From NCBI GenBank assembly GCA_017404985.1, contig JAFRBK010000049.1, positions 1 through 64,000 of the forward strand: 64,000 nt of DNA, read 5' to 3'. This document shows positions 1 to 64,000 of this stretch, one piece after another. Below the pieces are notes generated by a model. It was given only the letters and a program-made list of their open reading frames with translations, did not search any database and was not told the origin of the DNA. This stretch comes from Clostridia bacterium. Lineage in GTDB: Bacteria > Bacillota > Clostridia > Christensenellales > Aristaeellaceae. A program made the position numbers and the translations under genes. Every line of letters starts with the position of its first letter. Position 1 is the first letter of the stretch.

Positions 1-15
1 TCAAAAATGGTTTTA

Positions 16-124
16 TGTAGGACTACATATATTATACACCAGAGTATATAAAAACACAACATCTTGCTTGAAATTCTTTGATTTCTCACAGATGTTGTGA
101 CAGTTAGTTCGGTGTAGTTCTACA
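16..124. repeat. Two copies of a short dyad flanking a longer inverted repeat
   Basis: The palindrome TGTAG-NN-CTACA occurs at 16-27 (centre GA) and again at 113-124 (centre TT). Between them, ACAACATCT at 56-64 is the reverse complement of AGATGTTGT at 90-98. The stretch is AT-rich and contains no gene. Duplicated dyads of this kind are typical of repressor operators, but the regulated gene is not evident: the nearest gene (175-438) is transcribed leftward into this region, so the target may lie left of the window. Confidence 0.45.
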
Positions 125-174
125 TTTGCTGGGATCTACGGTTAATGCCATTGAAGACCGTCCCTCCGTTTCGC

Positions 175-438
175 TTACCAGTCATAACAGTCTGTGTAAT
201 CGCAGCTGGTGCACCAGACGTGAACTTCAAGGCGGCCGCAGTCAGGACCAGCCTGTATCAGTTCTGTCGTATAATCAACGCTTCCGCCGCACCAGGGGCA
301 GTAGGTCGGCACGCCGAAACTTGCTCTCGCAGCCTTTCCCGGCATTTCCTCTTTCGTCTTCGTGAGATCATCCTTATTCAGTCTGGCGTTTTTTTCCGTT
401 CCGTTCTGGTTCAGTTCTTTCATTTCCTCATTCTTCAT
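175..438 (-). CDS. Small Cys-rich (zinc-ribbon-like) protein, 87 aa
   Basis: I do not recognise this protein's family. The N-terminal half is charged and rich in Lys and Glu. The C-terminal half is compact and Cys-rich: CPWCGG near residues 47-52, a single Cys near 67, then CTSCDYTDC near the end. Two CxxC knuckles suggest a zinc ribbon or other metal site; a secreted or modified Cys-rich peptide is the alternative. The start is supported by an AAAGGA-type ribosome binding site about 8 bases upstream of the ATG at 438. No signal peptide is visible, so it is probably cytosolic. It is transcribed in the same direction as the btu operon but lies about 190 bp beyond btuD, past a palindrome, and need not be part of it. 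Confidence 0.6.
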   Translation of the reverse strand: MKNEEMKELNQNGTEKNARLNKDDLTKTKEEMPGKAARASFGVPTYCPWCGGSVDYTTELIQAGPDCGRLEVHVWCTSCDYTDCYDW

Positions 439-631
439 TTTGATTTCCTTTCTCCGCTCCGTATGGACGGTATGCTTCTTTTTAATATTTTACTAATCTC
501 AGCGCTTAAAAACAAGTGCTTTTGTGCGCTTCTTTTTCTGCAAATGCATCTGTTTTTCATCTGTTACCAGTCAACATCCGGGGGAAATGGCTTTTATACC
601 CGTCCGCGCGGACGGGCCGGCAGCGGGAATG
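439..631. other. Intergenic region with an 18-bp perfect palindrome
   Basis: This gap separates the end of btuD from the small Cys-rich gene. At 599-616 it has a GC-rich perfect palindrome (CCCGTCCGC/GCGGACGGG) just past the btuD stop codon. In the btu direction the palindrome is followed by TATAAAA rather than a T-run, so it is at best a weak terminator. The rest is AT-rich leader sequence for the small gene. Confidence 0.4.
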
Positions 632-1396
632 TCACTGCCATTGCGCCAGCATCTCCCGCATCCATTCATATACATCCATTTCATAGACTTGTTGCAGAAT
701 ATCCGGCGCCATCACTTCATCGACGGTACCCTGCAGGACGCTTTTCCCATGGTCCATCAGAATCGCGTGCGTACCGTACCGCCTGGCCAGGCCCAGATCG
801 TGCACCACCGACAAAACGGCGCGCCCCGGTTCCTTCAGCCATTGCCGGATCAATGAAAAGATATGCTGCTGGTATTTCAGGTCCAGATGGTTCGCCGGCT
901 CATCCAGAATCAGCACCTGCGGATTCTGGGCAAACACCTGGGCCAGGAAAGCGCGCTGGACTTCTCCGCCTGACAGCGTCAGCATGCTGGCATGGCGCAG
1001 CTCCCCGAGCCCTGTCATTTCCAGGGCCTTTTCGATTTGCGCTTTTCCGTCGTCATCCTTCGCCGAGAACAGGCCGGACTGATAAGCATATCTTCCCAGG
1101 CCGACCACTTCCTCCACGGTATATGCATAGCCAACATTGTTCCGTTGGGACAATACGCCGATTTTCTGCGCAAGCTCTGAAGATTTCAGCGTACGGATAT
1201 CCCGGCCTTTCCAGAGGATCCTGCCGCTGTACGAAGTTCCCTGGGCAATGGTTTCAATCAGCGTTGTTTTTCCCGCACCGTTCGGGCCGACAAGCATCAG
1301 CCACTGGCCTTCTTTCAGATGAAAGGACAGGCCGTCAACAACCGCATGGCTGCCGTAGCGGACAGTAACCTGATTTCCCTGCAGCATCTGGATCAC
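632..1396 (-). CDS. btuD: Cobalamin ABC transporter, ATP-binding protein BtuD
   Basis: This is the ATPase subunit of a FecCD/BtuCD-type importer. It shows Walker A (GPNGAGKTT), the ABC signature LSGGEVQR, Walker B with D-loop (LILDEPANHLD) and an H-loop (VVHD). At about 254 aa it has the usual length for the family. I place the start at the GTG at 1396, because it forms a GTGA overlap with the btuC stop and follows an AGGAAGG ribosome binding site; a TTG at 1417 or an ATG at 1387 are alternatives. It is the last gene of the btuF-btuC-btuD operon. Sequence alone would allow a siderophore or heme substrate, but the cobalamin riboswitch upstream makes vitamin B12 or a corrinoid the likely one. 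Confidence 0.88.
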   Translation of the reverse strand: MIQMLQGNQVTVRYGSHAVVDGLSFHLKEGQWLMLVGPNGAGKTTLIETIAQGTSYSGRILWKGRDIRTLKSSELAQKIGVLSQRNNVGYAYTVEEVVGLGRYAYQSGLFSAKDDDGKAQIEKALEMTGLGELRHASMLTLSGGEVQRAFLAQVFAQNPQVLILDEPANHLDLKYQQHIFSLIRQWLKEPGRAVLSVVHDLGLARRYGTHAILMDHGKSVLQGTVDEVMAPDILQQVYEMDVYEWMREMLAQWQ

Positions 1397-2436
1397 CCGG
1401 CCTTCCTGGTTTTGCAAAAAATAACAACGAAAGCAACAGCTCCGACGATCGATGTGACTACGCCAATGGACAGTTCAATCGGACTAAGAATGGTCCGGGC
1501 TGTCAGATCCGCCAGAAGGAGAAAAATCGCTCCGGAAAACAGGGAAGCCGGAAGCAGGCGCCTGTGGTTCGGCCCCACCAGCATCCTGGCGATGTGCGGC
1601 ATCACCAGTCCCACAAAACTGATTGTGCCTGAGATGGAAACGCATACGCCGATCAGCACCGATACCGTGATCAGAATCACCAGTTTGACCCGTTTGACAT
1701 TCACCCCGATATGGCGGGCATTGTCTTCCCCGATCGCAAAAGCGTTCAGTTCCGGGCTGAACCGATAAAGAACCCCGCCGCAGACCAGGAGCGCCAGGCC
1801 CAGCAGTTTTACCTGGCTGTAATTCACGCCGGAAAACGACCCCAGTGTCCAGAAATTCAGCGACCGGGTATGGTCGCTGGAAAATGTAATGACCAGCGAG
1901 ATGATGCTGGAAATAAACATCGTGAAGATGACGCCGATCAGGATAATACTGCTTGTGCTCAGCGAACGGTCCAGCATATAGGCAAGGGAAAGAATCAAAA
2001 CAAGGGATCCGAAAGCAAAGGCCATCGCCGTCACCATGATGCCGCCATAGCTGGTTCCCGGCAGCGTAAACCCTGTCGCCATGGCAATCACCGCCCCCAG
2101 CGCCGCACCGGATGACACGCCCATGGTTGAACCGTCTGCCAGCGGGTTGCGGAGCAGTCCCTGCATTGCGGCTCCGCATATCGATAAAGCTGCCCCGGCC
2201 AGGGCCACGCACAGCACCCGGGGCAGACGAACATTCAAAATGATGTTTTTTGCAATGTTTTCCGGAATCGGCAATCCCCACACGGCGTTCCATACCGCGG
2301 TGACTGTATCCGAGAACGTAATTCTGACGCTGCCGACACAAATACACAGAACCATCGTCAGAAACAAAGCTGCACCCAGCAGGCAATAGGTTACGGGAGA
2401 AAAGCGTTCCCGCTTCAGCTGTCTTGAATCCTGCAT
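1393..2436 (-). CDS. btuC: Cobalamin ABC transporter, permease BtuC (FecCD family)
   Basis: This polytopic membrane protein of about 347 aa has the FecCD-family hallmarks: an N-terminal motif VRLPRVL, the segment GLLRNPLADGSTMGVSSGAA, and the C-terminal VGLVMPHIARMLVG ending in a hydrophobic helix. About ten membrane helices can be read. The ATG at 2436 has a GAGGGG ribosome binding site about 4 bases upstream; an open stretch reaches 2559 but has no initiation signal and overlaps btuF. The stop codon overlaps the btuD start by 4 bases, so the permease and ATPase are likely translationally coupled. Assignment to cobalamin rests on the riboswitch at the head of the operon. Confidence 0.88.
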   Translation of the reverse strand: MQDSRQLKRERFSPVTYCLLGAALFLTMVLCICVGSVRITFSDTVTAVWNAVWGLPIPENIAKNIILNVRLPRVLCVALAGAALSICGAAMQGLLRNPLADGSTMGVSSGAALGAVIAMATGFTLPGTSYGGIMVTAMAFAFGSLVLILSLAYMLDRSLSTSSIILIGVIFTMFISSIISLVITFSSDHTRSLNFWTLGSFSGVNYSQVKLLGLALLVCGGVLYRFSPELNAFAIGEDNARHIGVNVKRVKLVILITVSVLIGVCVSISGTISFVGLVMPHIARMLVGPNHRRLLPASLFSGAIFLLLADLTARTILSPIELSIGVVTSIVGAVAFVVIFCKTRKAG

Positions 2437-2494
2437 AATCCCCTCATGAAGCCCAACGGGGAGCCGAAAGGAATCGGCTCCCCGGGATGTAAAA

Positions 2495-3415
2495 TCAAGC
2501 GGCAGGAACTTCCTCTGCTTTAATACCGTGAATGAAGTTGTACAGTTCGATTGCCGCATCCTTCAGGCGGGGACCGGGACGGGAAATGGCGTTGGATTCA
2601 GCGTTCAGGATCGCTCCGTTCTTCACTGCCTTCAGATCGCCCCATCCTTCGCGGCTGATGATTTCTTCCACAGGCGTCGGGCCTTCACCATAGTACATGG
2701 TAATGGTCACAATATAGTCAGGATCACGGGCCAGCACCTGCTCTTCGCTGATGGCCGCCCAGCCTTCCACGTCTGCGAAAGCATTGGTCAGCCCGCAGAT
2801 TTCAGCCAGTTCGTCCATGAAGGTGCCTTTGCCGGCCGTCCACAGGCCATACTGCAGCGGAGAAACCTCGAAATAAACGCTTTTGCCTTCGTTCTTGCTG
2901 TTCGCCCTGATTTCATCAAAAGCAGCCTGCATATCGGCAATCACCGCTTCAGCGTTGTCTTCCTTGCCCATGAGTTTGCCGATCATGCGGATGGAATAAT
3001 ACACGCCTTCAATATTGGAGGCCTGGCTGACAGCAACCTTCGCCCCGTTCGCCTCAAGCTGCTTGACCTGTTCCTCGGTCTGGCTCATGTCATTCATCAG
3101 GACCACCTGGGGATTCAGCGCCAGGATTTCTTCAATATTTGTTTCTGCCCCGGACTGCACGACCGGCACATTCTGGATCGAAGCCGGATAATCCACATAC
3201 TGTCCGCGTCCGACAATCGTATCTTCGCAGCCGATCGCGCACAGGATTTCGCAATCCGACGGCTGCATGACTACAATCCGGGTTGCCGGCTCCGTCAGCG
3301 TCACTTCACGGCCAAGCATATCCGTCACGGTAACGGAGGAACCTTCGGCCAGAGAGGCAGCCATGCTGCAAACCATCAGCACCGCAAGAAACAGGGAAAC
3401 CAGTTTTTTGGACAT
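2495..3415 (-). CDS. btuF: Cobalamin-binding extracellular protein BtuF (TroA-like fold)
   Basis: This solute-binding protein of 306 aa belongs to the FecB/FhuD/BtuF class: TDMLGREVTL near the mature N-terminus, an IVVMQPSDCEILCAIG segment, and a C-terminal lobe ending in GPRLKDAAIELYNFIHG. It begins with a typical signal peptide (MSKKLVSLFLAVLMVCSMAA) that appears to be cut after SLA. The Cys in the hydrophobic stretch does not sit in a good lipobox, so it may be a secreted rather than a lipid-anchored protein. A GAGGAGGG ribosome binding site precedes the ATG. It is the first gene of the operon and directly follows the riboswitch leader. The substrate is inferred to be cobalamin from that leader. 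Confidence 0.85.
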   Translation of the reverse strand: MSKKLVSLFLAVLMVCSMAASLAEGSSVTVTDMLGREVTLTEPATRIVVMQPSDCEILCAIGCEDTIVGRGQYVDYPASIQNVPVVQSGAETNIEEILALNPQVVLMNDMSQTEEQVKQLEANGAKVAVSQASNIEGVYYSIRMIGKLMGKEDNAEAVIADMQAAFDEIRANSKNEGKSVYFEVSPLQYGLWTAGKGTFMDELAEICGLTNAFADVEGWAAISEEQVLARDPDYIVTITMYYGEGPTPVEEIISREGWGDLKAVKNGAILNAESNAISRPGPRLKDAAIELYNFIHGIKAEEVPAA

Positions 3416-3471
3416 TTTCTGTCCCTCCTCATAAATAGGATCAAATGAATCAGCGGGAGGGGCTTTTCACA

Positions 3472-3500
3472 AAGAAAGGCGTCCCTCCCCGAGGTACGCC
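3472..3500 (-). terminator. Terminator hairpin in the cobalamin riboswitch expression platform
   Basis: On the minus strand a hairpin with arms GGCGT...ACGCC and an inner CCTC/GAGG stem is followed directly by TTTCTTT. It lies between the riboswitch aptamer and the btuF ribosome binding site, where an intrinsic terminator controlled by ligand binding would sit. A role in premature termination when B12 is abundant is inferred. Confidence 0.6.
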
Positions 3501-3569
3501 AACAAAACCTGCGGTTTCTCCCGCAAGTTTCATAGCATGTCCCACCCCAGGGGAATGATTAATTCACGG

Positions 3570-3755
3570 TGTAAACAAGTCTCCCGGCTTGGCCTCATCC
3601 TACTTGCACACCTTCCCGCTTTCGCAGTGGCTTCATCACGTGCGTTCGTCCGCTTCACGGTTACTGGGATAGCCCGGAACTCTCATCCGTGTTCCTATAG
3701 CGCGGCTTCATCTGAATCCGCACCGCGCATCGCTGCGCAGATACACCGGCTATTC
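3570..3755 (-). ncRNA. Cobalamin riboswitch
   Basis: Read on the minus strand, the leader contains the conserved cobalamin (B12-box) landmarks in order: AAGCGGACGAA, GCCACTG, GCGGGAAGG, AGTAGGATGA, GGCCAAG, then CCGGGAGACTTG. These match the adenosylcobalamin riboswitch core, whose B12 box is normally followed by an expression platform. Here that platform is the terminator hairpin at 3472-3500 and the btuF start region. The element begins just after the predicted transcription start. Outer boundaries are approximate. Confidence 0.92.
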
Positions 3756-3768
3756 ATTTGTCGGAATC

Positions 3769-3797
3769 ATTATATGATGCCGGGGAAAGAACGTCAA
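3769..3797 (-). promoter_or_regulatory. Sigma-A promoter of the btu operon
   Basis: On the minus strand, TTGACG (3797-3792) and a perfect TATAAT (3774-3769) are separated by 17 bp. Transcription would start near 3762, just upstream of the riboswitch aptamer, which fits a promoter driving the riboswitch-btuFCD transcript. Confidence 0.8.
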
Positions 3798-3883
3798 TGA
3801 ATGGCACAAAAAACCGGCGCATCTTCCCCGCAGGGCTTCCGCGCCGGATTCACACAGGCTGGAACCGCAGCCTTCCGTTCCGG

Positions 3884-4819
3884 TTATTCTGTAAAGAGCG
3901 CCGTCGAATAATACCTGTCGCCGCTGTCCGGCAACAGGGCTACAATCACCTTGCCCTTGTTCTCCGGGCGTTTGGCCAGCTGGATCGCCCCGAAAAGCGC
4001 CGCGCCGGAAGAAATGCCGACCGAAATGCCTTCTTTCCTGGCCAACAGCTTCGCGGTATTGAACGCATCCTGGCCGGGAGCCTTGAAGACTTCATCATAC
4101 ACTTTGGTGTTCAGGACATCCGGCACAAAACCGGCGCCGATCCCCTGAATCTTATGGGCGCCCGCCCTGCCTTCCGAAAGAACGGGAGAATCTTCCGGCT
4201 CCAGCGCGACGATTTTGATATTGGGATTCTGCTCTTTGAGGTATTCCCCCGTACCGGTAACCGTGCCGCCCGTGCCGACGCCGGCAATAAAGATATCGAC
4301 CTTTCCGTCCGTGTCCCTCCAGATCTCGGGGCCGGTGGTCGCTTTGTGGACCGCGGGATTCGCCGGGTTCACGAACTGGCCCGGAATAAAGCTGTTCGGA
4401 ATCTCCTTGGCCAGCTCTTCCGCCTTGGCAATCGCGCCCTTCATTCCTTTGGCCCCTTCGGTCAGGACGAGCTCCGCCCCGTAAGCCTTCAGGATATTCC
4501 TGCGCTCCACGCTCATGGTCTCCGGCATGGTCAGGATAATGCGGTAGCCCTTGGCCGCGGCAATGGAAGCAAGCCCGATTCCGGTATTGCCCGAGGTCGG
4601 TTCAATGATGACAGAGCCCTCTTTAAGCAGCCCTTTTGCTTCCGCATCCTCAATCATCGCTTTGGCGATCCGGTCCTTCACGCTTCCGGCGGGATTGAAG
4701 TATTCCAGCTTCACCAGAACCGTTGCCTCCAGAGACAGTTCCTTTTCGATGTTTACCACTTCAACCAGCGGCGTGTTCCCAATCAATCCCAGTGTTCCTT
4801 TATAAATGTTTGCCATCAT
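3884..4819 (-). CDS. cysK: Cysteine synthase A (O-acetylserine sulfhydrylase)
   Basis: This PLP-dependent enzyme makes L-cysteine from O-acetylserine and sulfide in the cytosol. Visible CysK features are the PLP-lysine motif NPAGSVKDR (Lys about 48), the substrate loop [10 protein letters not shown] (residues 68-77), the phosphate-binding [10 protein letters not shown], and the C-terminal GISSGAA and [12 protein letters not shown]. The length of 311 aa is typical. It stands alone after a strong promoter with a dyad at its -35 box and a leader of about 240 nt. It may start at either of two adjacent ATG codons (4819 or 4816). Confidence 0.95.
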
Positions 4820-5060
4820 TTTTCCCTGCTTTCTGTTTTATTTCTTTTCCTTCCGGAGTGCATTCAATGATACCATTGTTTACCGGCTGCATCAATATGA
4901 TCAGCCGCGAACCGCTTCCGATCCCTTTTCGGGATCCGCGAAGCATTTTTCCATCCTGCTGATACACCACATGGCCCGGATGGCCCCGCAGCGGGAAACC
5001 CTTTCCCGGCTGTTCATGCCCGTCCTGAACACTTACTGTGCACCCCCTTCCAAATGGATT
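4820..5060 (-). other. Structured leader of cysK
   Basis: About 240 nt lie between the predicted transcription start and cysK, and they contain no convincing gene. On the minus strand two strong hairpins can be drawn: CGGGAAA...TTTCCCG around 4993-5010, and GATCCC-GAAAA-GGGATC with GCTTC/GAAGC below it around 4914-4944. Neither is followed by a T-run. I looked for a T-box or an S-box consensus and found neither, so the leader's role is unknown. Confidence 0.4.
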
Positions 5061-5066
5061 GCCTGA

Positions 5067-5100
5067 ATCATATCATTATTAACCTACTATGTCAATAGGT
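5067..5100 (-). promoter_or_regulatory. cysK promoter with an overlapping operator-like dyad
   Basis: On the minus strand, TTGACA (5095-5090) and TATGAT (5072-5067) are 17 bp apart, a near-consensus sigma-A promoter. An inverted repeat, ACCTA-N9-TAGGT (5082-5100), covers the -35 box and the spacer. Rrf2-family regulators of sulfur metabolism (CymR type) bind AT-rich sites with similar ACCTA/TAGGT half-sites. Repression of cysK by such a protein is therefore a reasonable inference, but no such regulator is in the window. Confidence 0.65.
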
Positions 5101-5162
5101 ATTTTGCATTTCGATTGTTTTTCAGTTGTTTTTCCCCCGCGCCGCTGTCCGCCGGTTTTGCC

Positions 5163-5561
5163 TTATTCTATCCAGTCATTAAACTGAAGATTAGGAACCC
5201 GTGAAAACTCTCCTGTATTATGCGTGACAACAGTATATCCTCTGGCCATGGCCTGTGCTGCAATCTGAACATCATAAGGGCCAATAGGGGTTCCCGCCTT
5301 TTCCAGTATCTGCCTTATTTCCCCGGCTGCAATCGCATCATTACTGTCAAACGGAATAATCGTAAACGGAGCAAGGAACAGTTTCACATTATTCCGGTTT
5401 TTCTCCGGCCATTGGCTTTTTGCGGCGCCATATTCCAATTCAAACAAAGTAATGGATGATATTGCAATTTCGGAAGGATCACTGTTCAGCAGCTTTTGTG
5501 TGGCAGCAGGGTACTTGTTTTTCATCAAAAAGACACATATGTTTGTATCCAGAAGGAGCAT
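5163..5561 (-). CDS. vapC: VapC-type toxin, PIN-domain ribonuclease
   Basis: This 132-aa PIN-domain protein has the acidic active-site residues expected of a VapC endoribonuclease: an Asp in LLLDTNICVFL, a Glu in LFELEYGA, and an Asp in IGPYDVQIAAQA, followed by VVTHNTGEFSRVPNL. It would cleave RNA when freed from its antitoxin. The ATG at 5561 shares one base with the vapB stop (TGATG) and lies 7 bases after GGAGG. A GTG one codon upstream (5564) is the alternative start. This is a standard antitoxin-then-toxin arrangement. Target RNA is unknown. Confidence 0.9.
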   Translation of the reverse strand: MLLLDTNICVFLMKNKYPAATQKLLNSDPSEIAISSITLFELEYGAAKSQWPEKNRNNVKLFLAPFTIIPFDSNDAIAAGEIRQILEKAGTPIGPYDVQIAAQAMARGYTVVTHNTGEFSRVPNLQFNDWIE

Positions 5562-5797
5562 CACAGTTCCTCCCTCTTTGGCATCATATTCCAGGATGGT
5601 TGCTGTCTCTCTTCCATGAAATCATCTGAAAATGCACCGATTGCCTGTCTTGTCGGCATCCAGGGGTCATCTGCAGGATAAGCAATATATACATTGCCCA
5701 CTTTAGCGATATAAAACTCCTTGTTTGTTGTACGCATTTCCTGTGGAATTCGTAGCGCCTGGCTGTTTCCATTTTGGAAAACTTTCGTTGTAGTCAT
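5561..5797 (-). CDS. vapB: VapB-type antitoxin, AbrB/SpoVT-like
   Basis: The protein of about 78 aa begins with MTTTKVFQNGNSQALRIPQE, the characteristic AbrB/MazE-like DNA-binding hairpin of VapB antitoxins. The C-terminal tail (DDFMEERQQPSWNMMPKREEL) would bind and block the toxin. The ATG at 5797 has a GAGGAG ribosome binding site about 9 bases upstream, which is why I prefer it to upstream in-frame codons. It overlaps vapC and presumably represses its own promoter through the repeated sites just upstream. Confidence 0.88.
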   Translation of the reverse strand: MTTTKVFQNGNSQALRIPQEMRTTNKEFYIAKVGNVYIAYPADDPWMPTRQAIGAFSDDFMEERQQPSWNMMPKREEL

Positions 5798-5813
5798 TTC
5801 AAGCATCTCCTCA

Positions 5814-5848
5814 TTGTACACACATATTGTACACACGCATGATATCAT
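5814..5848 (-). promoter_or_regulatory. Repeated operator-like sites upstream of vapB
   Basis: TTGTACACA occurs twice in direct orientation, at 5814-5822 and 5827-5835, a 13-bp period. A palindrome ATGATATCAT lies just beyond (5839-5848). On the minus strand TACAAT within the repeats could serve as a -10 box. This layout is typical of an autoregulated toxin-antitoxin promoter; binding by VapB is inferred. Confidence 0.5.
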
Positions 5849-6020
5849 ATTTTGTCATGAATGGCAAGGGATCTTTCCCGCAGCCGTTTTTTTCATTCCC
5901 CATCCCTTTCTCCATGAGGGCATCGGAGGGGTTCACCTCCGGGAAGGGGAGAGGGAGAAGCGGATTCTGGTTCCTGTATAGCCTGCAGTGTTTCCGGCTA
6001 TTGATGTCCATTGATGAATC

Positions 6021-6194
6021 ATGCTGAATTATATGAAAGATGAGGCGGCCTATACCCTGGGCGAGGCGAAGCTGCGGGGCACAGGCCGCACCGTTCCGCC
6101 GCTCTCTTCCCTGAAGCAGCCCTTGCGGGACGGCGATACGGAGCGCCCGGATGACCCGGTCTATGCCGGCTGTTGGTTCATGAACGCGAATTCC
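6021..6194 (+). pseudogene. Fragment of a phage DUF2815-type ssDNA-binding protein gene
   Basis: The reading frame contains SLKQPLRDGDTERPDDPVYA followed by GCWFMNANS. This closely resembles the conserved centre of phage DUF2815 proteins (single-stranded DNA-binding-like), which read approximately LPLRDGDxERPDDxAYxGCYFINANS. The N-terminal part of the family is absent, a stop lies immediately upstream, and the similarity ends after NANS, so only about 58 codons remain. I read it as a decayed prophage or phage-gene remnant beside the VapBC pair. The identification is from memory of the family consensus. Confidence 0.6.
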
Positions 6195-6261
6195 GCCTCG
6201 GCGGCCGCACCAGCGCGGATGGGTACGAATGCCTGGATTTTTACAGAAACCGATTTCTGTT

Positions 6262-6291
6262 TTGACTCAGCCTTTTGCTTCATGGTATAAT
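6262..6291 (+). promoter_or_regulatory. Promoter upstream of the M42 aminopeptidase gene
   Basis: TTGACT (6262-6267) and a perfect TATAAT (6286-6291) are separated by 18 bp, about 110 bases upstream of the aminopeptidase start. It probably drives both that gene and the diguanylate cyclase that follows. Confidence 0.65.
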
Positions 6292-6400
6292 CAATTGATT
6301 CAGCCAAATCGAAAAAGCGCTGGGCCCTGCCGATGGATGCGGCCCTGCGGAAGTCCGGCATCCGGGCTGAAAACATCCCGCCCGGGAAAGGAATAGGATA

Positions 6401-7444
6401 ATGAACGATTTGACACGATACACTGATTTTCTGGTCACTGAAACAGAAACCCTCCTGAATATTGACTCTCCGACTGGGTACACGGAAAACGCGGCCGCCT
6501 GGGTCCTGAAAGAATTCGCCGGGCTCGGCTTCGATGCGAAGCTGACCAATAAAGGCGGCGTCCTTGTTTCCCTCGGCGGATCCGACCCGGAAAACGGGCT
6601 GCTGCTGGAAGCCCATGTGGATACCCTGGGCGGCATGGTTGCGGAAATCAAGGATACCGGGCGGCTTCGCCTGACGAACCTCGGCGGCATGAACCCCAAC
6701 AACGCGGAAACGGAAAACGTCCGCATCGTGACGAAGTTCAGCGGCATCTATGAAGGGACCTTCCAGCTCTGTAACGCTTCGCTTCACGTCAACGGCGAAT
6801 ATGACGAGACGAAGCGTTCCTGGGATACCTGTGAGGTGGTTCTGGATGAAGATGTCAAATCCAGGGAGGATACGGCAAAGCTCGGGATCGCTGTCGGCGA
6901 TTTCGTCTGCTTTGAGCCCAATGTCCGGATCACGAAATCCGGGTATATCAAGTCCCGTTTCCTGGATGACAAGCTGAGCGTCGGCATTCTGCTGGGGCTG
7001 GCGAAATACATCCGGGAGGAACAGGTCGTGCCGAAGCGCGCGCTGTATGCGCACATCACGGTATTCGAAGAAGTCGGCCACGGCGGTTCCGGCAGCGTCC
7101 CCGCGGGCTGCACGGAAGCCCTCTCCGTGGATATGGGCTGTGTCGGCCAGGGGCTTCAGTGTACCGAAAAGCAGGTCTCCATCTGCGCCAAGGACAGCGG
7201 CGGGCCGTACAGTTACTCTGTTGTCAGAAGGCTGATTGAAGCCGCCAAAAGGAGCGGCGCGGATTATGCAGTCGACCTTTACCCGCATTACGGAAGCGAT
7301 GTGGAAGCAACCCTCCGGGCCGGAAACGACCTCCGCCACGGCCTGATCGGCGCCGGCGTATACGCTTCCCACGGATATGAACGCAGCCACCGGAGCGGAG
7401 CGGAAAACACGCTCAGGCTTCTGATCGCCTACGCGCTTGAATAA
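6401..7444 (+). CDS. M42 family metallopeptidase (glutamyl/deblocking aminopeptidase-like)
   Basis: This cytosolic di-metal aminopeptidase of 347 aa removes N-terminal residues from short peptides. The family's metal and catalytic motifs are present in order: LEAHVDTLGG (His72, Asp74), SRFLDDKLSVG, FEEVGHGGSG, SVDMG and the final YASHGYERSH. Members are often annotated as FrvX or as endoglucanase CelM, but the metal-binding motifs are those of a peptidase. An ATAGGATA stretch precedes the ATG. The cyclase gene follows after 21 bp and is probably cotranscribed, although no functional link between them is evident. Confidence 0.9.
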   Translation: MNDLTRYTDFLVTETETLLNIDSPTGYTENAAAWVLKEFAGLGFDAKLTNKGGVLVSLGGSDPENGLLLEAHVDTLGGMVAEIKDTGRLRLTNLGGMNPNNAETENVRIVTKFSGIYEGTFQLCNASLHVNGEYDETKRSWDTCEVVLDEDVKSREDTAKLGIAVGDFVCFEPNVRITKSGYIKSRFLDDKLSVGILLGLAKYIREEQVVPKRALYAHITVFEEVGHGGSGSVPAGCTEALSVDMGCVGQGLQCTEKQVSICAKDSGGPYSYSVVRRLIEAAKRSGADYAVDLYPHYGSDVEATLRAGNDLRHGLIGAGVYASHGYERSHRSGAENTLRLLIAYALE

Positions 7445-7465
7445 CCCGCAGATAAGGAGACCGAA

Positions 7466-9598
7466 ATGAAAACCGAAACGAAAAAAGACAACCAGCCGTT
7501 ATCCTTTGCCCGGATCGCCCTGGCCCTGGCCAATGACTACAACCGCCTGTTTGTCATCAACTCCGATGACGACAGCTATATTGAATACACCACGAACGGA
7601 GCGGACAAGGAACTTGTAATAGCCTCCACAGGGGATGATTTCTATCAGGCTGTGCCCAAAAACGCAAAGGAACAGGTGTGGCCAGAGGACCAGGAATACT
7701 TCCTGAACGCGTTTCAGAAGGATACGGTCATGAGGGCTTTGGAAAACGGCCGGTCGTTTTCGCTGACCTACCGGCTGAACCTGGATGGAAACCCCCATTA
7801 TTTTTCCCTGAAGGCCATTCAGGCCAGCGACCACAGCATCATCATTGGCGTGCAGGATGTGGACGACCGGAAACGCAGGGAGCTGGAGAGTGAAGCGGAG
7901 AACCGGACCTATACGGAAATTGTCAAATCCCTCGCCAGCCAGTACGAGGCGATCTACCACGTGGACCTGACCACTGGCCATTATATGGAATACAGTTCCA
8001 GCAACCGTTTCGGTTTCTTCCGGCCCGGCGAGGACTTTTTCGAAGTGTCCGCCGCCAACATCCGGATGGTGATCCATCCGGACGACCGGGACCGTGTCCT
8101 TCACGAAATTGAAAAGGATGTCCTGCTGGCCGGCATCCGGGAATCCGGCTCCTATACGGTCACCTACCGCCAGATTTTTGACGGCGAGCCGCAATATATG
8201 GAGCTGCTAGCCTTCCGCCAGGAAGACAATGAGGACCGCCTGGTGATCGGCGTGCGCAATATTGACGCCCGGAAAAAGCAGGAGGAAGCCAGTGAAACCT
8301 ACCAGCAGATTGCCGGAGCGCTGGCCAGCCGCTATGAAGTCATCTACTATATCAACAGCGATACGAATGAGTATACCCTGTACAGCGCCAGCGAGCAGTA
8401 TGCAAAGCTCGGCACCACCAAACAGGGAGATGACTTTTTTGCCGACGCCGCGTCGGATATCCGGGTTTACATCCATCCTGACGATGTTTCCGCCACGCTG
8501 AAAAAGCTCAGCAAAGAGCGGCTGATGTTGGACCTGAAGCAGAACGGCATGGTGTCCATCACCTACCGTCAGATGCTGGACGGCAGGCACCGGTATATGA
8601 ATATGCAGGTCGTCCAGCCGAAAAACGATATTCACCATATCGTCATCGGCGTCAGCAACACAGACGCGCAGGTCCGCCGGGAACAGACCATGCGCGCGCA
8701 GAACCGAACCTTCAATGATATTTCCATGGCGCTGGCCCAGCAGTACGAAGTCATCTACCATGTCAATATCCGGACGAACGAATATTCGGAATACAGTGCC
8801 AGCGAAAAGTATTCCAGGCTGAAAGTCGGCACACGGGGCAAAGACTTCTTTACGGAAACCCAGGAGAATATGAAGCGGGACATCTATCCGGAGGATCTGC
8901 CGAAAATGGCGCTGGCCATGCAGAAGGAAAACCTGCTGAATAATCTCTTCTCCTATGGAAAAACCTTCCTGAACTACCGCCTGATGATCGACGGACGGCC
9001 CCAGTATGTCGCCCTGTATGCGATCCTCCCGAAGGAAGATTCCGACCATATCATCATTTCCATTGCGAATATCGATGCTTCCAAACGCATGGAGGAAGCC
9101 TACCATGACGCGCTGGACCAAGCAAACAGGGATTCCCTGACCGGCGTGAAGAACAAGCGGGCCTACGCCCAGGTGGAGACCGAAATCGACGAAAAAATCA
9201 GCAGGCGGGAGCAGGGGCCCTTTGCGATGGTCGTCTGCGACCTGAACGGGCTGAAGCAGATCAATGATACGCTGGGCCACAAGCAGGGGGACGCCTTTAT
9301 CAGCAGCACCTGTGCCATGATTTGTGACGTGTTCTGCCACAGCCCCGTGTTCCGGATCGGCGGCGATGAATTCGCCGTGATCCTCCAGGACCGGGATTAC
9401 AACTGCCGCGGCGAACTGGCCGGGCAGCTGGCTGAAACTCTGGATGCCCATCAGCACAGCGGCATGAGGCCGCTGGCGTTCGGAATGTCCGAATACAATC
9501 CCGCTTCGGATATGCGTGTACAGGACGTTTTTGAGAGAGCCGACCGGCTGATGTATGAAGACAAGAAAAAATGCAAGGGCGGTTCAGGCATCCGGTAA
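7466..9598 (+). CDS. Diguanylate cyclase with four tandem PAS-like repeats
   Basis: The protein (710 aa) has no clear membrane helix. It opens with four related units of about 130 aa (roughly residues 10-135, 145-270, 275-400 and 405-535). Each contains variants of ALAxxYxxIYxVN, a YSASxxY-like motif, GxDFF, an IHPDD-like motif, TYRxxxDGxxxY and IIGVxxxD. They resemble PAS/PAC sensor folds. The C-terminal GGDEF domain has the active motif RIGGDEF (GGDEF at residues 632-636) and NDTLGHKQGD, so it should make c-di-GMP. The RxxD inhibitory site expected just before GGDEF is not seen. An AAGGAG ribosome binding site precedes the ATG and a strong terminator follows. Confidence 0.92.
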   Translation: MKTETKKDNQPLSFARIALALANDYNRLFVINSDDDSYIEYTTNGADKELVIASTGDDFYQAVPKNAKEQVWPEDQEYFLNAFQKDTVMRALENGRSFSLTYRLNLDGNPHYFSLKAIQASDHSIIIGVQDVDDRKRRELESEAENRTYTEIVKSLASQYEAIYHVDLTTGHYMEYSSSNRFGFFRPGEDFFEVSAANIRMVIHPDDRDRVLHEIEKDVLLAGIRESGSYTVTYRQIFDGEPQYMELLAFRQEDNEDRLVIGVRNIDARKKQEEASETYQQIAGALASRYEVIYYINSDTNEYTLYSASEQYAKLGTTKQGDDFFADAASDIRVYIHPDDVSATLKKLSKERLMLDLKQNGMVSITYRQMLDGRHRYMNMQVVQPKNDIHHIVIGVSNTDAQVRREQTMRAQNRTFNDISMALAQQYEVIYHVNIRTNEYSEYSASEKYSRLKVGTRGKDFFTETQENMKRDIYPEDLPKMALAMQKENLLNNLFSYGKTFLNYRLMIDGRPQYVALYAILPKEDSDHIIISIANIDASKRMEEAYHDALDQANRDSLTGVKNKRAYAQVETEIDEKISRREQGPFAMVVCDLNGLKQINDTLGHKQGDAFISSTCAMICDVFCHSPVFRIGGDEFAVILQDRDYNCRGELAGQLAETLDAHQHSGMRPLAFGMSEYNPASDMRVQDVFERADRLMYEDKKKCKGGSGIR

Positions 9599-9635
9599 GC
9601 AGCCCGACGCAAACCCTTATTCCCTTTCGTTCTTT

Positions 9636-9666
9636 CCAGGGCCCCGCATAGCCGGGGCCTTTTTCC
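9636..9666 (+). terminator. Rho-independent terminator after the diguanylate cyclase gene
   Basis: The hairpin GGCCCCG-CATAG-CCGGGGCC is followed by TTTTT. It ends the aminopeptidase/cyclase transcript just before the convergent ECF-type gene. Confidence 0.8.
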
Positions 9667-9667
9667 G

Positions 9668-10198
9668 TCAGTTCAGGGACAGGCCCGCCCGGTCCATCGC
9701 CGTCACCAGAATCGGAATCAGAATGAGCTGCAGGATGATCCCGGGGATCGCGTTTGTCACGGCTCCGGCCAGAAACAGCGCCCAGGTAAAGCTGCTTCCG
9801 GACAAGCCCGCCAGAATCACGCGGGCCGCTCCCCAGACAATCCTTCCCGCGATCATCGAAATAATCAGCACGATCCAGGCATTTCCGCCTTTTCTCGGAA
9901 GCCGCTGGTACAGCCATCCGGCCATGCCGCCGTAAACCGCCAGTTCAAAGGCCATGGCCACGCCCGTCGGAAACATTGCCGGCATCCCGAAGAGGACCGA
10001 CCGCAGCAGCGGCGCAGCAAACCCCACGGCGAGCCCCCACGGCCAGCCGCACATAAAGCCGCACAGCAGCGCCGGAATATGCATCGGGCACAGCATGGCG
10101 CCGATTTCCGGAATCTGCCCGGTGACAAACGGCAGCACCATGGCGATCGCCAGATACAGCGCGGCATAGGTCAGCCGGCGAACCTGGATGGAAGTCAT
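9668..10198 (-). CDS. ECF-type transporter S component (substrate unknown)
   Basis: This hydrophobic protein of 176 aa has about six membrane segments, the size and pattern of ECF (energy-coupling factor) substrate-capture components. Features seen are an N-terminal RRLTYAALYLAIAMVLPF helix, a Met/Pro-rich segment MLCPMHIPALLCGFMCG, and a FPTGVAMAFELAVYGGMAG stretch. The ATG at 10198 overlaps the upstream stop as ATGA. It is the last gene of a five-gene coupled operon. No ECF ATPase or T component is in the window, so it would share a module encoded elsewhere. Nothing in the sequence fixes its substrate; a cobalt/corrinoid or other vitamin would be typical. Confidence 0.75.
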   Translation of the reverse strand: MTSIQVRRLTYAALYLAIAMVLPFVTGQIPEIGAMLCPMHIPALLCGFMCGWPWGLAVGFAAPLLRSVLFGMPAMFPTGVAMAFELAVYGGMAGWLYQRLPRKGGNAWIVLIISMIAGRIVWGAARVILAGLSGSSFTWALFLAGAVTNAIPGIILQLILIPILVTAMDRAGLSLN

Positions 10199-10617
10199 TC
10201 TTTGTTCTCCTTCTGGGCCAGCTGGCGGATATGGTTTACCGCATCCTCCAGAATCGCGGCGGAGCCCTGGGACACCCCGGCGATATACGTCCTGCACAGA
10301 TTCATGGGAATCAGTACGCGGTAGGCGTTGCTGGAAGCAACCGCACAGGCCATGGCAGGCGTAATCTCTCCCAGCATCGCGTCCGCTGTGGCGATGCCGA
10401 AGGGGCCCACAATGACCTCCGCGGTCCTGCATGCCACAATGACGGCATTCTCCCCTGTCGCGAGCTGGTCAGCGCAGTTGCTGTTCAGCATGTTGGATGT
10501 CGCCATGCTGTTGGTTCCGACCGCTGTGATGCAGGCTTCCGGGCAGGCCTTCCGGATGCTTTCCACCAGTTTCCGGCCCAGCCGGCCTCCCTGTCCGTCA
10601 ATCACCAGAATATTCAT
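10195..10617 (-). CDS. DUF3842 family protein
   Basis: This 140-aa protein matches the DUF3842 pattern as I remember it: N-terminal VIDGQGGRLGRKLVESI, then AVGTNSMATSNML, ATGENA, VGPFGIATADAMLGEITPAM and LIPMNLC. The N-terminal glycine-rich strand-turn-helix suggests a small nucleotide-binding-like fold, but the family has no established function. It is predicted cytosolic. Its start shares one base with the preceding lipoprotein stop (TGATG), and its stop overlaps the ECF-type gene's ATG, so its job is probably tied to the same uptake operon. Confidence 0.85.
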   Translation of the reverse strand: MNILVIDGQGGRLGRKLVESIRKACPEACITAVGTNSMATSNMLNSNCADQLATGENAVIVACRTAEVIVGPFGIATADAMLGEITPAMACAVASSNAYRVLIPMNLCRTYIAGVSQGSAAILEDAVNHIRQLAQKENKE

Positions 10618-11636
10618 CAGAATCCTCCCTGTCCGTTGTAATAGTAATGGCCGGTGGCCGCGCTGCCCGCCGCTTCCTCCGTCAGCAGGGCGATCATCCG
10701 GTCCGGGTCGGCATCCGGAAACAGCTCCGGGTTCGCTGTTTCGGCGATCAGCAGCATGGCTGCCAGCTGCAGATGGGGCGCTTCCAGCATTTCCCCGGAA
10801 ATCAGCAGCACTTTTTTGTTTCGGACCGCATCGGTCCCGGCCCAGCCTTCCCGGGCCAGCAGGCCGGCATAAACGCTCCGGGCCGCGCTGTCCGAAGAAA
10901 CCCCGGTGCCCAGCACGTTTCCGCCCACAACCTTGACCACCAGGCCCGGATTCTTCCGCACGATCCATCCGTCGTCCACATGCAGGTTCTCCGCCTGCAG
11001 CCGGGAGGAAACGTCATTGGCTCCCGCGCCGAGGATCAGGCTGTGTTCCGGGGACGATTTATATACGGTCACATGGTCCTCCGCCGTTTCCCAGTAGACG
11101 CTGGTTCTCTGGCATTCATACAGGGAACCCGTCCGGTCCTGCAGCAGCACGGAATAGTATGTCATGGCGGAATCGGCTTCCGGCGCATCCTCTGACGCGC
11201 CTTTCTGCTCCGCCTTTTCCGCGTCCACAGTCTGCACCGCGGTTTCCTCCGCCCCGGCATTCACCCGGCTCACCCGTTCCTCCGCCGCTTCGTTCAGCAC
11301 GGAGACGCCTTCCCCTTCTCCCTCATCATGAAGCTTTCGGCCCGTTCCCGGAACAACCTCAACCGGCGCGCTTTCATCATATTCTTTTCGGGATGCTTCC
11401 GGGTTTTCCTTTGTCAGGCGGCCTGTTTCCTCCCGGTTTTTTGGGTTTTCCGCCTCATCCGCTTCCTCGGTTTCCGCTCCGGATAATCCGCTCCCGAGAG
11501 CTTCCGCGCCCAAGGCCGGCTGATCCGCGGTGCTGCCGGCCGCCTGCTCCGGAACCGTTGTACGCACGCGGCATCCGGAAAGGGCCAGACAGGCTCCCAA
11601 AAGAAGCAGCAGGCATCCTGCCTTTCTGATTTTCAT
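10617..11636 (-). CDS. Lipoprotein with an acidic linker and a TroA-like C-terminal domain
   Basis: The protein (339 aa) starts with a lipoprotein signal peptide ending in a good lipobox, LSGC (Cys near residue 22). Residues of roughly 25-160 are acidic, low-complexity sequence rich in Glu and Ala, probably a flexible spacer. The last 170 residues look like one lobe of a cobalamin/siderophore-type binding protein: DRTGSLYECQRTSVYWE, LILGAGANDVSSRL, DDGWIVRKNPGLVVKVV. That similarity is my judgement and is weak. The ATG at 11636 overlaps the upstream stop as ATGA; another ATG lies two codons earlier. Together with the DUF3842 and ECF-type genes it suggests a nutrient-uptake role. Confidence 0.65.
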   Translation of the reverse strand: MKIRKAGCLLLLLGACLALSGCRVRTTVPEQAAGSTADQPALGAEALGSGLSGAETEEADEAENPKNREETGRLTKENPEASRKEYDESAPVEVVPGTGRKLHDEGEGEGVSVLNEAAEERVSRVNAGAEETAVQTVDAEKAEQKGASEDAPEADSAMTYYSVLLQDRTGSLYECQRTSVYWETAEDHVTVYKSSPEHSLILGAGANDVSSRLQAENLHVDDGWIVRKNPGLVVKVVGGNVLGTGVSSDSAARSVYAGLLAREGWAGTDAVRNKKVLLISGEMLEAPHLQLAAMLLIAETANPELFPDADPDRMIALLTEEAAGSAATGHYYYNGQGGF

Positions 11637-13144
11637 TCGCATAAACACATCCAGTACTTCAGGCGGAAGCGCTGCTTCCTGCCCGCCGTCCGCCATAAGG
11701 CGTCTTCCGTTTCCTTCAGCAATGCCAGCGCCCGCTCCCTTTTTTCCTCCGGCAGGGAGTGGCTGCTGTAAACCGCTTCCTCAAAGTCCGCCGCACAGGC
11801 CGAAAACCGATCCGGATATCCTGCTTCCATACTGTCCGGCAGGGTTCCCGCCCAGTCACGGTACAGCCGGTTCCCGGCTCCGTAGCCTGTCGCCTCCAGC
11901 CAGGCAACCACCTGCTGAAAAATCGCGCCGACCGCCTCATTGACATTGTCGCCCAGGAAGGCTTTCCGGGCTTCCGCCGCTTTCCTCCTCCGGGCATTCA
12001 GCACGAGAAACGGCGCAAAGGGCAGGCTCACCAGCGCAACAGCCAGCAGCAGGAGCAGCGCTGCTTTCAGATAGTTTACCCGGTGCGGGGCCGAAACCTG
12101 TTCCTCCTCCACGGTCACCAGGCGGTATTCTTTTTCCGCGCCGGCTTCCCGATCCCCTGCCTCCAGGGACCGGGTATGGACATGCCTGGTCTCGGTTTCC
12201 CCCTCCGGCAATTCCACAGCCGTTCCGGAAAGCTGCATCGCCATCCTGCCCAGCCAATCCCGCACCCTTTCCGAAGCGGACTCCACTGCCGGGTCCACAT
12301 TCGGAAACAGGCTGAATACCGCCGCTGAAACGGCCAGCACCGCAATGAGTCCGTACAGCGGCGCCCGGGCGGGAACCGGCCGGCGAACCAGGCCCAGGGC
12401 CATCAGCCCGTAGAGCGGAAGGTTGATCCAGGCCGGAAACGGCAGCCCGAAGTACACCTGGAAAAGGGTCATCCCCGCCATGATTCCCAGCACCAGCCCC
12501 CTGCTGCGCGTCCGAAGGGCCAGGGCGGCCAGCAGCGCGCCGGCAAGGCCGAGCAGCACGGCCGCCAGGGCAACGCCCTGCCCTTCCGGTACCGGGAATC
12601 GGGCATAGGCATAGGCATTGGCCGCCTCGCTCGCCGCAAAAACCCGGTTCGCCAGGGCCATGGCACCCCTCCGCGCCTCGGAAACAGCCGCCAGCAGCAC
12701 CAGGCACAGCACGATCCCGGATACCGGGATCCAGGCTGCCCGGTCACGGGTTCCCTTCGGTTTCTCCATCGCCGCGGCAGCCGGTTTTTCCGCGGTTTCC
12801 CGCACGGTTTCCGCCTCCCTCACCAGCAGCTCCCCTTTTTTCGCGGTAAGCTTCCAGTGAATGCGCTGCACCGGGTCCCCCGGCTGATAGAGGCGCACGT
12901 TTCCCAGGGGTTCTGCCGGCATTTCCTCCGATCCCGGGCGGTTCCGCATGCCGGCATCCTGCCTGCGCTTTCCGTTTTTCCCGCCTGTCCCGTCCGGGCC
13001 GAAGAAGGCCGCCCGCAGCGGCGGAACCAGGGGAAAAACCAGGGAACAAACCAGAATCACCCGGGTTCCCGCGTTATTCTCGAAGAAATACAGGCAAGCG
13101 GCCAGGAGCAGCCATACCGCGTATCCCATTCCCTTTTTGTTCAT
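11633..13144 (-). CDS. DUF58 motif membrane protein with a DUF4129-like C-terminus
   Basis: This 503-aa protein has two N-terminal membrane segments, then the DUF58 signature VRLYQPGDPVQRIHWKLTAK (about residues 83-102), then several further membrane helices, an extracytoplasmic stretch, a last helix (LLLLLAVALVSLPFAPFLVL), and a cytosolic helical tail resembling DUF4129. In the common MoxR clusters, DUF58 proteins and DUF4129 (TgpA-type transglutaminase) proteins are separate genes; here parts of both are in one chain and I see no transglutaminase triad. The start overlaps the moxR stop as ATGA. Role: presumed membrane partner of the MoxR ATPase. Confidence 0.7.
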   Translation of the reverse strand: MNKKGMGYAVWLLLAACLYFFENNAGTRVILVCSLVFPLVPPLRAAFFGPDGTGGKNGKRRQDAGMRNRPGSEEMPAEPLGNVRLYQPGDPVQRIHWKLTAKKGELLVREAETVRETAEKPAAAAMEKPKGTRDRAAWIPVSGIVLCLVLLAAVSEARRGAMALANRVFAASEAANAYAYARFPVPEGQGVALAAVLLGLAGALLAALALRTRSRGLVLGIMAGMTLFQVYFGLPFPAWINLPLYGLMALGLVRRPVPARAPLYGLIAVLAVSAAVFSLFPNVDPAVESASERVRDWLGRMAMQLSGTAVELPEGETETRHVHTRSLEAGDREAGAEKEYRLVTVEEEQVSAPHRVNYLKAALLLLLAVALVSLPFAPFLVLNARRRKAAEARKAFLGDNVNEAVGAIFQQVVAWLEATGYGAGNRLYRDWAGTLPDSMEAGYPDRFSACAADFEEAVYSSHSLPEEKRERALALLKETEDALWRTAGRKQRFRLKYWMCLCE

Positions 13145-14097
13145 TTCTTCATCATTCCCTGAAACCGGCTGTGCCGGTCCGGCGTCTCTGTCTTTTTCAG
13201 CAGCTCCTCCAGCACCTGTTCCGCAGTTAGGCCGGTTTCATTTTCCTTCACCAGCACCCTGTGGGCGCATACATCCCGGAAGACCGCCTGCACATCCGCC
13301 CCGGTCACATAGTCCCGGTTTTCCAGATAGGCTTTCGCCTTGGCCGCCCGGTCGATGAACAGCGCACCGCGGGGGCTGATCCCCACCGCCACGCTTTCGT
13401 GGGCGCGGGACGCCATTGTCAGCCGGGTGATATAGTCCAGAATGGCATCCTTTGCCGTCACAGCGCAAACCTCCTGCTGCATGGCCGCCAGCTCATCCTT
13501 TTCCAGCACGCACCGGACGGACGCCATGGGATTTTTCCCCTGGCGGTCCCGCAGCATCGCCATCTGCGCTTCATAGTCCGGGTAGCCGATGCTCAGCCTC
13601 ACCAGGAACCGGTCCACCTGGGCGTACGGAAGAAGCTGTGTTCCGGCCATTCCGATACTGTTCTGGGTCGCGATCACCAGAAAAGGCTTCTCCAGCGGAT
13701 ACGTTTTTCCGTCCACCGTCACCTGCTGCTCCTCCATCGCTTCCAGCAGCGCGGACTGCGTTTTGCTGGAAGCCCGGTTGATTTCATCCCCCAGCAGCAG
13801 GTTCGTCCCGTGAAGAATCCCGGGACGGAAGGCAAAATCACCGGTCTTCCGGTCCGGCATCGTAAACCCGGTAATATCGGAAGGAAGCACATCCGGCGTA
13901 AACTGGATGCGCCGGAAGGAAAGGCCCACTGCCTTGCTCAGGGCGTTGGCCAGCGTGGTTTTGCCCACTCCGGGAACGTCATCCAGCAGGATATGGCCTT
14001 CCGCCAGCATGGCCAGCAGGATTTTTTCAATCACGTCCCGCTTTCCGGCAATCACCTTTTCCACTTCCCGCAGGACATTTTCAAGCTGGGGCCTCAT
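13141..14097 (-). CDS. MoxR-family AAA+ ATPase
   Basis: This cytosolic chaperone-like ATPase (318 aa) shows Walker A (DDVPGVGKTTLANAL), Walker B (LLGDEINRA), the conserved RIQFTPDVLPSDITG, sensor-1 ATQNS and sensor-2 region GISPRGALFI. MoxR ATPases work with DUF58 or von Willebrand-type partners in envelope or cofactor assembly. The next gene carries a DUF58 motif and overlaps by 4 bases. The ATG at 14097 has a GGGAGG about 12 bases upstream. It is the first of five genes that all overlap their neighbours, so it presumably assists the lipoprotein/ECF uptake system downstream. Confidence 0.92.
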   Translation of the reverse strand: MRPQLENVLREVEKVIAGKRDVIEKILLAMLAEGHILLDDVPGVGKTTLANALSKAVGLSFRRIQFTPDVLPSDITGFTMPDRKTGDFAFRPGILHGTNLLLGDEINRASSKTQSALLEAMEEQQVTVDGKTYPLEKPFLVIATQNSIGMAGTQLLPYAQVDRFLVRLSIGYPDYEAQMAMLRDRQGKNPMASVRCVLEKDELAAMQQEVCAVTAKDAILDYITRLTMASRAHESVAVGISPRGALFIDRAAKAKAYLENRDYVTGADVQAVFRDVCAHRVLVKENETGLTAEQVLEELLKKTETPDRHSRFQGMMKK

Positions 14098-14126
14098 AAA
14101 AGTGTTAAACCTCCCTGAACGTTGAA

Positions 14127-14208
14127 ACAGCAAGTCGCGTACGGCTTGCTGTCATTCATTCCCGATGATCCGGCAGGCAAGGCAGCTGCAACCGCCCTGC
14201 CTGCCGGT
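14127..14208 (-). other. Hairpin-rich gap between the nucleotidase-domain and moxR genes
   Basis: Two inverted repeats lie between the stop at 14240 and moxR: CCGGCAGGC...GCCTGCCGG at 14171-14207 and ACAGCAAG...CTTGCTGT at 14127-14152. Neither is followed by a clear T-run on the minus strand. They may slow or end transcription from upstream, or stabilise the moxR message. No promoter was identified with confidence. Confidence 0.4.
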
Positions 14209-14239
14209 GAGAAGTGCTGATGCAGCACATCCGTATGGC

Positions 14240-15109
14240 TTACCGGATGGTAATCCGGCCCTGCGCCTCCGCGTAGCCTTCGCCGACCACATTGGCCAGT
14301 TCTTCGGCAAGGTACGTCCAGACCACGTCGCGGACCACCGCGGTGGTGATGACGGCCTTTTCATCCTCCGCTGCGGCAATGGATTTGAAAACATAGGACG
14401 CATCCATGCCCTTTACGTTTGCGTTGCTCGTCACCACGGCATACACGGCTTCGGGATCGAAGGGTTTTCCGTTCACTTCCCCGATGGCCACGCGGCCCAG
14501 GGACGCGGCCTTGAACCAGTTGTCCCCGTAAGCCTCCCCCTTGTCATAGGCCTTCGCGGTGTCAACCGTATATTTCAGCCCGGACACCTGCATGAACGCG
14601 TTGCAGGCAGCCGCGGTTTCCTCCGTGAAAGGCAGCCCCTGGGAACACGCTTCCAGCTGCTCCAGCAGCTGCGCGCCGGTCATGTAGCAAACCGCCACGG
14701 TATTCGGGTAGGGCAGCACATTGGCCAGCTCTTCGGCGCCGAGCTTTCCTTCCGCGATATCCGTTTTCAGGTTGCCGCCGTTCCAGAGCGCGACGATATG
14801 GTCCGCGTCCACGGTGATCTGCGTGATGCCCGCGGCAACATCGTCCTCCCCGAAGAATTCATTGATTTTCCAGGAAACGGCAAACCAGCGCAGCGCATCC
14901 GCCCACAGGTCGCCCAGATTGGTCTCCCCCTTGCAGGCAGCCCCGTCCGCGCCGTGCAGCACAGAAGCGGTGTAGGCTTCGAGCGAATCATCCAGTTCGA
15001 TCACATTTCCGTGCGCATCCGTAAAGGTGGATGCACCGGCTCCCGCGGCCAGGCTGCAGCACAGGGCTACGGCCAGAATGAAGCTCATCCCTTTTTCAAA
15101 CAGTTTCAT
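14240..15109 (-). CDS. Secreted 5'-nucleotidase C-terminal domain protein (orphan domain)
   Basis: The protein (289 aa) has a signal peptide (AVALCCSLAAGAGA, cut near residue 27). Its mature part resembles the C-terminal, substrate-binding domain of UshA-type 5'-nucleotidases: NLGDLWADALRW, DADHIVALWNGGNL, VLPYPNTVAVCYMTGAQLLE, LKYTVDTAKAYDKG and VVTSNANVKGM. The metallophosphatase domain that normally precedes it is missing altogether, so it cannot be a complete nucleotidase. It may bind nucleotides, or act with a separate catalytic subunit. The gene stands alone behind a structured leader, and a GGAGGAG ribosome binding site precedes the ATG. Confidence 0.8.
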   Translation of the reverse strand: MKLFEKGMSFILAVALCCSLAAGAGASTFTDAHGNVIELDDSLEAYTASVLHGADGAACKGETNLGDLWADALRWFAVSWKINEFFGEDDVAAGITQITVDADHIVALWNGGNLKTDIAEGKLGAEELANVLPYPNTVAVCYMTGAQLLEQLEACSQGLPFTEETAAACNAFMQVSGLKYTVDTAKAYDKGEAYGDNWFKAASLGRVAIGEVNGKPFDPEAVYAVVTSNANVKGMDASYVFKSIAAAEDEKAVITTAVVRDVVWTYLAEELANVVGEGYAEAQGRITIR

Positions 15110-15283
15110 CCGTTTTTTCTCCTCCTTGATGGGTTCCCCCGGATTCCAGGAATAAGAAAAGGCGCGACAGCCCTCTTGGGAGGGTCATCGGCACCTTTCT
15201 GATACCGGAATCTGCGGAAAAAATGTTATTCCTGCCATGGGTTCAGCCGGCTTGTGCGGGCTTTCATCAGCTTGTGCTGACAG
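15110..15283 (-). ncRNA. Candidate cis-regulatory leader RNA upstream of the nucleotidase-domain gene
   Basis: The leader of about 170 nt contains a terminator-like hairpin at 15161-15196 (minus strand GGTGC...GCGCC enclosing CCCTC/GAGGG) followed by TTTTCTTATT. Two alternative pairings can be drawn: TTATTCCT (15226-15233) with AGGAATAA (15148-15155), which includes part of the T-run, and CCGGAATC (15205-15212) with GATTCC (15142-15147). The two cross each other, so they would form a pseudoknot or compete. This resembles an attenuator or riboswitch. It does not match the consensus of any class I can recall. Confidence 0.5.
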
Positions 15284-15289
15284 ATGTCA

Positions 15290-15318
15290 TCTTAACAAAG
15301 GGAAACCGGGTTTGTCAA
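15290..15318 (-). promoter_or_regulatory. Promoter of the leader/nucleotidase-domain transcript
   Basis: On the minus strand TTGACA (15318-15313) and TTAAGA (15295-15290) are 17 bp apart. Transcription would begin near 15283, giving a leader of about 170 nt before the ATG at 15109. Confidence 0.6.
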
Positions 15319-15360
15319 TCAGAAGGTTCTCTGGTTCTCCGTCCCCGAAAAGGCTCCCCT

Positions 15361-17865
15361 TTATCCCTTTTCCATTAAATCCTTTACCGCCAGGACCAGG
15401 AACATAAACCTGGTCGACCCGCCTCCCAGCACGTATTCCGTCTGCTGCCAGAGGAAGGGCCACGCTTTCAGTTCCGGAAAATCCGGCCGGATCAGGGCGG
15501 TTCCCGATACGGCTCCTCCGGGAATACAGGAATAATCCGCCCGGTTGAACCCGTATGCCGCCGTCACGGATTCCGTTCCGACGCCGGACACGAAGGATAC
15601 GCTGCGCCCCGGATGGCACCCGAGCACGAAGCTCAGCGCCTGGCAGGGCAGGCTGGCACTGAAAAGGTCCGGGAACGCACGGTGCAGGAAATAATGGTCG
15701 CATCCCATCCGCTGGATCTCCCATCCCGCGCCCCAGATATACGGGCGGTAGGGCACGCCATAGGGCGTCCGGGCCGTGATCCCGTCCATCGTTTCTTTCC
15801 ATCGGGCCAGGCTTTCCCGCAGCGAACCCGTGAACGCTTCATCATCCAGTTGTTTCATCACCCGGGCCGCAATCCATCCCAGCTGCCCTGGCTCGTCGGC
15901 AATGACGTCCACCGCCTGCAGCAGGGCATTCCGGTATATTTCTTCTCCCGTGGCCAGAAAGAGCTCCGCGGCCGCGTGCACCTGTGCTGTCTTTGCCGCT
16001 TTTTCCTCTCCCGGCATGGTTTGCACATACAGGGTCCGCGCAGTTTCCAGCGCCTGCGCCGCCAGGCCCGGGTTAAAGCCGCCCAGGGCCCTGTATACCG
16101 CCGCCAGGTGCGCCGCTGTTCTCAGCTCCCTCGCCGGGTTCTCCTCGGTAAATACCCAGCGGTCATCTTCGTCGCCGGCAACCCCCTCCGTCATGTTCGC
16201 GGCATCCCCCAGCATCACGTACTGGCGCAGGCCGGCGGCGATGATCCCGCGGTAAAGCCTGCCCAGCGCGTTCCAGCCGCCCAGCACCGCCAGGGTTCCG
16301 TGCTCGATCTGCTGCAGAAGGTCGTTTTTCCCGTCCGGATGGTGAATCTCCACGGTTTGCGTGCGCTGGTCAATGGTGGTGCTGTCCCATTCCACGTGGA
16401 ATGTTTCGTAGGCCAGCGCCAGCAGATAGGCTTCACCGGACTGGGATTCAACCCGCAGGTCAAAGTCGCCCGCATCATGCCATCCGCCCCGGTTCAGTCC
16501 CGGAACATGGTCCCCCGGCCGGAATCCGGTCAGGGTATCCGGCCCCTGGCTGTATCCGTCAATATGGTTCCGGCCGACAGGCGCCATCCGCGCGTCGTCC
16601 ATATGGCACCGCCCGTGCCACACCCGGTATTTCTCATTCACCCGCATATGGCACATCTGGATCGGCAGGAAGTATTCCAGCACCGGCTGCCATACGCTGC
16701 GGTCAAACACATCCTCTCCGATCAGGAACATGCCGGAGAAGCTTTCCCCGCGGGAAACCTGATACAGGCCGGCTTCGGCCACGTCCGTAAAGTCAAAGCA
16801 TTCATACCGGTACCGCAGAAAGCGCCCGCGATCCTCTCCCGGCCCCTGCCGGACCGCTGTCCTTCCGTTGGCATCCGTCCGCCAGAGAACAAACGGCTCC
16901 CGGGTTTCATCCCGGCGGTCCATCTCCGCCACGGCCATTTTCGGCTGTCCCGGCATATATCCCACCTGAGACACCTGAATCCGCGGGCCGTCCATCCAGC
17001 CCTCAGCCGCCCGCGGCGTAATCAGCCATTCTGCCGCATGGCTGCCCTTTGCGAACAGCGGGGAACTCAGCACAAACCATCCGTTGTTATGGCTGATCCG
17101 CCCGTCATACAGCCGCAGTTCCTCCCCCAGCGTTTCCACCGTCATCTGCAGCAGGGGATCCCCGGGGCAGAGGGTAAAGCGCTTTCCTGCGGCATAGGGC
17201 GCCGCCGTTTCCTCATCGCCCCGCAGCGGGCTGAATGCACTGCCCTTTTCCATCAGCGCATCCGCGTATTCCTCCGTCCTGCCTGGATGCGGCGCCAGGC
17301 CGGCCGCATAGATCGACTCCCTGCGTTCCACAGGGCCCGCGGGCTGCCGGGGGAAAAAGCCCGCCCGGCCGTCCATGATCCAGGGCTTGCCGAACAGCAA
17401 TCCCGGAAACAGCTCCAGGTTGAAGAACAGCGGATGCTCCCCGGCCGGCGGGAGCATCCCGTCCGGATCCACCGTAACGCGGACGGATTCCCCTTCCACA
17501 TGGACGGAAACCGTGTAGGAAAAAGCACAGTCCGGATAAACCATCGGGTTGAATCCCTGCAGGTGCCGTTCATCATCCGGATAGCGAAGCACCGTATCAA
17601 TCCGCTGCCTGTCGGCATGCACAGCCCGGCTGACCTGTTTCGGAACCGGCTGCCACTGGCCGGGCGTCGGTTCAAACCGGACATCCCCATTGGCGGCCAC
17701 GCGTTCCCCGTGCATCAGAATGCTGACTCCGCCCTGGTGCCCCTCCGGATAAATATCCTCAAAGGCGATCACATCCACGCCCTGGTTGCTGAAATATCCT
17801 GCCTCCGGATCCAGCCAGAATCCTGCTGAATGGTTCTTTGCTTTCATCTCTGCTCCGTTTCTCAT
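15361..17865 (-). CDS. Glycoside hydrolase family 9-like enzyme, intracellular
   Basis: The C-terminal 450 residues look like a GH9 (alpha/alpha)6 barrel: GGWHDAGDFD carries the catalytic base Asp motif, GCHPGRSVSFVSGVGTES is the GH9 helix motif, and a Glu in WPFLWQQTEYVLGGG fits the acid. An Ig-like CelD_N domain precedes it (IQVSQVGYMPGQPKMAV). The first 290 residues are an extra, unidentified beta-rich domain. No signal peptide is seen, so it probably acts on imported oligosaccharides. Start: ATG at 17865 or 17847, both with purine-rich ribosome binding sites. It follows the glycosidase-like gene by 43 bp, so the two are likely cotranscribed. Substrate (beta-glucan or glucosaminide) is not determined. 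Confidence 0.82.
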   Translation of the reverse strand: MRNGAEMKAKNHSAGFWLDPEAGYFSNQGVDVIAFEDIYPEGHQGGVSILMHGERVAANGDVRFEPTPGQWQPVPKQVSRAVHADRQRIDTVLRYPDDERHLQGFNPMVYPDCAFSYTVSVHVEGESVRVTVDPDGMLPPAGEHPLFFNLELFPGLLFGKPWIMDGRAGFFPRQPAGPVERRESIYAAGLAPHPGRTEEYADALMEKGSAFSPLRGDEETAAPYAAGKRFTLCPGDPLLQMTVETLGEELRLYDGRISHNNGWFVLSSPLFAKGSHAAEWLITPRAAEGWMDGPRIQVSQVGYMPGQPKMAVAEMDRRDETREPFVLWRTDANGRTAVRQGPGEDRGRFLRYRYECFDFTDVAEAGLYQVSRGESFSGMFLIGEDVFDRSVWQPVLEYFLPIQMCHMRVNEKYRVWHGRCHMDDARMAPVGRNHIDGYSQGPDTLTGFRPGDHVPGLNRGGWHDAGDFDLRVESQSGEAYLLALAYETFHVEWDSTTIDQRTQTVEIHHPDGKNDLLQQIEHGTLAVLGGWNALGRLYRGIIAAGLRQYVMLGDAANMTEGVAGDEDDRWVFTEENPARELRTAAHLAAVYRALGGFNPGLAAQALETARTLYVQTMPGEEKAAKTAQVHAAAELFLATGEEIYRNALLQAVDVIADEPGQLGWIAARVMKQLDDEAFTGSLRESLARWKETMDGITARTPYGVPYRPYIWGAGWEIQRMGCDHYFLHRAFPDLFSASLPCQALSFVLGCHPGRSVSFVSGVGTESVTAAYGFNRADYSCIPGGAVSGTALIRPDFPELKAWPFLWQQTEYVLGGGSTRFMFLVLAVKDLMEKG

Positions 17866-17908
17866 CTCTGTCCTCTGGCCGGCAGCTGTATCCCGGCCGG
17901 ATCTGTTT

Positions 17909-19669
17909 TTACCGAATCACCTTCAGGTATGTGCTCTTTCCCGGCGCAGAGGGAATCTCAAACACATATTCAGGCTCCTCCGTGCGGGAAAGCGCGCCGT
18001 CCTGCCGCTTATGCGGCCCGGGCAGCGGCAGCGAATCCCTGTAAACCATGCCGGTTTCCAGATCCTGAATTCCCTTGCATGCTCCCCGGACAACGATCTT
18101 TGCGCAGGAGAGCATCGGCCGGAAGGAGTGCAGGCAGAAGGTTTCATTGTTATAAGCCAGCAGGCTCCACTTGGGTTCGGAAGCCAGATAGAAGGGCTGG
18201 CCCGCGCTGATCTGCTTGTTCAGCGCCGCAATCACCTCCGCCGGCAGCTTGTACAGGTCCGCAAAGTTTTCCGGCACATTCAGGACCAGCAACCGGCCTT
18301 TGCCGTAGAAATCCTCCGTCAAAACGGGGAAATTGTCCTCCCCGGACAGCATCAGCACGTCCGCCCAGGTCGCATTGGTCTTGTAATCCAGCACCTCGAA
18401 CATCACTTTTTCCGCGCCGCGGCCGTACCGGATCATGCCGTAGTCGAAGTCGCACATATCCACCATATACCGATCGCCCATGGCGTGCCGGTGGGTCAGG
18501 CGGACGCTGGTCATGTCCTGAATGCCCCGGTCCCAGGTCTCGTGGAGAAAACCGGTGGTGACGATGGCTTTGCCGCCGCCCCGGACACAGGCTTCCAGCT
18601 TCTCCACGGCGTCCGGCATGCAGGCCGCCCGCTGGGTCAGCAGCACGGCCGGCGCATTTTCCGGGAACTCCGGAGACATCTCCAGCTGTAGGCCGCACAT
18701 GCCCAGATAGCTGCACAGCTGGTCCTCGCCTTCCGCACCGAAGGGTTCCCACACAGCCGTGCCGGCAGGATGCCCTGCCTGGTCCAGGAACGCGTCCGTT
18801 CTTCTGAGCACCGGATCCATGGCAGGAAGCGCCGGAGATCCCAGCAGAGACGGGAAATTGAACAGGGTCAGCTCCCGGGCGCCGCCGAGGAAGGTGAACT
18901 CCGCCTGCTCCAGGAAACGGCTGATGTTGTCGCCCGAACCGCCCAGGTCGATCCATCCGCCGCCGTTCCGCCCGAGCGCCGCGTTTTCCATCAGGCGGAC
19001 CTCGCTGTAAGACGCGTAGCGCTGCAGATGCTGGGCTGCATAGAAAGGTTCCCGGGTTTCCGTCCCGGTATAAATCATGTCAAAGATGTCCTTCTGAATG
19101 CCCGGGTTGTAGCCCGTCGCCTGATGGCTTTCATACCAGTTGGGATATTTGATGATAAAATTCAGCCCGGGATGGACGCGGTGCGCCTCCTCCACGATTT
19201 CCTGGGAGAATTCCTTCATCTGTTCCTGGCGGAAATCCTTCCAGCTCCGGTTTCCCTTCGCCGCAATGCACATTTCGCACCGGCAGGAGGTGAAATAGAA
19301 GTCATCCAGGATGATTTCATCGAAGGCTTCAGCCGCTTCGCGCACAATGCGCAGGTATTCTTTCCGGTGCGCAGGATCCGAAAAGCAGAACGTATCGAAC
19401 AGGGACGGTTTCTGAATCCCGTCCACCAGCACGGTGGAGGTGATTCCACCGGATACTTTCACGCCGTAGCTCTCTATGGCAGCCCTGATTTCCTTCAGCC
19501 GCTGAACGGGGATGTCCGTCTGGGCCCGGTGGTTTTCCACATATACCTTGCTCAGCGGCAGGCAGCGGAGATATGTCTCCATGCCCTGCCGGATCTGTTC
19601 ATCCGTCGCTTCCGCCCCGTAATAGGCATACATATAGCTGGCCACGCTGAAATGCCTGTATTTTTCCAT
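17909..19669 (-). CDS. Putative glycosidase-like protein, TIM-barrel type, family not identified
   Basis: I do not recognise a named family. The protein (586 aa) lacks a signal peptide. Its N-terminal half reads like a TIM-barrel glycosidase: SYMYAYYGAEATDE, GGITSTVLVDG, the acidic strand end EIILDDFYFTSCRCEMC (with a Cys trio), FIIKYPNWYE and DMIYTGTETRE. The middle resembles the glutamine-amidotransferase-like domain of beta-galactosidase-like enzymes (AVEKLEACVRGGGKAIVTTG), and the end is beta-rich. The ATG at 19669 has GGAGG 8 bases upstream. It lies directly upstream of the GH9-like gene, which supports a joint role in carbohydrate breakdown. Confidence 0.6.
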   Translation of the reverse strand: MEKYRHFSVASYMYAYYGAEATDEQIRQGMETYLRCLPLSKVYVENHRAQTDIPVQRLKEIRAAIESYGVKVSGGITSTVLVDGIQKPSLFDTFCFSDPAHRKEYLRIVREAAEAFDEIILDDFYFTSCRCEMCIAAKGNRSWKDFRQEQMKEFSQEIVEEAHRVHPGLNFIIKYPNWYESHQATGYNPGIQKDIFDMIYTGTETREPFYAAQHLQRYASYSEVRLMENAALGRNGGGWIDLGGSGDNISRFLEQAEFTFLGGARELTLFNFPSLLGSPALPAMDPVLRRTDAFLDQAGHPAGTAVWEPFGAEGEDQLCSYLGMCGLQLEMSPEFPENAPAVLLTQRAACMPDAVEKLEACVRGGGKAIVTTGFLHETWDRGIQDMTSVRLTHRHAMGDRYMVDMCDFDYGMIRYGRGAEKVMFEVLDYKTNATWADVLMLSGEDNFPVLTEDFYGKGRLLVLNVPENFADLYKLPAEVIAALNKQISAGQPFYLASEPKWSLLAYNNETFCLHSFRPMLSCAKIVVRGACKGIQDLETGMVYRDSLPLPGPHKRQDGALSRTEEPEYVFEIPSAPGKSTYLKVIR

Positions 19670-19835
19670 TCTTCCTGCCTCCAGAAGCTCCGGCCGGGGC
19701 ACAAAAAACCGCGGCCCGATTTTGATCCTATTGTATCCATCGGTCCCGCGGAAAGCTTATCATTTTTTGACGGTGAACTGCTAACTTTTTGTTTTCAGCG
19801 TTTGTCAATCATCTCCGGGATCATAGCGGCCATCT

Positions 19836-21923
19836 TCACTTTTTTACCCGAATATTGGTAAGGGCTACCTGGTCGCCCGTCAGCGCCGCATAAACCGTGC
19901 CCTTTCTCTCCTCGGCGGATTCGGGCAGTGTGGTCACACCCTTCACGGACAGCCCGAGGTTTTCCGTGCTGACTGTGATCCGGTTTCCGTCGATGGCAAA
20001 CGCCACGGTGCAGTCGTAGCCTTCCTTATTCCCCTTCTTCCAGGCGTCCCAGCCCTCGAACGTGTCTTCCCGGTTGGCAATGATCCGGTTCTGGACCTGG
20101 TCGTCCGCCGCCCAGTCCTCGCCGTCCAGGCGGATCACCGCGTATTCCTGGTATCCTTTCCCGCCCACCATGCCGTCTTCCGCCCGGAACAGGATGATAT
20201 ACGGGCAGTGCCAGATCAGCCGGGCCGTAGGCAGGCTCATCGTATGGAAAGTAAGCTCCATCCCGTCTGTCACGGGAATGCCGGCTGAGGAAGCAGTCCG
20301 GATCCCGTCCACCTGCACATTCGGAATATCGCCAGACGGGCCGCTGATATAGCTGATTTCCTCCGCGATCCGCGGAATATAGCCGTCCGCCACAGTGCCC
20401 GGCACCTTTTCAATATGAACGTCCCCGATATAGCAATGCTTACCCGTCAGTCCGATATAGGCATACCGGGAGCTGTCCGGCAGGGCAACGGTCACCGTCG
20501 TCGTTTTCCGTCCCTCTGTAATCCGGATCATCACATGGTCCCTGACCTTGACCGTTTCGATGTCGTACACCGTCCTGCCGTCGGCTTCCCCCTCCGCCGG
20601 CGCAGGCCCGTCAGCTTCCTCCACGGAGGTTTCAATCGCCCGCGCGCCGTGGTTCACAGCCGTGCCGTTGAGCCACACCTCGCAGTATTCAAAGTAATTG
20701 AGATTGCGGATCGTGTCCTCCTCGTCGTGGACCCGGGCATCCAGGGAGTCAAACAGAATGAGGGCCGGCGCGGTCTGGTCATCCTGCGGTTCCTCATCCC
20801 GGTAGGACAGGTGGATTTTCGTAATCGCCGGGATAACGATGATGCCCTCTGAAATCTCACTCCTGTATTCGGCGCAGTGCATTTCGTTGTTGCCGGCGAG
20901 CTCCTGCACCGCTTCCCGTTCCTTCATGCGGTACTCGCCGTCCTGATCGATCATATCCCGCATGATCATGGCCATCTGGGGATCAAACTGCATCCCCGCG
21001 CCTGCCACAATCTCCTCCCGGATGATCTGCTGGGGAATCGCCCGCCGGTAGCTCCGGTTGGAAGACATGGCGTCGTAGGCATCCGCCACGGAGATGATTC
21101 GGGCAATCTCGGGAATGTCTTCCCCTTTCAGCCCGTCCGGATACCCCTTGCCGTCGTACCGTTCGTGGTGGTAATGGGCGCCGACGCTGATATACGGGTA
21201 ATCCCGGATGCTGCTGAGAATCTGGTTGCTCAGCACGGGATGCTTCTTGATCTCTTCGTATTCCTCTTTCGTCAGCTTGCCCTTTTTGTTGATAATGGCA
21301 TCGGAAATGCCGATCTTGCCCACGTCATGCAGAAGGCCGGCATAATAGACCTTCTTGCATTCCTCGTCGCTCTTTCCCATTCCCCGGGCAATCCGTTCCG
21401 CATATTCCGCCACCCGTACGGAGTGCCCGTGGGAGTATTCATCCTTTGCGTCGATCGCCGTCACCAGCGCCGTGGCGGTCTGTTCAAACAGGCGCTCGGA
21501 GATCTTCTGCCGTTCCGTCAGCTGTTTGATCTCCTCCTGCTGGTATTCCTCAATCTTCTTGTCCCGGGACCGGATCAGAATAATCGCCACCACGGTCAGC
21601 AGGGAACTGAAAATGCCCGGAATCGATCCCAGGCTTTGGTCCACGATCACGTTTCTTAACCAGATCGGCGTCTGGATCAGCAGCAGCGCCAGGGAAATGA
21701 GGAACCCGCGCTTCCCGTAAAGCACCGCCAGGAAAATAACACAGATATTGGAAACAGAAGAGACTACGCCGGCAAAGGTTGCGACCGGCAGGCGGGAATT
21801 GCCGATGACGATCATATTCTGGGACCGGGAAACCAGCGGAGTAACCACCGATGCCGCAATATACAGCATCAGCAGCACAACAAACCAGATCATCTCCGTC
21901 CGCTTCTGTCTGTCATCCTTCAT
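19836..21923 (-). CDS. Membrane HD-GYP c-di-GMP phosphodiesterase with a C-terminal beta-rich domain
   Basis: Residues 10-118 form about four membrane helices, followed by a charged coiled-coil linker (residues 120-145) and an HD-GYP domain. That domain has HSVRVAEYAERIARG, HD at 199-200 (LLHDVGKIGI) and HHERYDGKGYPDGL at 252-265, so it should hydrolyse c-di-GMP. The last 330 residues form an unrecognised beta-rich region. It contains VNGVxx-like and FEGWDAWKKGNKEGYDCTVA stretches that resemble carbohydrate-binding or DUF-type jelly rolls. A GGAGGA ribosome binding site supports the ATG at 21923. Confidence 0.9.
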   Translation of the reverse strand: MKDDRQKRTEMIWFVVLLMLYIAASVVTPLVSRSQNMIVIGNSRLPVATFAGVVSSVSNICVIFLAVLYGKRGFLISLALLLIQTPIWLRNVIVDQSLGSIPGIFSSLLTVVAIILIRSRDKKIEEYQQEEIKQLTERQKISERLFEQTATALVTAIDAKDEYSHGHSVRVAEYAERIARGMGKSDEECKKVYYAGLLHDVGKIGISDAIINKKGKLTKEEYEEIKKHPVLSNQILSSIRDYPYISVGAHYHHERYDGKGYPDGLKGEDIPEIARIISVADAYDAMSSNRSYRRAIPQQIIREEIVAGAGMQFDPQMAMIMRDMIDQDGEYRMKEREAVQELAGNNEMHCAEYRSEISEGIIVIPAITKIHLSYRDEEPQDDQTAPALILFDSLDARVHDEEDTIRNLNYFEYCEVWLNGTAVNHGARAIETSVEEADGPAPAEGEADGRTVYDIETVKVRDHVMIRITEGRKTTTVTVALPDSSRYAYIGLTGKHCYIGDVHIEKVPGTVADGYIPRIAEEISYISGPSGDIPNVQVDGIRTASSAGIPVTDGMELTFHTMSLPTARLIWHCPYIILFRAEDGMVGGKGYQEYAVIRLDGEDWAADDQVQNRIIANREDTFEGWDAWKKGNKEGYDCTVAFAIDGNRITVSTENLGLSVKGVTTLPESAEERKGTVYAALTGDQVALTNIRVKK

Positions 21924-22085
21924 CCGTCGTTCCTCCGTTGGGACAAGGTAAGGCTACCAATTGTAAAACTGTATCATATTCTGCCCCAATTTGCCACATC
22001 CCGACGGTTTTTTCCCTGTCTGCTCCTGCCAGTTTTTCCATGTTTGTTGTCCGGCCGCCCGGTTCCCGCGGCAGCGAACAGGAGG

Positions 22086-23933
22086 TTACGCTTCAATCTC
22101 TTTATTGAACTGGGTTTCGTAGAGCTCCTGGTACGTCCCGCCGGCATGCACCAGATCCTTGTGTTTCCCTCTTTCCACGATTTCCCCGTCCCGCACCACC
22201 AGGATTTCATCCGCGTGAAGAATAGTGGAAAGCCTGTGGGCAATCAGGATGGAGGTCCGTTCCTCGATCAGGGGATTGATGGCCGCCTGGATCGCCGCCT
22301 CCGAAATGGAATCCAGCGCGGAGGTCGCTTCGTCAAAGATCAGGAGCGCCGGATCCTTCAGCAGGGCCCGGGCGATCGAAATCCGCTGTTTCTCACCGCC
22401 GGAGAGCTTCAGGCCGCGGTTGCCGACCATGGTATCCAAACCGTCCGGCTGCTTGCTGATGAAATCGTAGATATTCGCCTTTTTGCAGGCGTCGATCATC
22501 TCCTCTTCCGTGGCATCTTCCTTCGCGTACCGCAGGTTTTCCCGGATGGTGCCGTTGAAGAGGTAGGTTTCCTGGGTCACCACGCCAACCTCGTCGCGCA
22601 GGGACTTCAGCGTCAGGTCCCGCACGTCGGTGCCGTCGAACAGGACGCGGCCCTCCGTCGGGTCCCACAGCCGCGGAATCAGGTTCACAATGGTGCTCTT
22701 CCCGCTTCCGCTGGGCCCGACAATAGCCACACAGTCCCCGCTGTGCAGGGTAAAGCTGATGTCCTTCAGGATCATCCTGTCCCCGTCGTAGGTGAAGTAA
22801 ACATGCTCGAAGTCGATTTCTCCCTTCGCGTTGGTCAGCACCTTCGCGTCAGGCTTGTCCTCGATCTCGGGCTTCATGTCGTAGTATTCAAAGATGCGGG
22901 TAAACATGGCCATGGACCGGATCCAGTCCACCTGGATATTCAGCAGGCTGTTCACCGGGCCGTACATCCGGCCCAGCAGCGCCACCAGCACGGTGATGTC
23001 GCCGACGCTGAGGCTGCTGTCGTATTTCATGATCAGGATGCCGCCGACCAGGTACAACAGCATCGGCCCGATGGTGGTCAGGGTGCTCAGCAGCATGAAG
23101 AACCAGCGCCCGGCCATTCTTTCCCGGATGCTCAGTTTGATCATCCTGCCGTTGGCTTCCTCATACTTCTGGTATTCGGTTTCCTCCCGTCCGAAAAGCT
23201 TCACCAGCAGCTGGCCGCTGACGGAAAGGGTCTCGTTCAGGATGCCGTTGATCTCGTCGTTGCAGGCCTGGGCTTCCCCGGCCAGCTCCCAGCGCCTTTT
23301 CCCGGCCATCCGGGTGGGCAGGGTAAACAGAGGCACAATCGCGATGCCTACCAGCGCCAGGATCCAGTTTTTCTGGAACATGGCGATTACGGCCACCACC
23401 AGCGTGATCGAATTGGAAAGAATGCTGGAAAAGGTATTGGTAATCACGGATTCAACGCCAGAGATATCGCTGGTCATGCGGGTGATGATATCCCCCTGGT
23501 TGGCCGAGGTGAAAAACCGCTGGGACATTTTCTGCAGATGGCGGTACATCTGGTTCCGCATGTCATAGGAGATGTGCTGGGCAATCCAGCTGTTCAGATA
23601 GGATTCACCCACCTTGATCAGGTTGGAAGCCAGCGTCAGCCCGAAGGAGATCACAATCAGCTTGATCAGGGCTGAGATGCCGGCCCCGAACCATCCGCCC
23701 ATGTCCTTGCCGGTCAGCACGTCGACGATGTTGCCCGTCAGGATGGACGGGAACAGGCTGCATACGGAGGATACCGCAATGCAGACCAGCACCAGCACCA
23801 GCTGCTTCCAGTAGGGTTTCAGATAGGAGAATACCCGCGCCAGCAGCTCCTTCGTGATCTTCGGGGCATTCTTCTTTTCCTCATCCGTCAGATAATTGGC
23901 CCTTCCGCGCGGGCCGCCTCCGCCTCCTGCCAT
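22086..23933 (-). CDS. ABC exporter, fused permease and ATPase (multidrug/lipid type)
   Basis: This half-transporter (615 aa) has a six-helix permease domain (about residues 40-330) and a C-terminal ATPase with Walker A (VGPSGSGKSTIV), Q-loop (VTQETYLFNGTI), signature LSGGEKQR, Walker B (LLIFDEATSALD) and the H-loop (IAHRLSTI). It is of the MsbA/LmrA/BmrA type and would act as a homodimer or with a partner. The N-terminus MAGGGGGPRGRANYL is common in Clostridia members. AAAGGAG precedes the ATG. The gene stands alone between the HD-GYP gene and a divergent hypothetical gene. The substrate cannot be told from sequence. Confidence 0.92.
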   Translation of the reverse strand: MAGGGGGPRGRANYLTDEEKKNAPKITKELLARVFSYLKPYWKQLVLVLVCIAVSSVCSLFPSILTGNIVDVLTGKDMGGWFGAGISALIKLIVISFGLTLASNLIKVGESYLNSWIAQHISYDMRNQMYRHLQKMSQRFFTSANQGDIITRMTSDISGVESVITNTFSSILSNSITLVVAVIAMFQKNWILALVGIAIVPLFTLPTRMAGKRRWELAGEAQACNDEINGILNETLSVSGQLLVKLFGREETEYQKYEEANGRMIKLSIRERMAGRWFFMLLSTLTTIGPMLLYLVGGILIMKYDSSLSVGDITVLVALLGRMYGPVNSLLNIQVDWIRSMAMFTRIFEYYDMKPEIEDKPDAKVLTNAKGEIDFEHVYFTYDGDRMILKDISFTLHSGDCVAIVGPSGSGKSTIVNLIPRLWDPTEGRVLFDGTDVRDLTLKSLRDEVGVVTQETYLFNGTIRENLRYAKEDATEEEMIDACKKANIYDFISKQPDGLDTMVGNRGLKLSGGEKQRISIARALLKDPALLIFDEATSALDSISEAAIQAAINPLIEERTSILIAHRLSTILHADEILVVRDGEIVERGKHKDLVHAGGTYQELYETQFNKEIEA

Positions 23934-24043
23934 GCTTTCTGTGCTCCTTTCCCGGATTCGCGTTCGTCTTCATTGTCCTTCCATTTCAGGAAACATTGTA
24001 CCATTCCGCCCCGTCAAATTACAACTGTAAATAAAAAAGGAAT

Positions 24044-24072
24044 TTGGCAAAGCCATCGAGAAATAGTAATAC
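24044..24072 (+). promoter_or_regulatory. Possible promoter of the 24.1-kb hypothetical gene
   Basis: TTGGCA (24044-24049) and TAATAC (24067-24072) are 17 bp apart. A small hairpin, TTGGCAT-TTC-ATGCCAA in reverse complement, lies just downstream before the ribosome binding site. The boxes are only moderate matches to the consensus. Confidence 0.4.
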
Positions 24073-24112
24073 AGAGAATGGCATGAAATGCCAATGATGA
24101 AGGAGGTTTACC

Positions 24113-24637
24113 ATGGTTGAATTAAGCAATGAAAGAGTTGAGAAGATTCTGCACGAGGAAACGAAGAAAACGGAAGCCCTGACAACAATTCTTCGCGGGA
24201 TCTATGCCAAATACGTGGACCTGTATGAGAATTACATTGCAAACTGGGAAGACCTGAACAATGATAAAATCGATGCGTTCAGAAAACAGAACGAAGAAAT
24301 CAGAAGCCTGATCAAGTATTATTACATGGATATTCCCCAGGATGTCTGCTCTGAACTCAATAAGTTCGAGGAAAAGGTCAATGAGAATCTGCTTGGGCGT
24401 GACTGGAAGATGCATCTTTATGACGCTTATGAGAAATTCAAAGAGGATAACGATGAGTGGGATATGAGTGAAGACTATTATAAGGCAGCGTTTAAAAAAT
24501 ATGCTCTGAAAGAATTCTATAAGGCCATGGAAGAGATTTTCAGAGACGGCTTCGGCACGGGCAGCCAGACGGCGAAAAATGTTATGGAGGGGATCTCCGG
24601 CCTGTTGTTCGGAGGGGGAAGAGGAAAAGACAGGTAA
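24113..24637 (+). CDS. Hypothetical cytosolic helical protein, 174 aa
   Basis: I do not recognise a family. The protein is rich in Glu, Lys and aromatic residues and appears almost entirely helical. It has charged amphipathic stretches (NERVEKILHEETKKTEALTT, NKFEEKVNENLLGRDW) and a glycine-rich tail (SGLLFGGGRGKDR). There are no Cys, membrane segments or signal peptide. Its initiation site is strong (AAGGAGG 7 bases before the ATG at 24113) and it is followed by a terminator, so it is a real single-gene unit. Its base composition is more AT-rich than its neighbours, which could mean recent acquisition. Confidence 0.7.
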   Translation: MVELSNERVEKILHEETKKTEALTTILRGIYAKYVDLYENYIANWEDLNNDKIDAFRKQNEEIRSLIKYYYMDIPQDVCSELNKFEEKVNENLLGRDWKMHLYDAYEKFKEDNDEWDMSEDYYKAAFKKYALKEFYKAMEEIFRDGFGTGSQTAKNVMEGISGLLFGGGRGKDR

Positions 24638-24697
24638 GCCGCTTTTGCGCATGAACGCCATCCGGGGGCTTTCGGGGCAATTCTGCCCCGACACACC

Positions 24698-24733
24698 GGA
24701 AAAAAGCCCGGCCGCACTGGCCGGGCTTTTTCG
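24698..24733. terminator. Bidirectional terminator between convergent genes
   Basis: The hairpin AAAAAGCCCGGCC-GCACT-GGCCGGGCTTTTT has an A-run on one side and a T-run on the other, so it can end transcription from both sides. It lies between the hypothetical gene (plus) and the DUF362 gene (minus). Confidence 0.9.
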
Positions 24734-24734
24734 G

Positions 24735-25889
24735 TTATCTCCCAAGCATTCTCATGATTGCATGGCGGCCGACCCGCATGGCGCCTTTGGGGCAGAACTC
24801 CTGGCAGCAGAAGCAGTGGATGCAGACGCTTCGCTTGATTTTCGGTTTCCCATCCTGAAGCTTGATTGCTTTCGCCGGACAGACCTGCGCGCATTTCCCG
24901 CAGCCGACACAGGCAGTAGGATCAAGCTTTGGAAAAGGCGTCAGAATGCGGGAGGCAACGAAGTCTGCGGCCTTCCCCGGGATCCCGGACCCGAAGATCT
25001 GAAAAAACACGCTCGACTGCGCCTGGACGGTTTTGAAATCAGGAACGGCAAACCGGGACGGATCGCCGCAGACGCTGATCCCCGCAGTGTCTTCCGGCAC
25101 GAGCCCCCGCTCGGCGGCGGCACGCAGCGTCGGAACATCCTGGATTCCAAGCCCGATCAGCCCGGCCGCCACAGCATCGAGCATGTGTCCGTTTGTACCG
25201 GCCAGCAGGCAGCCGATCTTCCTCGGCGTTCCCTGCGTGGGGCCGTTGCCTTCCATGCCAACCACCGCATCACAGATGCAGAGCCGGGGTTTTGAATATT
25301 CATAGAGGTCTACCAGCATGTTGGCGAAGTCCTCGGCACGGGGAAAGCGGTAATGGAATTCCGGTTTTTTCGTGCCGGGGATCGTGCCGAAGAAATTCTT
25401 GACAGCGCAGGTCAATCCCATCATGCCATGGGTTTTGAGTTTGCAGAGATCAATGACAGCGTCAGCCTTTCCGAGCCAGGCTGTGTAAGGGAATTGTTTT
25501 GCCCGGACCGCGTCCGGAAAGGTGACTTCCTCCTGGGAGAAATCATCGTTGAGCTTCGCGCCGAAAGCCTCGGCTTTCCGCATTCCGCACACATCATAAA
25601 CAACCTTCAGGTATGGGGCAGCATAGATTCCTCCCGGGCTGTCCCCGATCACGGCTTCGGCCCCGCGCTCCCGCAGCAGGCGCACAATGGCGCAGACGAC
25701 CGAAGGATGAACGGTGGCTGCGCTTTCCGGCTTCATCGCCGAAACCAGGTTCACCTTGATGCCGACCGTCATGCCCGGATGCACAAAATCCAGGCCGTGA
25801 ATCGGCTCCAATACGGCCCGCAGGGCGGATTCCACCTGCTGATCGCCGTATTCTTCGCAGGGTGCTACAGACACATCGTACATATTCAT
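24735..25889 (-). CDS. DUF362 protein with a C-terminal double [4Fe-4S] ferredoxin domain
   Basis: The N-terminal 300 residues match DUF362: GMTVGIKVNLV, VIGDSPGG, DAVIDLCKLKTHGMMGLTCAVKNFFG and AVVGMEGNGPTQGTPRKIG. The end carries two ferredoxin clusters (CVGCGKCAQVCP and CIHCFCCQEFCP). Proteins of this type are presumed cytosolic iron-sulfur oxidoreductases of unknown substrate. It is the last of three closely packed genes (2-4 bp gaps). No ribosome binding site is obvious before the ATG at 25889, which suggests coupling to the preceding gene's translation. Confidence 0.88.
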   Translation of the reverse strand: MNMYDVSVAPCEEYGDQQVESALRAVLEPIHGLDFVHPGMTVGIKVNLVSAMKPESAATVHPSVVCAIVRLLRERGAEAVIGDSPGGIYAAPYLKVVYDVCGMRKAEAFGAKLNDDFSQEEVTFPDAVRAKQFPYTAWLGKADAVIDLCKLKTHGMMGLTCAVKNFFGTIPGTKKPEFHYRFPRAEDFANMLVDLYEYSKPRLCICDAVVGMEGNGPTQGTPRKIGCLLAGTNGHMLDAVAAGLIGLGIQDVPTLRAAAERGLVPEDTAGISVCGDPSRFAVPDFKTVQAQSSVFFQIFGSGIPGKAADFVASRILTPFPKLDPTACVGCGKCAQVCPAKAIKLQDGKPKIKRSVCIHCFCCQEFCPKGAMRVGRHAIMRMLGR

Positions 25890-25891
25890 GA

Positions 25892-26371
25892 TTACGGCAG
25901 GCCGTCCGTCGTCAGATCGTATACGTCGCCTGCCTCAAAGGCATGCAGAACGCCCTCCGGCAGAATGCCATCCGGGCCGAGATTCGCCCAGCCATCATCG
26001 GCCAGCACCCAGGTCATGGATTCTTCGTCACCCTCACCGGGAATGTCCAGCAAAAGCTGATATTCGCCTGCCGGCATGATATACAGGATGCTGTTCAGCC
26101 GCTCATCCGGCCAGGTGGTACTGCCCTTTCCCCAATCTTCACCAAAGACGCTTAATCTGATCTCCCCGGAGTACTCCTGCATGCTTTCTGTCCGCTCGAT
26201 GTAGATCGCACAGCTGCCGTCCGGAATGCTGTCCGGTTTCGTTTCGGCGATTTTGGTCTCCGCAATCGCCGCTTCCAGCACCGGAAGCCATTCATTGTAG
26301 CCCAGCTGCTTCATGCACCAGGGCAGCAGCGCAATCGCCGCCAGGAATGCAAGGAATCGTTTGATCATCAT
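25892..26371 (-). CDS. Hypothetical secreted or membrane-anchored protein, 159 aa
   Basis: I do not recognise a family. The N-terminus (IKRFLAFLAAIALLPWCM) is a signal peptide or single membrane anchor. The rest is acidic and Trp-rich and ends DVYDLTTDGLP. Motifs such as LYIMPAGEYQLLLDIPGEG recall small beta-sandwich domains that depend on a prior signal. It sits 4 bp after the preceding secreted-protein gene and 2 bp before the DUF362 gene, so all three are probably made together. Start: one of two adjacent ATG codons, 26371 or 26368. Confidence 0.6.
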   Translation of the reverse strand: MMIKRFLAFLAAIALLPWCMKQLGYNEWLPVLEAAIAETKIAETKPDSIPDGSCAIYIERTESMQEYSGEIRLSVFGEDWGKGSTTWPDERLNSILYIMPAGEYQLLLDIPGEGDEESMTWVLADDGWANLGPDGILPEGVLHAFEAGDVYDLTTDGLP

Positions 26372-26375
26372 TCAG

Positions 26376-27170
26376 TTAAACCCAGCCTTCATGGTGTTCG
26401 AGAAGAATCCCATTCTCTGTCTCATAGAGAATTTTGCCATCTCCCGTCCGGGAGAAGATTGCCTCGTATGTTTTACCGTCCTCTTCGGATTTGTATTCAC
26501 CGTCCGCCTGCTTCGTGAACAGTGTACAGGTGCCGAGGGCGGTGAGCTTTCCGATGGAGGAATCATAGGTCCCGTTCATGATGAAATCAGCGTATCGTTC
26601 GCCGTGTGTATTTCCGCGTGTGAGGAAGATCGTGTAGAACATCTCATCGGCCGTATTGCCGTTCCACCTGATTTCGACATTGACCTCTTCTGCTTCATTC
26701 TCCCACACGCCTTCAAACTCGCTGATATTCATGAACTTCAGGCCTGCGCCGGCATCATCGTGGCCGTCCTTCCAGAGGAGAAAGCTGTCCTTGTCAATCG
26801 TGAATTCGGTAACCTGGTTTTCCTCATCCATTCCGTCATAGGCCGGATCAATGTATGACCTTCCATTTGTGACCGGGTCATAGGTATAATCCGTCCGGGA
26901 AGAATTGACGGACTTCAGGGAATCCGTATCCTCATGGTAGAAGCAGGAATACTCCCATGTGGCGCCGGTCTCGCTTTTCCCATCCAGAATGTCCAGCGAA
27001 ATCCTGTAGCCTTCTTCCCCATACACAATCTCCATGAAGCCTCCGGGGACCGCCCAGTTGCTTTCGAACTTTTTTCCGCCTTCGGGCTGGGGAACCTCAT
27101 CCGCCCATGCGGCGTAGGCAACCACGCCCAGCATTGCGACTGTCAAAAGGATACTGAACCATTTTTTCAT
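26376..27170 (-). CDS. Hypothetical secreted protein, about 264 aa
   Basis: The signal peptide (MKKWFSILLTVAMLGVVAYAA) is cut near WADE. I do not recognise the mature part, which is acidic and beta-rich, with repeated strand-like segments (FMEIVYGEEGYRISLDIL, ADFIMNGTYDSSIGKLTALG, KTYEAIFSRTGDGKILYET), rather like a lipocalin or other small beta-barrel. The ATG at 27170 has GGGGAGG 8 bases upstream; in-frame codons further upstream lack such a site. It is the first gene of the operon that ends with the DUF362 protein. Confidence 0.65.
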   Translation of the reverse strand: MKKWFSILLTVAMLGVVAYAAWADEVPQPEGGKKFESNWAVPGGFMEIVYGEEGYRISLDILDGKSETGATWEYSCFYHEDTDSLKSVNSSRTDYTYDPVTNGRSYIDPAYDGMDEENQVTEFTIDKDSFLLWKDGHDDAGAGLKFMNISEFEGVWENEAEEVNVEIRWNGNTADEMFYTIFLTRGNTHGERYADFIMNGTYDSSIGKLTALGTCTLFTKQADGEYKSEEDGKTYEAIFSRTGDGKILYETENGILLEHHEGWV

Positions 27171-27282
27171 GCTTGTTTCCTCCCCGGTGTTTTTGATTTC
27201 TTCTGTCAGCTGTGTTTCCGCTTCCATTTCGGCGTGATTCCATGCTACCATTAAATACCAGCGGCGTCAAGGAAAGGCGTTG

Positions 27283-27310
27283 TTGTGTTTCAGGGGATAT
27301 CGTGTATAAT
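27283..27310 (+). promoter_or_regulatory. Promoter of the CD1871A/ferredoxin-TlpA cluster
   Basis: A perfect TATAAT (27305-27310) lies 16 bp after TTGTGT (27283-27288), about 25 bases before the first gene of the cluster. The -35 box is weak. Confidence 0.5.
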
Positions 27311-27334
27311 AGTTGACAGACATGGAAAATCGAT

Positions 27335-27814
27335 ATGGGGGTGACCTGCTTGACGCGCAAAGAAACCTTTCTGATTGTTCAATCCCTGCTTTGCGCGCTG
27401 GTGACGGGGCTGCTGACGGTCTCCGCGCTCTGCCTGTATTTTGACGGCGCGGCAAAGCAGGCCGAAGGCGATCTGTTCTACTATATGTATACCCGGGAAA
27501 GGGTCGGCGCCAGACTGCTGCCCATTCTGCCGCTTTTGTTCTGCTCCTTCGGGATGACGGTTGCGGGCCTGATCCTGGGAATCAGGGATGATCAGGCGGA
27601 CAAGCCCGTGCGGGATGAGAAGCTTCTCCGGAATCAGGGCATGATTCGGGAAAAAGCGGTTCATCAGGTTGCCACCCAAAGTGAGCTGTACCTTCGCGTC
27701 GCGGTGATCGCGCTGGCGGTGTTCCTGATCGTCGCGGGAATTCTGAATGGCGGGCTGGAGGACGTGCTGGCCAAAGGCGCCACCATCTGTACGGAGTGTG
27801 TTGGCCTTGGATAA
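27335..27814 (+). CDS. CD1871A-family CXXC-motif membrane protein
   Basis: The protein (159 aa) has three membrane segments (about residues 11-36, 60-84 and 120-137) and a C-terminal CTECVGLG, the CXXC tail of the CD1871A family. In Clostridia such proteins are found next to NapH/CcoG-like 4Fe-4S proteins and TlpA-like thioredoxins, and that is the context here (both follow directly). The tail probably passes electrons or disulfides at the membrane. The first coding ATG may lie a few codons into the frame; I use 27335. Biochemical function is not established. Confidence 0.75.
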   Translation: MGVTCLTRKETFLIVQSLLCALVTGLLTVSALCLYFDGAAKQAEGDLFYYMYTRERVGARLLPILPLLFCSFGMTVAGLILGIRDDQADKPVRDEKLLRNQGMIREKAVHQVATQSELYLRVAVIALAVFLIVAGILNGGLEDVLAKGATICTECVGLG

Positions 27815-27818
27815 TACG

Positions 27819-29621
27819 ATGAATCAGGAAAAGAAAGCCCCCGAAAAAAAAGCCCCTGAAACCCAAAGGGAAAAGCTGCAGCGCCCGGGAACCCGCCGCC
27901 TGGTCCAGCTGTATGCCGCCCTGCTGTACAATGCCAACCTGAAAGGCTTCATTGACGGCCATATTTACTCTGGCAACCTGAAGTCCGTCTGCGTTCCGGG
28001 CTTCAACTGCTATTCCTGCCCGGGCGCCGTCGCCAGCTGCCCGCTGGGGTCCCTGCAGAACGCCCTGACCGCCGCCGGGCATACCGCGCCCTGGTATGTC
28101 CTGGGGATTCTCACCCTGTTCGGCGTGATGCTGGGCCGGACGATCTGCGGCTGGATCTGCCCCCTGGGCCTGATTCAGGAATTGCTGCATAAGATCCCGA
28201 CCCCGAAGATTCGCAAGAGCCATATCACCCGGAAGCTCTCTTACCTGAAATACGTCTTTCTGGCGGTGTTTGTCATCGCCATCCCGTTGATTTACGGCAT
28301 CGGCAAGGGCATGATCCTGCCGGGCTTCTGCAAGTATATCTGCCCGGCCGGCACCCTGGAAGGCGCGGTAGGCCTTCTGCAGAACCCGGCAAACGCCACC
28401 TCCTTCTATCAGCTGGGCGAGGTGTTCACCCGCAAATGGGTGATCATGCTGGTCATCGGCCTGGCCTGCGTCTTCTGCTACCGCTCCTTCTGCCGGTTCA
28501 TCTGCCCGTTGGGCGCGATCTATGGGTTCTTCAACCGTTTCGCGCTGGCCGGCGTGAAGGTGAACCCGGACCGCTGCAACAGCTGCGGCCTGTGCGTAAT
28601 GAATTGCAAGATGGATATCCGGCACGTGGGAGACCGCGAATGTATCTCCTGCGGCAAGTGCATCGATACCTGCGCCCAGGGAGCGATCTCCCTGAAGTGC
28701 GGAAAGATTACACTGAAAGGGCCGGAGACCGGCAAGAACGCCGATCCGGAACCGGTCATTCAGAAGCGGAAAAAGATCGGGCGGATCGCCTGGGGGATCG
28801 CCATCGCGGTGCTGGTCTTCGCTGTGTGCTGGTTCAACCTCATTGAACCGGCCATAGAAAATGCGAATGAGCCGGCGGCTGCGGCGGTAGCCACGGAACA
28901 GGCGGCCGGCACAGAACAGGCCACCGGCGCGGAACAGTCCGCTGGTACGGATCAGGCTGCCAATACGGATCAGGCAACCGGCACGGATCAGGCCACCGAC
29001 GCGGAACAGTCCGCCGGTACGGATCAGGCAGCCGGCGAGAATCAGGCTGCCAACACGGATCAGGCCACCGGCGAGAATCAGGCTGCCAACACGGATCAGG
29101 CTGCTGACGAAACCGGGTCGTCTGAACCGAAAACCGGCCCGGAAGCGAAAGAATCCGGAACCCCGGCCGCTGCCGCGAATCTTCCGGTGGGCTCGGAAAT
29201 CGGAAACCTGCTGCCGGACTTCTCCACCGATTTGCTGGGCGAAGGAGATTTCAAACTATCGGATCACCGGGGGCAGGTCGTGATCCTGAACTTCTGGGGA
29301 ACCACCTGCGCGCCCTGCATTGCGGAACTCCCGGACTTCGAAAAGCTGAAAGTCGCCTATCCCGACGTGGAAATCCTGGCCATCCATGCCAGGGCCGGCG
29401 CGAAGAAGGCGAAAGCCTTCCTGGAGGACAAGGGCTGGGACCATCTGGACTTTGCCACGGACAGCAAGGAAAAAGGGATCATGAAGCTGCTGAACGTGTC
29501 AGAAGCCCTTCCCTCGACGATTGTGCTGAATCCGCAGGGGGTTGTCACCTACCATGCCCAGGCGCCTTTGAGCTATGAGAAACTGGAAGCGTTGTTTAAG
29601 GCGGCGCTTGCGGACAATTAG
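27819..29621 (+). CDS. NapH/CcoG-like 4Fe-4S membrane protein fused to a TlpA-like thioredoxin domain
   Basis: The N-terminal half (to about residue 340) is a NapH/CcoG-type polyferredoxin with five or so membrane helices. It has Cys-Pro motifs (CYSCPGAVASCP, CGWICPLG, CKYICPAG, CRFICPLG) and a ferredoxin pair (CNSCGLCVMNCKMD, CISCGKCIDTCAQG). A spacer of about 70 residues made of 5-residue repeats follows. The last 130 residues are a TlpA-like thioredoxin with the redox motif TTCAPC. The chain could carry electrons from the cytosolic side of the membrane to an outside disulfide reductase. The start is the ATG at 27819, only 4 bp after the CD1871A gene. Confidence 0.88.
   Translation: MNQEKKAPEKKAPETQREKLQRPGTRRLVQLYAALLYNANLKGFIDGHIYSGNLKSVCVPGFNCYSCPGAVASCPLGSLQNALTAAGHTAPWYVLGILTLFGVMLGRTICGWICPLGLIQELLHKIPTPKIRKSHITRKLSYLKYVFLAVFVIAIPLIYGIGKGMILPGFCKYICPAGTLEGAVGLLQNPANATSFYQLGEVFTRKWVIMLVIGLACVFCYRSFCRFICPLGAIYGFFNRFALAGVKVNPDRCNSCGLCVMNCKMDIRHVGDRECISCGKCIDTCAQGAISLKCGKITLKGPETGKNADPEPVIQKRKKIGRIAWGIAIAVLVFAVCWFNLIEPAIENANEPAAAAVATEQAAGTEQATGAEQSAGTDQAANTDQATGTDQATDAEQSAGTDQAAGENQAANTDQATGENQAANTDQAADETGSSEPKTGPEAKESGTPAAAANLPVGSEIGNLLPDFSTDLLGEGDFKLSDHRGQVVILNFWGTTCAPCIAELPDFEKLKVAYPDVEILAIHARAGAKKAKAFLEDKGWDHLDFATDSKEKGIMKLLNVSEALPSTIVLNPQGVVTYHAQAPLSYEKLEALFKAALADN
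28893..29115 (+). repeat. In-frame 15-bp tandem repeats coding a spacer
   Basis: About fourteen degenerate copies of a 15-bp unit encode five-residue repeats such as TDQAA/TDQAT/AEQSA/GENQA. They join the ferredoxin and thioredoxin parts of the fusion protein. Copies are close enough in DNA sequence for their number to vary by slippage. Confidence 0.85.
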
Positions 29622-29672
29622 CGTCAGCGATCCCGCAGGCATGAAAATGAAGAATCAGAGGAAAAGAGAAAG

Positions 29673-30971
29673 ATGAAAAGCCGTTTTCGTAATATGCTGG
29701 CATTGCTCACATGCATGGTCATGGCCATGCTGGCGCTGTGCGCCGGAACCGCATGGGCGGAAGAGGAAGATACAGGATTCCTGGGAAAACCGTTTCCGGA
29801 CTTCACGGTAACGGATACCGACGGAAACACCTTCACCCTGTCCGAGGCCCTGAAAAGCCATGAGGCCGTCCTGATCAATCTCTGGGCGACCTGGTGCTAT
29901 CCGTGCCTGAGCGAATTCCCGTATCTGAATGAAGCCTTTCAGAAGTACGGCGGCCGGGTTGCCTTTATCGCCCTGAGCACTGAATACAATGACACGATTG
30001 AAAAGATCGCGGACTACCGCAGCGAAATCGGCATTTCCTTCCCCATGGGCCGTGATGAGGGCAAGGAACTGTACGGGTATATGGATGCGTTCGGCACGCC
30101 GGTCTCCGTGATTATTGATCGGTTCGGCAACGCGGTTCACTTCCATGACGGCGCTTTCAAAAGCGCAGGGGAGGTGGAGCGCGCGCTGGAGGTATTCCTG
30201 GGAGACGGCTATACGCAGTCAACCGTCCTGAAAAGAATCCCCAGGGATGCTTCCACCCGGGCGTTTCCCGTCTTCGCGGCGCGGGCGCTTTATCCGGACG
30301 GAGACTACAGGAAAATCCTGATCCAGGCGGAATACCTCGAAAAACCATCCAGCTGCTGGATCATTCCGGAGGAGGCTGTGGTCATCCGGGCCGAGCCCGC
30401 CGCGGAGGACGATGTTCCCGCAATGATGTACGGGGAAACGTATTCCGGAAGAAACCTGTATCTCAGGGACATGCTGGATCCGGAAACCGGCATCTATGCC
30501 TGCGAACAGTCCATGCCCGGGCCGGAAGATGAAAAACAGTTTGTCCAGATCGCGCTGTTTGATGAAAATGGCGATGAAGATGTCAGCAGAGAGGATACCT
30601 CCTACCTGATCAGGGATGAAGACGGCATCGAACTGGTGGCGGAGCTCCTGAGGTCCGAAGGATACGGGGAGGTCAGCTGGGAATACGCGGACGAAGATGC
30701 CCCGGACGAGAACGCCCTGCAGGCCTATGTCATTCATGTGGTGGACCAGGACAACAACCCGGTGGAGGAGGTTACGGTGAATTTCTGCACGGACACATCC
30801 TGCATTCCCCGAGAGTCCGACGAGACCGGAACTGTGATCTTTGACGGCCCGAAGGGCGTCTATCACGTCCAGATCGTCGATGTGCCGGAAGGATACAGCT
30901 GGGATGAGAGCTATGAGATGTATACCACCGAAAAATACGGCGAATGGGTCCTGCGGGTCCGGAAGGACTGA
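29673..30971 (+). CDS. Secreted TlpA-like thioredoxin with an extended C-terminus
   Basis: A signal peptide (MLALLTCMVMAMLALCAGTA) ends near AWA-EEE. Residues 35-175 are a TlpA/ResA-like thioredoxin domain with redox motif WCYPC (Cys75, Cys78), a conserved ALSTEYND and a cis-Pro at GTPVSVI. The last 250 residues are unusual: a middle acidic domain and an end resembling a carboxypeptidase-regulatory beta fold (VDQDNNPVEEVTV, CTDTSC, YHVQIVDVPEGYSW). It lies 51 bp after the fusion gene and likely acts outside the cell as its partner or as a parallel disulfide reductase. Confidence 0.85.
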   Translation: MKSRFRNMLALLTCMVMAMLALCAGTAWAEEEDTGFLGKPFPDFTVTDTDGNTFTLSEALKSHEAVLINLWATWCYPCLSEFPYLNEAFQKYGGRVAFIALSTEYNDTIEKIADYRSEIGISFPMGRDEGKELYGYMDAFGTPVSVIIDRFGNAVHFHDGAFKSAGEVERALEVFLGDGYTQSTVLKRIPRDASTRAFPVFAARALYPDGDYRKILIQAEYLEKPSSCWIIPEEAVVIRAEPAAEDDVPAMMYGETYSGRNLYLRDMLDPETGIYACEQSMPGPEDEKQFVQIALFDENGDEDVSREDTSYLIRDEDGIELVAELLRSEGYGEVSWEYADEDAPDENALQAYVIHVVDQDNNPVEEVTVNFCTDTSCIPRESDETGTVIFDGPKGVYHVQIVDVPEGYSWDESYEMYTTEKYGEWVLRVRKD

Positions 30972-30999
30972 GTGCCCTCCCTTCGCCCGGCCGCATTGT

Positions 31000-31644
31000 T
31001 TATCCGAGCAGATTCCCCTTCCACCGGACGCACAGCATGGTCAGGTCGTCAAACTGTTCCGCGCCGCCCATGAACGCGGCAATGCTTTCCGTCACCGTTG
31101 ATAGAATTGCTTTCGGGTCCGCGGTCGCTGATGCGTTCAGCGCCTCCAGCAGCCGCTGTGTGCCGTAACGCTGTGTTTCGTCTTTCGCGTCCGGAACGCC
31201 GTCTGTATAGACGAAGATCACGTCCCCGGGTTTCATCCGGATTTCATAATCGGAATACGTTGCTCTCTTCATGGCCCCGAGCACCAGGCTGTGATGATTG
31301 TGCACCAGTTCAAACCGGTCGCCGTTCCGGAGGATCGGTTCCTCATGGCCGCCGTTGCTCGCCGTCAGGATACCGGTTTCCAGGTCCAGAATGCCCAGCC
31401 AGACCGTAACGAACATCCTGGCCCGGTTATTCACGCACAGCTGCCGGTTGACATCCGACAGGATTTCCGCCGGCGTCCCGCTGGCCTGCGCGCGGCTGTT
31501 GATCCGGTCTTTGGCGGTCATCATGAAGAGCGCGGCGGGAATCCCTTTCCCGGATACGTCCACGATCACCAGCGCCAGGCGCCGGCCGTCATCCATGTCA
31601 AAAAAGTCATAGAAATCGCCGCCGATTTCCTTTGCGGGCGTCAT
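31000..31644 (-). pseudogene. SpoIIE/RsbU-type phosphatase domain (3' part of a frameshifted gene)
   Basis: This frame encodes a PP2C-type SpoIIE/RsbU phosphatase domain: MTPAKEIGGDFYDFFDMDDG, VDVSGKGIPAALFM, NGGHEEPIL, VFVYTDGVPDAKDE and QFDDLTMLCVR. It has the metal-binding Asp residues and could be active. However, its upstream coding continues in the same frame without a start and reads AELDLAAKIQVSALPKADPD, the usual helical lead-in that follows a HAMP domain. That HAMP part sits one frame over in the next entry, so the original gene was one chain. An internal start at the ATG at 31644 is conceivable. Confidence 0.75.
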
Positions 31645-32627
31645 GGAAGCGCTGAGGTCAAAGGCGGGATGGCCGGTGAAATCCGGATCTGCCTTCGGCA
31701 GCGCGGAAACCTGGATTTTTGCAGCCAGGTCCAGTTCTGCCGGGCCCGTTCCCTTTCGGCCGCGTTTCTTGCCAGTTCCTCCGTGTTATGGACGATGCTG
31801 GCCTGCATCTCCCGGATCCCCTGGTACAGATCACCGATTTCGTCCCGGTTCGGAATCTTCAGGTTCATCACGTCGTCCATCGTATAGATAGTATCCCCTG
31901 TCTCACCAGCCTTCTTTTCCGCGAAATCCAGCGTTCCCTGCCGCAGCAGGCGAAGGGGCTTCACGGCAATCCGGCGGACCACCAGCATGCCGATCACGAT
32001 CGCGGCCGCGGTCAACAGAACGATCAGCAGAATGCTGTTGGAAAGAAAGCTGCGGCGCTGTTCCATCACATGGTTCATATTGATGTCCGCAAAGGCATAC
32101 GCAATGATTATTTCACGATTCTCCTTTTCCGTGGGCAGGGAAATGAACTCATAGGTAAAGCACAGCCAGCCGGATTCATCCGGCTGCATACCGGATGCTC
32201 CTTCGTCATCGTATCCGGCATCGGGATCTTCCGCGCCGATCCGGATCAGTTCCGGTTCCGGTGTAAAAGCCCGCATCATCCATTCAGGTGCGCATACTGC
32301 CGCCGCCGCAAACAGCATCCCGACGCTGACGGAAAACCGCAGCGCGATGCCTTCCACGGCATTCACCGCCCGCATATCCCCCTTACCGAAATACTGGGCA
32401 CTTAGCATAGTTACGCCGGTTCCCAGTCCGTACAGCACTATAAAAAGGATATTCGCATAATTGGCCGCCAGGGATACCGCGGAAATGTGCTCCTGCCCGA
32501 TATAGTTCAGCATCACCACGTCCGCCGAATTCACCGCGGCGCTCAGGAGATTCTGCAGGATAATCGGTACCGTCAGCTTCGCGATTTTGCTGTATGTCGC
32601 CCGTTCAATCCGTTGCATTCTGATCAT
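31641..32627 (-). pseudogene. Chimeric gene: MATE N-terminus joined to a HAMP sensor, then frameshifted
   Basis: Residues 1 to about 131 are the start of a MATE transporter (KLTVPIILQNLLSAAVNSAD, AVSLAANYANILF, EPELIRIGAE). From about residue 132 (near base 32233) the sequence changes to the extracellular part of a sensor, a membrane helix (SILLIVLLTAAAIVIGMLVV), and a HAMP domain with coiled coil. After AAERERARQ the frame is wrong: the next residues are nonsense, while the correct continuation (AELDLAAKIQ...) is one frame away. So a deletion probably fused two genes and a later small indel near base 31735 broke the product. I expect no function. Confidence 0.75.
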
Positions 32628-32762
32628 TGGTTTTCCTCTTCCGGCCGGTTGTCTCGCATGCCGTCCATCCGGAGAATATAGGAAGCCATCCCTGTATATA
32701 TTCTGCGTATTGTTTAAGCTAGAAGATCATCCAATATTACACCCGCCTGGTATATTCCGCTT

Positions 32763-33641
32763 TCATTCGTCCAGGAACGAGATCTGCTCAGACTTTTCCG
32801 GCAAATGGTTCATATATTCAAAACATTCATCCGGTTTATACATTATCCCGTGATCCCGGCAGAAAGACTGAAACAGGTTCATCAGTTCCTCCCGGTTCAG
32901 GCTGGGTACCTCATAAGCGTTCCTGTACGTCCGGACATACCGTTCCTTGAGCCCCGGAAAATGCCTGTCCAGCGCTGCGTAAAAGTACTCCCGGTCCCCT
33001 TCCCGGAGCGTCAGCCCCATGTCAAAGCAGATAATCCCTTTCACTCCTGTCTGTGCACAGGCCTCCAGGATCGCCGCAATGTTTTCTTTTGTATCGTTGA
33101 TAAACGGCAGAATCGGCGTCAGCCAGACGACCGTCGGGATTCCGCGCTTCCGCATTTCTTCCAGCACTTCCACCCGGCGCTGTGTGTTGCATACATTCGG
33201 CTCAAGAATCCTGCACAGCCGCTCATCCCAGGTTGTCAGCGTAATCTGTACAACACATTTAGCTCTCCGGTTGATCTCCTCCAACAGGTCGATATCCCGC
33301 AGGATCCGGTCGGATTTTGTCTGAACTGCCGCGCCGAATCCATATCTGTATATGATTTCCAGGCATCTCCGCGTCAGGCCCAGTTTCTCTTCGCAGTGCA
33401 TATACGGATCCGACATGGAACCTGTGCCAATCATCGCCTTCTGCCGTTTCGCCCTCAGTGCCTGCTCCAGCAGTTCCGGCGCATTCTGTTTTACTTCAAT
33501 ATCTTCAAATGCATGGGTAAACTGATAGCACCTGCTTCGGCTGTCGCAGTAAATGCACCCGTGGGAACACCCCCGATATATGTTCATCCCGAAGCGGCCT
33601 TTCCCACCGGTCAGGATCCCTTTTGCGTCCACAAAATGCAT
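32763..33641 (-). CDS. Radical SAM protein, SplB-like (spore photoproduct lyase family)
   Basis: The protein (292 aa) contains the radical SAM cluster motif C25-SHG-C29-IY-C32 within NIYRGCSHGCIYCDSRSRCY, followed by the SPL-like MIGTGSMSDPYMHCEEKLGL, AVQTKSDRILRDIDLL, TLTTWDERLCRILEP and WLTPILPFINDT. It belongs to the SplB-like branch, much of which is uncharacterised; I see no SPASM-type Cys-rich C-terminus. It lies 85 bp downstream of the Nif11-type precursor, on the same strand, but a terminator separates them. A role in peptide modification is thus possible but not shown; nucleic-acid repair is the other candidate. Confidence 0.82.
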   Translation of the reverse strand: MHFVDAKGILTGGKGRFGMNIYRGCSHGCIYCDSRSRCYQFTHAFEDIEVKQNAPELLEQALRAKRQKAMIGTGSMSDPYMHCEEKLGLTRRCLEIIYRYGFGAAVQTKSDRILRDIDLLEEINRRAKCVVQITLTTWDERLCRILEPNVCNTQRRVEVLEEMRKRGIPTVVWLTPILPFINDTKENIAAILEACAQTGVKGIICFDMGLTLREGDREYFYAALDRHFPGLKERYVRTYRNAYEVPSLNREELMNLFQSFCRDHGIMYKPDECFEYMNHLPEKSEQISFLDE

Positions 33642-33667
33642 CAGCGTCCTCCATCTTGATCACCTGC

Positions 33668-33697
33668 AAAAAATCCGGGCTGCAGGGCCCGGATTGA
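33668..33697 (-). terminator. Intrinsic terminator after the Nif11-type precursor gene
   Basis: On the minus strand the hairpin ATCCGGGC-CCTGCA-GCCCGGAT is followed by TTTTT. It sits between the peptide precursor gene and the radical SAM gene. It would end most precursor transcripts, or reduce expression of the downstream gene relative to the precursor, as is often seen in peptide-modification clusters. Confidence 0.85.
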
Positions 33698-33726
33698 TAA
33701 AGCCGAAAACATGCGCCTTATGCACA

Positions 33727-34203
33727 TCAATAATAGTAGCCTCCGCAGGCATAGCTGTATCCGCACTTATTGTATTCATTTTCGCCGCATACTGAGCCCT
33801 GCATCTTATCGCATTTGCTGTTGTAATGGCACTGATAATCCGAATAATGATTGTTGATGATGTCGCATCCGTCGGTCACCCAGCAGTTTTCCTTGTCCTT
33901 GTAGGTATCCTTGCAATCGGGATGGTCGCCGCCGCCGGCTACCTCGCTGAGTTCCTCCTCCGGCAGCTCTTCCAGCCCCTGCGCAGTGGACTGGGCTTTC
34001 GCCTGCAGGATTTGCTCCTGGTCCGCGATAAAGGCCCTCAGATCTTCATCCGACAGATCGTATCCCAGGTTCTTCGCGATTTTCGCGTAGGCCTGGATCC
34101 GTTCGGACGGGGTCTCCGGCTCGGGAATCTCCCGGACCATTTCCTGTACCTTGGGGTCATCCTTCAGTGCTTCCAGAAACGCCTGAACTTTTTCATGTTT
34201 CAT
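33727..34203 (-). CDS. Nif11-type leader peptide precursor with a Cys-rich core (putative RiPP)
   Basis: Residues 1-90 form a Nif11-like helical leader (KVQAFLEALKDDPKVQEMV, AKIAKNLGYDLSDEDLRAFI) ending in a double-glycine-type site, ELPEEELSEVAGGG (Gly at 90-92). The core (about 66 residues) has eight Cys at 97, 107, 113, 125, 131, 139, 147 and 153 and ends in GGYYY. The layout of a leader, a Gly-Gly site and a Cys-rich core marks a ribosomally made, modified peptide precursor. GAGGAGG precedes the ATG by 8 bases and a strong terminator follows. I see no dedicated synthetase or peptidase-exporter next to it; the radical SAM gene downstream is the only candidate nearby. Confidence 0.82.
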   Translation of the reverse strand: MKHEKVQAFLEALKDDPKVQEMVREIPEPETPSERIQAYAKIAKNLGYDLSDEDLRAFIADQEQILQAKAQSTAQGLEELPEEELSEVAGGGDHPDCKDTYKDKENCWVTDGCDIINNHYSDYQCHYNSKCDKMQGSVCGENEYNKCGYSYACGGYYY

Positions 34204-34315
34204 CGCAGATGCCTCCTCTTCGATATCATTGCCACGCTGTTTCCCTTATTCTATCACACTTGCGGTGAAATGGAAACTCCCTGAAGAAAAGCAGTTACAT
34301 ACAAGCGAAGAATGG

Positions 34316-35818
34316 TTACCTTTCCGCATCCTGCTGTTCACGATCCGGCATGCTGCCATCCCGAAACATCGAAAACCTGTCCATTGGATAATTCTTCAGA
34401 TTTTCCAGGATTTTACGCCCGTCCGCCTTCCCCAGCAGTTCCGTCCGGGCGCGCAGCACCAGCGCTTCCGCCTGATGCTTGGAAGGGCCTCCGACGCAGC
34501 CGCCGGGACAGATCATTCCTTCCACGAAGTCCGTATCCAGCCGGCCGGCCTTCAAAAGCATCAGCGCCTTTTTGCATTCGTCTCCTCCGGCGCAGGTCGT
34601 GAGGCGGATTCCGGAGGTATCTTCCCCCATTTCCTCCATTACCTCGAGTACCGCCTGAGCCACCCCGCCGCTGCCGGCAAAGCGCTTGCCGAACAGGGAG
34701 GCTTCCTGATAATCCTCTTCCACGGGTTCCACGCTGACCCCTTTGGAATCCAGCAGGGCCACAATCTCGCCGTAGGTCAGTGCGTAGTCTGCGCTGTCCC
34801 TGATATTCTCGTTCAGCGTTTCCCCTTTCTTGGCGATGCAGGGGCCAATGAAGACCGTCACGCAGTCCGGATCCAGGCATTTGAGATATCGGGAAACCGC
34901 CACCATCGGAGAAACCGTGGCGGATTTATTCTCTTCATACTGTTTGGGGAAATGGTGGTGCAGCAGGGAAATGAATGCCGGGCAGCAGGACGTGGTCATG
35001 ATCCGGCCTTCCTTCCGGGCCTCGATCCATTCCCGGGCTTCATACGCCGCGGTCATGTCCCCGCCGAGGCCGACTTCCACCATTTCCGCGAAACCGGCCT
35101 TTTTCAGCGCGCTGCGGATGGCGGCCATCGTGATATCCTTCCCGAACTGGCCTTCCGTGGCAGGCGCACACATGGCAACCACGCGCTTCCCTTCCTGAAT
35201 TGCCCGGATCACATGGACCGCGTAGATCTTCGACCCGATGGCGCCGAAGGGGCAGTTGTGGATACAATGGCCACAGTGGATGCATTTGCTTTCATCGATG
35301 CAGCAGATTCCCGCTTCATCATAGAAGATCGCATCCACCGGGCAGGCCTTCCTGCAGGGGCGTTCCTGATGGATGATTGCCCCGAAGGGACAGGCCTGCG
35401 CACATTTCCCGCAGGATTTGCACTTTGCCGAATCGATATGCATTTTAGCATCGCCGGGGACGATCGCCCCGAAGGGGCAAGCGTTCAGGCAGGCTTTCCC
35501 CAGGCAGAAGCGGCAGCTGTCCGACACATGATAGTTCTGGATCGGGCAGTCGTCACAGGCGGGAGGAATCACCGACACCACATTTTTCCCGGGACGGCCG
35601 GGATCCGGGTCCAGGCCCATTGCCAGTCGGATCCTGCCCCGCACGATCTCCCGCTCCTTGTATACGCAGCAGCGGTATTTGGGCTTCGGCCCCGGGCTCA
35701 CCTGATAAACGATTTTCTCCGTTTCCTCCGGTTCCAGCTTCCCTGCCCAGGCCAGCCGGCAGACTTCCCGCAGGATAAAATGCTTCAGTTCAACGATTCC
35801 CTTGTCGTTTGTATTCAT
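34316..35818 (-). CDS. Monomeric [FeFe] hydrogenase, group B-like
   Basis: This 500-aa cytosolic protein has several N-terminal ferredoxin-type clusters (CRFCLGKACLNACP, CKSCGKCAQACP, CIHCGHCIHNCP) and the H-cluster motifs TSCCP (276-280), PCIAKK (about 326-331) and EGMICPGGCVGGP near residue 445. The H-cluster motifs differ from the classic TSCCPxW of group A (here TSCCPAF), as in the group B monomeric enzymes. It would interconvert protons and hydrogen using ferredoxin. Its ATG overlaps the stop of the propeller/HD-GYP gene upstream (ATGA). The maturases HydE, HydF and HydG are not in the window. Confidence 0.9.
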   Translation of the reverse strand: MNTNDKGIVELKHFILREVCRLAWAGKLEPEETEKIVYQVSPGPKPKYRCCVYKEREIVRGRIRLAMGLDPDPGRPGKNVVSVIPPACDDCPIQNYHVSDSCRFCLGKACLNACPFGAIVPGDAKMHIDSAKCKSCGKCAQACPFGAIIHQERPCRKACPVDAIFYDEAGICCIDESKCIHCGHCIHNCPFGAIGSKIYAVHVIRAIQEGKRVVAMCAPATEGQFGKDITMAAIRSALKKAGFAEMVEVGLGGDMTAAYEAREWIEARKEGRIMTTSCCPAFISLLHHHFPKQYEENKSATVSPMVAVSRYLKCLDPDCVTVFIGPCIAKKGETLNENIRDSADYALTYGEIVALLDSKGVSVEPVEEDYQEASLFGKRFAGSGGVAQAVLEVMEEMGEDTSGIRLTTCAGGDECKKALMLLKAGRLDTDFVEGMICPGGCVGGPSKHQAEALVLRARTELLGKADGRKILENLKNYPMDRFSMFRDGSMPDREQQDAER

Positions 35819-38800
35819 AGCTGCCCATCCTTTTTTTCTTTCTCGTCCTGTGCCTTATGGATATTGTCGATATTTTCCGTCGTTCCGCCGCCGTCATCGT
35901 CCGGGGCGCGGAATTCGCCCTTTTCCACCAGCCGCATAAACGCGTCCACCACATCGGGAGAGAGCTGCGTGCCGGACACTTCCTGAATAATGGAAACCGC
36001 CTTGTCAAAGTTCATCCGGTTCCGGTAAGGACGGTTGGAATACATGGCATCAAAGCAATCCGCCACGGCAATGATCTGCGCCACGCGGGGAATCTCGTCC
36101 CCCTTCAGGTGGTTGGGGTATCCTTTGCCGTCCGGGCGCTCGTGATGCGCCTGGGCGCCGACCGCCAGCTCCGGCATGATATGGATTTCCTTCAGCACGT
36201 CATATCCCTTGGACGTGTGGGATTTGATCGTTTCGAACTCTTCGTCCGACAGCTTTCCGGGCTTGTTCAGCACTTCCGTCGGGACGCCGATCTTTCCCAC
36301 GTCATGCAGCAGCGCAATCTGCCTGTATTTTTCAATGGTATCCTCGTCGTATCCCATTTCCTTCGCCAGCATGGCCGTATAGTCTGCCACCCGGGTGGAA
36401 TGGCCGTTGGTATATCGGTCCTTCATATCGACCACCTTGGCGAAGGCCTGGGTAATCTCCTTCACGAGGGTCATGATTTCATGGTTCCTTTTTTCCAGGG
36501 TGCGCGTCTTTTTCCGGGTATACAGGCGCGCCACCAGGAGGATCAGCCCGAGAGCTGCCAGGGCCGCCAGGACAATAAACCAGATCTGCTCATAGAAGGC
36601 CTTTTCCTTCCGGATCTGCACGGACACTTCCCGGTTTCCCCTGCCCATGGAATCCCTCAGCTGCATCACGAAATGGTAATTACCGCCGCGCAAATTCGTG
36701 TAGTCCACCGGGCCCAGGTCGCTGCGGTCCACGGTGGTCACCGTATTGTCAAAGCCTTCCAGATAATAGGATACCTGGGGATTCATCGGAGAATAATTGA
36801 ACACGAAGCTGTTCACCGTCAGCTTACGCGTATCGGAAGGAATCACGAAAGCCCCGTTATCATCCGGATACAGCCGTTTTCCGTCCACATCGATGAAGGG
36901 AACCGCCACCTTCAGGCTGTTCACATTCTCGAAGGGCGTTTCAATGTTGACCTTGACCACACCGGCGGAGCAGGCAATATACAGTTCCCCGTCTTCCGTC
37001 AGCTCGCTGTAGGAGTTGGCCGTCGTAATATAGGGCAGGCCACTGGGAATGCCGTAGAACACCGGTTCGATGGGCCCGTTTTCCAACAGTTCCTCCGCCG
37101 CCACCAGATAAATGCCGTTGCTGGCCAGCACCCACACGTCGCCTTTGCTGTTTTCATACAGGTCGTAATTATTCGGATAGGGGAACTGGCGGATTGTCGT
37201 CACCTTGTAATCCGGGGTCATATAAGCCAGGGAATTGCTGGTCACGATCCAGCACACGTCCCGGCTGCGGCTGCGCTTGACGCGCAGGACCACCTCGGAA
37301 TTCAGCCTCTCGTTTGAATTCAGCCCCTCGTTTTTGCCGATCAGCTTCGTTTCACCGTTGCCGACCACATAGATGCCGCCGCCGTCCGAACCCAGAATTA
37401 TGTCCCGGCTGAAGCCTTCCGCCACTGTCAGGATATCCGGTACTTCAATCCCGTCTTCCTCCCCGTATTTTTCAACGACCCGGTCGCCGTCAATGATGCA
37501 CACGCCGCCGGTATTGGCCACCGCGATCCGCCCGTCTTCGCATTCATATACCGTGCGAACCCTGTCGGAAAAGAGCCCATCCTCCGGGGTGAAGGCCACG
37601 ATTTCCTCCTGCTCGTACCTGAGCAGGCCATGCCTCCGCCAGGTGGAAATCCACACGCGGCCCCGGCTGTCCCGGATCACCGAGCGGATCCGCACTCCTT
37701 CCAGCATCGCAATCAGGTCCGTGGCTTCCAGTCCTTTTCCGGAGGCGGTCACCGCCTTTTTCAGGGGCAGGCTGTCCAGTTTCCGGTTGTTTTCCGTCAC
37801 GATCAGCCCCGTATCCGTGCCGATGAACAGCCCGCCTTCGGCCATACAGGTGGAATTGACCACCTCGGATGAAAGCCCGATGCGGTCAAACACATCGGTA
37901 AACTGGTTCGGCACGATCTTCATGACGCCCTGCCGGGTGGACGTAAACCAGAGGTTGCCCTCATAATCCGTCATCACATGGCCCACGGAATTGCTCATCG
38001 GGACATTCTCCAGCAGGTGGAGTCCGGCACTGTCCATGCTTCCGATCCCATCGCCCCCGCATATCCAAATCTCCCCGCAGATATATTCCATGAATTCCAC
38101 ACTGGAAATCGAGGCAACCTCATAGTTGACAGCCCCGGAGAAGCCGTCCGCCATGGCCCCGTAAACAATGGTCCCGTGGTCCGTGCCAAGATACACGCTG
38201 CCCGGATTTTCCGGGTCCGGAAGAATCGAGATGATTCCCTGCACAGGGATATCCTCATAGCTCAGAAACGCGGTCACCGCCCCGTTCTTCAGGGTGAAAA
38301 CATCCCCGTTCGAAGTCAGCCCGTAAACCAGCCCATCCTCCCCCCGGCGCAGGTCCTTGATCATCAGCCCGGCAATCCGTTCGTCGTTCAGGCCGACCGG
38401 CTTCAGATCAGCGCCGAAAGTGACAATACCGGCGGCATCCCCTACATAGACGGTGCCGTCCGCTTCCTCCGCAATGGCGCGCACACTGGAGGATTTCAGC
38501 CCGTCCGCCTTGTCCCATCTGCGAAGCTCGCCCTTTTCCATCAGAAATACGCCGGAGTCGTTTGTGCCAATCCACAGCCTGTCCCTGCTGTCCACAAACA
38601 GGCACCGCACGTTCGCAATTCCCGTCGTCGAATCAAACCGTTCAAACGTATTGCCGTCGTACCGGATCAGCCCGGCATAGCTGCCGATCCAGATAAAGCC
38701 CTCTGAGGTCTCCGCGATCGCATTCGCCTCGGACGTGGGCAGCCCGTTTGGATTGTTGTACAGGATCGCGGAAAAGCCTTCCGCCTTTCCGGCCGGATCT

Positions 38801-38919
38801 ACACTCATCTGCAGGTTGGGCACGCCGGAGGCATTCATGGCGATGATTTCACCATGAGCCGGGAGGGCCAGAAAGGCCAGAACCAAGGCCAGAAGAAAAC
38901 AGGCAGGCCATTTTTTCAT
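35815..38919 (-). CDS. Exported beta-propeller / Y_Y_Y sensor with a C-terminal HD-GYP domain
   Basis: This protein (1034 aa) has a signal sequence, a two-component-regulator-type propeller made of repeats such as IWIGSYAGLIRYDG and RLWIGTNDSGVFLM, a Y_Y_Y-type Ig domain before the membrane (SYYLEGFDNTVTTVDRSDLG), a membrane helix (IWFIVLAALAALGLILLVA), a coiled coil, and a cytosolic HD-GYP domain (HSTRVADYTAML, LLHDVGKIGVPTEVL, HHERPDGKGYPNHL). It should sense an extracellular signal and degrade c-di-GMP. The start is the ATG at 38919, after GAGG. It overlaps the hydrogenase gene by 4 bases, so the two are cotranslated; the logic of that pairing is unknown. Confidence 0.88.
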   Translation of the reverse strand: MKKWPACFLLALVLAFLALPAHGEIIAMNASGVPNLQMSVDPAGKAEGFSAILYNNPNGLPTSEANAIAETSEGFIWIGSYAGLIRYDGNTFERFDSTTGIANVRCLFVDSRDRLWIGTNDSGVFLMEKGELRRWDKADGLKSSSVRAIAEEADGTVYVGDAAGIVTFGADLKPVGLNDERIAGLMIKDLRRGEDGLVYGLTSNGDVFTLKNGAVTAFLSYEDIPVQGIISILPDPENPGSVYLGTDHGTIVYGAMADGFSGAVNYEVASISSVEFMEYICGEIWICGGDGIGSMDSAGLHLLENVPMSNSVGHVMTDYEGNLWFTSTRQGVMKIVPNQFTDVFDRIGLSSEVVNSTCMAEGGLFIGTDTGLIVTENNRKLDSLPLKKAVTASGKGLEATDLIAMLEGVRIRSVIRDSRGRVWISTWRRHGLLRYEQEEIVAFTPEDGLFSDRVRTVYECEDGRIAVANTGGVCIIDGDRVVEKYGEEDGIEVPDILTVAEGFSRDIILGSDGGGIYVVGNGETKLIGKNEGLNSNERLNSEVVLRVKRSRSRDVCWIVTSNSLAYMTPDYKVTTIRQFPYPNNYDLYENSKGDVWVLASNGIYLVAAEELLENGPIEPVFYGIPSGLPYITTANSYSELTEDGELYIACSAGVVKVNIETPFENVNSLKVAVPFIDVDGKRLYPDDNGAFVIPSDTRKLTVNSFVFNYSPMNPQVSYYLEGFDNTVTTVDRSDLGPVDYTNLRGGNYHFVMQLRDSMGRGNREVSVQIRKEKAFYEQIWFIVLAALAALGLILLVARLYTRKKTRTLEKRNHEIMTLVKEITQAFAKVVDMKDRYTNGHSTRVADYTAMLAKEMGYDEDTIEKYRQIALLHDVGKIGVPTEVLNKPGKLSDEEFETIKSHTSKGYDVLKEIHIMPELAVGAQAHHERPDGKGYPNHLKGDEIPRVAQIIAVADCFDAMYSNRPYRNRMNFDKAVSIIQEVSGTQLSPDVVDAFMRLVEKGEFRAPDDDGGGTTENIDNIHKAQDEKEKKDGQL

Positions 38920-38931
38920 GATGCACCTCAA

Positions 38932-39322
38932 CCACGCGTTTCCGGAATCTTTACGCGATGATTATACAATAACTGCGGCAAATCGTGAAGGATTATTTGC
39001 ATGATTTCCCCCGGCAACGGGGCAGGAGGCCTTTGTATAATTATATGGACAAATTCTCACACCGTTTTTCCAAATAATGTAAATATCGGCAAAAAACAAG
39101 CCAGCAGGTGCAAATACTGTATACAATTTCACCGAATTATCCCGAATGATGCGAGAATAGTGCAATCAAAAAGTTTGTTTCTTCCCTTGCCTCCCCAGGG
39201 TTCCGGATTATAATAATGGTGAAAGTGAAACGTTACAGTTAAGGAATATGCCACGGAGAAACGGGCGGAGTGCGGGAAGCCGGATTCCCACCTTTGCGCC
39301 CGGAAGGACGGAGGGATGAGGC
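38932..39322. promoter_or_regulatory. Divergent promoter region between the sensor and AraC genes
   Basis: This AT-rich gap holds promoters for both directions. Leftward, TATAAT on the minus strand (38966-38961) is preceded 17 bp earlier by a weak TTCACG. Rightward, TTGCCT (39187-39192) and TATAAT (39209-39214) are 16 bp apart. Just downstream at 39226-39237, TGAAACGTTACA resembles a LacI-family or cre-type operator (one mismatch from a perfect palindrome). That would fit catabolite or sugar control of the GH4 operon. Confidence 0.5.
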
Positions 39323-40246
39323 ATGAGTGAAACAGCCCGCAGCGCCCTGCAGCGGATTCCTTCCCTCGTTTCCCTCTCCACGCTCGCCATGGCTTCCGAT
39401 TTCTCCTACGAATGCCCCTCCGGCATGTTCAGCCTTTTATGCGCCGTCACCGGCAGCTGCTCCCTGGCAGCCGCGGACCGGTCCATCCATCTGGTGGGAT
39501 CCCGGATGGCGCTGCTCTCCGGCAGCATCAGCTACCGCCTGAAGGATGCCTCGCCGGACCTGGCCGTCACCCGGCTCGATTTTTCCATCAGTTGCGGCGG
39601 GATCTGCGGCTACGGCCTGGTACAGCTCGGCGAAATATTTCCGGAAACCCTGTCCCTGATGGAAACCCACGGCGCCTGCGTGGAGTTTGAAGATGCCGGT
39701 TCCGTGGTGCTCTCCGCCCTGCAGAACCTGCACAGCTTCGCCTCCTTTCCGCCGGAGCAGCGGAACCTGCAGACCATCCTGGCCCTGTGCACGATTCTCG
39801 GAGGAATTTCCGCCTCGCTCGAGGGGCAGGCCGGACGGCAGCGCTGCCAGAACCCGCATGTGCGAAAGGCGCTGGACTACATTGAAGCAAACTACATGTG
39901 CGGCATCTCGACAGAGGACATTGCCCGGGCCGGCGGCGTGCATGTAGGCCACCTGCACCGGATTTTTCCGGCGGAAACCGGGATGACCGTGGGGGAATAC
40001 CTCACGCACCTGCGGATCGAAAAGGCCAAATCCCTGCTGATGCACACGGACGTCTCCAATGCCGCCATCGCCACACGGACAGGCATCAGTTCCCAGCAGT
40101 ATTTCTGCCGCCTTTTCAAGAAGGAAACCGGCATGTCCCCCCAGGAATACCGCAAATCCTACGCACTGACCTGCAAGTATGACCCGGCCTTCTATCCCGC
40201 CCCGATTCCGGGCGCGGATCCGGGAAAGGAGGCGGCGCGTGAATGA
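39323..40246 (+). CDS. AraC-family transcriptional regulator
   Basis: The last 100 residues form a double HTH AraC DNA-binding domain: ALDYIEANYMCGISTEDIAR, HLHRIFPAETGMTVGEYL, EKAKSLLMHTDVSNAAIATR and QQYFCRLFKKETGMSPQEYR. The N-terminal part (about 190 aa) is a sensing domain I cannot classify; it is Cys-containing and begins SETARSALQRIPSL. It overlaps the next AraC-type gene by ATGA, so two AraC regulators are made from one transcript. Given the GH4 and ABC genes that follow, it probably controls sugar use. Confidence 0.9.
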   Translation: MSETARSALQRIPSLVSLSTLAMASDFSYECPSGMFSLLCAVTGSCSLAAADRSIHLVGSRMALLSGSISYRLKDASPDLAVTRLDFSISCGGICGYGLVQLGEIFPETLSLMETHGACVEFEDAGSVVLSALQNLHSFASFPPEQRNLQTILALCTILGGISASLEGQAGRQRCQNPHVRKALDYIEANYMCGISTEDIARAGGVHVGHLHRIFPAETGMTVGEYLTHLRIEKAKSLLMHTDVSNAAIATRTGISSQQYFCRLFKKETGMSPQEYRKSYALTCKYDPAFYPAPIPGADPGKEAARE

Positions 40247-41115
40247 TTTCGATCTACGACGCCGAAAACCTGCAGCCGGGCTTTGTTCCCGTGGTGTACG
40301 GCTATTACGACCGGGCCAATATGATGGAATCCACCCCGGAGGTCATCAACCACAGCCACTCCCTGTGCGAGATCATGTATGTGAACGAAGGCATGATGAG
40401 CATTGAAACCGAGAACGGTTTTCAGCGGGTCGGCTGCAACCAATTCATCTGGATCGACGCGGGCATCCGCCACTGGGACCTACGGTTCAACAACGGCCTG
40501 TGCAGCATGATGAACATCGAGTTCCAGTATGAGGAAGGGGCAGCCCTGGCGCCGGACCTGGGCAAACTGGCTGAGGCGGACAGCGCCCTGCGCAGCATGC
40601 TGGAGCAGAAGCCCCGGGTCATGACGCTGACGGACCGGAACGGCATCATCTTTCAGCTGATGAAGAGCATCATCCCCCTGGCGGACAGCACCAGCGAACA
40701 ATCCAGGCATCTGTGCTCACTGCTCTGCACCCAGGTGATGCTGGAGATCGCCCGTCTGCGAAGCCTGAACCAGACACAGATAACCGGCGACAACCACTAC
40801 GTCACGGAAGCGCTGGAAATTCTTCACCGCAGCTATGACGAGCCGCTGACCGCCTCCGACGTGGCGGCACAGCTCCACATTCATCCGTCCTACCTGCACC
40901 GCCTGTTCCGGGAATACACCAGCCGAACCATGAAGGAACACCTGCAGTGGATCCGGATCCAGCACGCCCGGGAGCTGCTCAACGATCCCCGGAAAAGCAT
41001 CCTGGACATTGCGGAAGAAGTCGGCTTCAGCAGCCCGCAGCAGTTCCAGCAGCTGTTCCGGAAGATCACCGGGATGCGCCCCACGGATTACCGGAAACAA
41101 CAGGAAAAGAAATAA
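40243..41115 (+). CDS. AraC-family regulator with a cupin-like sensing domain
   Basis: The N-terminus looks like a small cupin domain for sugar binding (HSHSLCEIMYVNEGMMSIET, VGCNQFIWIDAGIRHW). The C-terminal AraC DNA-binding domain reads EILHRSYDEPLTASDVAAQL, HLHRLFREYTSRTMKEHLQW, ARELLNDPRKSILDIAEEVG and QQFQQLFRKITGMRPTDYRK. The length of 290 aa is normal. Its ATG overlaps the previous AraC stop, and the first GH4 gene follows 20 bp downstream, making it the likely direct activator of the glycosidase operon. Confidence 0.9.
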   Translation: MISIYDAENLQPGFVPVVYGYYDRANMMESTPEVINHSHSLCEIMYVNEGMMSIETENGFQRVGCNQFIWIDAGIRHWDLRFNNGLCSMMNIEFQYEEGAALAPDLGKLAEADSALRSMLEQKPRVMTLTDRNGIIFQLMKSIIPLADSTSEQSRHLCSLLCTQVMLEIARLRSLNQTQITGDNHYVTEALEILHRSYDEPLTASDVAAQLHIHPSYLHRLFREYTSRTMKEHLQWIRIQHARELLNDPRKSILDIAEEVGFSSPQQFQQLFRKITGMRPTDYRKQQEKK

Positions 41116-41135
41116 AGGAAAAGGAGACTGCCCCA

Positions 41136-42563
41136 ATGCCGAAAATCACATTTATGGGCGCCGGATCCACGGTTTTCGCCAAGAATGTACTGGGAGACAG
41201 CATGATGACCCCCGCGCTGGAAGAAAGCACGATCGCCCTGTACGACATTGACGCCGTGCGGCTGGACGAGTCCGCCCAGATGCTGGAGGCCATTAACCGC
41301 AACAACGGTTCCAAAGCCCGCATCGAAAAATACCTGGGAACGGAAAACCGGAAAGACGCCCTGCGCGGAGCGAACTATGTGGTCAACGCGATCCAGGTGG
41401 GCGGCTACGACCCCTGCACGATTACCGACTTCGAAATCCCGAAGAAATACAGCCTGAAGCAGACGATTGCCGACACGCTGGGCGTCGGCGGCGTGTTCCG
41501 GGCCCTGCGGACCATTCCGGTCATGCTGGATTTTGCCCGGGACATCGAGGAAGTCTGCCCGGACGCCTGGCTCCTGAACTATACCAATCCCATGGCCATG
41601 CTCACCGGCGCCATGCTGAGGATGACCGGAGTGAAAACCGTCGGCCTGTGCCACAGCGTCCAGGTCTGTGCGCCGACCCTGCTGATGGAACTCGGGATGC
41701 CCTTTGACGATACCGTCCAGTGGAAGATCGCCGGAATCAACCACCAGGCCTGGCTGCTGGAGATCACGAAGGACGGCCAGGACCTGTATCCGGAAATCAA
41801 GCGCCGCGCCCTGTTATATAATGAAGGAAAGCTGGACATCGGCACCCTGGAAGAGCGCATCGCCTTCCTGTCCAAGGGAGAGGAAATGCCGGACTGGTGG
41901 CTGGACCACATGAAGGCGGATTACAAGCTGTATAAGGAATCCGGCAAGCATGGGGACATGGTGCGCCTGGAGCTTATGCGCCGGTTCGGCTATTATATCA
42001 CCGAATCCAGCGAGCACAACGCGGAATACACCCCCTGGTTCATCAAGGAGCGGTACCCAGAGCTGATCGACCGGTTCAATATCCCGCTGGACGAATATCC
42101 CCGCCGCTGCATCCACCAGATCGAGGACTGGAAGAAGCGCGGCCACGAACTGACGAAGAACCCGCTCCTGAGCCACAAGCGGTCGAAGGAATATGCCAGC
42201 TACATCATGGAAGCCATGGAGACCGGCATTCCCACCCGGATCGGCGGCAACGTGCTGAACCGCGGCCTGATCACGAACCTGCCGCAGAACGCCTGCGTGG
42301 AGGTTCCCTGCCTGGTGGACCGCAACGGTGTGCAGCCGACGGTGGTCGGCGCCCTGCCGGAACAGTGCGCCGCGCTGAACCGGACGAATATCAACGTGCA
42401 GCTGCTGACTGTAGAGGCCGCCCGCACCCTGAAAAAGGACTACATCTACCAGGCGGTCATGATGGATCCCCATGCCGGCTCCGAGCTGTCCATCGACGAT
42501 ATCGTCGCCATGTGCGATGAGATGATCGAAGCCCACAGGGGCTGGATGCCGGAATTCACCTGA
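41136..42563 (+). CDS. GH4 family 6-phospho- or alpha-glycosidase
   Basis: Family 4 enzymes use NAD+ and a divalent metal. Seen here are the N-terminal Rossmann motif (KITFMGAGSTVFAKNVLGDS), NYTNPMAML (149-155), the metal ligands Cys172 (GLCHS) and His203 (GINHQ), and an extended C-terminal region. The protein (475 aa) is closer to the alpha-galactosidase/alpha-glucuronidase type (MelA) than to the phospho-glycosidases, but the substrate cannot be fixed from sequence. It is cytosolic. The ATG at 41136 follows AAGGAGA. It is followed after 47 bp by a second, distinct GH4. Confidence 0.9.
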   Translation: MPKITFMGAGSTVFAKNVLGDSMMTPALEESTIALYDIDAVRLDESAQMLEAINRNNGSKARIEKYLGTENRKDALRGANYVVNAIQVGGYDPCTITDFEIPKKYSLKQTIADTLGVGGVFRALRTIPVMLDFARDIEEVCPDAWLLNYTNPMAMLTGAMLRMTGVKTVGLCHSVQVCAPTLLMELGMPFDDTVQWKIAGINHQAWLLEITKDGQDLYPEIKRRALLYNEGKLDIGTLEERIAFLSKGEEMPDWWLDHMKADYKLYKESGKHGDMVRLELMRRFGYYITESSEHNAEYTPWFIKERYPELIDRFNIPLDEYPRRCIHQIEDWKKRGHELTKNPLLSHKRSKEYASYIMEAMETGIPTRIGGNVLNRGLITNLPQNACVEVPCLVDRNGVQPTVVGALPEQCAALNRTNINVQLLTVEAARTLKKDYIYQAVMMDPHAGSELSIDDIVAMCDEMIEAHRGWMPEFT

Positions 42564-42610
42564 TTTCTTCCATATTTAATTACGACTGAATCACGGAGGC
42601 AAAGAAGCAT

Positions 42611-44089
42611 ATGGCTTTTAAACTCACCATCATCGGGGCCGGGAGCCTCACCTTTGCCCGCACGCTGTTTTCCGACATTATGCACGTGCCGGAGCTCCGC
42701 GGGATTGAAGTAGCCTTCACCGATATCAGCCAGGAAAACCTGGACATGGTCACCCGCCTGTGCCAGCGGGACCTGGATGCCAACGGCATCCCGACCCGGA
42801 TCACGGCCACCACGGACCGGCGCGAGGCGCTGAAGGGCGCGCGCTATATTGTCAACTGCGTCCGCGTCGGCGGCCTGGAAGCCTTTGAATCGGACATTGA
42901 CATCCCGCTGAAATACGGCGTGGACCAATGCGTGGGCGACACCCTCTGCATCGGCGGCATCATGTACGGCCAGCGCGGTATCGCGGCGGTGCTGGACTTC
43001 TGCCGGGACATCCGGGAGGTGGCGGAGCCCAACGCCCTGCTGCTGAACTATTCGAACCCCATGGCCATGCTCACCTGGGCCTGCATCAAATACGGCGGCG
43101 TCCGCACCGTCGGCCTGTGTCACGGCGAAATCCACGGGGAAATGCAGATTGCCGACGTGCTGGGGCTGAAGGACCGGAAGGAGCTGGACGTGATCTGCGC
43201 CGGCCTGAACCACCAGACCTGGTACCTGTCCGTGAAGCACAACGGGGAGGAAATGACCGGCAAGCTGTTGGAAGGTTTCGAAAAGCACGAAACCTACCGG
43301 AATACGGAAAAGGTCCGGATCGACGTGCTCCGCCGCTTCGGCTACTATTCCACCGAGTCCAACGGCCACCTGTCGGAATATGTCGCCTGGTACCGCAAGC
43401 GCCCGGCGGAAATTGAAAAATGGATTGACCTGTCCAGCTGGATTAACGGGGAAACCGGCGGCTACCTGCGGGAAACCCGGGAAAACCGCAACTGGTTCCA
43501 GACCGAGTTCCCCGCCCTGATGGCGGAACCCCCGAAGGACTATGACAAGGGGGAACGCAGCAGCGAGCACGGCTCCTACATCATCGAAGCGCTGGAGACG
43601 GGGCGCACCTACCGCGGCCATTTCAACGTCGTGAACCACGGCGCAATCTCCAATCTTCCGGAAGACTGCATCGTGGAAGTCCCCTGCTACGTGGACGGCA
43701 ACGGCATCAGCGTCCCCCGGGTCGGCGACCTGCCCATGGGCTGCGCCGCGGTCTGCAGCCAGTCCGTCTGGGTCCAGCGCATGGCCGTGGAAGCAGCCGT
43801 CCGCGGCGACGCGGAGCTCCTGAAGCAGGCCGCCCTGATGGATCCGCTGACCGGCGCGGTCTGCAATCCCCCGGAAGTCTGGCAGATGGTGGACGAGATG
43901 CTGATTGCCCAGGAAAAATGGCTCCCACAGTATGCGGACGCTATCGCCGCCGCTAAAAAGCGCTTCACCGCCGGGAACCTGATCCCGACCAACGAAGGCT
44001 ACCGCGGCGCCGTCCGGGTCCGCGAAAAAACGGCGGCGGAAGTTTCCGCCGAACGCAAAGAGCGGGAAGAGCGGCACAAGAAGGAATGA
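42611..44089 (+). CDS. Second GH4 family glycosidase
   Basis: This 492-aa protein also has the GH4 signatures: KLTIIGAGSLTFARTLFSDI, NYSNPMAML (146-154), metal ligands Cys170 (GLCHGE) and His201 (GLNHQ), and the loop GDTLCIGGIMYGQRG. It is clearly a different paralogue from the upstream GH4 and has a long charged helical tail (AAEVSAERKEREERHKKE). It would hydrolyse a related glycoside delivered by the ABC importer that follows. No PTS genes are nearby, so a non-phosphorylated substrate is more likely. Confidence 0.9.
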   Translation: MAFKLTIIGAGSLTFARTLFSDIMHVPELRGIEVAFTDISQENLDMVTRLCQRDLDANGIPTRITATTDRREALKGARYIVNCVRVGGLEAFESDIDIPLKYGVDQCVGDTLCIGGIMYGQRGIAAVLDFCRDIREVAEPNALLLNYSNPMAMLTWACIKYGGVRTVGLCHGEIHGEMQIADVLGLKDRKELDVICAGLNHQTWYLSVKHNGEEMTGKLLEGFEKHETYRNTEKVRIDVLRRFGYYSTESNGHLSEYVAWYRKRPAEIEKWIDLSSWINGETGGYLRETRENRNWFQTEFPALMAEPPKDYDKGERSSEHGSYIIEALETGRTYRGHFNVVNHGAISNLPEDCIVEVPCYVDGNGISVPRVGDLPMGCAAVCSQSVWVQRMAVEAAVRGDAELLKQAALMDPLTGAVCNPPEVWQMVDEMLIAQEKWLPQYADAIAAAKKRFTAGNLIPTNEGYRGAVRVREKTAAEVSAERKEREERHKKE

Positions 44090-44166
44090 CCTGGCACGGA
44101 CGAAGACGTCCCTGATTTCGGATTTGGCGCCGGAAGGCGTTAAATAATTAAAAAGGAGGGTATCCC

Positions 44167-45840
44167 ATGAAGGCAAGGAAACTGGTATCCATGGCGCTTG
44201 CGCTGATCATGCTTCTCACAGCATGCAGCGCGTTGGCCGACTTCACCCCCGTCCCCGTCGGTGAGCGGGGCACCGGCACCCGTGAGTATGTCGAGCCGCC
44301 GGAAGGCGACTGGCTCCAGCCCTATTCCGAGATCGTCAACATCCGCACGGTCAAAGGCCAGGGCTCTGACGTGGTGTTCGAAAACGGCGAGGACCAGAGC
44401 AACAACTACTGGATCCGCGGCTGGTACAACGACCTGGGCATCGAGGTCACCTATGACTGGATCGATGAAGGCAACACCCAGTACACCCAGAAGCTGAACA
44501 TGACCATCGCTACAGGCGACCTGCCGGACGTGTTCCGCTGCAACTACGTCACCTTCCGCCAGCTGGTCAAGGCCGGCGCACTCCAGGACATCACTGAGGT
44601 ATATGAGAAGTATGCCTGCCAGCGCGTCAAGGATTATGAAAAGACCGATCCCGACACCATCAAGACCTGCATGGTGGACGGCAAACTGTACGGCGTGCCG
44701 ATCTACTACTACGGCGTCATCGACAACCCGCGCTATATGTGGGTGCGCAAGGACTGGTACGAAGAAGAAGGCTCCCCCGAGCTGAAGACCGTGGAAGACT
44801 TCGAGAAGCTGGCCCATACCCTGATGGAAAAGCACGGCTGCTACGGCATCTCCATCGCCAACACCTTCGAGCATCTGTTCATGACGGGCCCGATGTTCAA
44901 CGTATACCTCGGCAACCCGGACCAGGGCTCCTACTACTGGTACAAGGATGCGGACGGACGGATCAAGGCCGGTATCGCCCATCCGGAATTCAAGACCGCT
45001 CTGACCTACTGGGCCAAGTGGTACCAGGACGGCATCCTGAGCCCCGACTTCGTCAACAAGACCTTTGACGACATGAACGAAGATGTTGTCAACGGCAAAG
45101 CAGCCTTCCAGCCCTATTATCAGTGGCAGGGCTGGCAGAACGGCCCCAACCTGGTGGCCGCCCAGGGCAGCAACGACGCCTACATGATCCCGCTCCAGTT
45201 CCCGACGATCGACGGTTCCCAGGTGCTGGGCCAGGTCGGCTTCCCGAACGCTGATATCGTTGTGGTCAGCAAGGACTGCAAAAACCCCGCTGCCGCGATG
45301 AAGCTGATCAACTACACCGACCATATCATGTTTGATCCCTCCACTGTGCTGACGGAAGAAGAGTTCAAGGGCTTCACCGACGGACAGCGCGAGCATATCC
45401 CGGGCGCCTTCGAAGTGATCGACCCGCAGGCTGACATGATCCAGTTCGAGCATGTGCTGAAAGCCATCGAGACCGGCGACACCAGCGAGCTGTTCACCTC
45501 CGGCATGAAGAAGAAGTACGGCGACTCCATGATGTGGATCAACGAAAAGAACACCGGCGGCCTCGGCGCGTACCTGCAGCAGGGCTTCGAGGGCTGCGCC
45601 TACTACAACGCCAAGTATCTGCTGGACAACAACTACGTCAAGAAGACCGACATGTGGGGACCGCCGCCCGAAGAGTTCGATGAGACCGTGAACACCATCG
45701 ACATCATCACCACCGGCGTTTCCGAGATCATCATGGGCATCCGCCCCGTGGATGATTACGACCAGATTCTGGCGGACTGGTATGCTGCCGGCGGCCAGAT
45801 CATGGAAGACGCGGTCAACAAGTATTACAACGTCCAGTAA
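44167..45840 (+). CDS. Extracellular oligosaccharide-binding protein (ABC importer)
   Basis: The N-terminus is a signal peptide with a lipobox-like LLTAC followed by SALA-DF, so it could be lipid-anchored or cleaved by signal peptidase I. The mature part (about 530 aa) is a large type of solute-binding protein, as in LplA/YtcQ systems: LNMTIATGDLPDVFRCNYVT, LYGVPIYYYGVID, MWVRKDWYEE, AAMKLINYTDHIMFDPS. GGAGGGT precedes the ATG. It heads the transporter part of the operon and binds the sugar that the permeases import. Confidence 0.9.
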   Translation: MKARKLVSMALALIMLLTACSALADFTPVPVGERGTGTREYVEPPEGDWLQPYSEIVNIRTVKGQGSDVVFENGEDQSNNYWIRGWYNDLGIEVTYDWIDEGNTQYTQKLNMTIATGDLPDVFRCNYVTFRQLVKAGALQDITEVYEKYACQRVKDYEKTDPDTIKTCMVDGKLYGVPIYYYGVIDNPRYMWVRKDWYEEEGSPELKTVEDFEKLAHTLMEKHGCYGISIANTFEHLFMTGPMFNVYLGNPDQGSYYWYKDADGRIKAGIAHPEFKTALTYWAKWYQDGILSPDFVNKTFDDMNEDVVNGKAAFQPYYQWQGWQNGPNLVAAQGSNDAYMIPLQFPTIDGSQVLGQVGFPNADIVVVSKDCKNPAAAMKLINYTDHIMFDPSTVLTEEEFKGFTDGQREHIPGAFEVIDPQADMIQFEHVLKAIETGDTSELFTSGMKKKYGDSMMWINEKNTGGLGAYLQQGFEGCAYYNAKYLLDNNYVKKTDMWGPPPEEFDETVNTIDIITTGVSEIIMGIRPVDDYDQILADWYAAGGQIMEDAVNKYYNVQ

Positions 45841-46026
45841 GCGCCGTTGAAATACTGACCCAGTCCGGAATACAGGGGACCTGCGCGGAAGCCGGAAGGC
45901 TTCTGCACAGGCCCTCTCCCTTGTGTCCGGGGAGGCGGTGACGCGCTGCCGGCCTGAATCAGGGCAGGCAGCGCATCGGCGCCCCCGCGGCGGGGAAAGT
46001 ACCAAAACAACAGGGGGGATTCAACC

Positions 46027-46932
46027 GTGCTTCACAGGCTTTCTCTCAGGTTCAGAAAGGAATGGCTGTATCTGCTGATGCTGCTGCCCGGCGTCGTGCT
46101 GACCGCCATCTTCTCCTACGGGCCGCTGTACGGCATCATCATGGCCTTCCAGGATTTCAACCCGGCCCTGGGCTTCGCGGGATCCAAATGGGTGGGCATG
46201 GACAACTTTAAGCTGATCTTTTCCCAGCCGTCTTTCCTGAGCACTATTTACAACACGTTCTTTATTTCCATCTTCAAGATCATTTTCGGCACGCTGGCTT
46301 CCGTCGTGTTCGCGCTCCAGCTGAACGAAATTCGCCAGAACGGGCCGAAGCGGATCTACCAGACGATCGTCTATATTCCGAACTTCATCTCCTGGGTCAT
46401 CATGGCCGGCATCCTGACGGATATCCTGGGTTCCAACGGCATCGTCAACGAGGTCATCATGGCCCTGGGCGCCAAGCCGGTGCAGTTCATCTCCAACCGG
46501 AGCGTGTTCCCCTGGACGCTGATCTTCTCCGATGTATGGAAGACCTTCGGCTTCGGCACCGTCGTCTATCTGGCCACCATGACCAGCATCGACCCGGAGC
46601 TGTATGAGTCCGCCGTCATCGACGGCGCCGGGCGCTGGCGCCAGACCTGGTCCATCACCCTGCCCATGCTTGTTCCGATCATCATCCTGATGACAGTGCT
46701 GGCCCTGGGCAACGTGCTCAGCGCGGGCTTTGACCAGGTATACAACCTGTATTCCCCCGTCGTTTATCCCACCGGCGACATCATCGATACCTATGTCTAC
46801 CGCCTGGGCCTCCAGAACGGCAAATTCGCCATCGGTACCGCCGTCGGCCTGTTCAAGTCCCTGGTCAGCAGCGTGCTGATTTCCGCTTCGCTGATTATCG
46901 CCTACAAGACCGCCGGCTACAAAGTATTCTGA
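46027..46932 (+). CDS. ABC importer permease, LplB-like
   Basis: This permease of 301 aa has six membrane helices and the EAA motif region (YESAVIDGAGRWRQTWSITL) that docks the ATPase. It starts at a GTG at 46027 after a GGGGGG stretch; the N-terminus FRKEWLYLLMLLPGVVLTAI is typical of LplB-type sugar permeases. It pairs with the second permease, whose gene begins 16 bp downstream. No ATPase gene is in the cluster, so the transporter must use a shared MsmK-like ATPase from elsewhere. Confidence 0.9.
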   Translation: MLHRLSLRFRKEWLYLLMLLPGVVLTAIFSYGPLYGIIMAFQDFNPALGFAGSKWVGMDNFKLIFSQPSFLSTIYNTFFISIFKIIFGTLASVVFALQLNEIRQNGPKRIYQTIVYIPNFISWVIMAGILTDILGSNGIVNEVIMALGAKPVQFISNRSVFPWTLIFSDVWKTFGFGTVVYLATMTSIDPELYESAVIDGAGRWRQTWSITLPMLVPIIILMTVLALGNVLSAGFDQVYNLYSPVVYPTGDIIDTYVYRLGLQNGKFAIGTAVGLFKSLVSSVLISASLIIAYKTAGYKVF

Positions 46933-46948
46933 GGAAGGGGGAAGAACG

Positions 46949-47836
46949 ATGCATTTCAGAACAAGAGGCCAAAAGATCTTCAATGTGGTCAACTATATCC
47001 TGGTCACCCTGGTATGCCTGTCCTGCCTCCTGCCGATTATCAACACGCTGGCGATCTCCTTCAGTGCGCCGTCCTATGTGGCCGCCGGACAGGTCTATTT
47101 CTGGCCGCTGGGGTTCACCACCCAGTCCTATGAATTCGCCATCAGCAACGGCAAGTTCTTCCGCGCCTTCGGAATTGCCATTGAGCGGTGCGTACTGGGC
47201 GTATCCATCAACCTGCTCATGATGATCACGACGGCCTATCCCCTGTCCAAGAGCAAGGACAAGTTCCCCTCCCGCAATTTCTTCATGGGCTTCTATGTGT
47301 TCACAATGCTGTTCGGCGGCGGCCTGGTGCCCTGGTATATCCTGATGCGCAACCTGGGCCTTCTGAACAGCATCTGGGCGCTGGTGCTTCCCCTGTCGGT
47401 GCCCGTGTCCAGCATGGCCATCCTGATGAACTTCATGCGCTCCCTTCCCCAGGAAATTGAGGAAGCCGCCGCCATCGACGGCGCCGGCAACTTCCGGATC
47501 CTCTGGTCCATCATGCTGCCCGTGCTGACCCCGTCCCTGGCCACGGTGGGCCTGTTCTCCTTTGTGTACCACTGGAACGACTGGTTCCAGGGCGCCCTGT
47601 TCATGAACAATCCCAACCGCTATCCTCTGCAGACCTATCTGCAGACGCTGCTGACCAACTTCCGGGACCTGCTCCGCCAGTCCGGATCCGACTATTATTC
47701 CCTGCTCCAGCGCATGAACGAACAGACCGGCCGTGCCTCCCAGCTGTTCCTGGGCCTCGTGCCGATCCTCGTGGTCTATCCCTTTGTCCAGAAATACTTC
47801 ACCACCGGCCTGGTGATGGGTTCCGTCAAAGGATAA
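46949..47836 (+). CDS. ABC importer permease, YtcP/LplC-like
   Basis: The partner permease (295 aa) has an N-terminal helix (VVNYILVTLVCLSCLLPIIN), the EAA region (IEEAAAIDGAGNFRILWSIM) and a C-terminal VYPFVQKYFTTGLVMGSVKG that is very typical of YtcP-family carbohydrate permeases. A GGAAGGGGG ribosome binding site precedes the ATG. It is the last gene of the regulator/GH4/transporter operon. Confidence 0.92.
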   Translation: MHFRTRGQKIFNVVNYILVTLVCLSCLLPIINTLAISFSAPSYVAAGQVYFWPLGFTTQSYEFAISNGKFFRAFGIAIERCVLGVSINLLMMITTAYPLSKSKDKFPSRNFFMGFYVFTMLFGGGLVPWYILMRNLGLLNSIWALVLPLSVPVSSMAILMNFMRSLPQEIEEAAAIDGAGNFRILWSIMLPVLTPSLATVGLFSFVYHWNDWFQGALFMNNPNRYPLQTYLQTLLTNFRDLLRQSGSDYYSLLQRMNEQTGRASQLFLGLVPILVVYPFVQKYFTTGLVMGSVKG

Positions 47837-47907
47837 GCGATCCGGCAAAAAGTGGTCAGACGAAAGTCAAAAAATGGCGAGCCTTTCCTCCTGAATCCGC
47901 ATTAAAT

Positions 47908-47925
47908 GATTTGGTAAACCAAATC
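47908..47925. promoter_or_regulatory. Operator-like perfect dyad upstream of the MATE gene
   Basis: GATTTGGT-AA-ACCAAATC is an 18-bp perfect inverted repeat just before the MATE gene. TTGGT/ACCAA half-sites are typical of GntR/FadR-subfamily or similar regulators, although their usual spacing is three bases rather than two. The regulator is not evident in the window. Confidence 0.5.
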
Positions 47926-47946
47926 GGGCGGAAAGGGACGGAGGAT

Positions 47947-49377
47947 ATGGACAAAGCTGTGAAACCAATTCTTATGCGCGAAAACAGGCTGCATCTCCAC
48001 CGCCCTGCGCATAAGCCCGGAAAAAAGCAAACAACCATGAACATGACAGAAGGCAAACCGTTGGTTTTGCTTTCTGTTTTTGCGCTCCCGCTGCTGATCG
48101 GCAATCTGTTCCAGCAGGCGTATAACCTGGCGGACTCCATGATCGTGGGCCGGATGCTCGGCGCCGACGCGCTGGCGGCAGTCGGGGCTACCGGGTCCAT
48201 TTCCTTTCTGTTCTTCTCCCTGTTCAACGGGATCAGTGGCGGCTGCGGCATCGTCACTGCCCAGTATTTCGGCGCCCGAAAGGACCAGCTGGTCTGTAAG
48301 GCTATCGCCAATTCCGCTTACATTACGCTGAGCACTTCCCTGCTGACAGGAGCCATCGCCTTCTGCATGGTTCCCACGGTGCTGTCCTGGATGGGCACGC
48401 CGGCGGAAATCCTGCCCGACGCGATTACCTATATGCGCATGACGACAGCCTCCGTGCCGCTGGTCGCCATCTACAACTATGCATCCTCCATGCAGCGGGC
48501 GTTGGGGGATTCCCGCACCCCTCTCTACTTCCTGGTGGTTTCCTGCGTGCTGAATGTGGGGCTGGACCTGCTGTTCGTCGGCGCCTTCGGGATGGGCGTT
48601 TTCGGCGCGGCTTTCGCGACCATGCTGTCCCAACTTCTGGCCGGCCTCGGCTCCCTGGTGTATGCATTCCGCCGGAACCCCTATTTCCGGCTGGAAAAAA
48701 GCGACCTGGCCTTTGACAGGCAAATCGCGAAGAGCACACTGCGCCTGGGCCTTCCCCTGGCGCTTCAGTGGGGACTGATCGCTATCTCCACCACCGCGCT
48801 GCAGTCCACGGTCAATTCCTTCGGCGCCACTGCCATGGCCGCCTATACCGCCACCAACCGGCTGGAGCAGCTGGTCCAGCAGCCTTTCGGATCCATGAGC
48901 ATGGCGCTCTCCACCTATGCCGGCCAAAACATGGGAGCAGGAAATACAAAGCGGATCCGGATCGGTTTCCGGGACAGCCTTCTGGCCATGGCAGCCCTCG
49001 CCGGGGGTATGACCCTGATCATGCAGCTCTTCGGAGAATCGCTTGTCAGCCTGTTTGTCAGCGAGGCCGACGTAATCGCCCTGGGCAGGCAGGCTCTGAA
49101 AATCACCAGTCTTTTCTATATTTTCCTGGGCATCATTTATGTTTCCCGGGGCGTGCTGAACGGCATCGGCGATGCCTTCTTCTCCTTCATTAACGGAATC
49201 GTGGAAATTGTCGGCCGTGTCGGCCTTCCCCTGCTGCTTCTGCAGTGGACATCCGCCGGTGTCTGGTCCATCTGGATCACCGCCGGACTGACCTGGCTGC
49301 TCGCCGGCGTCTCCTGCCTCCTGCGCTACTTCTCCTGGCGAAAAAAAGCCGGCGTTCGGGAAGCGCAGCCTGCCTGA
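47947..49377 (+). CDS. MATE family efflux transporter
   Basis: This 476-aa protein has about twelve membrane helices with MATE features: SVFALPLLIGNLFQQAYNLA, GADALAAVGATGSISFLFFS, TAQYFGARK, MGVFGAAFATMLSQLLAG and YTATNRLEQLVQQPFGSMSM. It would export organic cations or drugs in exchange for sodium or protons. I use the ATG at 47947 after GGAGG; a later ATG (48037) just before the first helix is also possible, since the first 30 residues are not typical of MATE. It is intact, unlike the MATE fragment at 32.2-32.6 kb, which has its own distinct N-terminal sequence. Confidence 0.9.
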   Translation: MDKAVKPILMRENRLHLHRPAHKPGKKQTTMNMTEGKPLVLLSVFALPLLIGNLFQQAYNLADSMIVGRMLGADALAAVGATGSISFLFFSLFNGISGGCGIVTAQYFGARKDQLVCKAIANSAYITLSTSLLTGAIAFCMVPTVLSWMGTPAEILPDAITYMRMTTASVPLVAIYNYASSMQRALGDSRTPLYFLVVSCVLNVGLDLLFVGAFGMGVFGAAFATMLSQLLAGLGSLVYAFRRNPYFRLEKSDLAFDRQIAKSTLRLGLPLALQWGLIAISTTALQSTVNSFGATAMAAYTATNRLEQLVQQPFGSMSMALSTYAGQNMGAGNTKRIRIGFRDSLLAMAALAGGMTLIMQLFGESLVSLFVSEADVIALGRQALKITSLFYIFLGIIYVSRGVLNGIGDAFFSFINGIVEIVGRVGLPLLLLQWTSAGVWSIWITAGLTWLLAGVSCLLRYFSWRKKAGVREAQPA

Positions 49378-49440
49378 GCGGACGAATCATTCCGGGGCAA
49401 TCCTGCTGCGCATGGCCGTGACGAAATGGTGAAAAAAGGG

Positions 49441-49469
49441 TTGCCGGATTCCCTGTCGGATGATAAACT
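49441..49469 (+). promoter_or_regulatory. Possible promoter of the carboxylesterase gene
   Basis: TTGCCG (49441-49446) and TAAACT (49464-49469) are 17 bp apart, about 75 bases upstream of the gene. Both boxes are moderate matches. Confidence 0.4.
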
Positions 49470-49544
49470 ATAGGCGTTTTATTGGGCAAAATCCTGTGAA
49501 AACAAAAAAACATTGTGCATCTTGCAGCAGCGGGAGGTTCAGAT

Positions 49545-51062
49545 ATGTTAAGGCAGGTTAAAACAGAAAACGGCTGGGTACGCGGGATTGAGGCTGCGGA
49601 CCCGCGGATCACAGCCTTTAAGGGGATTCCCTTTGCCGCGCCGCCGACGGGAAAGAACCGCTGGCGCGCCCCGCAGCCCTGCGAGAACTGGGCTGGCATC
49701 CGCGACTGCTGCCGTTTCGCACCGATTTCCATGCAGTGGATTCCCGGCCTGGGAGACGACATTTACTGCCGGGAATGGCATGTGGACCCGGAGATCCCCA
49801 TGGGGGAGGACTGCCTGTATCTGAACGTCTGGACAAACGCGAAAAAGGGCAATGAAAAGATGCCTGTCCTTGTATGGTTCTTCGGGGGCGGCCTCCAGTG
49901 CGGCTATCCGGCGGAAATGGAGTTTGACGGCGAACGGATCGCCCGCCGGGGCATCGTCGTGGTTACGGTGAATTACCGCGTCGGCGCATTGGGCTTCCTG
50001 ACCCATCCGCAAATCAGCCGGGAGCAGCCGGATGCTCCGGCCAACTTCGGCAACCTGGACCAGCAGGCGGGGCTTAAGTGGGTGCAGCGGAATATCGCCG
50101 CCTTCGGCGGGGATCCGCAGAATGTCACCATCGCCGGCCAATCCGCCGGCGGCGGCAGCGTCATGTCCCAGGTAGCCTGCAAGGCGAACGCCGGCCTGTT
50201 CCGGAACGCGGTGGTCATGAGCGCAATGATTTTTGACCCTTATCGGCGGCGGGAAGTCGGCCGCCCGGAAACCCTGGCGCAGGCGGAAAAGAAGGGGGAA
50301 GCCTTCTTTGACTGGCTGCAGGTGAAAACCCTGGAGGAAGCCCGCGCGATGGACGCGGTCACCCTGCAGCGCAGCTATGAAAAGTACATGGAATCCCATA
50401 TGCCTTTCTTCACCGTGCAGGACGACCAGTTCTGCACCGGCGACCCGATCGCCCTGTACTGCGCAGGAGACTGTGTGGACGTTACCATGATGGCCGGCTG
50501 CACCGCCGACGAGTTTCCCAATACACTCGCGGGAAACAGCGCGGACGAGGCGGCAAAGGAGGCGGAGCGCCTCTTCGGTGACCGTGCGGAGGCCTTTCTC
50601 TCCTTCCCCGAAGCGAAAAAAGAGCTTCCCGGCCAGGGGTTTGCCCCAGCCAGCGGCATTGAGTGCACGGTCAAGGGTGTGCTTTCCAAAACGGCCAGCA
50701 ACGGGAAGAAGGGCTATGCCTACGTGTTTAACCCGGACATCCCCGGCTGGGACCAGCCCGGCACCTTCCATTCCTCCGACCTCTGGTTCTGGTTTGAGAC
50801 GCTGGCCAAGTGCTGGCGGCCTTTCACCGGGCATCATTATGACCTGGCACGGCAGATGTGCGATTATTTCTGCAACTTCATCCGCAGCGGCGACCCGAAC
50901 GGAAAGGATCTTGGCGGCGAAACGCTGCCGGAGTGGAAAGCCTGGTCGGCAGAGAAGCCCTGCACCATGTATTTCCTGAAGGAAGGCGCCGTCCCGTCGT
51001 CCGAACCCCTGAGCCCGTTTATGCAGTTTCTCTCCGACCGGATCATGGAAAGGATCGGATAA
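49545..51062 (+). CDS. Type-B carboxylesterase/lipase
   Basis: The protein (505 aa) is an alpha/beta hydrolase of the type-B carboxylesterase family: GIPFAAPPTGKNRWRAP, EDCLYLNVW, the oxyanion-hole region WFFGGGLQCG and the nucleophile elbow GQSAGGGS (Ser200). The last part contains a His in the FTGHHYDLA segment. It has no signal peptide, so it acts in the cytosol, perhaps removing acyl groups from imported oligosaccharides. The ATG at 49545 follows GGGAGG by 7 bases. A strong terminator follows. Confidence 0.92.
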   Translation: MLRQVKTENGWVRGIEAADPRITAFKGIPFAAPPTGKNRWRAPQPCENWAGIRDCCRFAPISMQWIPGLGDDIYCREWHVDPEIPMGEDCLYLNVWTNAKKGNEKMPVLVWFFGGGLQCGYPAEMEFDGERIARRGIVVVTVNYRVGALGFLTHPQISREQPDAPANFGNLDQQAGLKWVQRNIAAFGGDPQNVTIAGQSAGGGSVMSQVACKANAGLFRNAVVMSAMIFDPYRRREVGRPETLAQAEKKGEAFFDWLQVKTLEEARAMDAVTLQRSYEKYMESHMPFFTVQDDQFCTGDPIALYCAGDCVDVTMMAGCTADEFPNTLAGNSADEAAKEAERLFGDRAEAFLSFPEAKKELPGQGFAPASGIECTVKGVLSKTASNGKKGYAYVFNPDIPGWDQPGTFHSSDLWFWFETLAKCWRPFTGHHYDLARQMCDYFCNFIRSGDPNGKDLGGETLPEWKAWSAEKPCTMYFLKEGAVPSSEPLSPFMQFLSDRIMERIG

Positions 51063-51085
51063 AGGATCTGAGATGATTCATCATC

Positions 51086-51120
51086 AAAACTGCCGGTTTC
51101 AACGAACCGGCAGTTTTGTA
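51086..51120. terminator. Bidirectional terminator after the carboxylesterase gene
   Basis: AAAACTGCCGGTT-TCAACG-AACCGGCAGTTTT is a perfect hairpin with an A-run and a T-run on its sides. It can end the carboxylesterase transcript and also the convergent GH5 gene. Confidence 0.85.
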
Positions 51121-51188
51121 TTCATTGTAGAGTGATTGATGCTATTGATCATAATCTTGCTGCATCCCGTTAATACGGTTGCGCCAGA

Positions 51189-54100
51189 CTATTTTCGAGG
51201 CACAAAGGACAATCCATTTTCTGAGGCATAGTCCTCCGCAAAGCTTCCGGAGGGAGCGTAGATCGTGACCTGATCTGAGAAAGCTTCCTGCCCGATTGAC
51301 GTCACCGAATCCGGAATGTAGGCAGCATCCAACGACGCACAGGAACTGAAAGCCCGGCTTTCAATTGTTTTCATGCCTTGCGGAATAACGACTGTGGACG
51401 CGCCGGAGCCGCTGAAGGCTTCCGTTTCCACGGTTTCCAGATCCTCCGGCAGCCATAGAATTCCGTCCCCATCACTCACCCGGAAAGAAATACTATAAAA
51501 TTTCCCTTCCGCGCGACCATCATCCATCCAGACACCAATCTGATACTCCCCTCCGGCAGAAATCTGGTCCGATGAAAGGGAGAAAGCCTCGGGCGTAGAC
51601 ACGAAGTCAGCAATGCTCCAGAAAGCAATCTCATTCCATCCGTCAAAATCATTTATGCGGATGTCCCAATAACCCACCGCTTCCTGATCCAGCCCTTCCA
51701 CGCGGAAACACAGCCGCTGGCCCGCCGGCGCCACTGAAGGAACATGGACCGTCGGCATCTCAATCACACGCGAATGGATCGCGGTCCGCGTAATGTGTTC
51801 GCTCTCCGCCTGTCCCTGTTCGTTTCCATGTTCATCCACGTAATGCGCCACCACGTAAAACTCATATGTTCCGGGATCACTCAACCACATCCATGGATTA
51901 TTGATCGAGGAACCGCCATAATTTCCCCAATCCTGCAGATCCGATTCCTCAGAGGAAAGGTCCCGGACCCACATCGTCATCCAACCGGCTCCAGGCGCCC
52001 AGGCGGAAGCACTGAAACGCACCCCGCTGAAGATGTTCTCCTGCACATTAAAGACAATATCCTGACTGCCGACAGACTGTATCATGGAAACTTCCCTGGG
52101 GTCGGAAACATTGGCGTTATATCCTGCCCTGGAAGACACGACGCAGACCCGCAGCGTTTCTTCCTCCATGTCTCCGGTGGGAACAGCCACCGTTACAGGG
52201 AAAGCATCGATCACACCTGTATCGATCGTGTTTCCAAGAATGCTTCCCCACTCATTGACAAGGTAAACGGAAAAACGATTGCCCGCACCGGGGCTTTCCG
52301 CGTTTCCCGCACCGGTAATCACCACATTCAGGAGTTCTCCCCGAACAATCTCCTCCGGCACAACAAACTCTGCCGGTTCCGCAATTCCGGCGGAAGTTAC
52401 GAAGACGCTCACCTCGTTGCTTGTTTTTGTCCAGTTCAGCGTCTGCCAGTCAAAATTCCAGGTGTCCACACTGTCCCAGTCAATCCCCTCATCATAAGCC
52501 GCCTGGGCCACAAAGATATATTCTCCCGCATCCGGCGCCATAAGAGTTTTGTACATACCCACATTGTTCAGCTGGCTGCTGTTCTGGTATACCCAGTTCC
52601 CATTGATATCCAGATATCGGATCGCAGCAGCGCCCTGGGCTATCACCTTGAGACTGAAATCCTTTCGAGCCGGCCAGTCTGAAATGTTCTCCCGGCCATC
52701 CTCGACCATCAGGGTAATTCCCTGCTCTGTATTCTGCACTACCCGGAAGGATGCTTCGGCGGTTCCTTCTGTTTTGGTTTTCGCCGCGGCAGTAACCCGG
52801 AGACTGTACTTGCCGGTTCTCAGTAAATACGAGCCTTCGAGAGAAATCTGATTCGCTCCTTCCTGATTTGCCTGAACCGTTGTCTGATACACGGTTTCCC
52901 CGCCGTCACCGTTTTCCCCGCAATACAACAGGCTGATGGTATACGTTTCTGCCTCCGGCACAGGATCAAATGAAACCTGCAGCGGCTCTCCTGACGCGAT
53001 CAGCGTCGGAACATTCTGCAGGCCAGGAGCCGTCAGCGTTCCATTCACGGTCACTTCAAACCATATGGAAGCATATCCCGGAGAGCGCCCTTCCGCACGG
53101 CTGGTTACCATCAGCCTGTATCTTGCCATGGGCATGGAAGCAGTGGAGACACGGATCATTCGCTTTCCATTCTCCGTGTATTCTTCATAATCCCAGTAAG
53201 CGGTTCTGTTATCCGAAGAGATCACATACAATTCGAGTCCTTCCGTGCCCGGATCCAGGCTGACCAATTCTACGATCAGGTTTTCTCCGTAAGGGACCGG
53301 ATTGTTGGCCAGCACTATTTCCGGTGAAGCCAAAGAGCTTCCTATATCCAGATCATATGTGTCCAGAATGGCTTCCAGGATTCCTGTTTCCCATTGTTTG
53401 TTTTCCAGATCATAAATCCAGTAATAATACCCTTCTTCCGTAATGAAATAATCCTCCCACCACAGGGCCGGGGTACCGTGGCTTTCGCACTGCTGAAAAT
53501 AATAAGCCAGGCGCCTGGTTCTCTCTTCTTCCGTCAGCTTATGGGACACGCCCACCTCCCCGATCAGCACAGGAACACCTGTCCTTGCGGTAAATGCCGA
53601 AACCATCTCAAAAAACGAATCGGTTTTTCCAACATAATCAAAATTGTAGTCTGCAGGATCATACCGTCCGTTATTTTCCATCTCCTGATAGGAATGGAGC
53701 TGGGCAATCACATAGGGATCGTCCGGAATGTCAAGTGCATCAAGTTGTTGCGCTGAATTGTAATTTCCCACAGATAAGCACAGAATCCGCGTTTCATTCT
53801 GCCCCCCGCTGTTCCGAACCGTATCCAGCAGCATCTGATTCAGCTCGTTATTCCGCGTGTTATGCAGGTCAGCGTATTCCTTCATCGATATTTCCGGATG
53901 GTAAGGATACACAAGATCCCAGAGCATCGCCGGTTCGTTGGCCGTTTCAAAAATCAGCGTAGGCGGATAATCCTTGAAGAAATCCGCGATCTGTGTCCAT
54001 ATCGCCGTAAACCTCGCGTCCACATAGTCCTTGTACTGATCCAGCATCCAGGCGTCTTCCCAATGGTCCCCGACAAAGGATCTGATCATGTAATCGTCGT

Positions 54101-54983
54101 GCATATTCAAAATGCAGTACGCGCCTTTGCTGAGAATATAATCCACTTCGGTTTTCACCGCTTCCAGCCAGTCCCGGTCAATGGTAAACGGCTCGGAATC
54201 CTGCACGAATTCCGTCCAGGTCACAGGGAGGCGGAACACATTGGCTCCCTGGTCCAGATAAACATTGGTCAGCTCATACTGGTCCACCTTTTGCCGCTGA
54301 TACTCAAAAAAGTAGTCTACTTTGCCGGTTTCGGAAAACGGAATCTTGATCTGGCGAACCGTAATCTGCAGGCGGGAACCGTTAAACCGTTCATTCGCCA
54401 TTGGGATCACGGAGCTGTCCGGGAGATTCAGAAAGCAGCTGGCCAGGCGGTATTCATTAAACTCTCCAAAGGAATCCAGCGTATACACGCCCCGGATTCC
54501 ATCCAGCGGAACATTTGTGCCATTGGACAGAATGATTTTCGCATCCGTGATTTCTATCTTTGCATACAGGGCAGAGACATCCGACAAAAACACACCAAGC
54601 TTGAACATTTCCGGAAACCAGGTCTGGGACTGCGGATTGTAGCAGGTTGGAATGTTCACCTCCGCGGTGAAGGTTTCATCATGCAGCCCGGTATAGATCA
54701 TCCAGTCAAAGCTGTTATCCCAGAACCAGATTCCCACGCCAACAGGCGCGTTGGTTACATATCCGAGAGAATTTCCTTCGCCTTCCTCGTAAACCTTATC
54801 CGCCATGTACAGCGTCGTCAGGTTTACGCCCCAAGTCATCTCAGAAACTGCCTGCTGCGGGGTCAGAATCGGGTCCGCCGAAGCAGAAACCGCTCCGAAC
54901 CAGATGAACAGCCCGCAGCATACCCCCAGCGTAATGATTCGAATCATTTTAATGAGCGATTTGTTCTTTGGGTTTTTCTTCAT
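51189..54983 (-). CDS. Secreted GH5 glycosidase with Ig-like domains and a C-terminal leucine-rich repeat
   Basis: The protein (1264 aa) has a signal peptide (residues 1-36, ending ASA-DP). After a beta-rich region of about 200 residues comes a GH5-type TIM barrel: GANVFRLPVTW, GAYCILNMHDDY, the acid/base Glu350 in FETANEPAM, and the nucleophile Glu476 in VLIGEVGVSH. The C-terminal half contains several Ig/fibronectin-like modules and ends in a BspA-like leucine-rich repeat (FSGSGASTVVIPQGMKTIES, AFSSCASLDAAYIPDSVTSI). It likely cleaves beta-glucan or mannan outside the cell. No sortase or cell-wall motif is seen. Confidence 0.88.
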   Translation of the reverse strand: MKKNPKNKSLIKMIRIITLGVCCGLFIWFGAVSASADPILTPQQAVSEMTWGVNLTTLYMADKVYEEGEGNSLGYVTNAPVGVGIWFWDNSFDWMIYTGLHDETFTAEVNIPTCYNPQSQTWFPEMFKLGVFLSDVSALYAKIEITDAKIILSNGTNVPLDGIRGVYTLDSFGEFNEYRLASCFLNLPDSSVIPMANERFNGSRLQITVRQIKIPFSETGKVDYFFEYQRQKVDQYELTNVYLDQGANVFRLPVTWTEFVQDSEPFTIDRDWLEAVKTEVDYILSKGAYCILNMHDDYMIRSFVGDHWEDAWMLDQYKDYVDARFTAIWTQIADFFKDYPPTLIFETANEPAMLWDLVYPYHPEISMKEYADLHNTRNNELNQMLLDTVRNSGGQNETRILCLSVGNYNSAQQLDALDIPDDPYVIAQLHSYQEMENNGRYDPADYNFDYVGKTDSFFEMVSAFTARTGVPVLIGEVGVSHKLTEEERTRRLAYYFQQCESHGTPALWWEDYFITEEGYYYWIYDLENKQWETGILEAILDTYDLDIGSSLASPEIVLANNPVPYGENLIVELVSLDPGTEGLELYVISSDNRTAYWDYEEYTENGKRMIRVSTASMPMARYRLMVTSRAEGRSPGYASIWFEVTVNGTLTAPGLQNVPTLIASGEPLQVSFDPVPEAETYTISLLYCGENGDGGETVYQTTVQANQEGANQISLEGSYLLRTGKYSLRVTAAAKTKTEGTAEASFRVVQNTEQGITLMVEDGRENISDWPARKDFSLKVIAQGAAAIRYLDINGNWVYQNSSQLNNVGMYKTLMAPDAGEYIFVAQAAYDEGIDWDSVDTWNFDWQTLNWTKTSNEVSVFVTSAGIAEPAEFVVPEEIVRGELLNVVITGAGNAESPGAGNRFSVYLVNEWGSILGNTIDTGVIDAFPVTVAVPTGDMEEETLRVCVVSSRAGYNANVSDPREVSMIQSVGSQDIVFNVQENIFSGVRFSASAWAPGAGWMTMWVRDLSSEESDLQDWGNYGGSSINNPWMWLSDPGTYEFYVVAHYVDEHGNEQGQAESEHITRTAIHSRVIEMPTVHVPSVAPAGQRLCFRVEGLDQEAVGYWDIRINDFDGWNEIAFWSIADFVSTPEAFSLSSDQISAGGEYQIGVWMDDGRAEGKFYSISFRVSDGDGILWLPEDLETVETEAFSGSGASTVVIPQGMKTIESRAFSSCASLDAAYIPDSVTSIGQEAFSDQVTIYAPSGSFAEDYASENGLSFVPRK

Positions 54984-55286
54984 CAGACGCAGCCTCTCCG
55001 GTTTGTAAAAATCTCATTTTGTCCGTTCCTGAAAATCCTACTCAGGCTTATCAGCAGTAAACACGCCTTCAATCCACTACTTGTACTTCTGTCTGTCATC
55101 GATTATATCAGAGAATTAGCTGTATTTCTACATGCAGCTGAATTCCTTGTTCAACCTTGTGCCGAACTGCTTCAAAGACTACAGAATCGAGGAAGCCGCA
55201 TAATCATTTGTTCAGAAAGTTGTCGATATTTACTCGGCTTAATAATTTTATTTTTTGTCTTCAGTATTGTATCCGAACTTCATCGT

Positions 55287-55330
55287 CGAACATAATCGAT
55301 AAAAAATCCAAATATTGTCGATTATGTTCG
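55287..55330. repeat. 13-bp perfect inverted repeat, 18-bp spacer
   Basis: CGAACATAATCGA (55287-55299) is repeated in reverse complement as TCGATTATGTTCG (55318-55330). The spacer is AT-rich. It lies in the AT-rich gap. The sequence resembles a recombinase or regulator site, or a hairpin with a large loop; it is not a standard terminator. Confidence 0.55.
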
Positions 55331-55567
55331 GCAAGAATAAATCTGAAGTTTTCATTTGCCATAATCGCTCTCATAGTGATTTCCGTATGTGGACGATGCA
55401 GATGTGCCTCCATCGTTGAAGGATTGCCCCCGTGAGTTAAAACACAATGGCGGTTGTATCTCCATAAACAGAAGATGCAATAAACGAACCAAAATTTTTA
55501 CTGAAAGCCCCAGAGTCAACGCTGTCCCATTCGCACTGAGCACAAACTGGCAGGCATACGCAAAAGC

Positions 55568-55609
55568 GATGCCGAGAACAACTTTGCGGGCAAGGTTGTT
55601 CTCGGCATC
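55568..55609. terminator. 15-bp perfect hairpin downstream of the giant gene
   Basis: GATGCCGAGAACAAC (55568-55582) and GTTGTTCTCGGCATC (55595-55609) form a perfect 15-bp stem with a 12-base loop, about 39 bases past the stop codon of the giant protein gene. On the minus strand it is followed by GCTTTTG, only a short T-run, so it is probably that gene's terminator or an mRNA-stabilising end. Confidence 0.6.
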
Positions 55610-55647
55610 AATTGGAAGATTATCTGATTTTTCTTCTTCCGGTTGCA

Positions 55648-58600
55648 TCAGTTGTTTCTTTCAATCCTGTGCTGGATGTTGCACCCATCGAAAGCATGCT
55701 CGTCTACCTGGCATCCCGCAGGGAGGCTGACATAAATCAGGTTTGTGCAGTTCTCAAACGCTTTGGGCCCGATATACGTGCATGTGTCGGGAACGATTAC
55801 GGCCTGGAAAGCTCCGCCTGCAAAGGCTTCCTCTTCGATCCGGGTCAGGCTGTCCGGCAGGGTCAGCGTGTTCAGACCGCTGGGATCAAAGGTTTCACCC
55901 GCGGCAATGATCATATATTTGCTGAACCGGTCACTCTCAAACAGAAGCACGCTGTCCGCAGTCGGTTTGGATACCGCTTCCGCCGTCAGAACACCATTTT
56001 CCGTATGCAGCCGCGCCACATAGGCTTCCCCGCCTGTCGTGTTTGCAACCGCCATCTGAACCTCGCCCGTCAGATTGTACAGGGGCGTACCCGTGCCTTC
56101 CCCGATTCCGTCTGCGTATCCGGTCACTGAGATCTCAAATACCGTTTCTACCTCGTCCGTCGTTCCGCTCAGCAGCCCGTCGATCTTCGCCTGTTCCGCT
56201 TCACTCAGTCCTTCATTGCTTTCGCTGATGTCCATAACGGCATCCATGCCCGCGGCGTTCGCCAGTACTGTGTCACCCGGCAGTATGGACTGCAGCGTCT
56301 CGCCTTGCTTGGCGCTCAGCACGCAGAGCCGTCCATCCTCAACCAGCGTGCACGGTCCCTGAACTTCCGGAACAACCCGCGTTCCGTATAGATAACGGCT
56401 CCAGTTGATACTGTTCATCTGTCCGTTCTGACCCAGCCGGATTATGCTTCCTTTCCCGCGCATGTTCAGGATTGCGCTGCTGACCGTGCTGTTTACCTGT
56501 AACGTGATAGCATCCCCACGTTCTTCCGCCTGGTAAACTTCGATGATGTTCACCGGGCAGTTCACCGTGACAGTGCCGTAGGAAGAGTTGTTGAACAGGT
56601 CGTTGATTCCAGTCCCGTCCGTCCCGCCGTTCAGCGTCAGCTGATGGTTCTGGTTGTCCGGATCCCACCAGTGTACAGAGATGTCCGTATCCGGTCCCCA
56701 AATGATGTCGTCCTCGCTGAAGTTCGGGTTGTACTTCAGGATGTCGATTACAATCCCCTGTCCATCAGATCCTTTGGGCGACAGGGTCAGCGTCGTATCG
56801 TCAAACTCGGTCCCTTCCTGATCCCTGAACATATATTTCAGCCGATAATCCGCCAGGGAATGATGAGCCGCCGGGATATCCGTCCTCCGGAACACACCTT
56901 TCTCGATCAGTTTTCCGTCTCCTTCTGCCATCGTCAGGCCGGTAAACTCGCGCACCTTACCGTCGAGCTCGATATCCGCACCGACGCCCGGAATACTCAG
57001 CGTTCCGGATCCGTATTCCGTACCGCTGGCAATCGTTCCAACCACTTCCAGGTCGCCTATATATGCCTGGCTGGATTCTATATCATGGAAAACCAACGTA
57101 CCGATATTGCCGTGTACCGTCACAGCCGGTTCATTTCCGGTAAACGAATTCATTAGCTCCAACTTACTGATGTTGCCCGTATAGTTCAGGGTACCGTCGC
57201 TCACGCTTGTGCGGAACACCGGCCAGTATGTGTCGGCATGTTCGACATTCACCGTCACCTGTGACGCACTCAGGTCCACCAGCTCCAGGGTATTTCCGCC
57301 GTGGTCGGCATCCAGGTTCAGGATTCCCTCCTCGCAGTTATCCAGAACATATACCCTCCATGGGATATTCCTGCCTGCGTACAGTGCCGCATCCGCTTCC
57401 GTCGGAATTTCATAAAGCCAGACTGTCAGATGATGATAGCTGATTTCCTCCGCCTGTCTCATGGTGAGCAAGTAAGGATCGTCATTCATGTATGAATACC
57501 AACCCAGGGCCGCCCCTTCTGGTTGCATATAGTCAATGCTTCCTACACCGGGATACTCCTCTTCATAGATCTTCGGCAGGAATATCCATTCGGCGTCTGT
57601 CCGCCCGGCTGTGCCAAGAGTCCAGCTCTCAGTGTTCCTGTAGTAGTGGCAGATCACGTTCGATCCGGCAAATGCGTTTCCATCTGTCAGGGGCATCGTC
57701 GTGCCAAGGAAATCGACTCTTGTGGTTCCACCCAGGTTCGCGAAGGCGTTCGCTCCAATCCCGGTAATCCGTTCGCCGATCACAATGCGGATGTTTTCTT
57801 TTCCGGCAACCGCTTCGCTCCAAGGCGCGTTTTCACCCGTCGAGGTTGAATAGGAAGGAATGGCTCCCCTTCCTTTGATGTACAGCGTCCATTCTCCCTT
57901 GACATATTCATTGGTGTTCTGACCAAATTCATAGCTGATGGATTCCTCTTCCGTGCTGACCAGCACAAATTTGCTGAAACGGCTGCTCCGGAATTCGATC
58001 GCTTCGCCGTCGGTGGGCTCCGTCAGTGATTCGGCAGCCATTGCACCGCTCGCATCTTCGTGCAGCCGAACAACATAGCATGCCCCGCCTGTTTCGTTGC
58101 TGACCGTAAACGGCACGCTGGTATTGAGTTCAGTGACAGCCGCACCCTGAGACGCGTTCCCGTTTCCGTCCAGCGTATAAGTATTGATCGATGCGTCGAA
58201 CACCGCCGCCACCGTGCCGCCGTTCGCTGCCAGATAACTATCCAAGGCTGTGCTTTCTGCCTCGTTCAGCGCCTGGATGCTGGATTCGCTGACTTCCGCG
58301 GAGACCATCACGCCGGCACCAAGGCCTGCAGCATCGGCAATCACGTTCTCTGCCGGCAACATCGCCTGCAGCGTTTCGCCATCCCGCCAGCTCATGGCAT
58401 TCAGGCTGCCATTGGCATACAGCGTGCCCTCGGCTGAAACCGTTCCGAAGTTCCGGTTGGCCCGGCTCCTCCGCTGCCAATATCCTTCCCTGACCTTGCC
58501 TCCTGAACCAAGAATAACCGATCCGCTGTTCAGGTCGGACATATTCAGGTAGTCCACCTCGCTGTTGATCGTCAGGATAACCCCTTCAGTGAATTCTCTT

Positions 58601-61600
58601 CCATTATCAATGGTCAAGGTGTTGACGGGGCAATTGACGACTGCCTGTCCATGCATGAAATAAATGGAACTGACACCTTTCAGCTTTCCACCTTCTTCTG
58701 CTCCGTTCAGCACAACCGGCCCGACCGCGGAGGATGCCTGAATCGTGATCTGCGTATCCTCACCATAAACAAATTCATCCGTGGCGATATTCAGGTTGTC
58801 GTACCTCATGTAATCGCCACCGATAATCTCCCTGTATTCGTCCAGGGGCTCCAGCCCGAGACTAATCATCCGGCTTCCGTTATGGTCCGAAATAAAGTAG
58901 GTCAGGCCATACATGTCCAGTGAAACCTGGAACCGGGTGGACTCCACCTGCAGGACACCGTCCTCGATCACTTTCAGCGGTTCTTCTGCTTCCAGATATT
59001 CAAACGTGGACTGGGCCAAGTTTCCGAATTCCTTCTTCCCGACGCCGGGAATGGTCAGGCTTCCCTTCCCCTGAACCACGCCGTGGCCAATCGATCCTTT
59101 CAATGTCATGTCCCCCTTATAGGGAGAGTCCGCCGTTGCGTCGTTGAAGCTCAGGGAACCGACATATCCGTTCACCGTGATGGAATCGTTGGCCGCCTCG
59201 GCGCTGTCGAGCGTCAGATTCTGGATATTACCGGTATAGGTTACGACGCCGGAACGACACTTCAGAGCATTCAACGTCTCCGGATTGGTCACTGTTACCG
59301 CCGCAGCATGGCTGTCAATCGTCATCTCAAACAGATTATTTCTTTCCGGGAGGGCGATTGTCAGTTCACCTGCCACTCCGTCATATATGCCGATTCTCTG
59401 CATTTTTTCCCATCCGGCATAGAACGCCTGATCCGCCGCAGTCGGAATGGCATAGAAATCAATCACCTTGTATTTTCCGAGGGCAATTTCCGCCGCCTGT
59501 TCCACGCTCATCGGATACCGGTCACGTCCGTAGGTTTCATTGTTGAATAGCTTGTAAGACCAGCCGTATTCTGCAGTATAGTCAAAGTAAGCGGTCTGCC
59601 CGTCGAAGGTTCCTTCGTGTACAGGCAGGTAAACCCACCTCATGCTCTGGGCGCCGTAGTTCCCTTCAGTCCAGGTATCGTTGTTTGTGTAGTACCGGCA
59701 TACAATATTACCGCTGCCGCTGAACGCCGTTGGGCTAAACTCCGGCATACGGCTCTGGTTGAAGTCAATCCGGAGGCCATCCTTCGTAAACCCGGCAAAG
59801 GCATTGCTGCAGATGCTGGTGATATCCCCGTTCAGGATGATTTTGTCAACACCGGTTTTGAGGCCGGCCCATTTAGCTGCGTCCTCTTCGGTGATTGGGC
59901 CATAGGCGGTGATATAGAGTACCTGCTTCTGCCCTTCCGGCGTCATATAGACGGAAGATTCACAGCTCACAGAATCCGACGGAGCGCCCAGCACGGAGAA
60001 GGTGCGGGCTCCGCTGTTGTATTCCGTATATCCTGCAAACCGGATGCTGAGGGTATAAGTGTATGTTTTTCCGGCTACCAGAATATCGGTTTCAGCCGCC
60101 GGATTCTTTTCCGGAATCACAAAGCTGCCCGTATATGTGTCCCCATTCTGTTTCCGAATGGTATATACGTTTGCATTGTTCTCATCGAACACAGTCAGCG
60201 TCCAGTCATCCGCTTCGGCGTTATTCATCTGTTGCTGCATGCGCGCCGTCACCACAAGCCCGTCCGCATCCGTCGGAACCCGTTTCTTTGTATAGGTTTC
60301 CGGGCTGCTGACCGTAACATACGGAGTTGCCGGAGGATCGAGCCAGAAAACTGTTTCATTGCTGTTTCCAACATAACCGTCTGCCGTACATTCCACCGCA
60401 AGATAGAACCGGCCAACTGAAACGGGCAAGTCCGCTGTCGGAATCTCGATCAGCATACTGTCCTGCTCCCCGAACGCTTCTGCGGACACTGTCCTTGTAT
60501 AATAATCAGTTCCTTCCGGGTTCGCCTGGCTGTATACGCGCAGTGCATATGACGCAGCGTTCTCAACTTTTCCGAGCGTCAGCCTGGCCTTTTCACCCTG
60601 GTAATACCAATCCCTCTCCAGGCTGATTTCCGGCACATCCAACACCTTATCCGGATCCTCTCCTTCGCCGACGATCACGATGCGCTTTTCAAATACATAT
60701 TTGCTGTATCCTTTTACCGCCATGGTGAACTGAAGCGTATACTGTTTCCCGGCTTGCAGCGGGCTATCAGGAATTCCGATAGTATTAACGCCCGTCTTCA
60801 ACACAAGCGTTTCATCCATCGTCGGACGCATAAAGACCGTGTTGTAATTGTTGCCTATCACACGCAGCGACCATCCAACAAGATCCGCGATCTCTATGCT
60901 GTCCGGAATTGTTACGGTCACGGCATATCCGCCCTCTGTGCCAAGTGCGTACCCTGTCGGAGCGGATGCAACCACATCCAGCGTTCTCAGGTCATCCACC
61001 CGGAACTCCATCTGTTTGCTCTGAGCAACCAGTACCGGCTTCGTATCATCCACCGGAACATAGACCGCGAAAGCCCGGAACCAAATATCCCGGCCAGCGC
61101 TTAACATAATCAACTGCCTGGTCAATACAACTGTTCCGTCCGTACCGGGATTCAGACGCACTGTTGGATTATCCGTCTCCAGGCGGTAGGTCTTCGTATA
61201 TCCCGGAAGATCCGGCGCACTGAGCGTCAGCTTAACGATTTCGTAGTTCCTGTACAGGTACCTCGTCACGTTATTATCTCCGCTGTCTTCGTCCTCCAGG
61301 GCGGTTCCATCTTCCCTGGCCGCAGTGAAGGCAAAGGAGTATCCTTCGATCTGTCCAATGGGCTCGGAAGCGCGGTAAGTTACGTTCGCGACATCCATCA
61401 CCGGCTGGTATCCCGGTCCATCCTCGAAAATGAGGAAGTCCTCCCAATCCAGGCGAATTCCGCCGTAATGAACGGTCGTCAAGGCGGTACAGCCTTCAAA
61501 CGCGCCGGGGAATTCATAAATCGTGCCCGGAATTGTGATGCCTGTCATAGAGCTGCATCCGGCAAAGGCTCTGCTGCAGATGGAAGTCACGCCTTCTTCG

Positions 61601-64000
61601 ATGATTACCGTCGTAATCTCGCCTGCCCGGTCTGTCCACGGATGGCTGGTCATTTCGCCACTGCCGGTGCCGGTATAGCTGATCGTCAGAACGCCATTCT
61701 GCAGAACCCAGACCACTCCATTTCCGCAGGGCAGCGGATCCGCAGCTTGTCCGTTCGAGACAATCACATATTTGCTGAACAGATCGGATTCAAAGGAAAT
61801 GAGGCTGCCACCGGTCATTTCTTCCGTCACAGAAGTTGCCTTCATGCTGCCTTCTTCCTCGTGCAGCCGTACAACGCCGACCGTTTTCCCAGTACTGTTG
61901 CCGATCTGCACCGGCACCGAATTCTTCAGGCTTGTGATAGGTCTTTCTTTTTTATCGTTTGCCCCTCCCACTGTGAAGGAATAGGCATCCACTGAAACGT
62001 CAATCACGCCTTCCACTGTCAGGGGGTTATCTTCGTTTGCCTGCGCTGCCAGGTAACCGTTCAGGGCAGCCTGCTCGGCCTCGGTCAAATCATTTGCAGC
62101 TGCGTCATTGATGTCCATTCGGGCGATTTCGCCTTCGTTCAGGGTTCCTGCGCTGACAGCAGCAGTCACTTCGCTGTCTTTAGCCGGCAGGCTCAGGGTC
62201 TGCTGCCCATCTTTTCGGGTCAGAATGCTCAGCTGTCCATCCGCCGCCAAAGTACCGGCACCCCGGAACAATCCGAAATGGCGTAGTCCGCGGACACCTA
62301 GCGTCTGATAGCCTCCTTCAATAATTCCGTTCTGACCTACTGCGACCGATCCACCGGCCCGATTCAGCACCAGCACCAATTGACGAACCCTGTCGTTGAT
62401 CGCCACATAGACCGGCCCATCGTCGAAGGCGTACTGCCATACGCCCAGCGTGCCTGTCACCGGGCAATTAATCTCCACCCGGCAATTCTGCAGGTAGATA
62501 CGATCAACGCCCTGGCCGTCCGCCCACGGGCCCAAAGTGATTTTGTCCGTTTCAGCGGTTCCGGTATTCTGAATATAGACCACTGTATCGCTGCCCCGGA
62601 TGATATCGTTCGGCCCGAAGTTCGGGTTGTGTTTTTCCCTGACATTATAAATGAAAGAACTTCTGTTACCCAACCCGCTTTCTTCCTTCGGCCGCAGGCA
62701 GAAGGATACAACGTCGTTTTCCCGGAAAGTATAATCATAGGTAAACATATCCAGGGTCAGCCCGCTCACAGGCGTTCCGGCTTCGCCGGCTGCCAGGTGC
62801 AGTTCGGTTACCCCTGTATCCCCATTCCAGGTAATCAGCGGATCTTCTCCCGTCCTGGTAAGGTTATCATAGGTCATGCAGGCCATGTCATCGATAGTGA
62901 CTTTGTGATTCTCGTCACCGCTGATTCCCGGCACATAGATTTCATTCTGGCCATATACCGTCATGCGGCCGATTGTGCCGTTCAGGGTAAACGATCCCCT
63001 GTAGCCTTCATACCCGCTTTCCATCGTGTAATAGTGCACTTCACTGATATTACCATTGACGGTCAGCGCAGCCGGAGCCTCATCTTGTGAATTCCTCAGT
63101 TCGAGCTGTCCGATGTTTCCGTTATAAGTAATGCCTGCCCCATCACGGACAACCATGCTGCCCAGCGTGCTTTCTGCCGGGGCAATCACTTTCAGCCGCA
63201 AGCCATCACTGTTGCATTCGATCTCTTCCGGTGCGCGAGTTGCTGTACTGAGATCGAGAACATACTCCGTCTCGCTTCCGCACCAGAAAACCAGCCTCGT
63301 CGGTGCATCCATAGCTTCATAGACGGCCCGGTCTTCCGCCGCAGTCGGAATGGCCGACAGTGAAACCCAGCGCTGAGAAAAGGAGAGCTCCTTCGCCTGC
63401 GCACGAGTCACTTCAATGGCTTCCGCAAATGGGCTCCCAGCGCCTCCGGCAGTCCATTTATAGGCAATCCCACCGCTTCCATTGTTTTCACCAATATAAC
63501 TGATTGTGATCGTACTTGTCGGCATGAAAGGCAGGTACATCCAGCTGACATTTCCATTGAATGTTCCTGTCCAACTGGCCGGTGCCGTAGTGTTGTCGAA
63601 ATAGCGGCATACCGCGCTTCCGCCGCCGAAGGCATCCGCGTCAATCTCCGGCTGCGCACTGTGCATGAAGTCCACCCGCAGCGTTCCGCCGAATCCTGCC
63701 AGGGCATTCTTTCCGATCCCGGTAATCCCTTCCTCAATCACGATCCTGTTTACTTTTGCTGTCGTGCTTTGTGTGGTTTTCCACCACGGGGCATCGCTCG
63801 CATTTTCGTAATCCGGAATCTCACCCGTTCCGCTAATCGTCATCGTCGCGCCTTCAAAAAGCGTGTCCGCATCATCAATGGCCCAGGACCATGTGCTGCT
63901 GTTTGCTGTGGCGTGAATGCTCCAGGAAGCCCAGCTCGGTTCGTATCCGGCGCTAATCGGTACAAGGGCCAACCTGTAATATCCTTCCCGATCAAGCTTA
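55648..64000 (-). CDS. Giant modular surface/secreted protein (5' end outside the window)
   Basis: The reading frame is open to the right edge (the last visible residues include REGYYRLALVPISAG), so the N-terminus is missing and at least 2,780 residues are visible. Three large modules recur (about 63.9-61.7, 59.95-57.95 and 57.95-55.9 kb). Each opens with a BspA-like part (VIEEGITGIGKNALAG, INLGDITSICSNAFAG-type, GERITGIGANAFA) and a CRYF/CRYY-type pair with W-T/Y-LP. Each runs through parallel-beta stretches and closes with a segment like VRLHE...SKYVIVS. Between modules 1 and 2 lie a leucine-rich repeat and several Ig-like domains. The end (FENCTNLIYVSLPAGCQVDE) is again leucine-rich repeat. 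No anchor or enzyme motif was found; adhesion is an inference. Confidence 0.8.
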   Translation of the reverse strand, partial: KLDREGYYRLALVPISAGYEPSWASWSIHATANSSTWSWAIDDADTLFEGATMTISGTGEIPDYENASDAPWWKTTQSTTAKVNRIVIEEGITGIGKNALAGFGGTLRVDFMHSAQPEIDADAFGGGSAVCRYFDNTTAPASWTGTFNGNVSWMYLPFMPTSTITISYIGENNGSGGIAYKWTAGGAGSPFAEAIEVTRAQAKELSFSQRWVSLSAIPTAAEDRAVYEAMDAPTRLVFWCGSETEYVLDLSTATRAPEEIECNSDGLRLKVIAPAESTLGSMVVRDGAGITYNGNIGQLELRNSQDEAPAALTVNGNISEVHYYTMESGYEGYRGSFTLNGTIGRMTVYGQNEIYVPGISGDENHKVTIDDMACMTYDNLTRTGEDPLITWNGDTGVTELHLAAGEAGTPVSGLTLDMFTYDYTFRENDVVSFCLRPKEESGLGNRSSFIYNVREKHNPNFGPNDIIRGSDTVVYIQNTGTAETDKITLGPWADGQGVDRIYLQNCRVEINCPVTGTLGVWQYAFDDGPVYVAINDRVRQLVLVLNRAGGSVAVGQNGIIEGGYQTLGVRGLRHFGLFRGAGTLAADGQLSILTRKDGQQTLSLPAKDSEVTAAVSAGTLNEGEIARMDINDAAANDLTEAEQAALNGYLAAQANEDNPLTVEGVIDVSVDAYSFTVGGANDKKERPITSLKNSVPVQIGNSTGKTVGVVRLHEEEGSMKATSVTEEMTGGSLISFESDLFSKYVIVSNGQAADPLPCGNGVVWVLQNGVLTISYTGTGSGEMTSHPWTDRAGEITTVIIEEGVTSICSRAFAGCSSMTGITIPGTIYEFPGAFEGCTALTTVHYGGIRLDWEDFLIFEDGPGYQPVMDVANVTYRASEPIGQIEGYSFAFTAAREDGTALEDEDSGDNNVTRYLYRNYEIVKLTLSAPDLPGYTKTYRLETDNPTVRLNPGTDGTVVLTRQLIMLSAGRDIWFRAFAVYVPVDDTKPVLVAQSKQMEFRVDDLRTLDVVASAPTGYALGTEGGYAVTVTIPDSIEIADLVGWSLRVIGNNYNTVFMRPTMDETLVLKTGVNTIGIPDSPLQAGKQYTLQFTMAVKGYSKYVFEKRIVIVGEGEDPDKVLDVPEISLERDWYYQGEKARLTLGKVENAASYALRVYSQANPEGTDYYTRTVSAEAFGEQDSMLIEIPTADLPVSVGRFYLAVECTADGYVGNSNETVFWLDPPATPYVTVSSPETYTKKRVPTDADGLVVTARMQQQMNNAEADDWTLTVFDENNANVYTIRKQNGDTYTGSFVIPEKNPAAETDILVAGKTYTYTLSIRFAGYTEYNSGARTFSVLGAPSDSVSCESSVYMTPEGQKQVLYITAYGPITEEDAAKWAGLKTGVDKIILNGDITSICSNAFAGFTKDGLRIDFNQSRMPEFSPTAFSGSGNIVCRYYTNNDTWTEGNYGAQSMRWVYLPVHEGTFDGQTAYFDYTAEYGWSYKLFNNETYGRDRYPMSVEQAAEIALGKYKVIDFYAIPTAADQAFYAGWEKMQRIGIYDGVAGELTIALPERNNLFEMTIDSHAAAVTVTNPETLNALKCRSGVVTYTGNIQNLTLDSAEAANDSITVNGYVGSLSFNDATADSPYKGDMTLKGSIGHGVVQGKGSLTIPGVGKKEFGNLAQSTFEYLEAEEPLKVIEDGVLQVESTRFQVSLDMYGLTYFISDHNGSRMISLGLEPLDEYREIIGGDYMRYDNLNIATDEFVYGEDTQITIQASSAVGPVVLNGAEEGGKLKGVSSIYFMHGQAVVNCPVNTLTIDNGREFTEGVILTINSEVDYLNMSDLNSGSVILGSGGKVREGYWQRRSRANRNFGTVSAEGTLYANGSLNAMSWRDGETLQAMLPAENVIADAAGLGAGVMVSAEVSESSIQALNEAESTALDSYLAANGGTVAAVFDASINTYTLDGNGNASQGAAVTELNTSVPFTVSNETGGACYVVRLHEDASGAMAAESLTEPTDGEAIEFRSSRFSKFVLVSTEEESISYEFGQNTNEYVKGEWTLYIKGRGAIPSYSTSTGENAPWSEAVAGKENIRIVIGERITGIGANAFANLGGTTRVDFLGTTMPLTDGNAFAGSNVICHYYRNTESWTLGTAGRTDAEWIFLPKIYEEEYPGVGSIDYMQPEGAALGWYSYMNDDPYLLTMRQAEEISYHHLTVWLYEIPTEADAALYAGRNIPWRVYVLDNCEEGILNLDADHGGNTLELVDLSASQVTVNVEHADTYWPVFRTSVSDGTLNYTGNISKLELMNSFTGNEPAVTVHGNIGTLVFHDIESSQAYIGDLEVVGTIASGTEYGSGTLSIPGVGADIELDGKVREFTGLTMAEGDGKLIEKGVFRRTDIPAAHHSLADYRLKYMFRDQEGTEFDDTTLTLSPKGSDGQGIVIDILKYNPNFSEDDIIWGPDTDISVHWWDPDNQNHQLTLNGGTDGTGINDLFNNSSYGTVTVNCPVNIIEVYQAEERGDAITLQVNSTVSSAILNMRGKGSIIRLGQNGQMNSINWSRYLYGTRVVPEVQGPCTLVEDGRLCVLSAKQGETLQSILPGDTVLANAAGMDAVMDISESNEGLSEAEQAKIDGLLSGTTDEVETVFEISVTGYADGIGEGTGTPLYNLTGEVQMAVANTTGGEAYVARLHTENGVLTAEAVSKPTADSVLLFESDRFSKYMIIAAGETFDPSGLNTLTLPDSLTRIEEEAFAGGAFQAVIVPDTCTYIGPKAFENCTNLIYVSLPAGCQVDEHAFDGCNIQHRIERNN

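Follow-up and report, generated by a model that had tools for sequence, protein, structure and literature searches.

A Nif11-leader peptide precursor with a cysteine-rich core in an Aristaeellaceae genome and a candidate radical SAM/SPASM maturase on another contig

The stretch of DNA analysed here (the window) comprises 64,000 nucleotides of contig JAFRBK010000049.1 from a Clostridia bacterium of the Aristaeellaceae (GCA_017404985.1; here genome G000, an 85% complete assembly). It contains a gene for a cysteine-rich peptide with a Nif11-type leader, located next to a radical SAM gene, and a preliminary description of the locus took the two for partners. The question raised by this locus is whether the neighbour acts on the peptide, or whether the machinery for its maturation and export lies elsewhere in the genome.

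The precursor gene and its neighbours

The cysteine-rich peptide precursor gene is confirmed as real (Table 1). Its product passes the curated cut-offs for the Nif11-leader RiPP precursors in both PF07862 (Nif11; 32.2 bits, cut-off 23.8, residues 1–55) and TIGR03798 (39.6 bits, cut-off 32.3, residues 1–91), which bears out the leader that had been described from the sequence. The 92-aa leader contains no Cys, is acidic (21 D/E, 10 K/R) and ends in VAGGG. The 66-aa core carries its eight Cys at residues 97, 107, 113, 125, 131, 139, 147 and 153 and closes on a C-terminal GGYYY; processing site, core and terminal motif can all be read in the ORF as first reported. The core itself lies outside every Pfam and NCBIfam match, in keeping with the earlier remark that it fits no known class. 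Within its own genome, the window precursor is the sole match of the Pfam Nif11 model. The product is probably cross-linked by an enzyme.

Table 1. Positions of the precursor gene, its parts and signals, the neighbouring radical SAM gene and the candidate maturase (window coordinates unless a genome and contig are given)
Feature	Position	Strand	Basis
Nif11-leader RiPP precursor, 158 aa	33727..34203	(-)	ORF, family models and relatives' profile
Leader, residues 1–92, up to VAGGG (Nif11 domain residues 1–55)	33928..34203	(-)	Pfam and sequence
Core, residues 93–158, 8 Cys	33730..33927	(-)	Sequence and alignment of 17 precursors
Shine-Dalgarno-like AGGAGG ahead of precursor ATG	34212..34217	(-)	Read from sequence
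Promoter-like TTTCCA-17-TAGAAT, TG before second hexamer	34248..34276	(-)	Consensus match only
Terminator-like 9-bp hairpin (33672–33695), then four T	33668..33695	(-)	Folding compared with shuffles
Adjacent radical SAM gene, probably a bystander	32763..33641	(-)	PF04055, NCBIfam and distribution in relatives
Radical SAM/SPASM enzyme of the same genome, 482 aa	G000:C12:16035-17480		Similarity to G053 and G200 enzymes, and domains

In the precursor region, a consensus scan found four promoter-like sites where 2.0 were expected. A terminator had been described between the precursor and the radical SAM gene. The hairpin and its run of four T are indeed present, and a terminator downstream of the precursor is plausible by eye; however, its folding is hardly distinctive (z = -1.04, with 37 of 200 shuffles folding equally well), and the hairpin is absent from the terminator list of the consensus scan.

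The adjacent radical SAM gene has position in its favour as the modifying enzyme, being next to the precursor on the same strand across a gap of 85 bases. Its protein matches PF04055 with 53.7 bits, and its nearest NCBIfam families are those of Rv2578c/PA0069, at 150.8 and 149.5 bits against cut-offs of 430 and 360; the name "SplB-like" is a label of the preliminary description with no match here behind it. Against a role for this enzyme stands its distribution. It occurs in 31 of 44 other genomes of the same genus. At all 29 relatives' loci inspected (76–88% identity; 28 within the genus and one in another), a subset of the matches that excludes the window's own, the precursor is missing from the flanks of up to 1.5 kb per side. 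Genome G053, which carries the same core class, has only distant relatives of the gene (27–30% identity), and the protein gave no BLAST match at 1e-3 to the SPASM maturases with which it was compared. Because the relatives' loci are without it, the precursor gives the impression of standing alone, and its radical SAM neighbour is not a conserved partner. Modification by the adjacent enzyme is accordingly a reading we hold to be highly improbable, and the gene is probably a bystander. As relatives do not keep the two genes together, the proposed pairing is not upheld, and neither is the idea that the terminator would give more precursor than enzyme, which was built on that pairing. The preliminary description picked the right gene and probably named the wrong partner.

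The gene upstream of the precursor encodes an [FeFe] hydrogenase of the monomeric (B1) type, with 548 bits against a cut-off of 450. No class precursor was found beside 24 orthologous (74–86% identity) and five paralogous (about 40%) hydrogenase loci with flanks of up to 1.5 kb, so a link between hydrogenase and precursor was rejected; nor was a hydrogenase found beside the radical SAM gene at the 29 relatives' loci described above. When a profile was run over all radical SAM and hydrogenase flanks (5275 segments), only the window's own two copies were recovered. Elsewhere in the window, at 31000-32627 (-), a MATE-family stretch (residues 21–131) continues within one ORF into a HAMP match just below its cut-off, followed by a SpoIIE phosphatase in an overlapping ORF; the arrangement resembles a fusion between a shortened transporter and a shortened sensor phosphatase, or else a joining artefact of the assembly. 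At 27747-29621 (+), NapH-like ferredoxin parts (below cut-off) and a TlpA-like thioredoxin domain are joined by a long, repetitive, TDQA-rich linker, and an ORF of 2774 residues occupies 55648-63972 (-).

The core class in related genomes

The core conforms to the pattern C-x(8,9)-C-x3-D-x-C-D-x5-Y-x(2,4)-C. Seventeen precursors hand-picked for this pattern were aligned, from the window's genome (1), G053 (2), G200 (10), G207 (2, one truncated at a contig end) and G004 (2); the alignment omits the two G200 precursors that belong to another class, the pieces on contigs C30 and C11 of the window's own genome and the remaining matches. Across the 17 rows, columns C97, C107, D111, C113, D114, Y120 and C125 are invariant, as is the GG at the end of the leader (17/17), and the spacing deviates in the two G004 rows only (C-x8-C and Y-x2-C). 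The last four of the eight Cys in the window core are not conserved within the class, whose members have between 4 and 10 Cys. In a wider alignment of 11 Nif11 precursors bearing other cores, C125 is the only invariant core column. A profile of the 16 relatives, from which the window precursor was excluded, recovered that precursor at 5.7e-42 over its full length and at 4.1e-13 when restricted to the core, so that the core was inherited, and not the leader alone. With E values up to 10 admitted, the 1106 segments of the six-frame translation of the window contained no second match to this profile.

Among 100 relatives, with the window's genome counted, the Pfam Nif11 model has matches in 13, and a three-row profile (the window precursor and the two G053 rows) has matches in at least 15 of 308 family genomes, again with the window's own; several of the latter matches are short, confined to the leader or furnished with cores of other classes. 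These genome-search counts are lower bounds, since only the best first-look candidates of each genome were scored (12 in the three-row profile search, five in the enzyme search described below). An order-wide profile search over an even sample of 396 genomes that did not include G053 and G200 found a match in at least three, namely G000, G264 and G384, and the cores of G264 and G384 are of another class. Carriage of the window precursor by a phage or plasmid was rejected, as 50,697 phage and 72,556 plasmid records contain no match to it at E ≤ 0.01. The single match in a scan of genome contigs, a 22-residue stretch in an unrelated, longer Desulfarculaceae ORF, was discarded. Among the titles and abstract openings retrieved from open-licence PubMed Central papers, none concerns this core class, which may nonetheless be in print.

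The window's genome contains two further pieces related to the precursor. On contig C30 (L119, about 6630-6836 (+)), a second core near the window's class lies in an open reading frame that has no Met and no leader that can be recognised, and on contig C11 (L120, 9994-10272 (-)), a 92-aa Nif11-like family ORF has a 20-residue core with two Cys. These leader-less or short pieces give a hint of decay. In G004, two class-related precursors are located right behind phage-type primase, helicase and transcription-regulator genes (L121, contig C29, 7746-8878 (+)), which suggests that the pair is carried by a prophage. Genomes G033 and G038 have 14 and 6 Nif11 matches, respectively, scattered over their contigs, and many of these are small ORFs, about 70 aa long, whose Cys-containing cores are very short.

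Radical SAM/SPASM enzymes and their clades

In two other genera, precursors of the core class directly follow the gene for a radical SAM/SPASM protein of about 485 aa. On a single strand of G053, the gene for a 486-aa radical SAM/SPASM enzyme is followed in turn by two precursors of the class, a piece weakly resembling HlyD, an exporter gene and a further ABC transporter gene; the exporter shares 59% identity over 724 residues with the C39 exporter of G026, which is itself above the NHLM cut-off. In G200, an enzyme with 71% identity to that of G053 precedes ten tandem precursors, eight of the window's class and two of another, so the specificity of the enzyme is not absolute.

The window's genome encodes a close counterpart on contig C12, which shares 70% and 72% identity with the G053 and G200 enzymes and has Radical_SAM and SPASM domains above cut-off. 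A 20-kb scan around this gene found no Nif11-like precursor. The window precursor is about 34 kb inside a contig of 76.8 kb, and the C12 enzyme about 16 kb inside one of 107 kb. As both lie deep inside their contigs, their separation is more than a contig break, and were the contigs to abut, a minimum of about 50 kb would still lie between the two genes. Matches to the enzyme at 1e-60 or better were found in at least 44 of 308 family genomes, and matches with 65% identity or more in at least three (G000, G053 and G200), which represent three genera. All three carry the core class, itself found in five genomes, a co-occurrence with a hypergeometric probability of 2e-6, or 1.3e-4 without the window's genome, at an identity limit picked after the list was seen. 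The other two genomes with the core class are G004, where no close enzyme was found at E ≤ 1e-10, and G207, whose best enzyme match has merely 28% identity. The outer G207 precursor reaches a contig end.

Among solved structures, the best match of the C12 enzyme is SkfB (2e-13), and another of the best is 5v1q, labelled "Radical SAM", which we take to be SuiB. None of the NCBIfam matches listed for the enzyme places it within a named family by cut-off; for TIGR04103 (nif11-class radical SAM maturase 3), it scores 78.7 bits against a cut-off of 725. Two long ORFs beside Nif11 genes, L032:10303-12009 (+) and L037:2277-3749 (+), were rejected as unknown proteins, since each is the antisense of a radical SAM/SPASM gene.

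For a tree of 28 radical SAM/SPASM enzymes, labels were assigned by regular expressions applied to the ORFs within 4.5 kb, which left 8 of the 28 rows unlabelled, including the C12 enzyme as well as L036 and L037, both of which do adjoin a precursor. The C12 enzyme groups at 100/98 with those of G053 and G200, the pair that goes with class A, the core class of the window precursor. Enzymes labelled C only (GCAATV..CWGTDGGC cores) form one branch (100/100), as do those labelled E (C..DY.C; 100/100), and labels B (DGHEMGC) and D (Gly-rich, Cys-x-Cys) require two changes each. All labels together need 11 changes (minimum 7), compared with a mean of 18.3 after shuffling and with 0 of 200 shuffles as low. 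The mixed label BC, carried by three rows of which two come from adjacent genes on a single contig, is unclustered, its 3 changes being reached in 500 of 500 shuffles. Some branches are long, and the deep branching order is therefore unsure. For the most part, the core classes appear to follow the enzyme clades.

Export, proposed maturation and known systems

The window's genome has three C39 matches, on contigs C3, C40 and C29, which score 934, 927 and 878 bits for TIGR03796 (cut-off 853). NHLM-type peptidase-exporters are hence present in the genome, and none is linked with the precursor. Each is accompanied by a second ABC gene, recognised, like the HlyD-like genes of this genome, by similarity only. 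The G026 reference for this second gene itself misses its cut-off, with 684 bits where 709 are required, and those HlyD-like proteins that were scored, including the one from C29, fall far under theirs. A tree of 11 exporters gave no indication of which would serve the window precursor. Just upstream of the C3 exporter is an ORF of 94 aa with a LSMEALRAVSGG stretch (L078, 8666-8950 (+)), which has no NCBIfam match and is possibly another precursor.

The earlier observation that neither a lanthionine synthetase nor a peptidase-exporter lies near the precursor holds, the C39 genes being on other contigs and LanC-like matches being absent from the assembly. Nif11 precursors have been published with LanM-like enzymes and cyclodehydratases (PMC2887384), and a lanthipeptide or azole (TOMM) precursor was considered on that ground. 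Neither LanC-like (PF05147) nor YcaO (PF02624) proteins were matched at E ≤ 0.001 in the 85% complete assembly (0 matches each). Lanthionine and azole chemistry were consequently rejected, and the chance that the peptide belongs to either type is close to nil.

Starting from what is established (the precursor, its core class, the linkage of class and enzyme clade in two other genera, and an enzyme and exporters present in the genome), we consider a scattered radical-SAM RiPP system the probable explanation, with the precursor apart from its machinery and its product matured and exported in trans. The C12 enzyme would bind the Nif11 leader in trans and modify the core around the C-x(8,9)-C-x3-D-x-C-D-x5-Y-x(2,4)-C block. 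The leading candidate for the modification is a radical cross-link from a Cys sulphur to another residue; that this bond is a Cys thioether is a guess by judgement, tentative and on balance doubtful. One of the exporters on C3, C40 and C29, whichever it may be, would then cut the peptide behind the double glycine and carry it out of the cell.

Contig C29 offers competing candidates for the maturation step. The NHLM-type cassette there (L079, about 1595-11132) comprises an exporter pair and two radical SAM genes, and a short Nif11-like ORF with the core NEYNNQCCMGNMCEKHYIPKRP (24.7 bits, cut-off 32.3) lies on the opposite strand. Modification of the window precursor by one of these two enzymes is nevertheless very unlikely in our estimation, given that the cassette has a precursor of its own, that C29a is 27% identical to the C12 enzyme across 453 aa and C29b 30% identical to it across 128 aa, and that relatives of C29b (52–55%) occur at L042 and L123, where the Nif11 cores are of other kinds.

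A more serious objection is that there may be no modification at all, the product being a disulfide-rich peptide that is merely exported and cut, or the gene a decaying leftover of a lost cluster. The want of a maturase adjoining the precursor, the pieces on C30 and C11, the four unconserved Cys and the occurrence of the class in G004 without a close enzyme would all fit this account. The ORF is, however, intact and has a good ribosome site, the conserved block of the core has been retained, and the genome holds an intact enzyme of the matching clade; we consider this account unlikely, though less so than either enzyme-based alternative.

The scattered radical-SAM reading can be set beside several known systems. 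Precursors with a Nif11 leader (N11P/TIGR03798) go with TIGR03794/03796/03797 exporters, according to Haft, Basu, and Mitchell (2010; PMC2887384). As there, the window precursor has a Nif11 leader and a Gly-Gly site, and its genome has TIGR03796 exporters; in contrast to those systems, the maturase linked in relatives is a radical SAM/SPASM protein and not a LanM or cyclodehydratase, the window precursor is unlinked, and its core is without a Pfam or NCBIfam match. The TIGR04064 system embodies the same idea of a Nif11 leader combined with a radical SAM maturase. The C12 enzyme has 65 NCBIfam matches, and the best 25, each with at least 51 bits, do not include that model (cut-off 518.7). The conserved C-x3-D of the core (C107, D111) resembles the CX3D motif linked by the ranthipeptide maturase PapB, of which PapA has six and the window core one that is conserved (PMC9413430). 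Of the ranthipeptide hallmark, a thioether from Cys to a carbon other than the alpha carbon, this motif is the sole hint in the core. The PapB-family model NF047865 (cut-off 340) does not appear among the best 25 matches of the C12 enzyme, the 25th having 51.3 bits. Like the sactipeptide maturases SkfB, AlbA and StsB, the C12 enzyme is a radical SAM/SPASM protein, but its scores of 88, 55 and 54 bits for the StsB, AlbA and SkfB models are far under the respective cut-offs of 625, 850 and 300.

In layout, the closest likeness is to the prochlorosins (ProcA/ProcM), whose Nif11 precursors are singly scattered in the genome and served by one enzyme (PMC10783134). Their chemistry is that of lanthionine, whereas a radical SAM reaction is proposed here, and ProcM has 29 precursors, compared with the one intact class precursor found in the window's genome. 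A wider extrapolation, which we put at somewhat less than an even chance, is that these peptides represent an undescribed, family-wide group of Nif11-leader radical-SAM products, in which several enzyme clades would each have diversified with a core class of their own, the window's class would carry a new cross-link within C-x3-D-x-C-D-x5-Y-x(2,4)-C, and single precursors would lie far from a shared enzyme and exporter in a prochlorosin-like layout.

The system is ordinary in kind, as a Nif11-leader RiPP, and apparently new in its core class, enzyme clade and layout. The locus illustrates that gene neighbourhood alone can point to the wrong enzyme, and a precursor that seemed to lack a partner becomes part of a testable enzyme-substrate pair. 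Core classes that track enzyme clades provide a panel for studying maturase recognition and bond type, and the arrangement suggests a radical SAM counterpart to the scattered-precursor layout of the prochlorosins.
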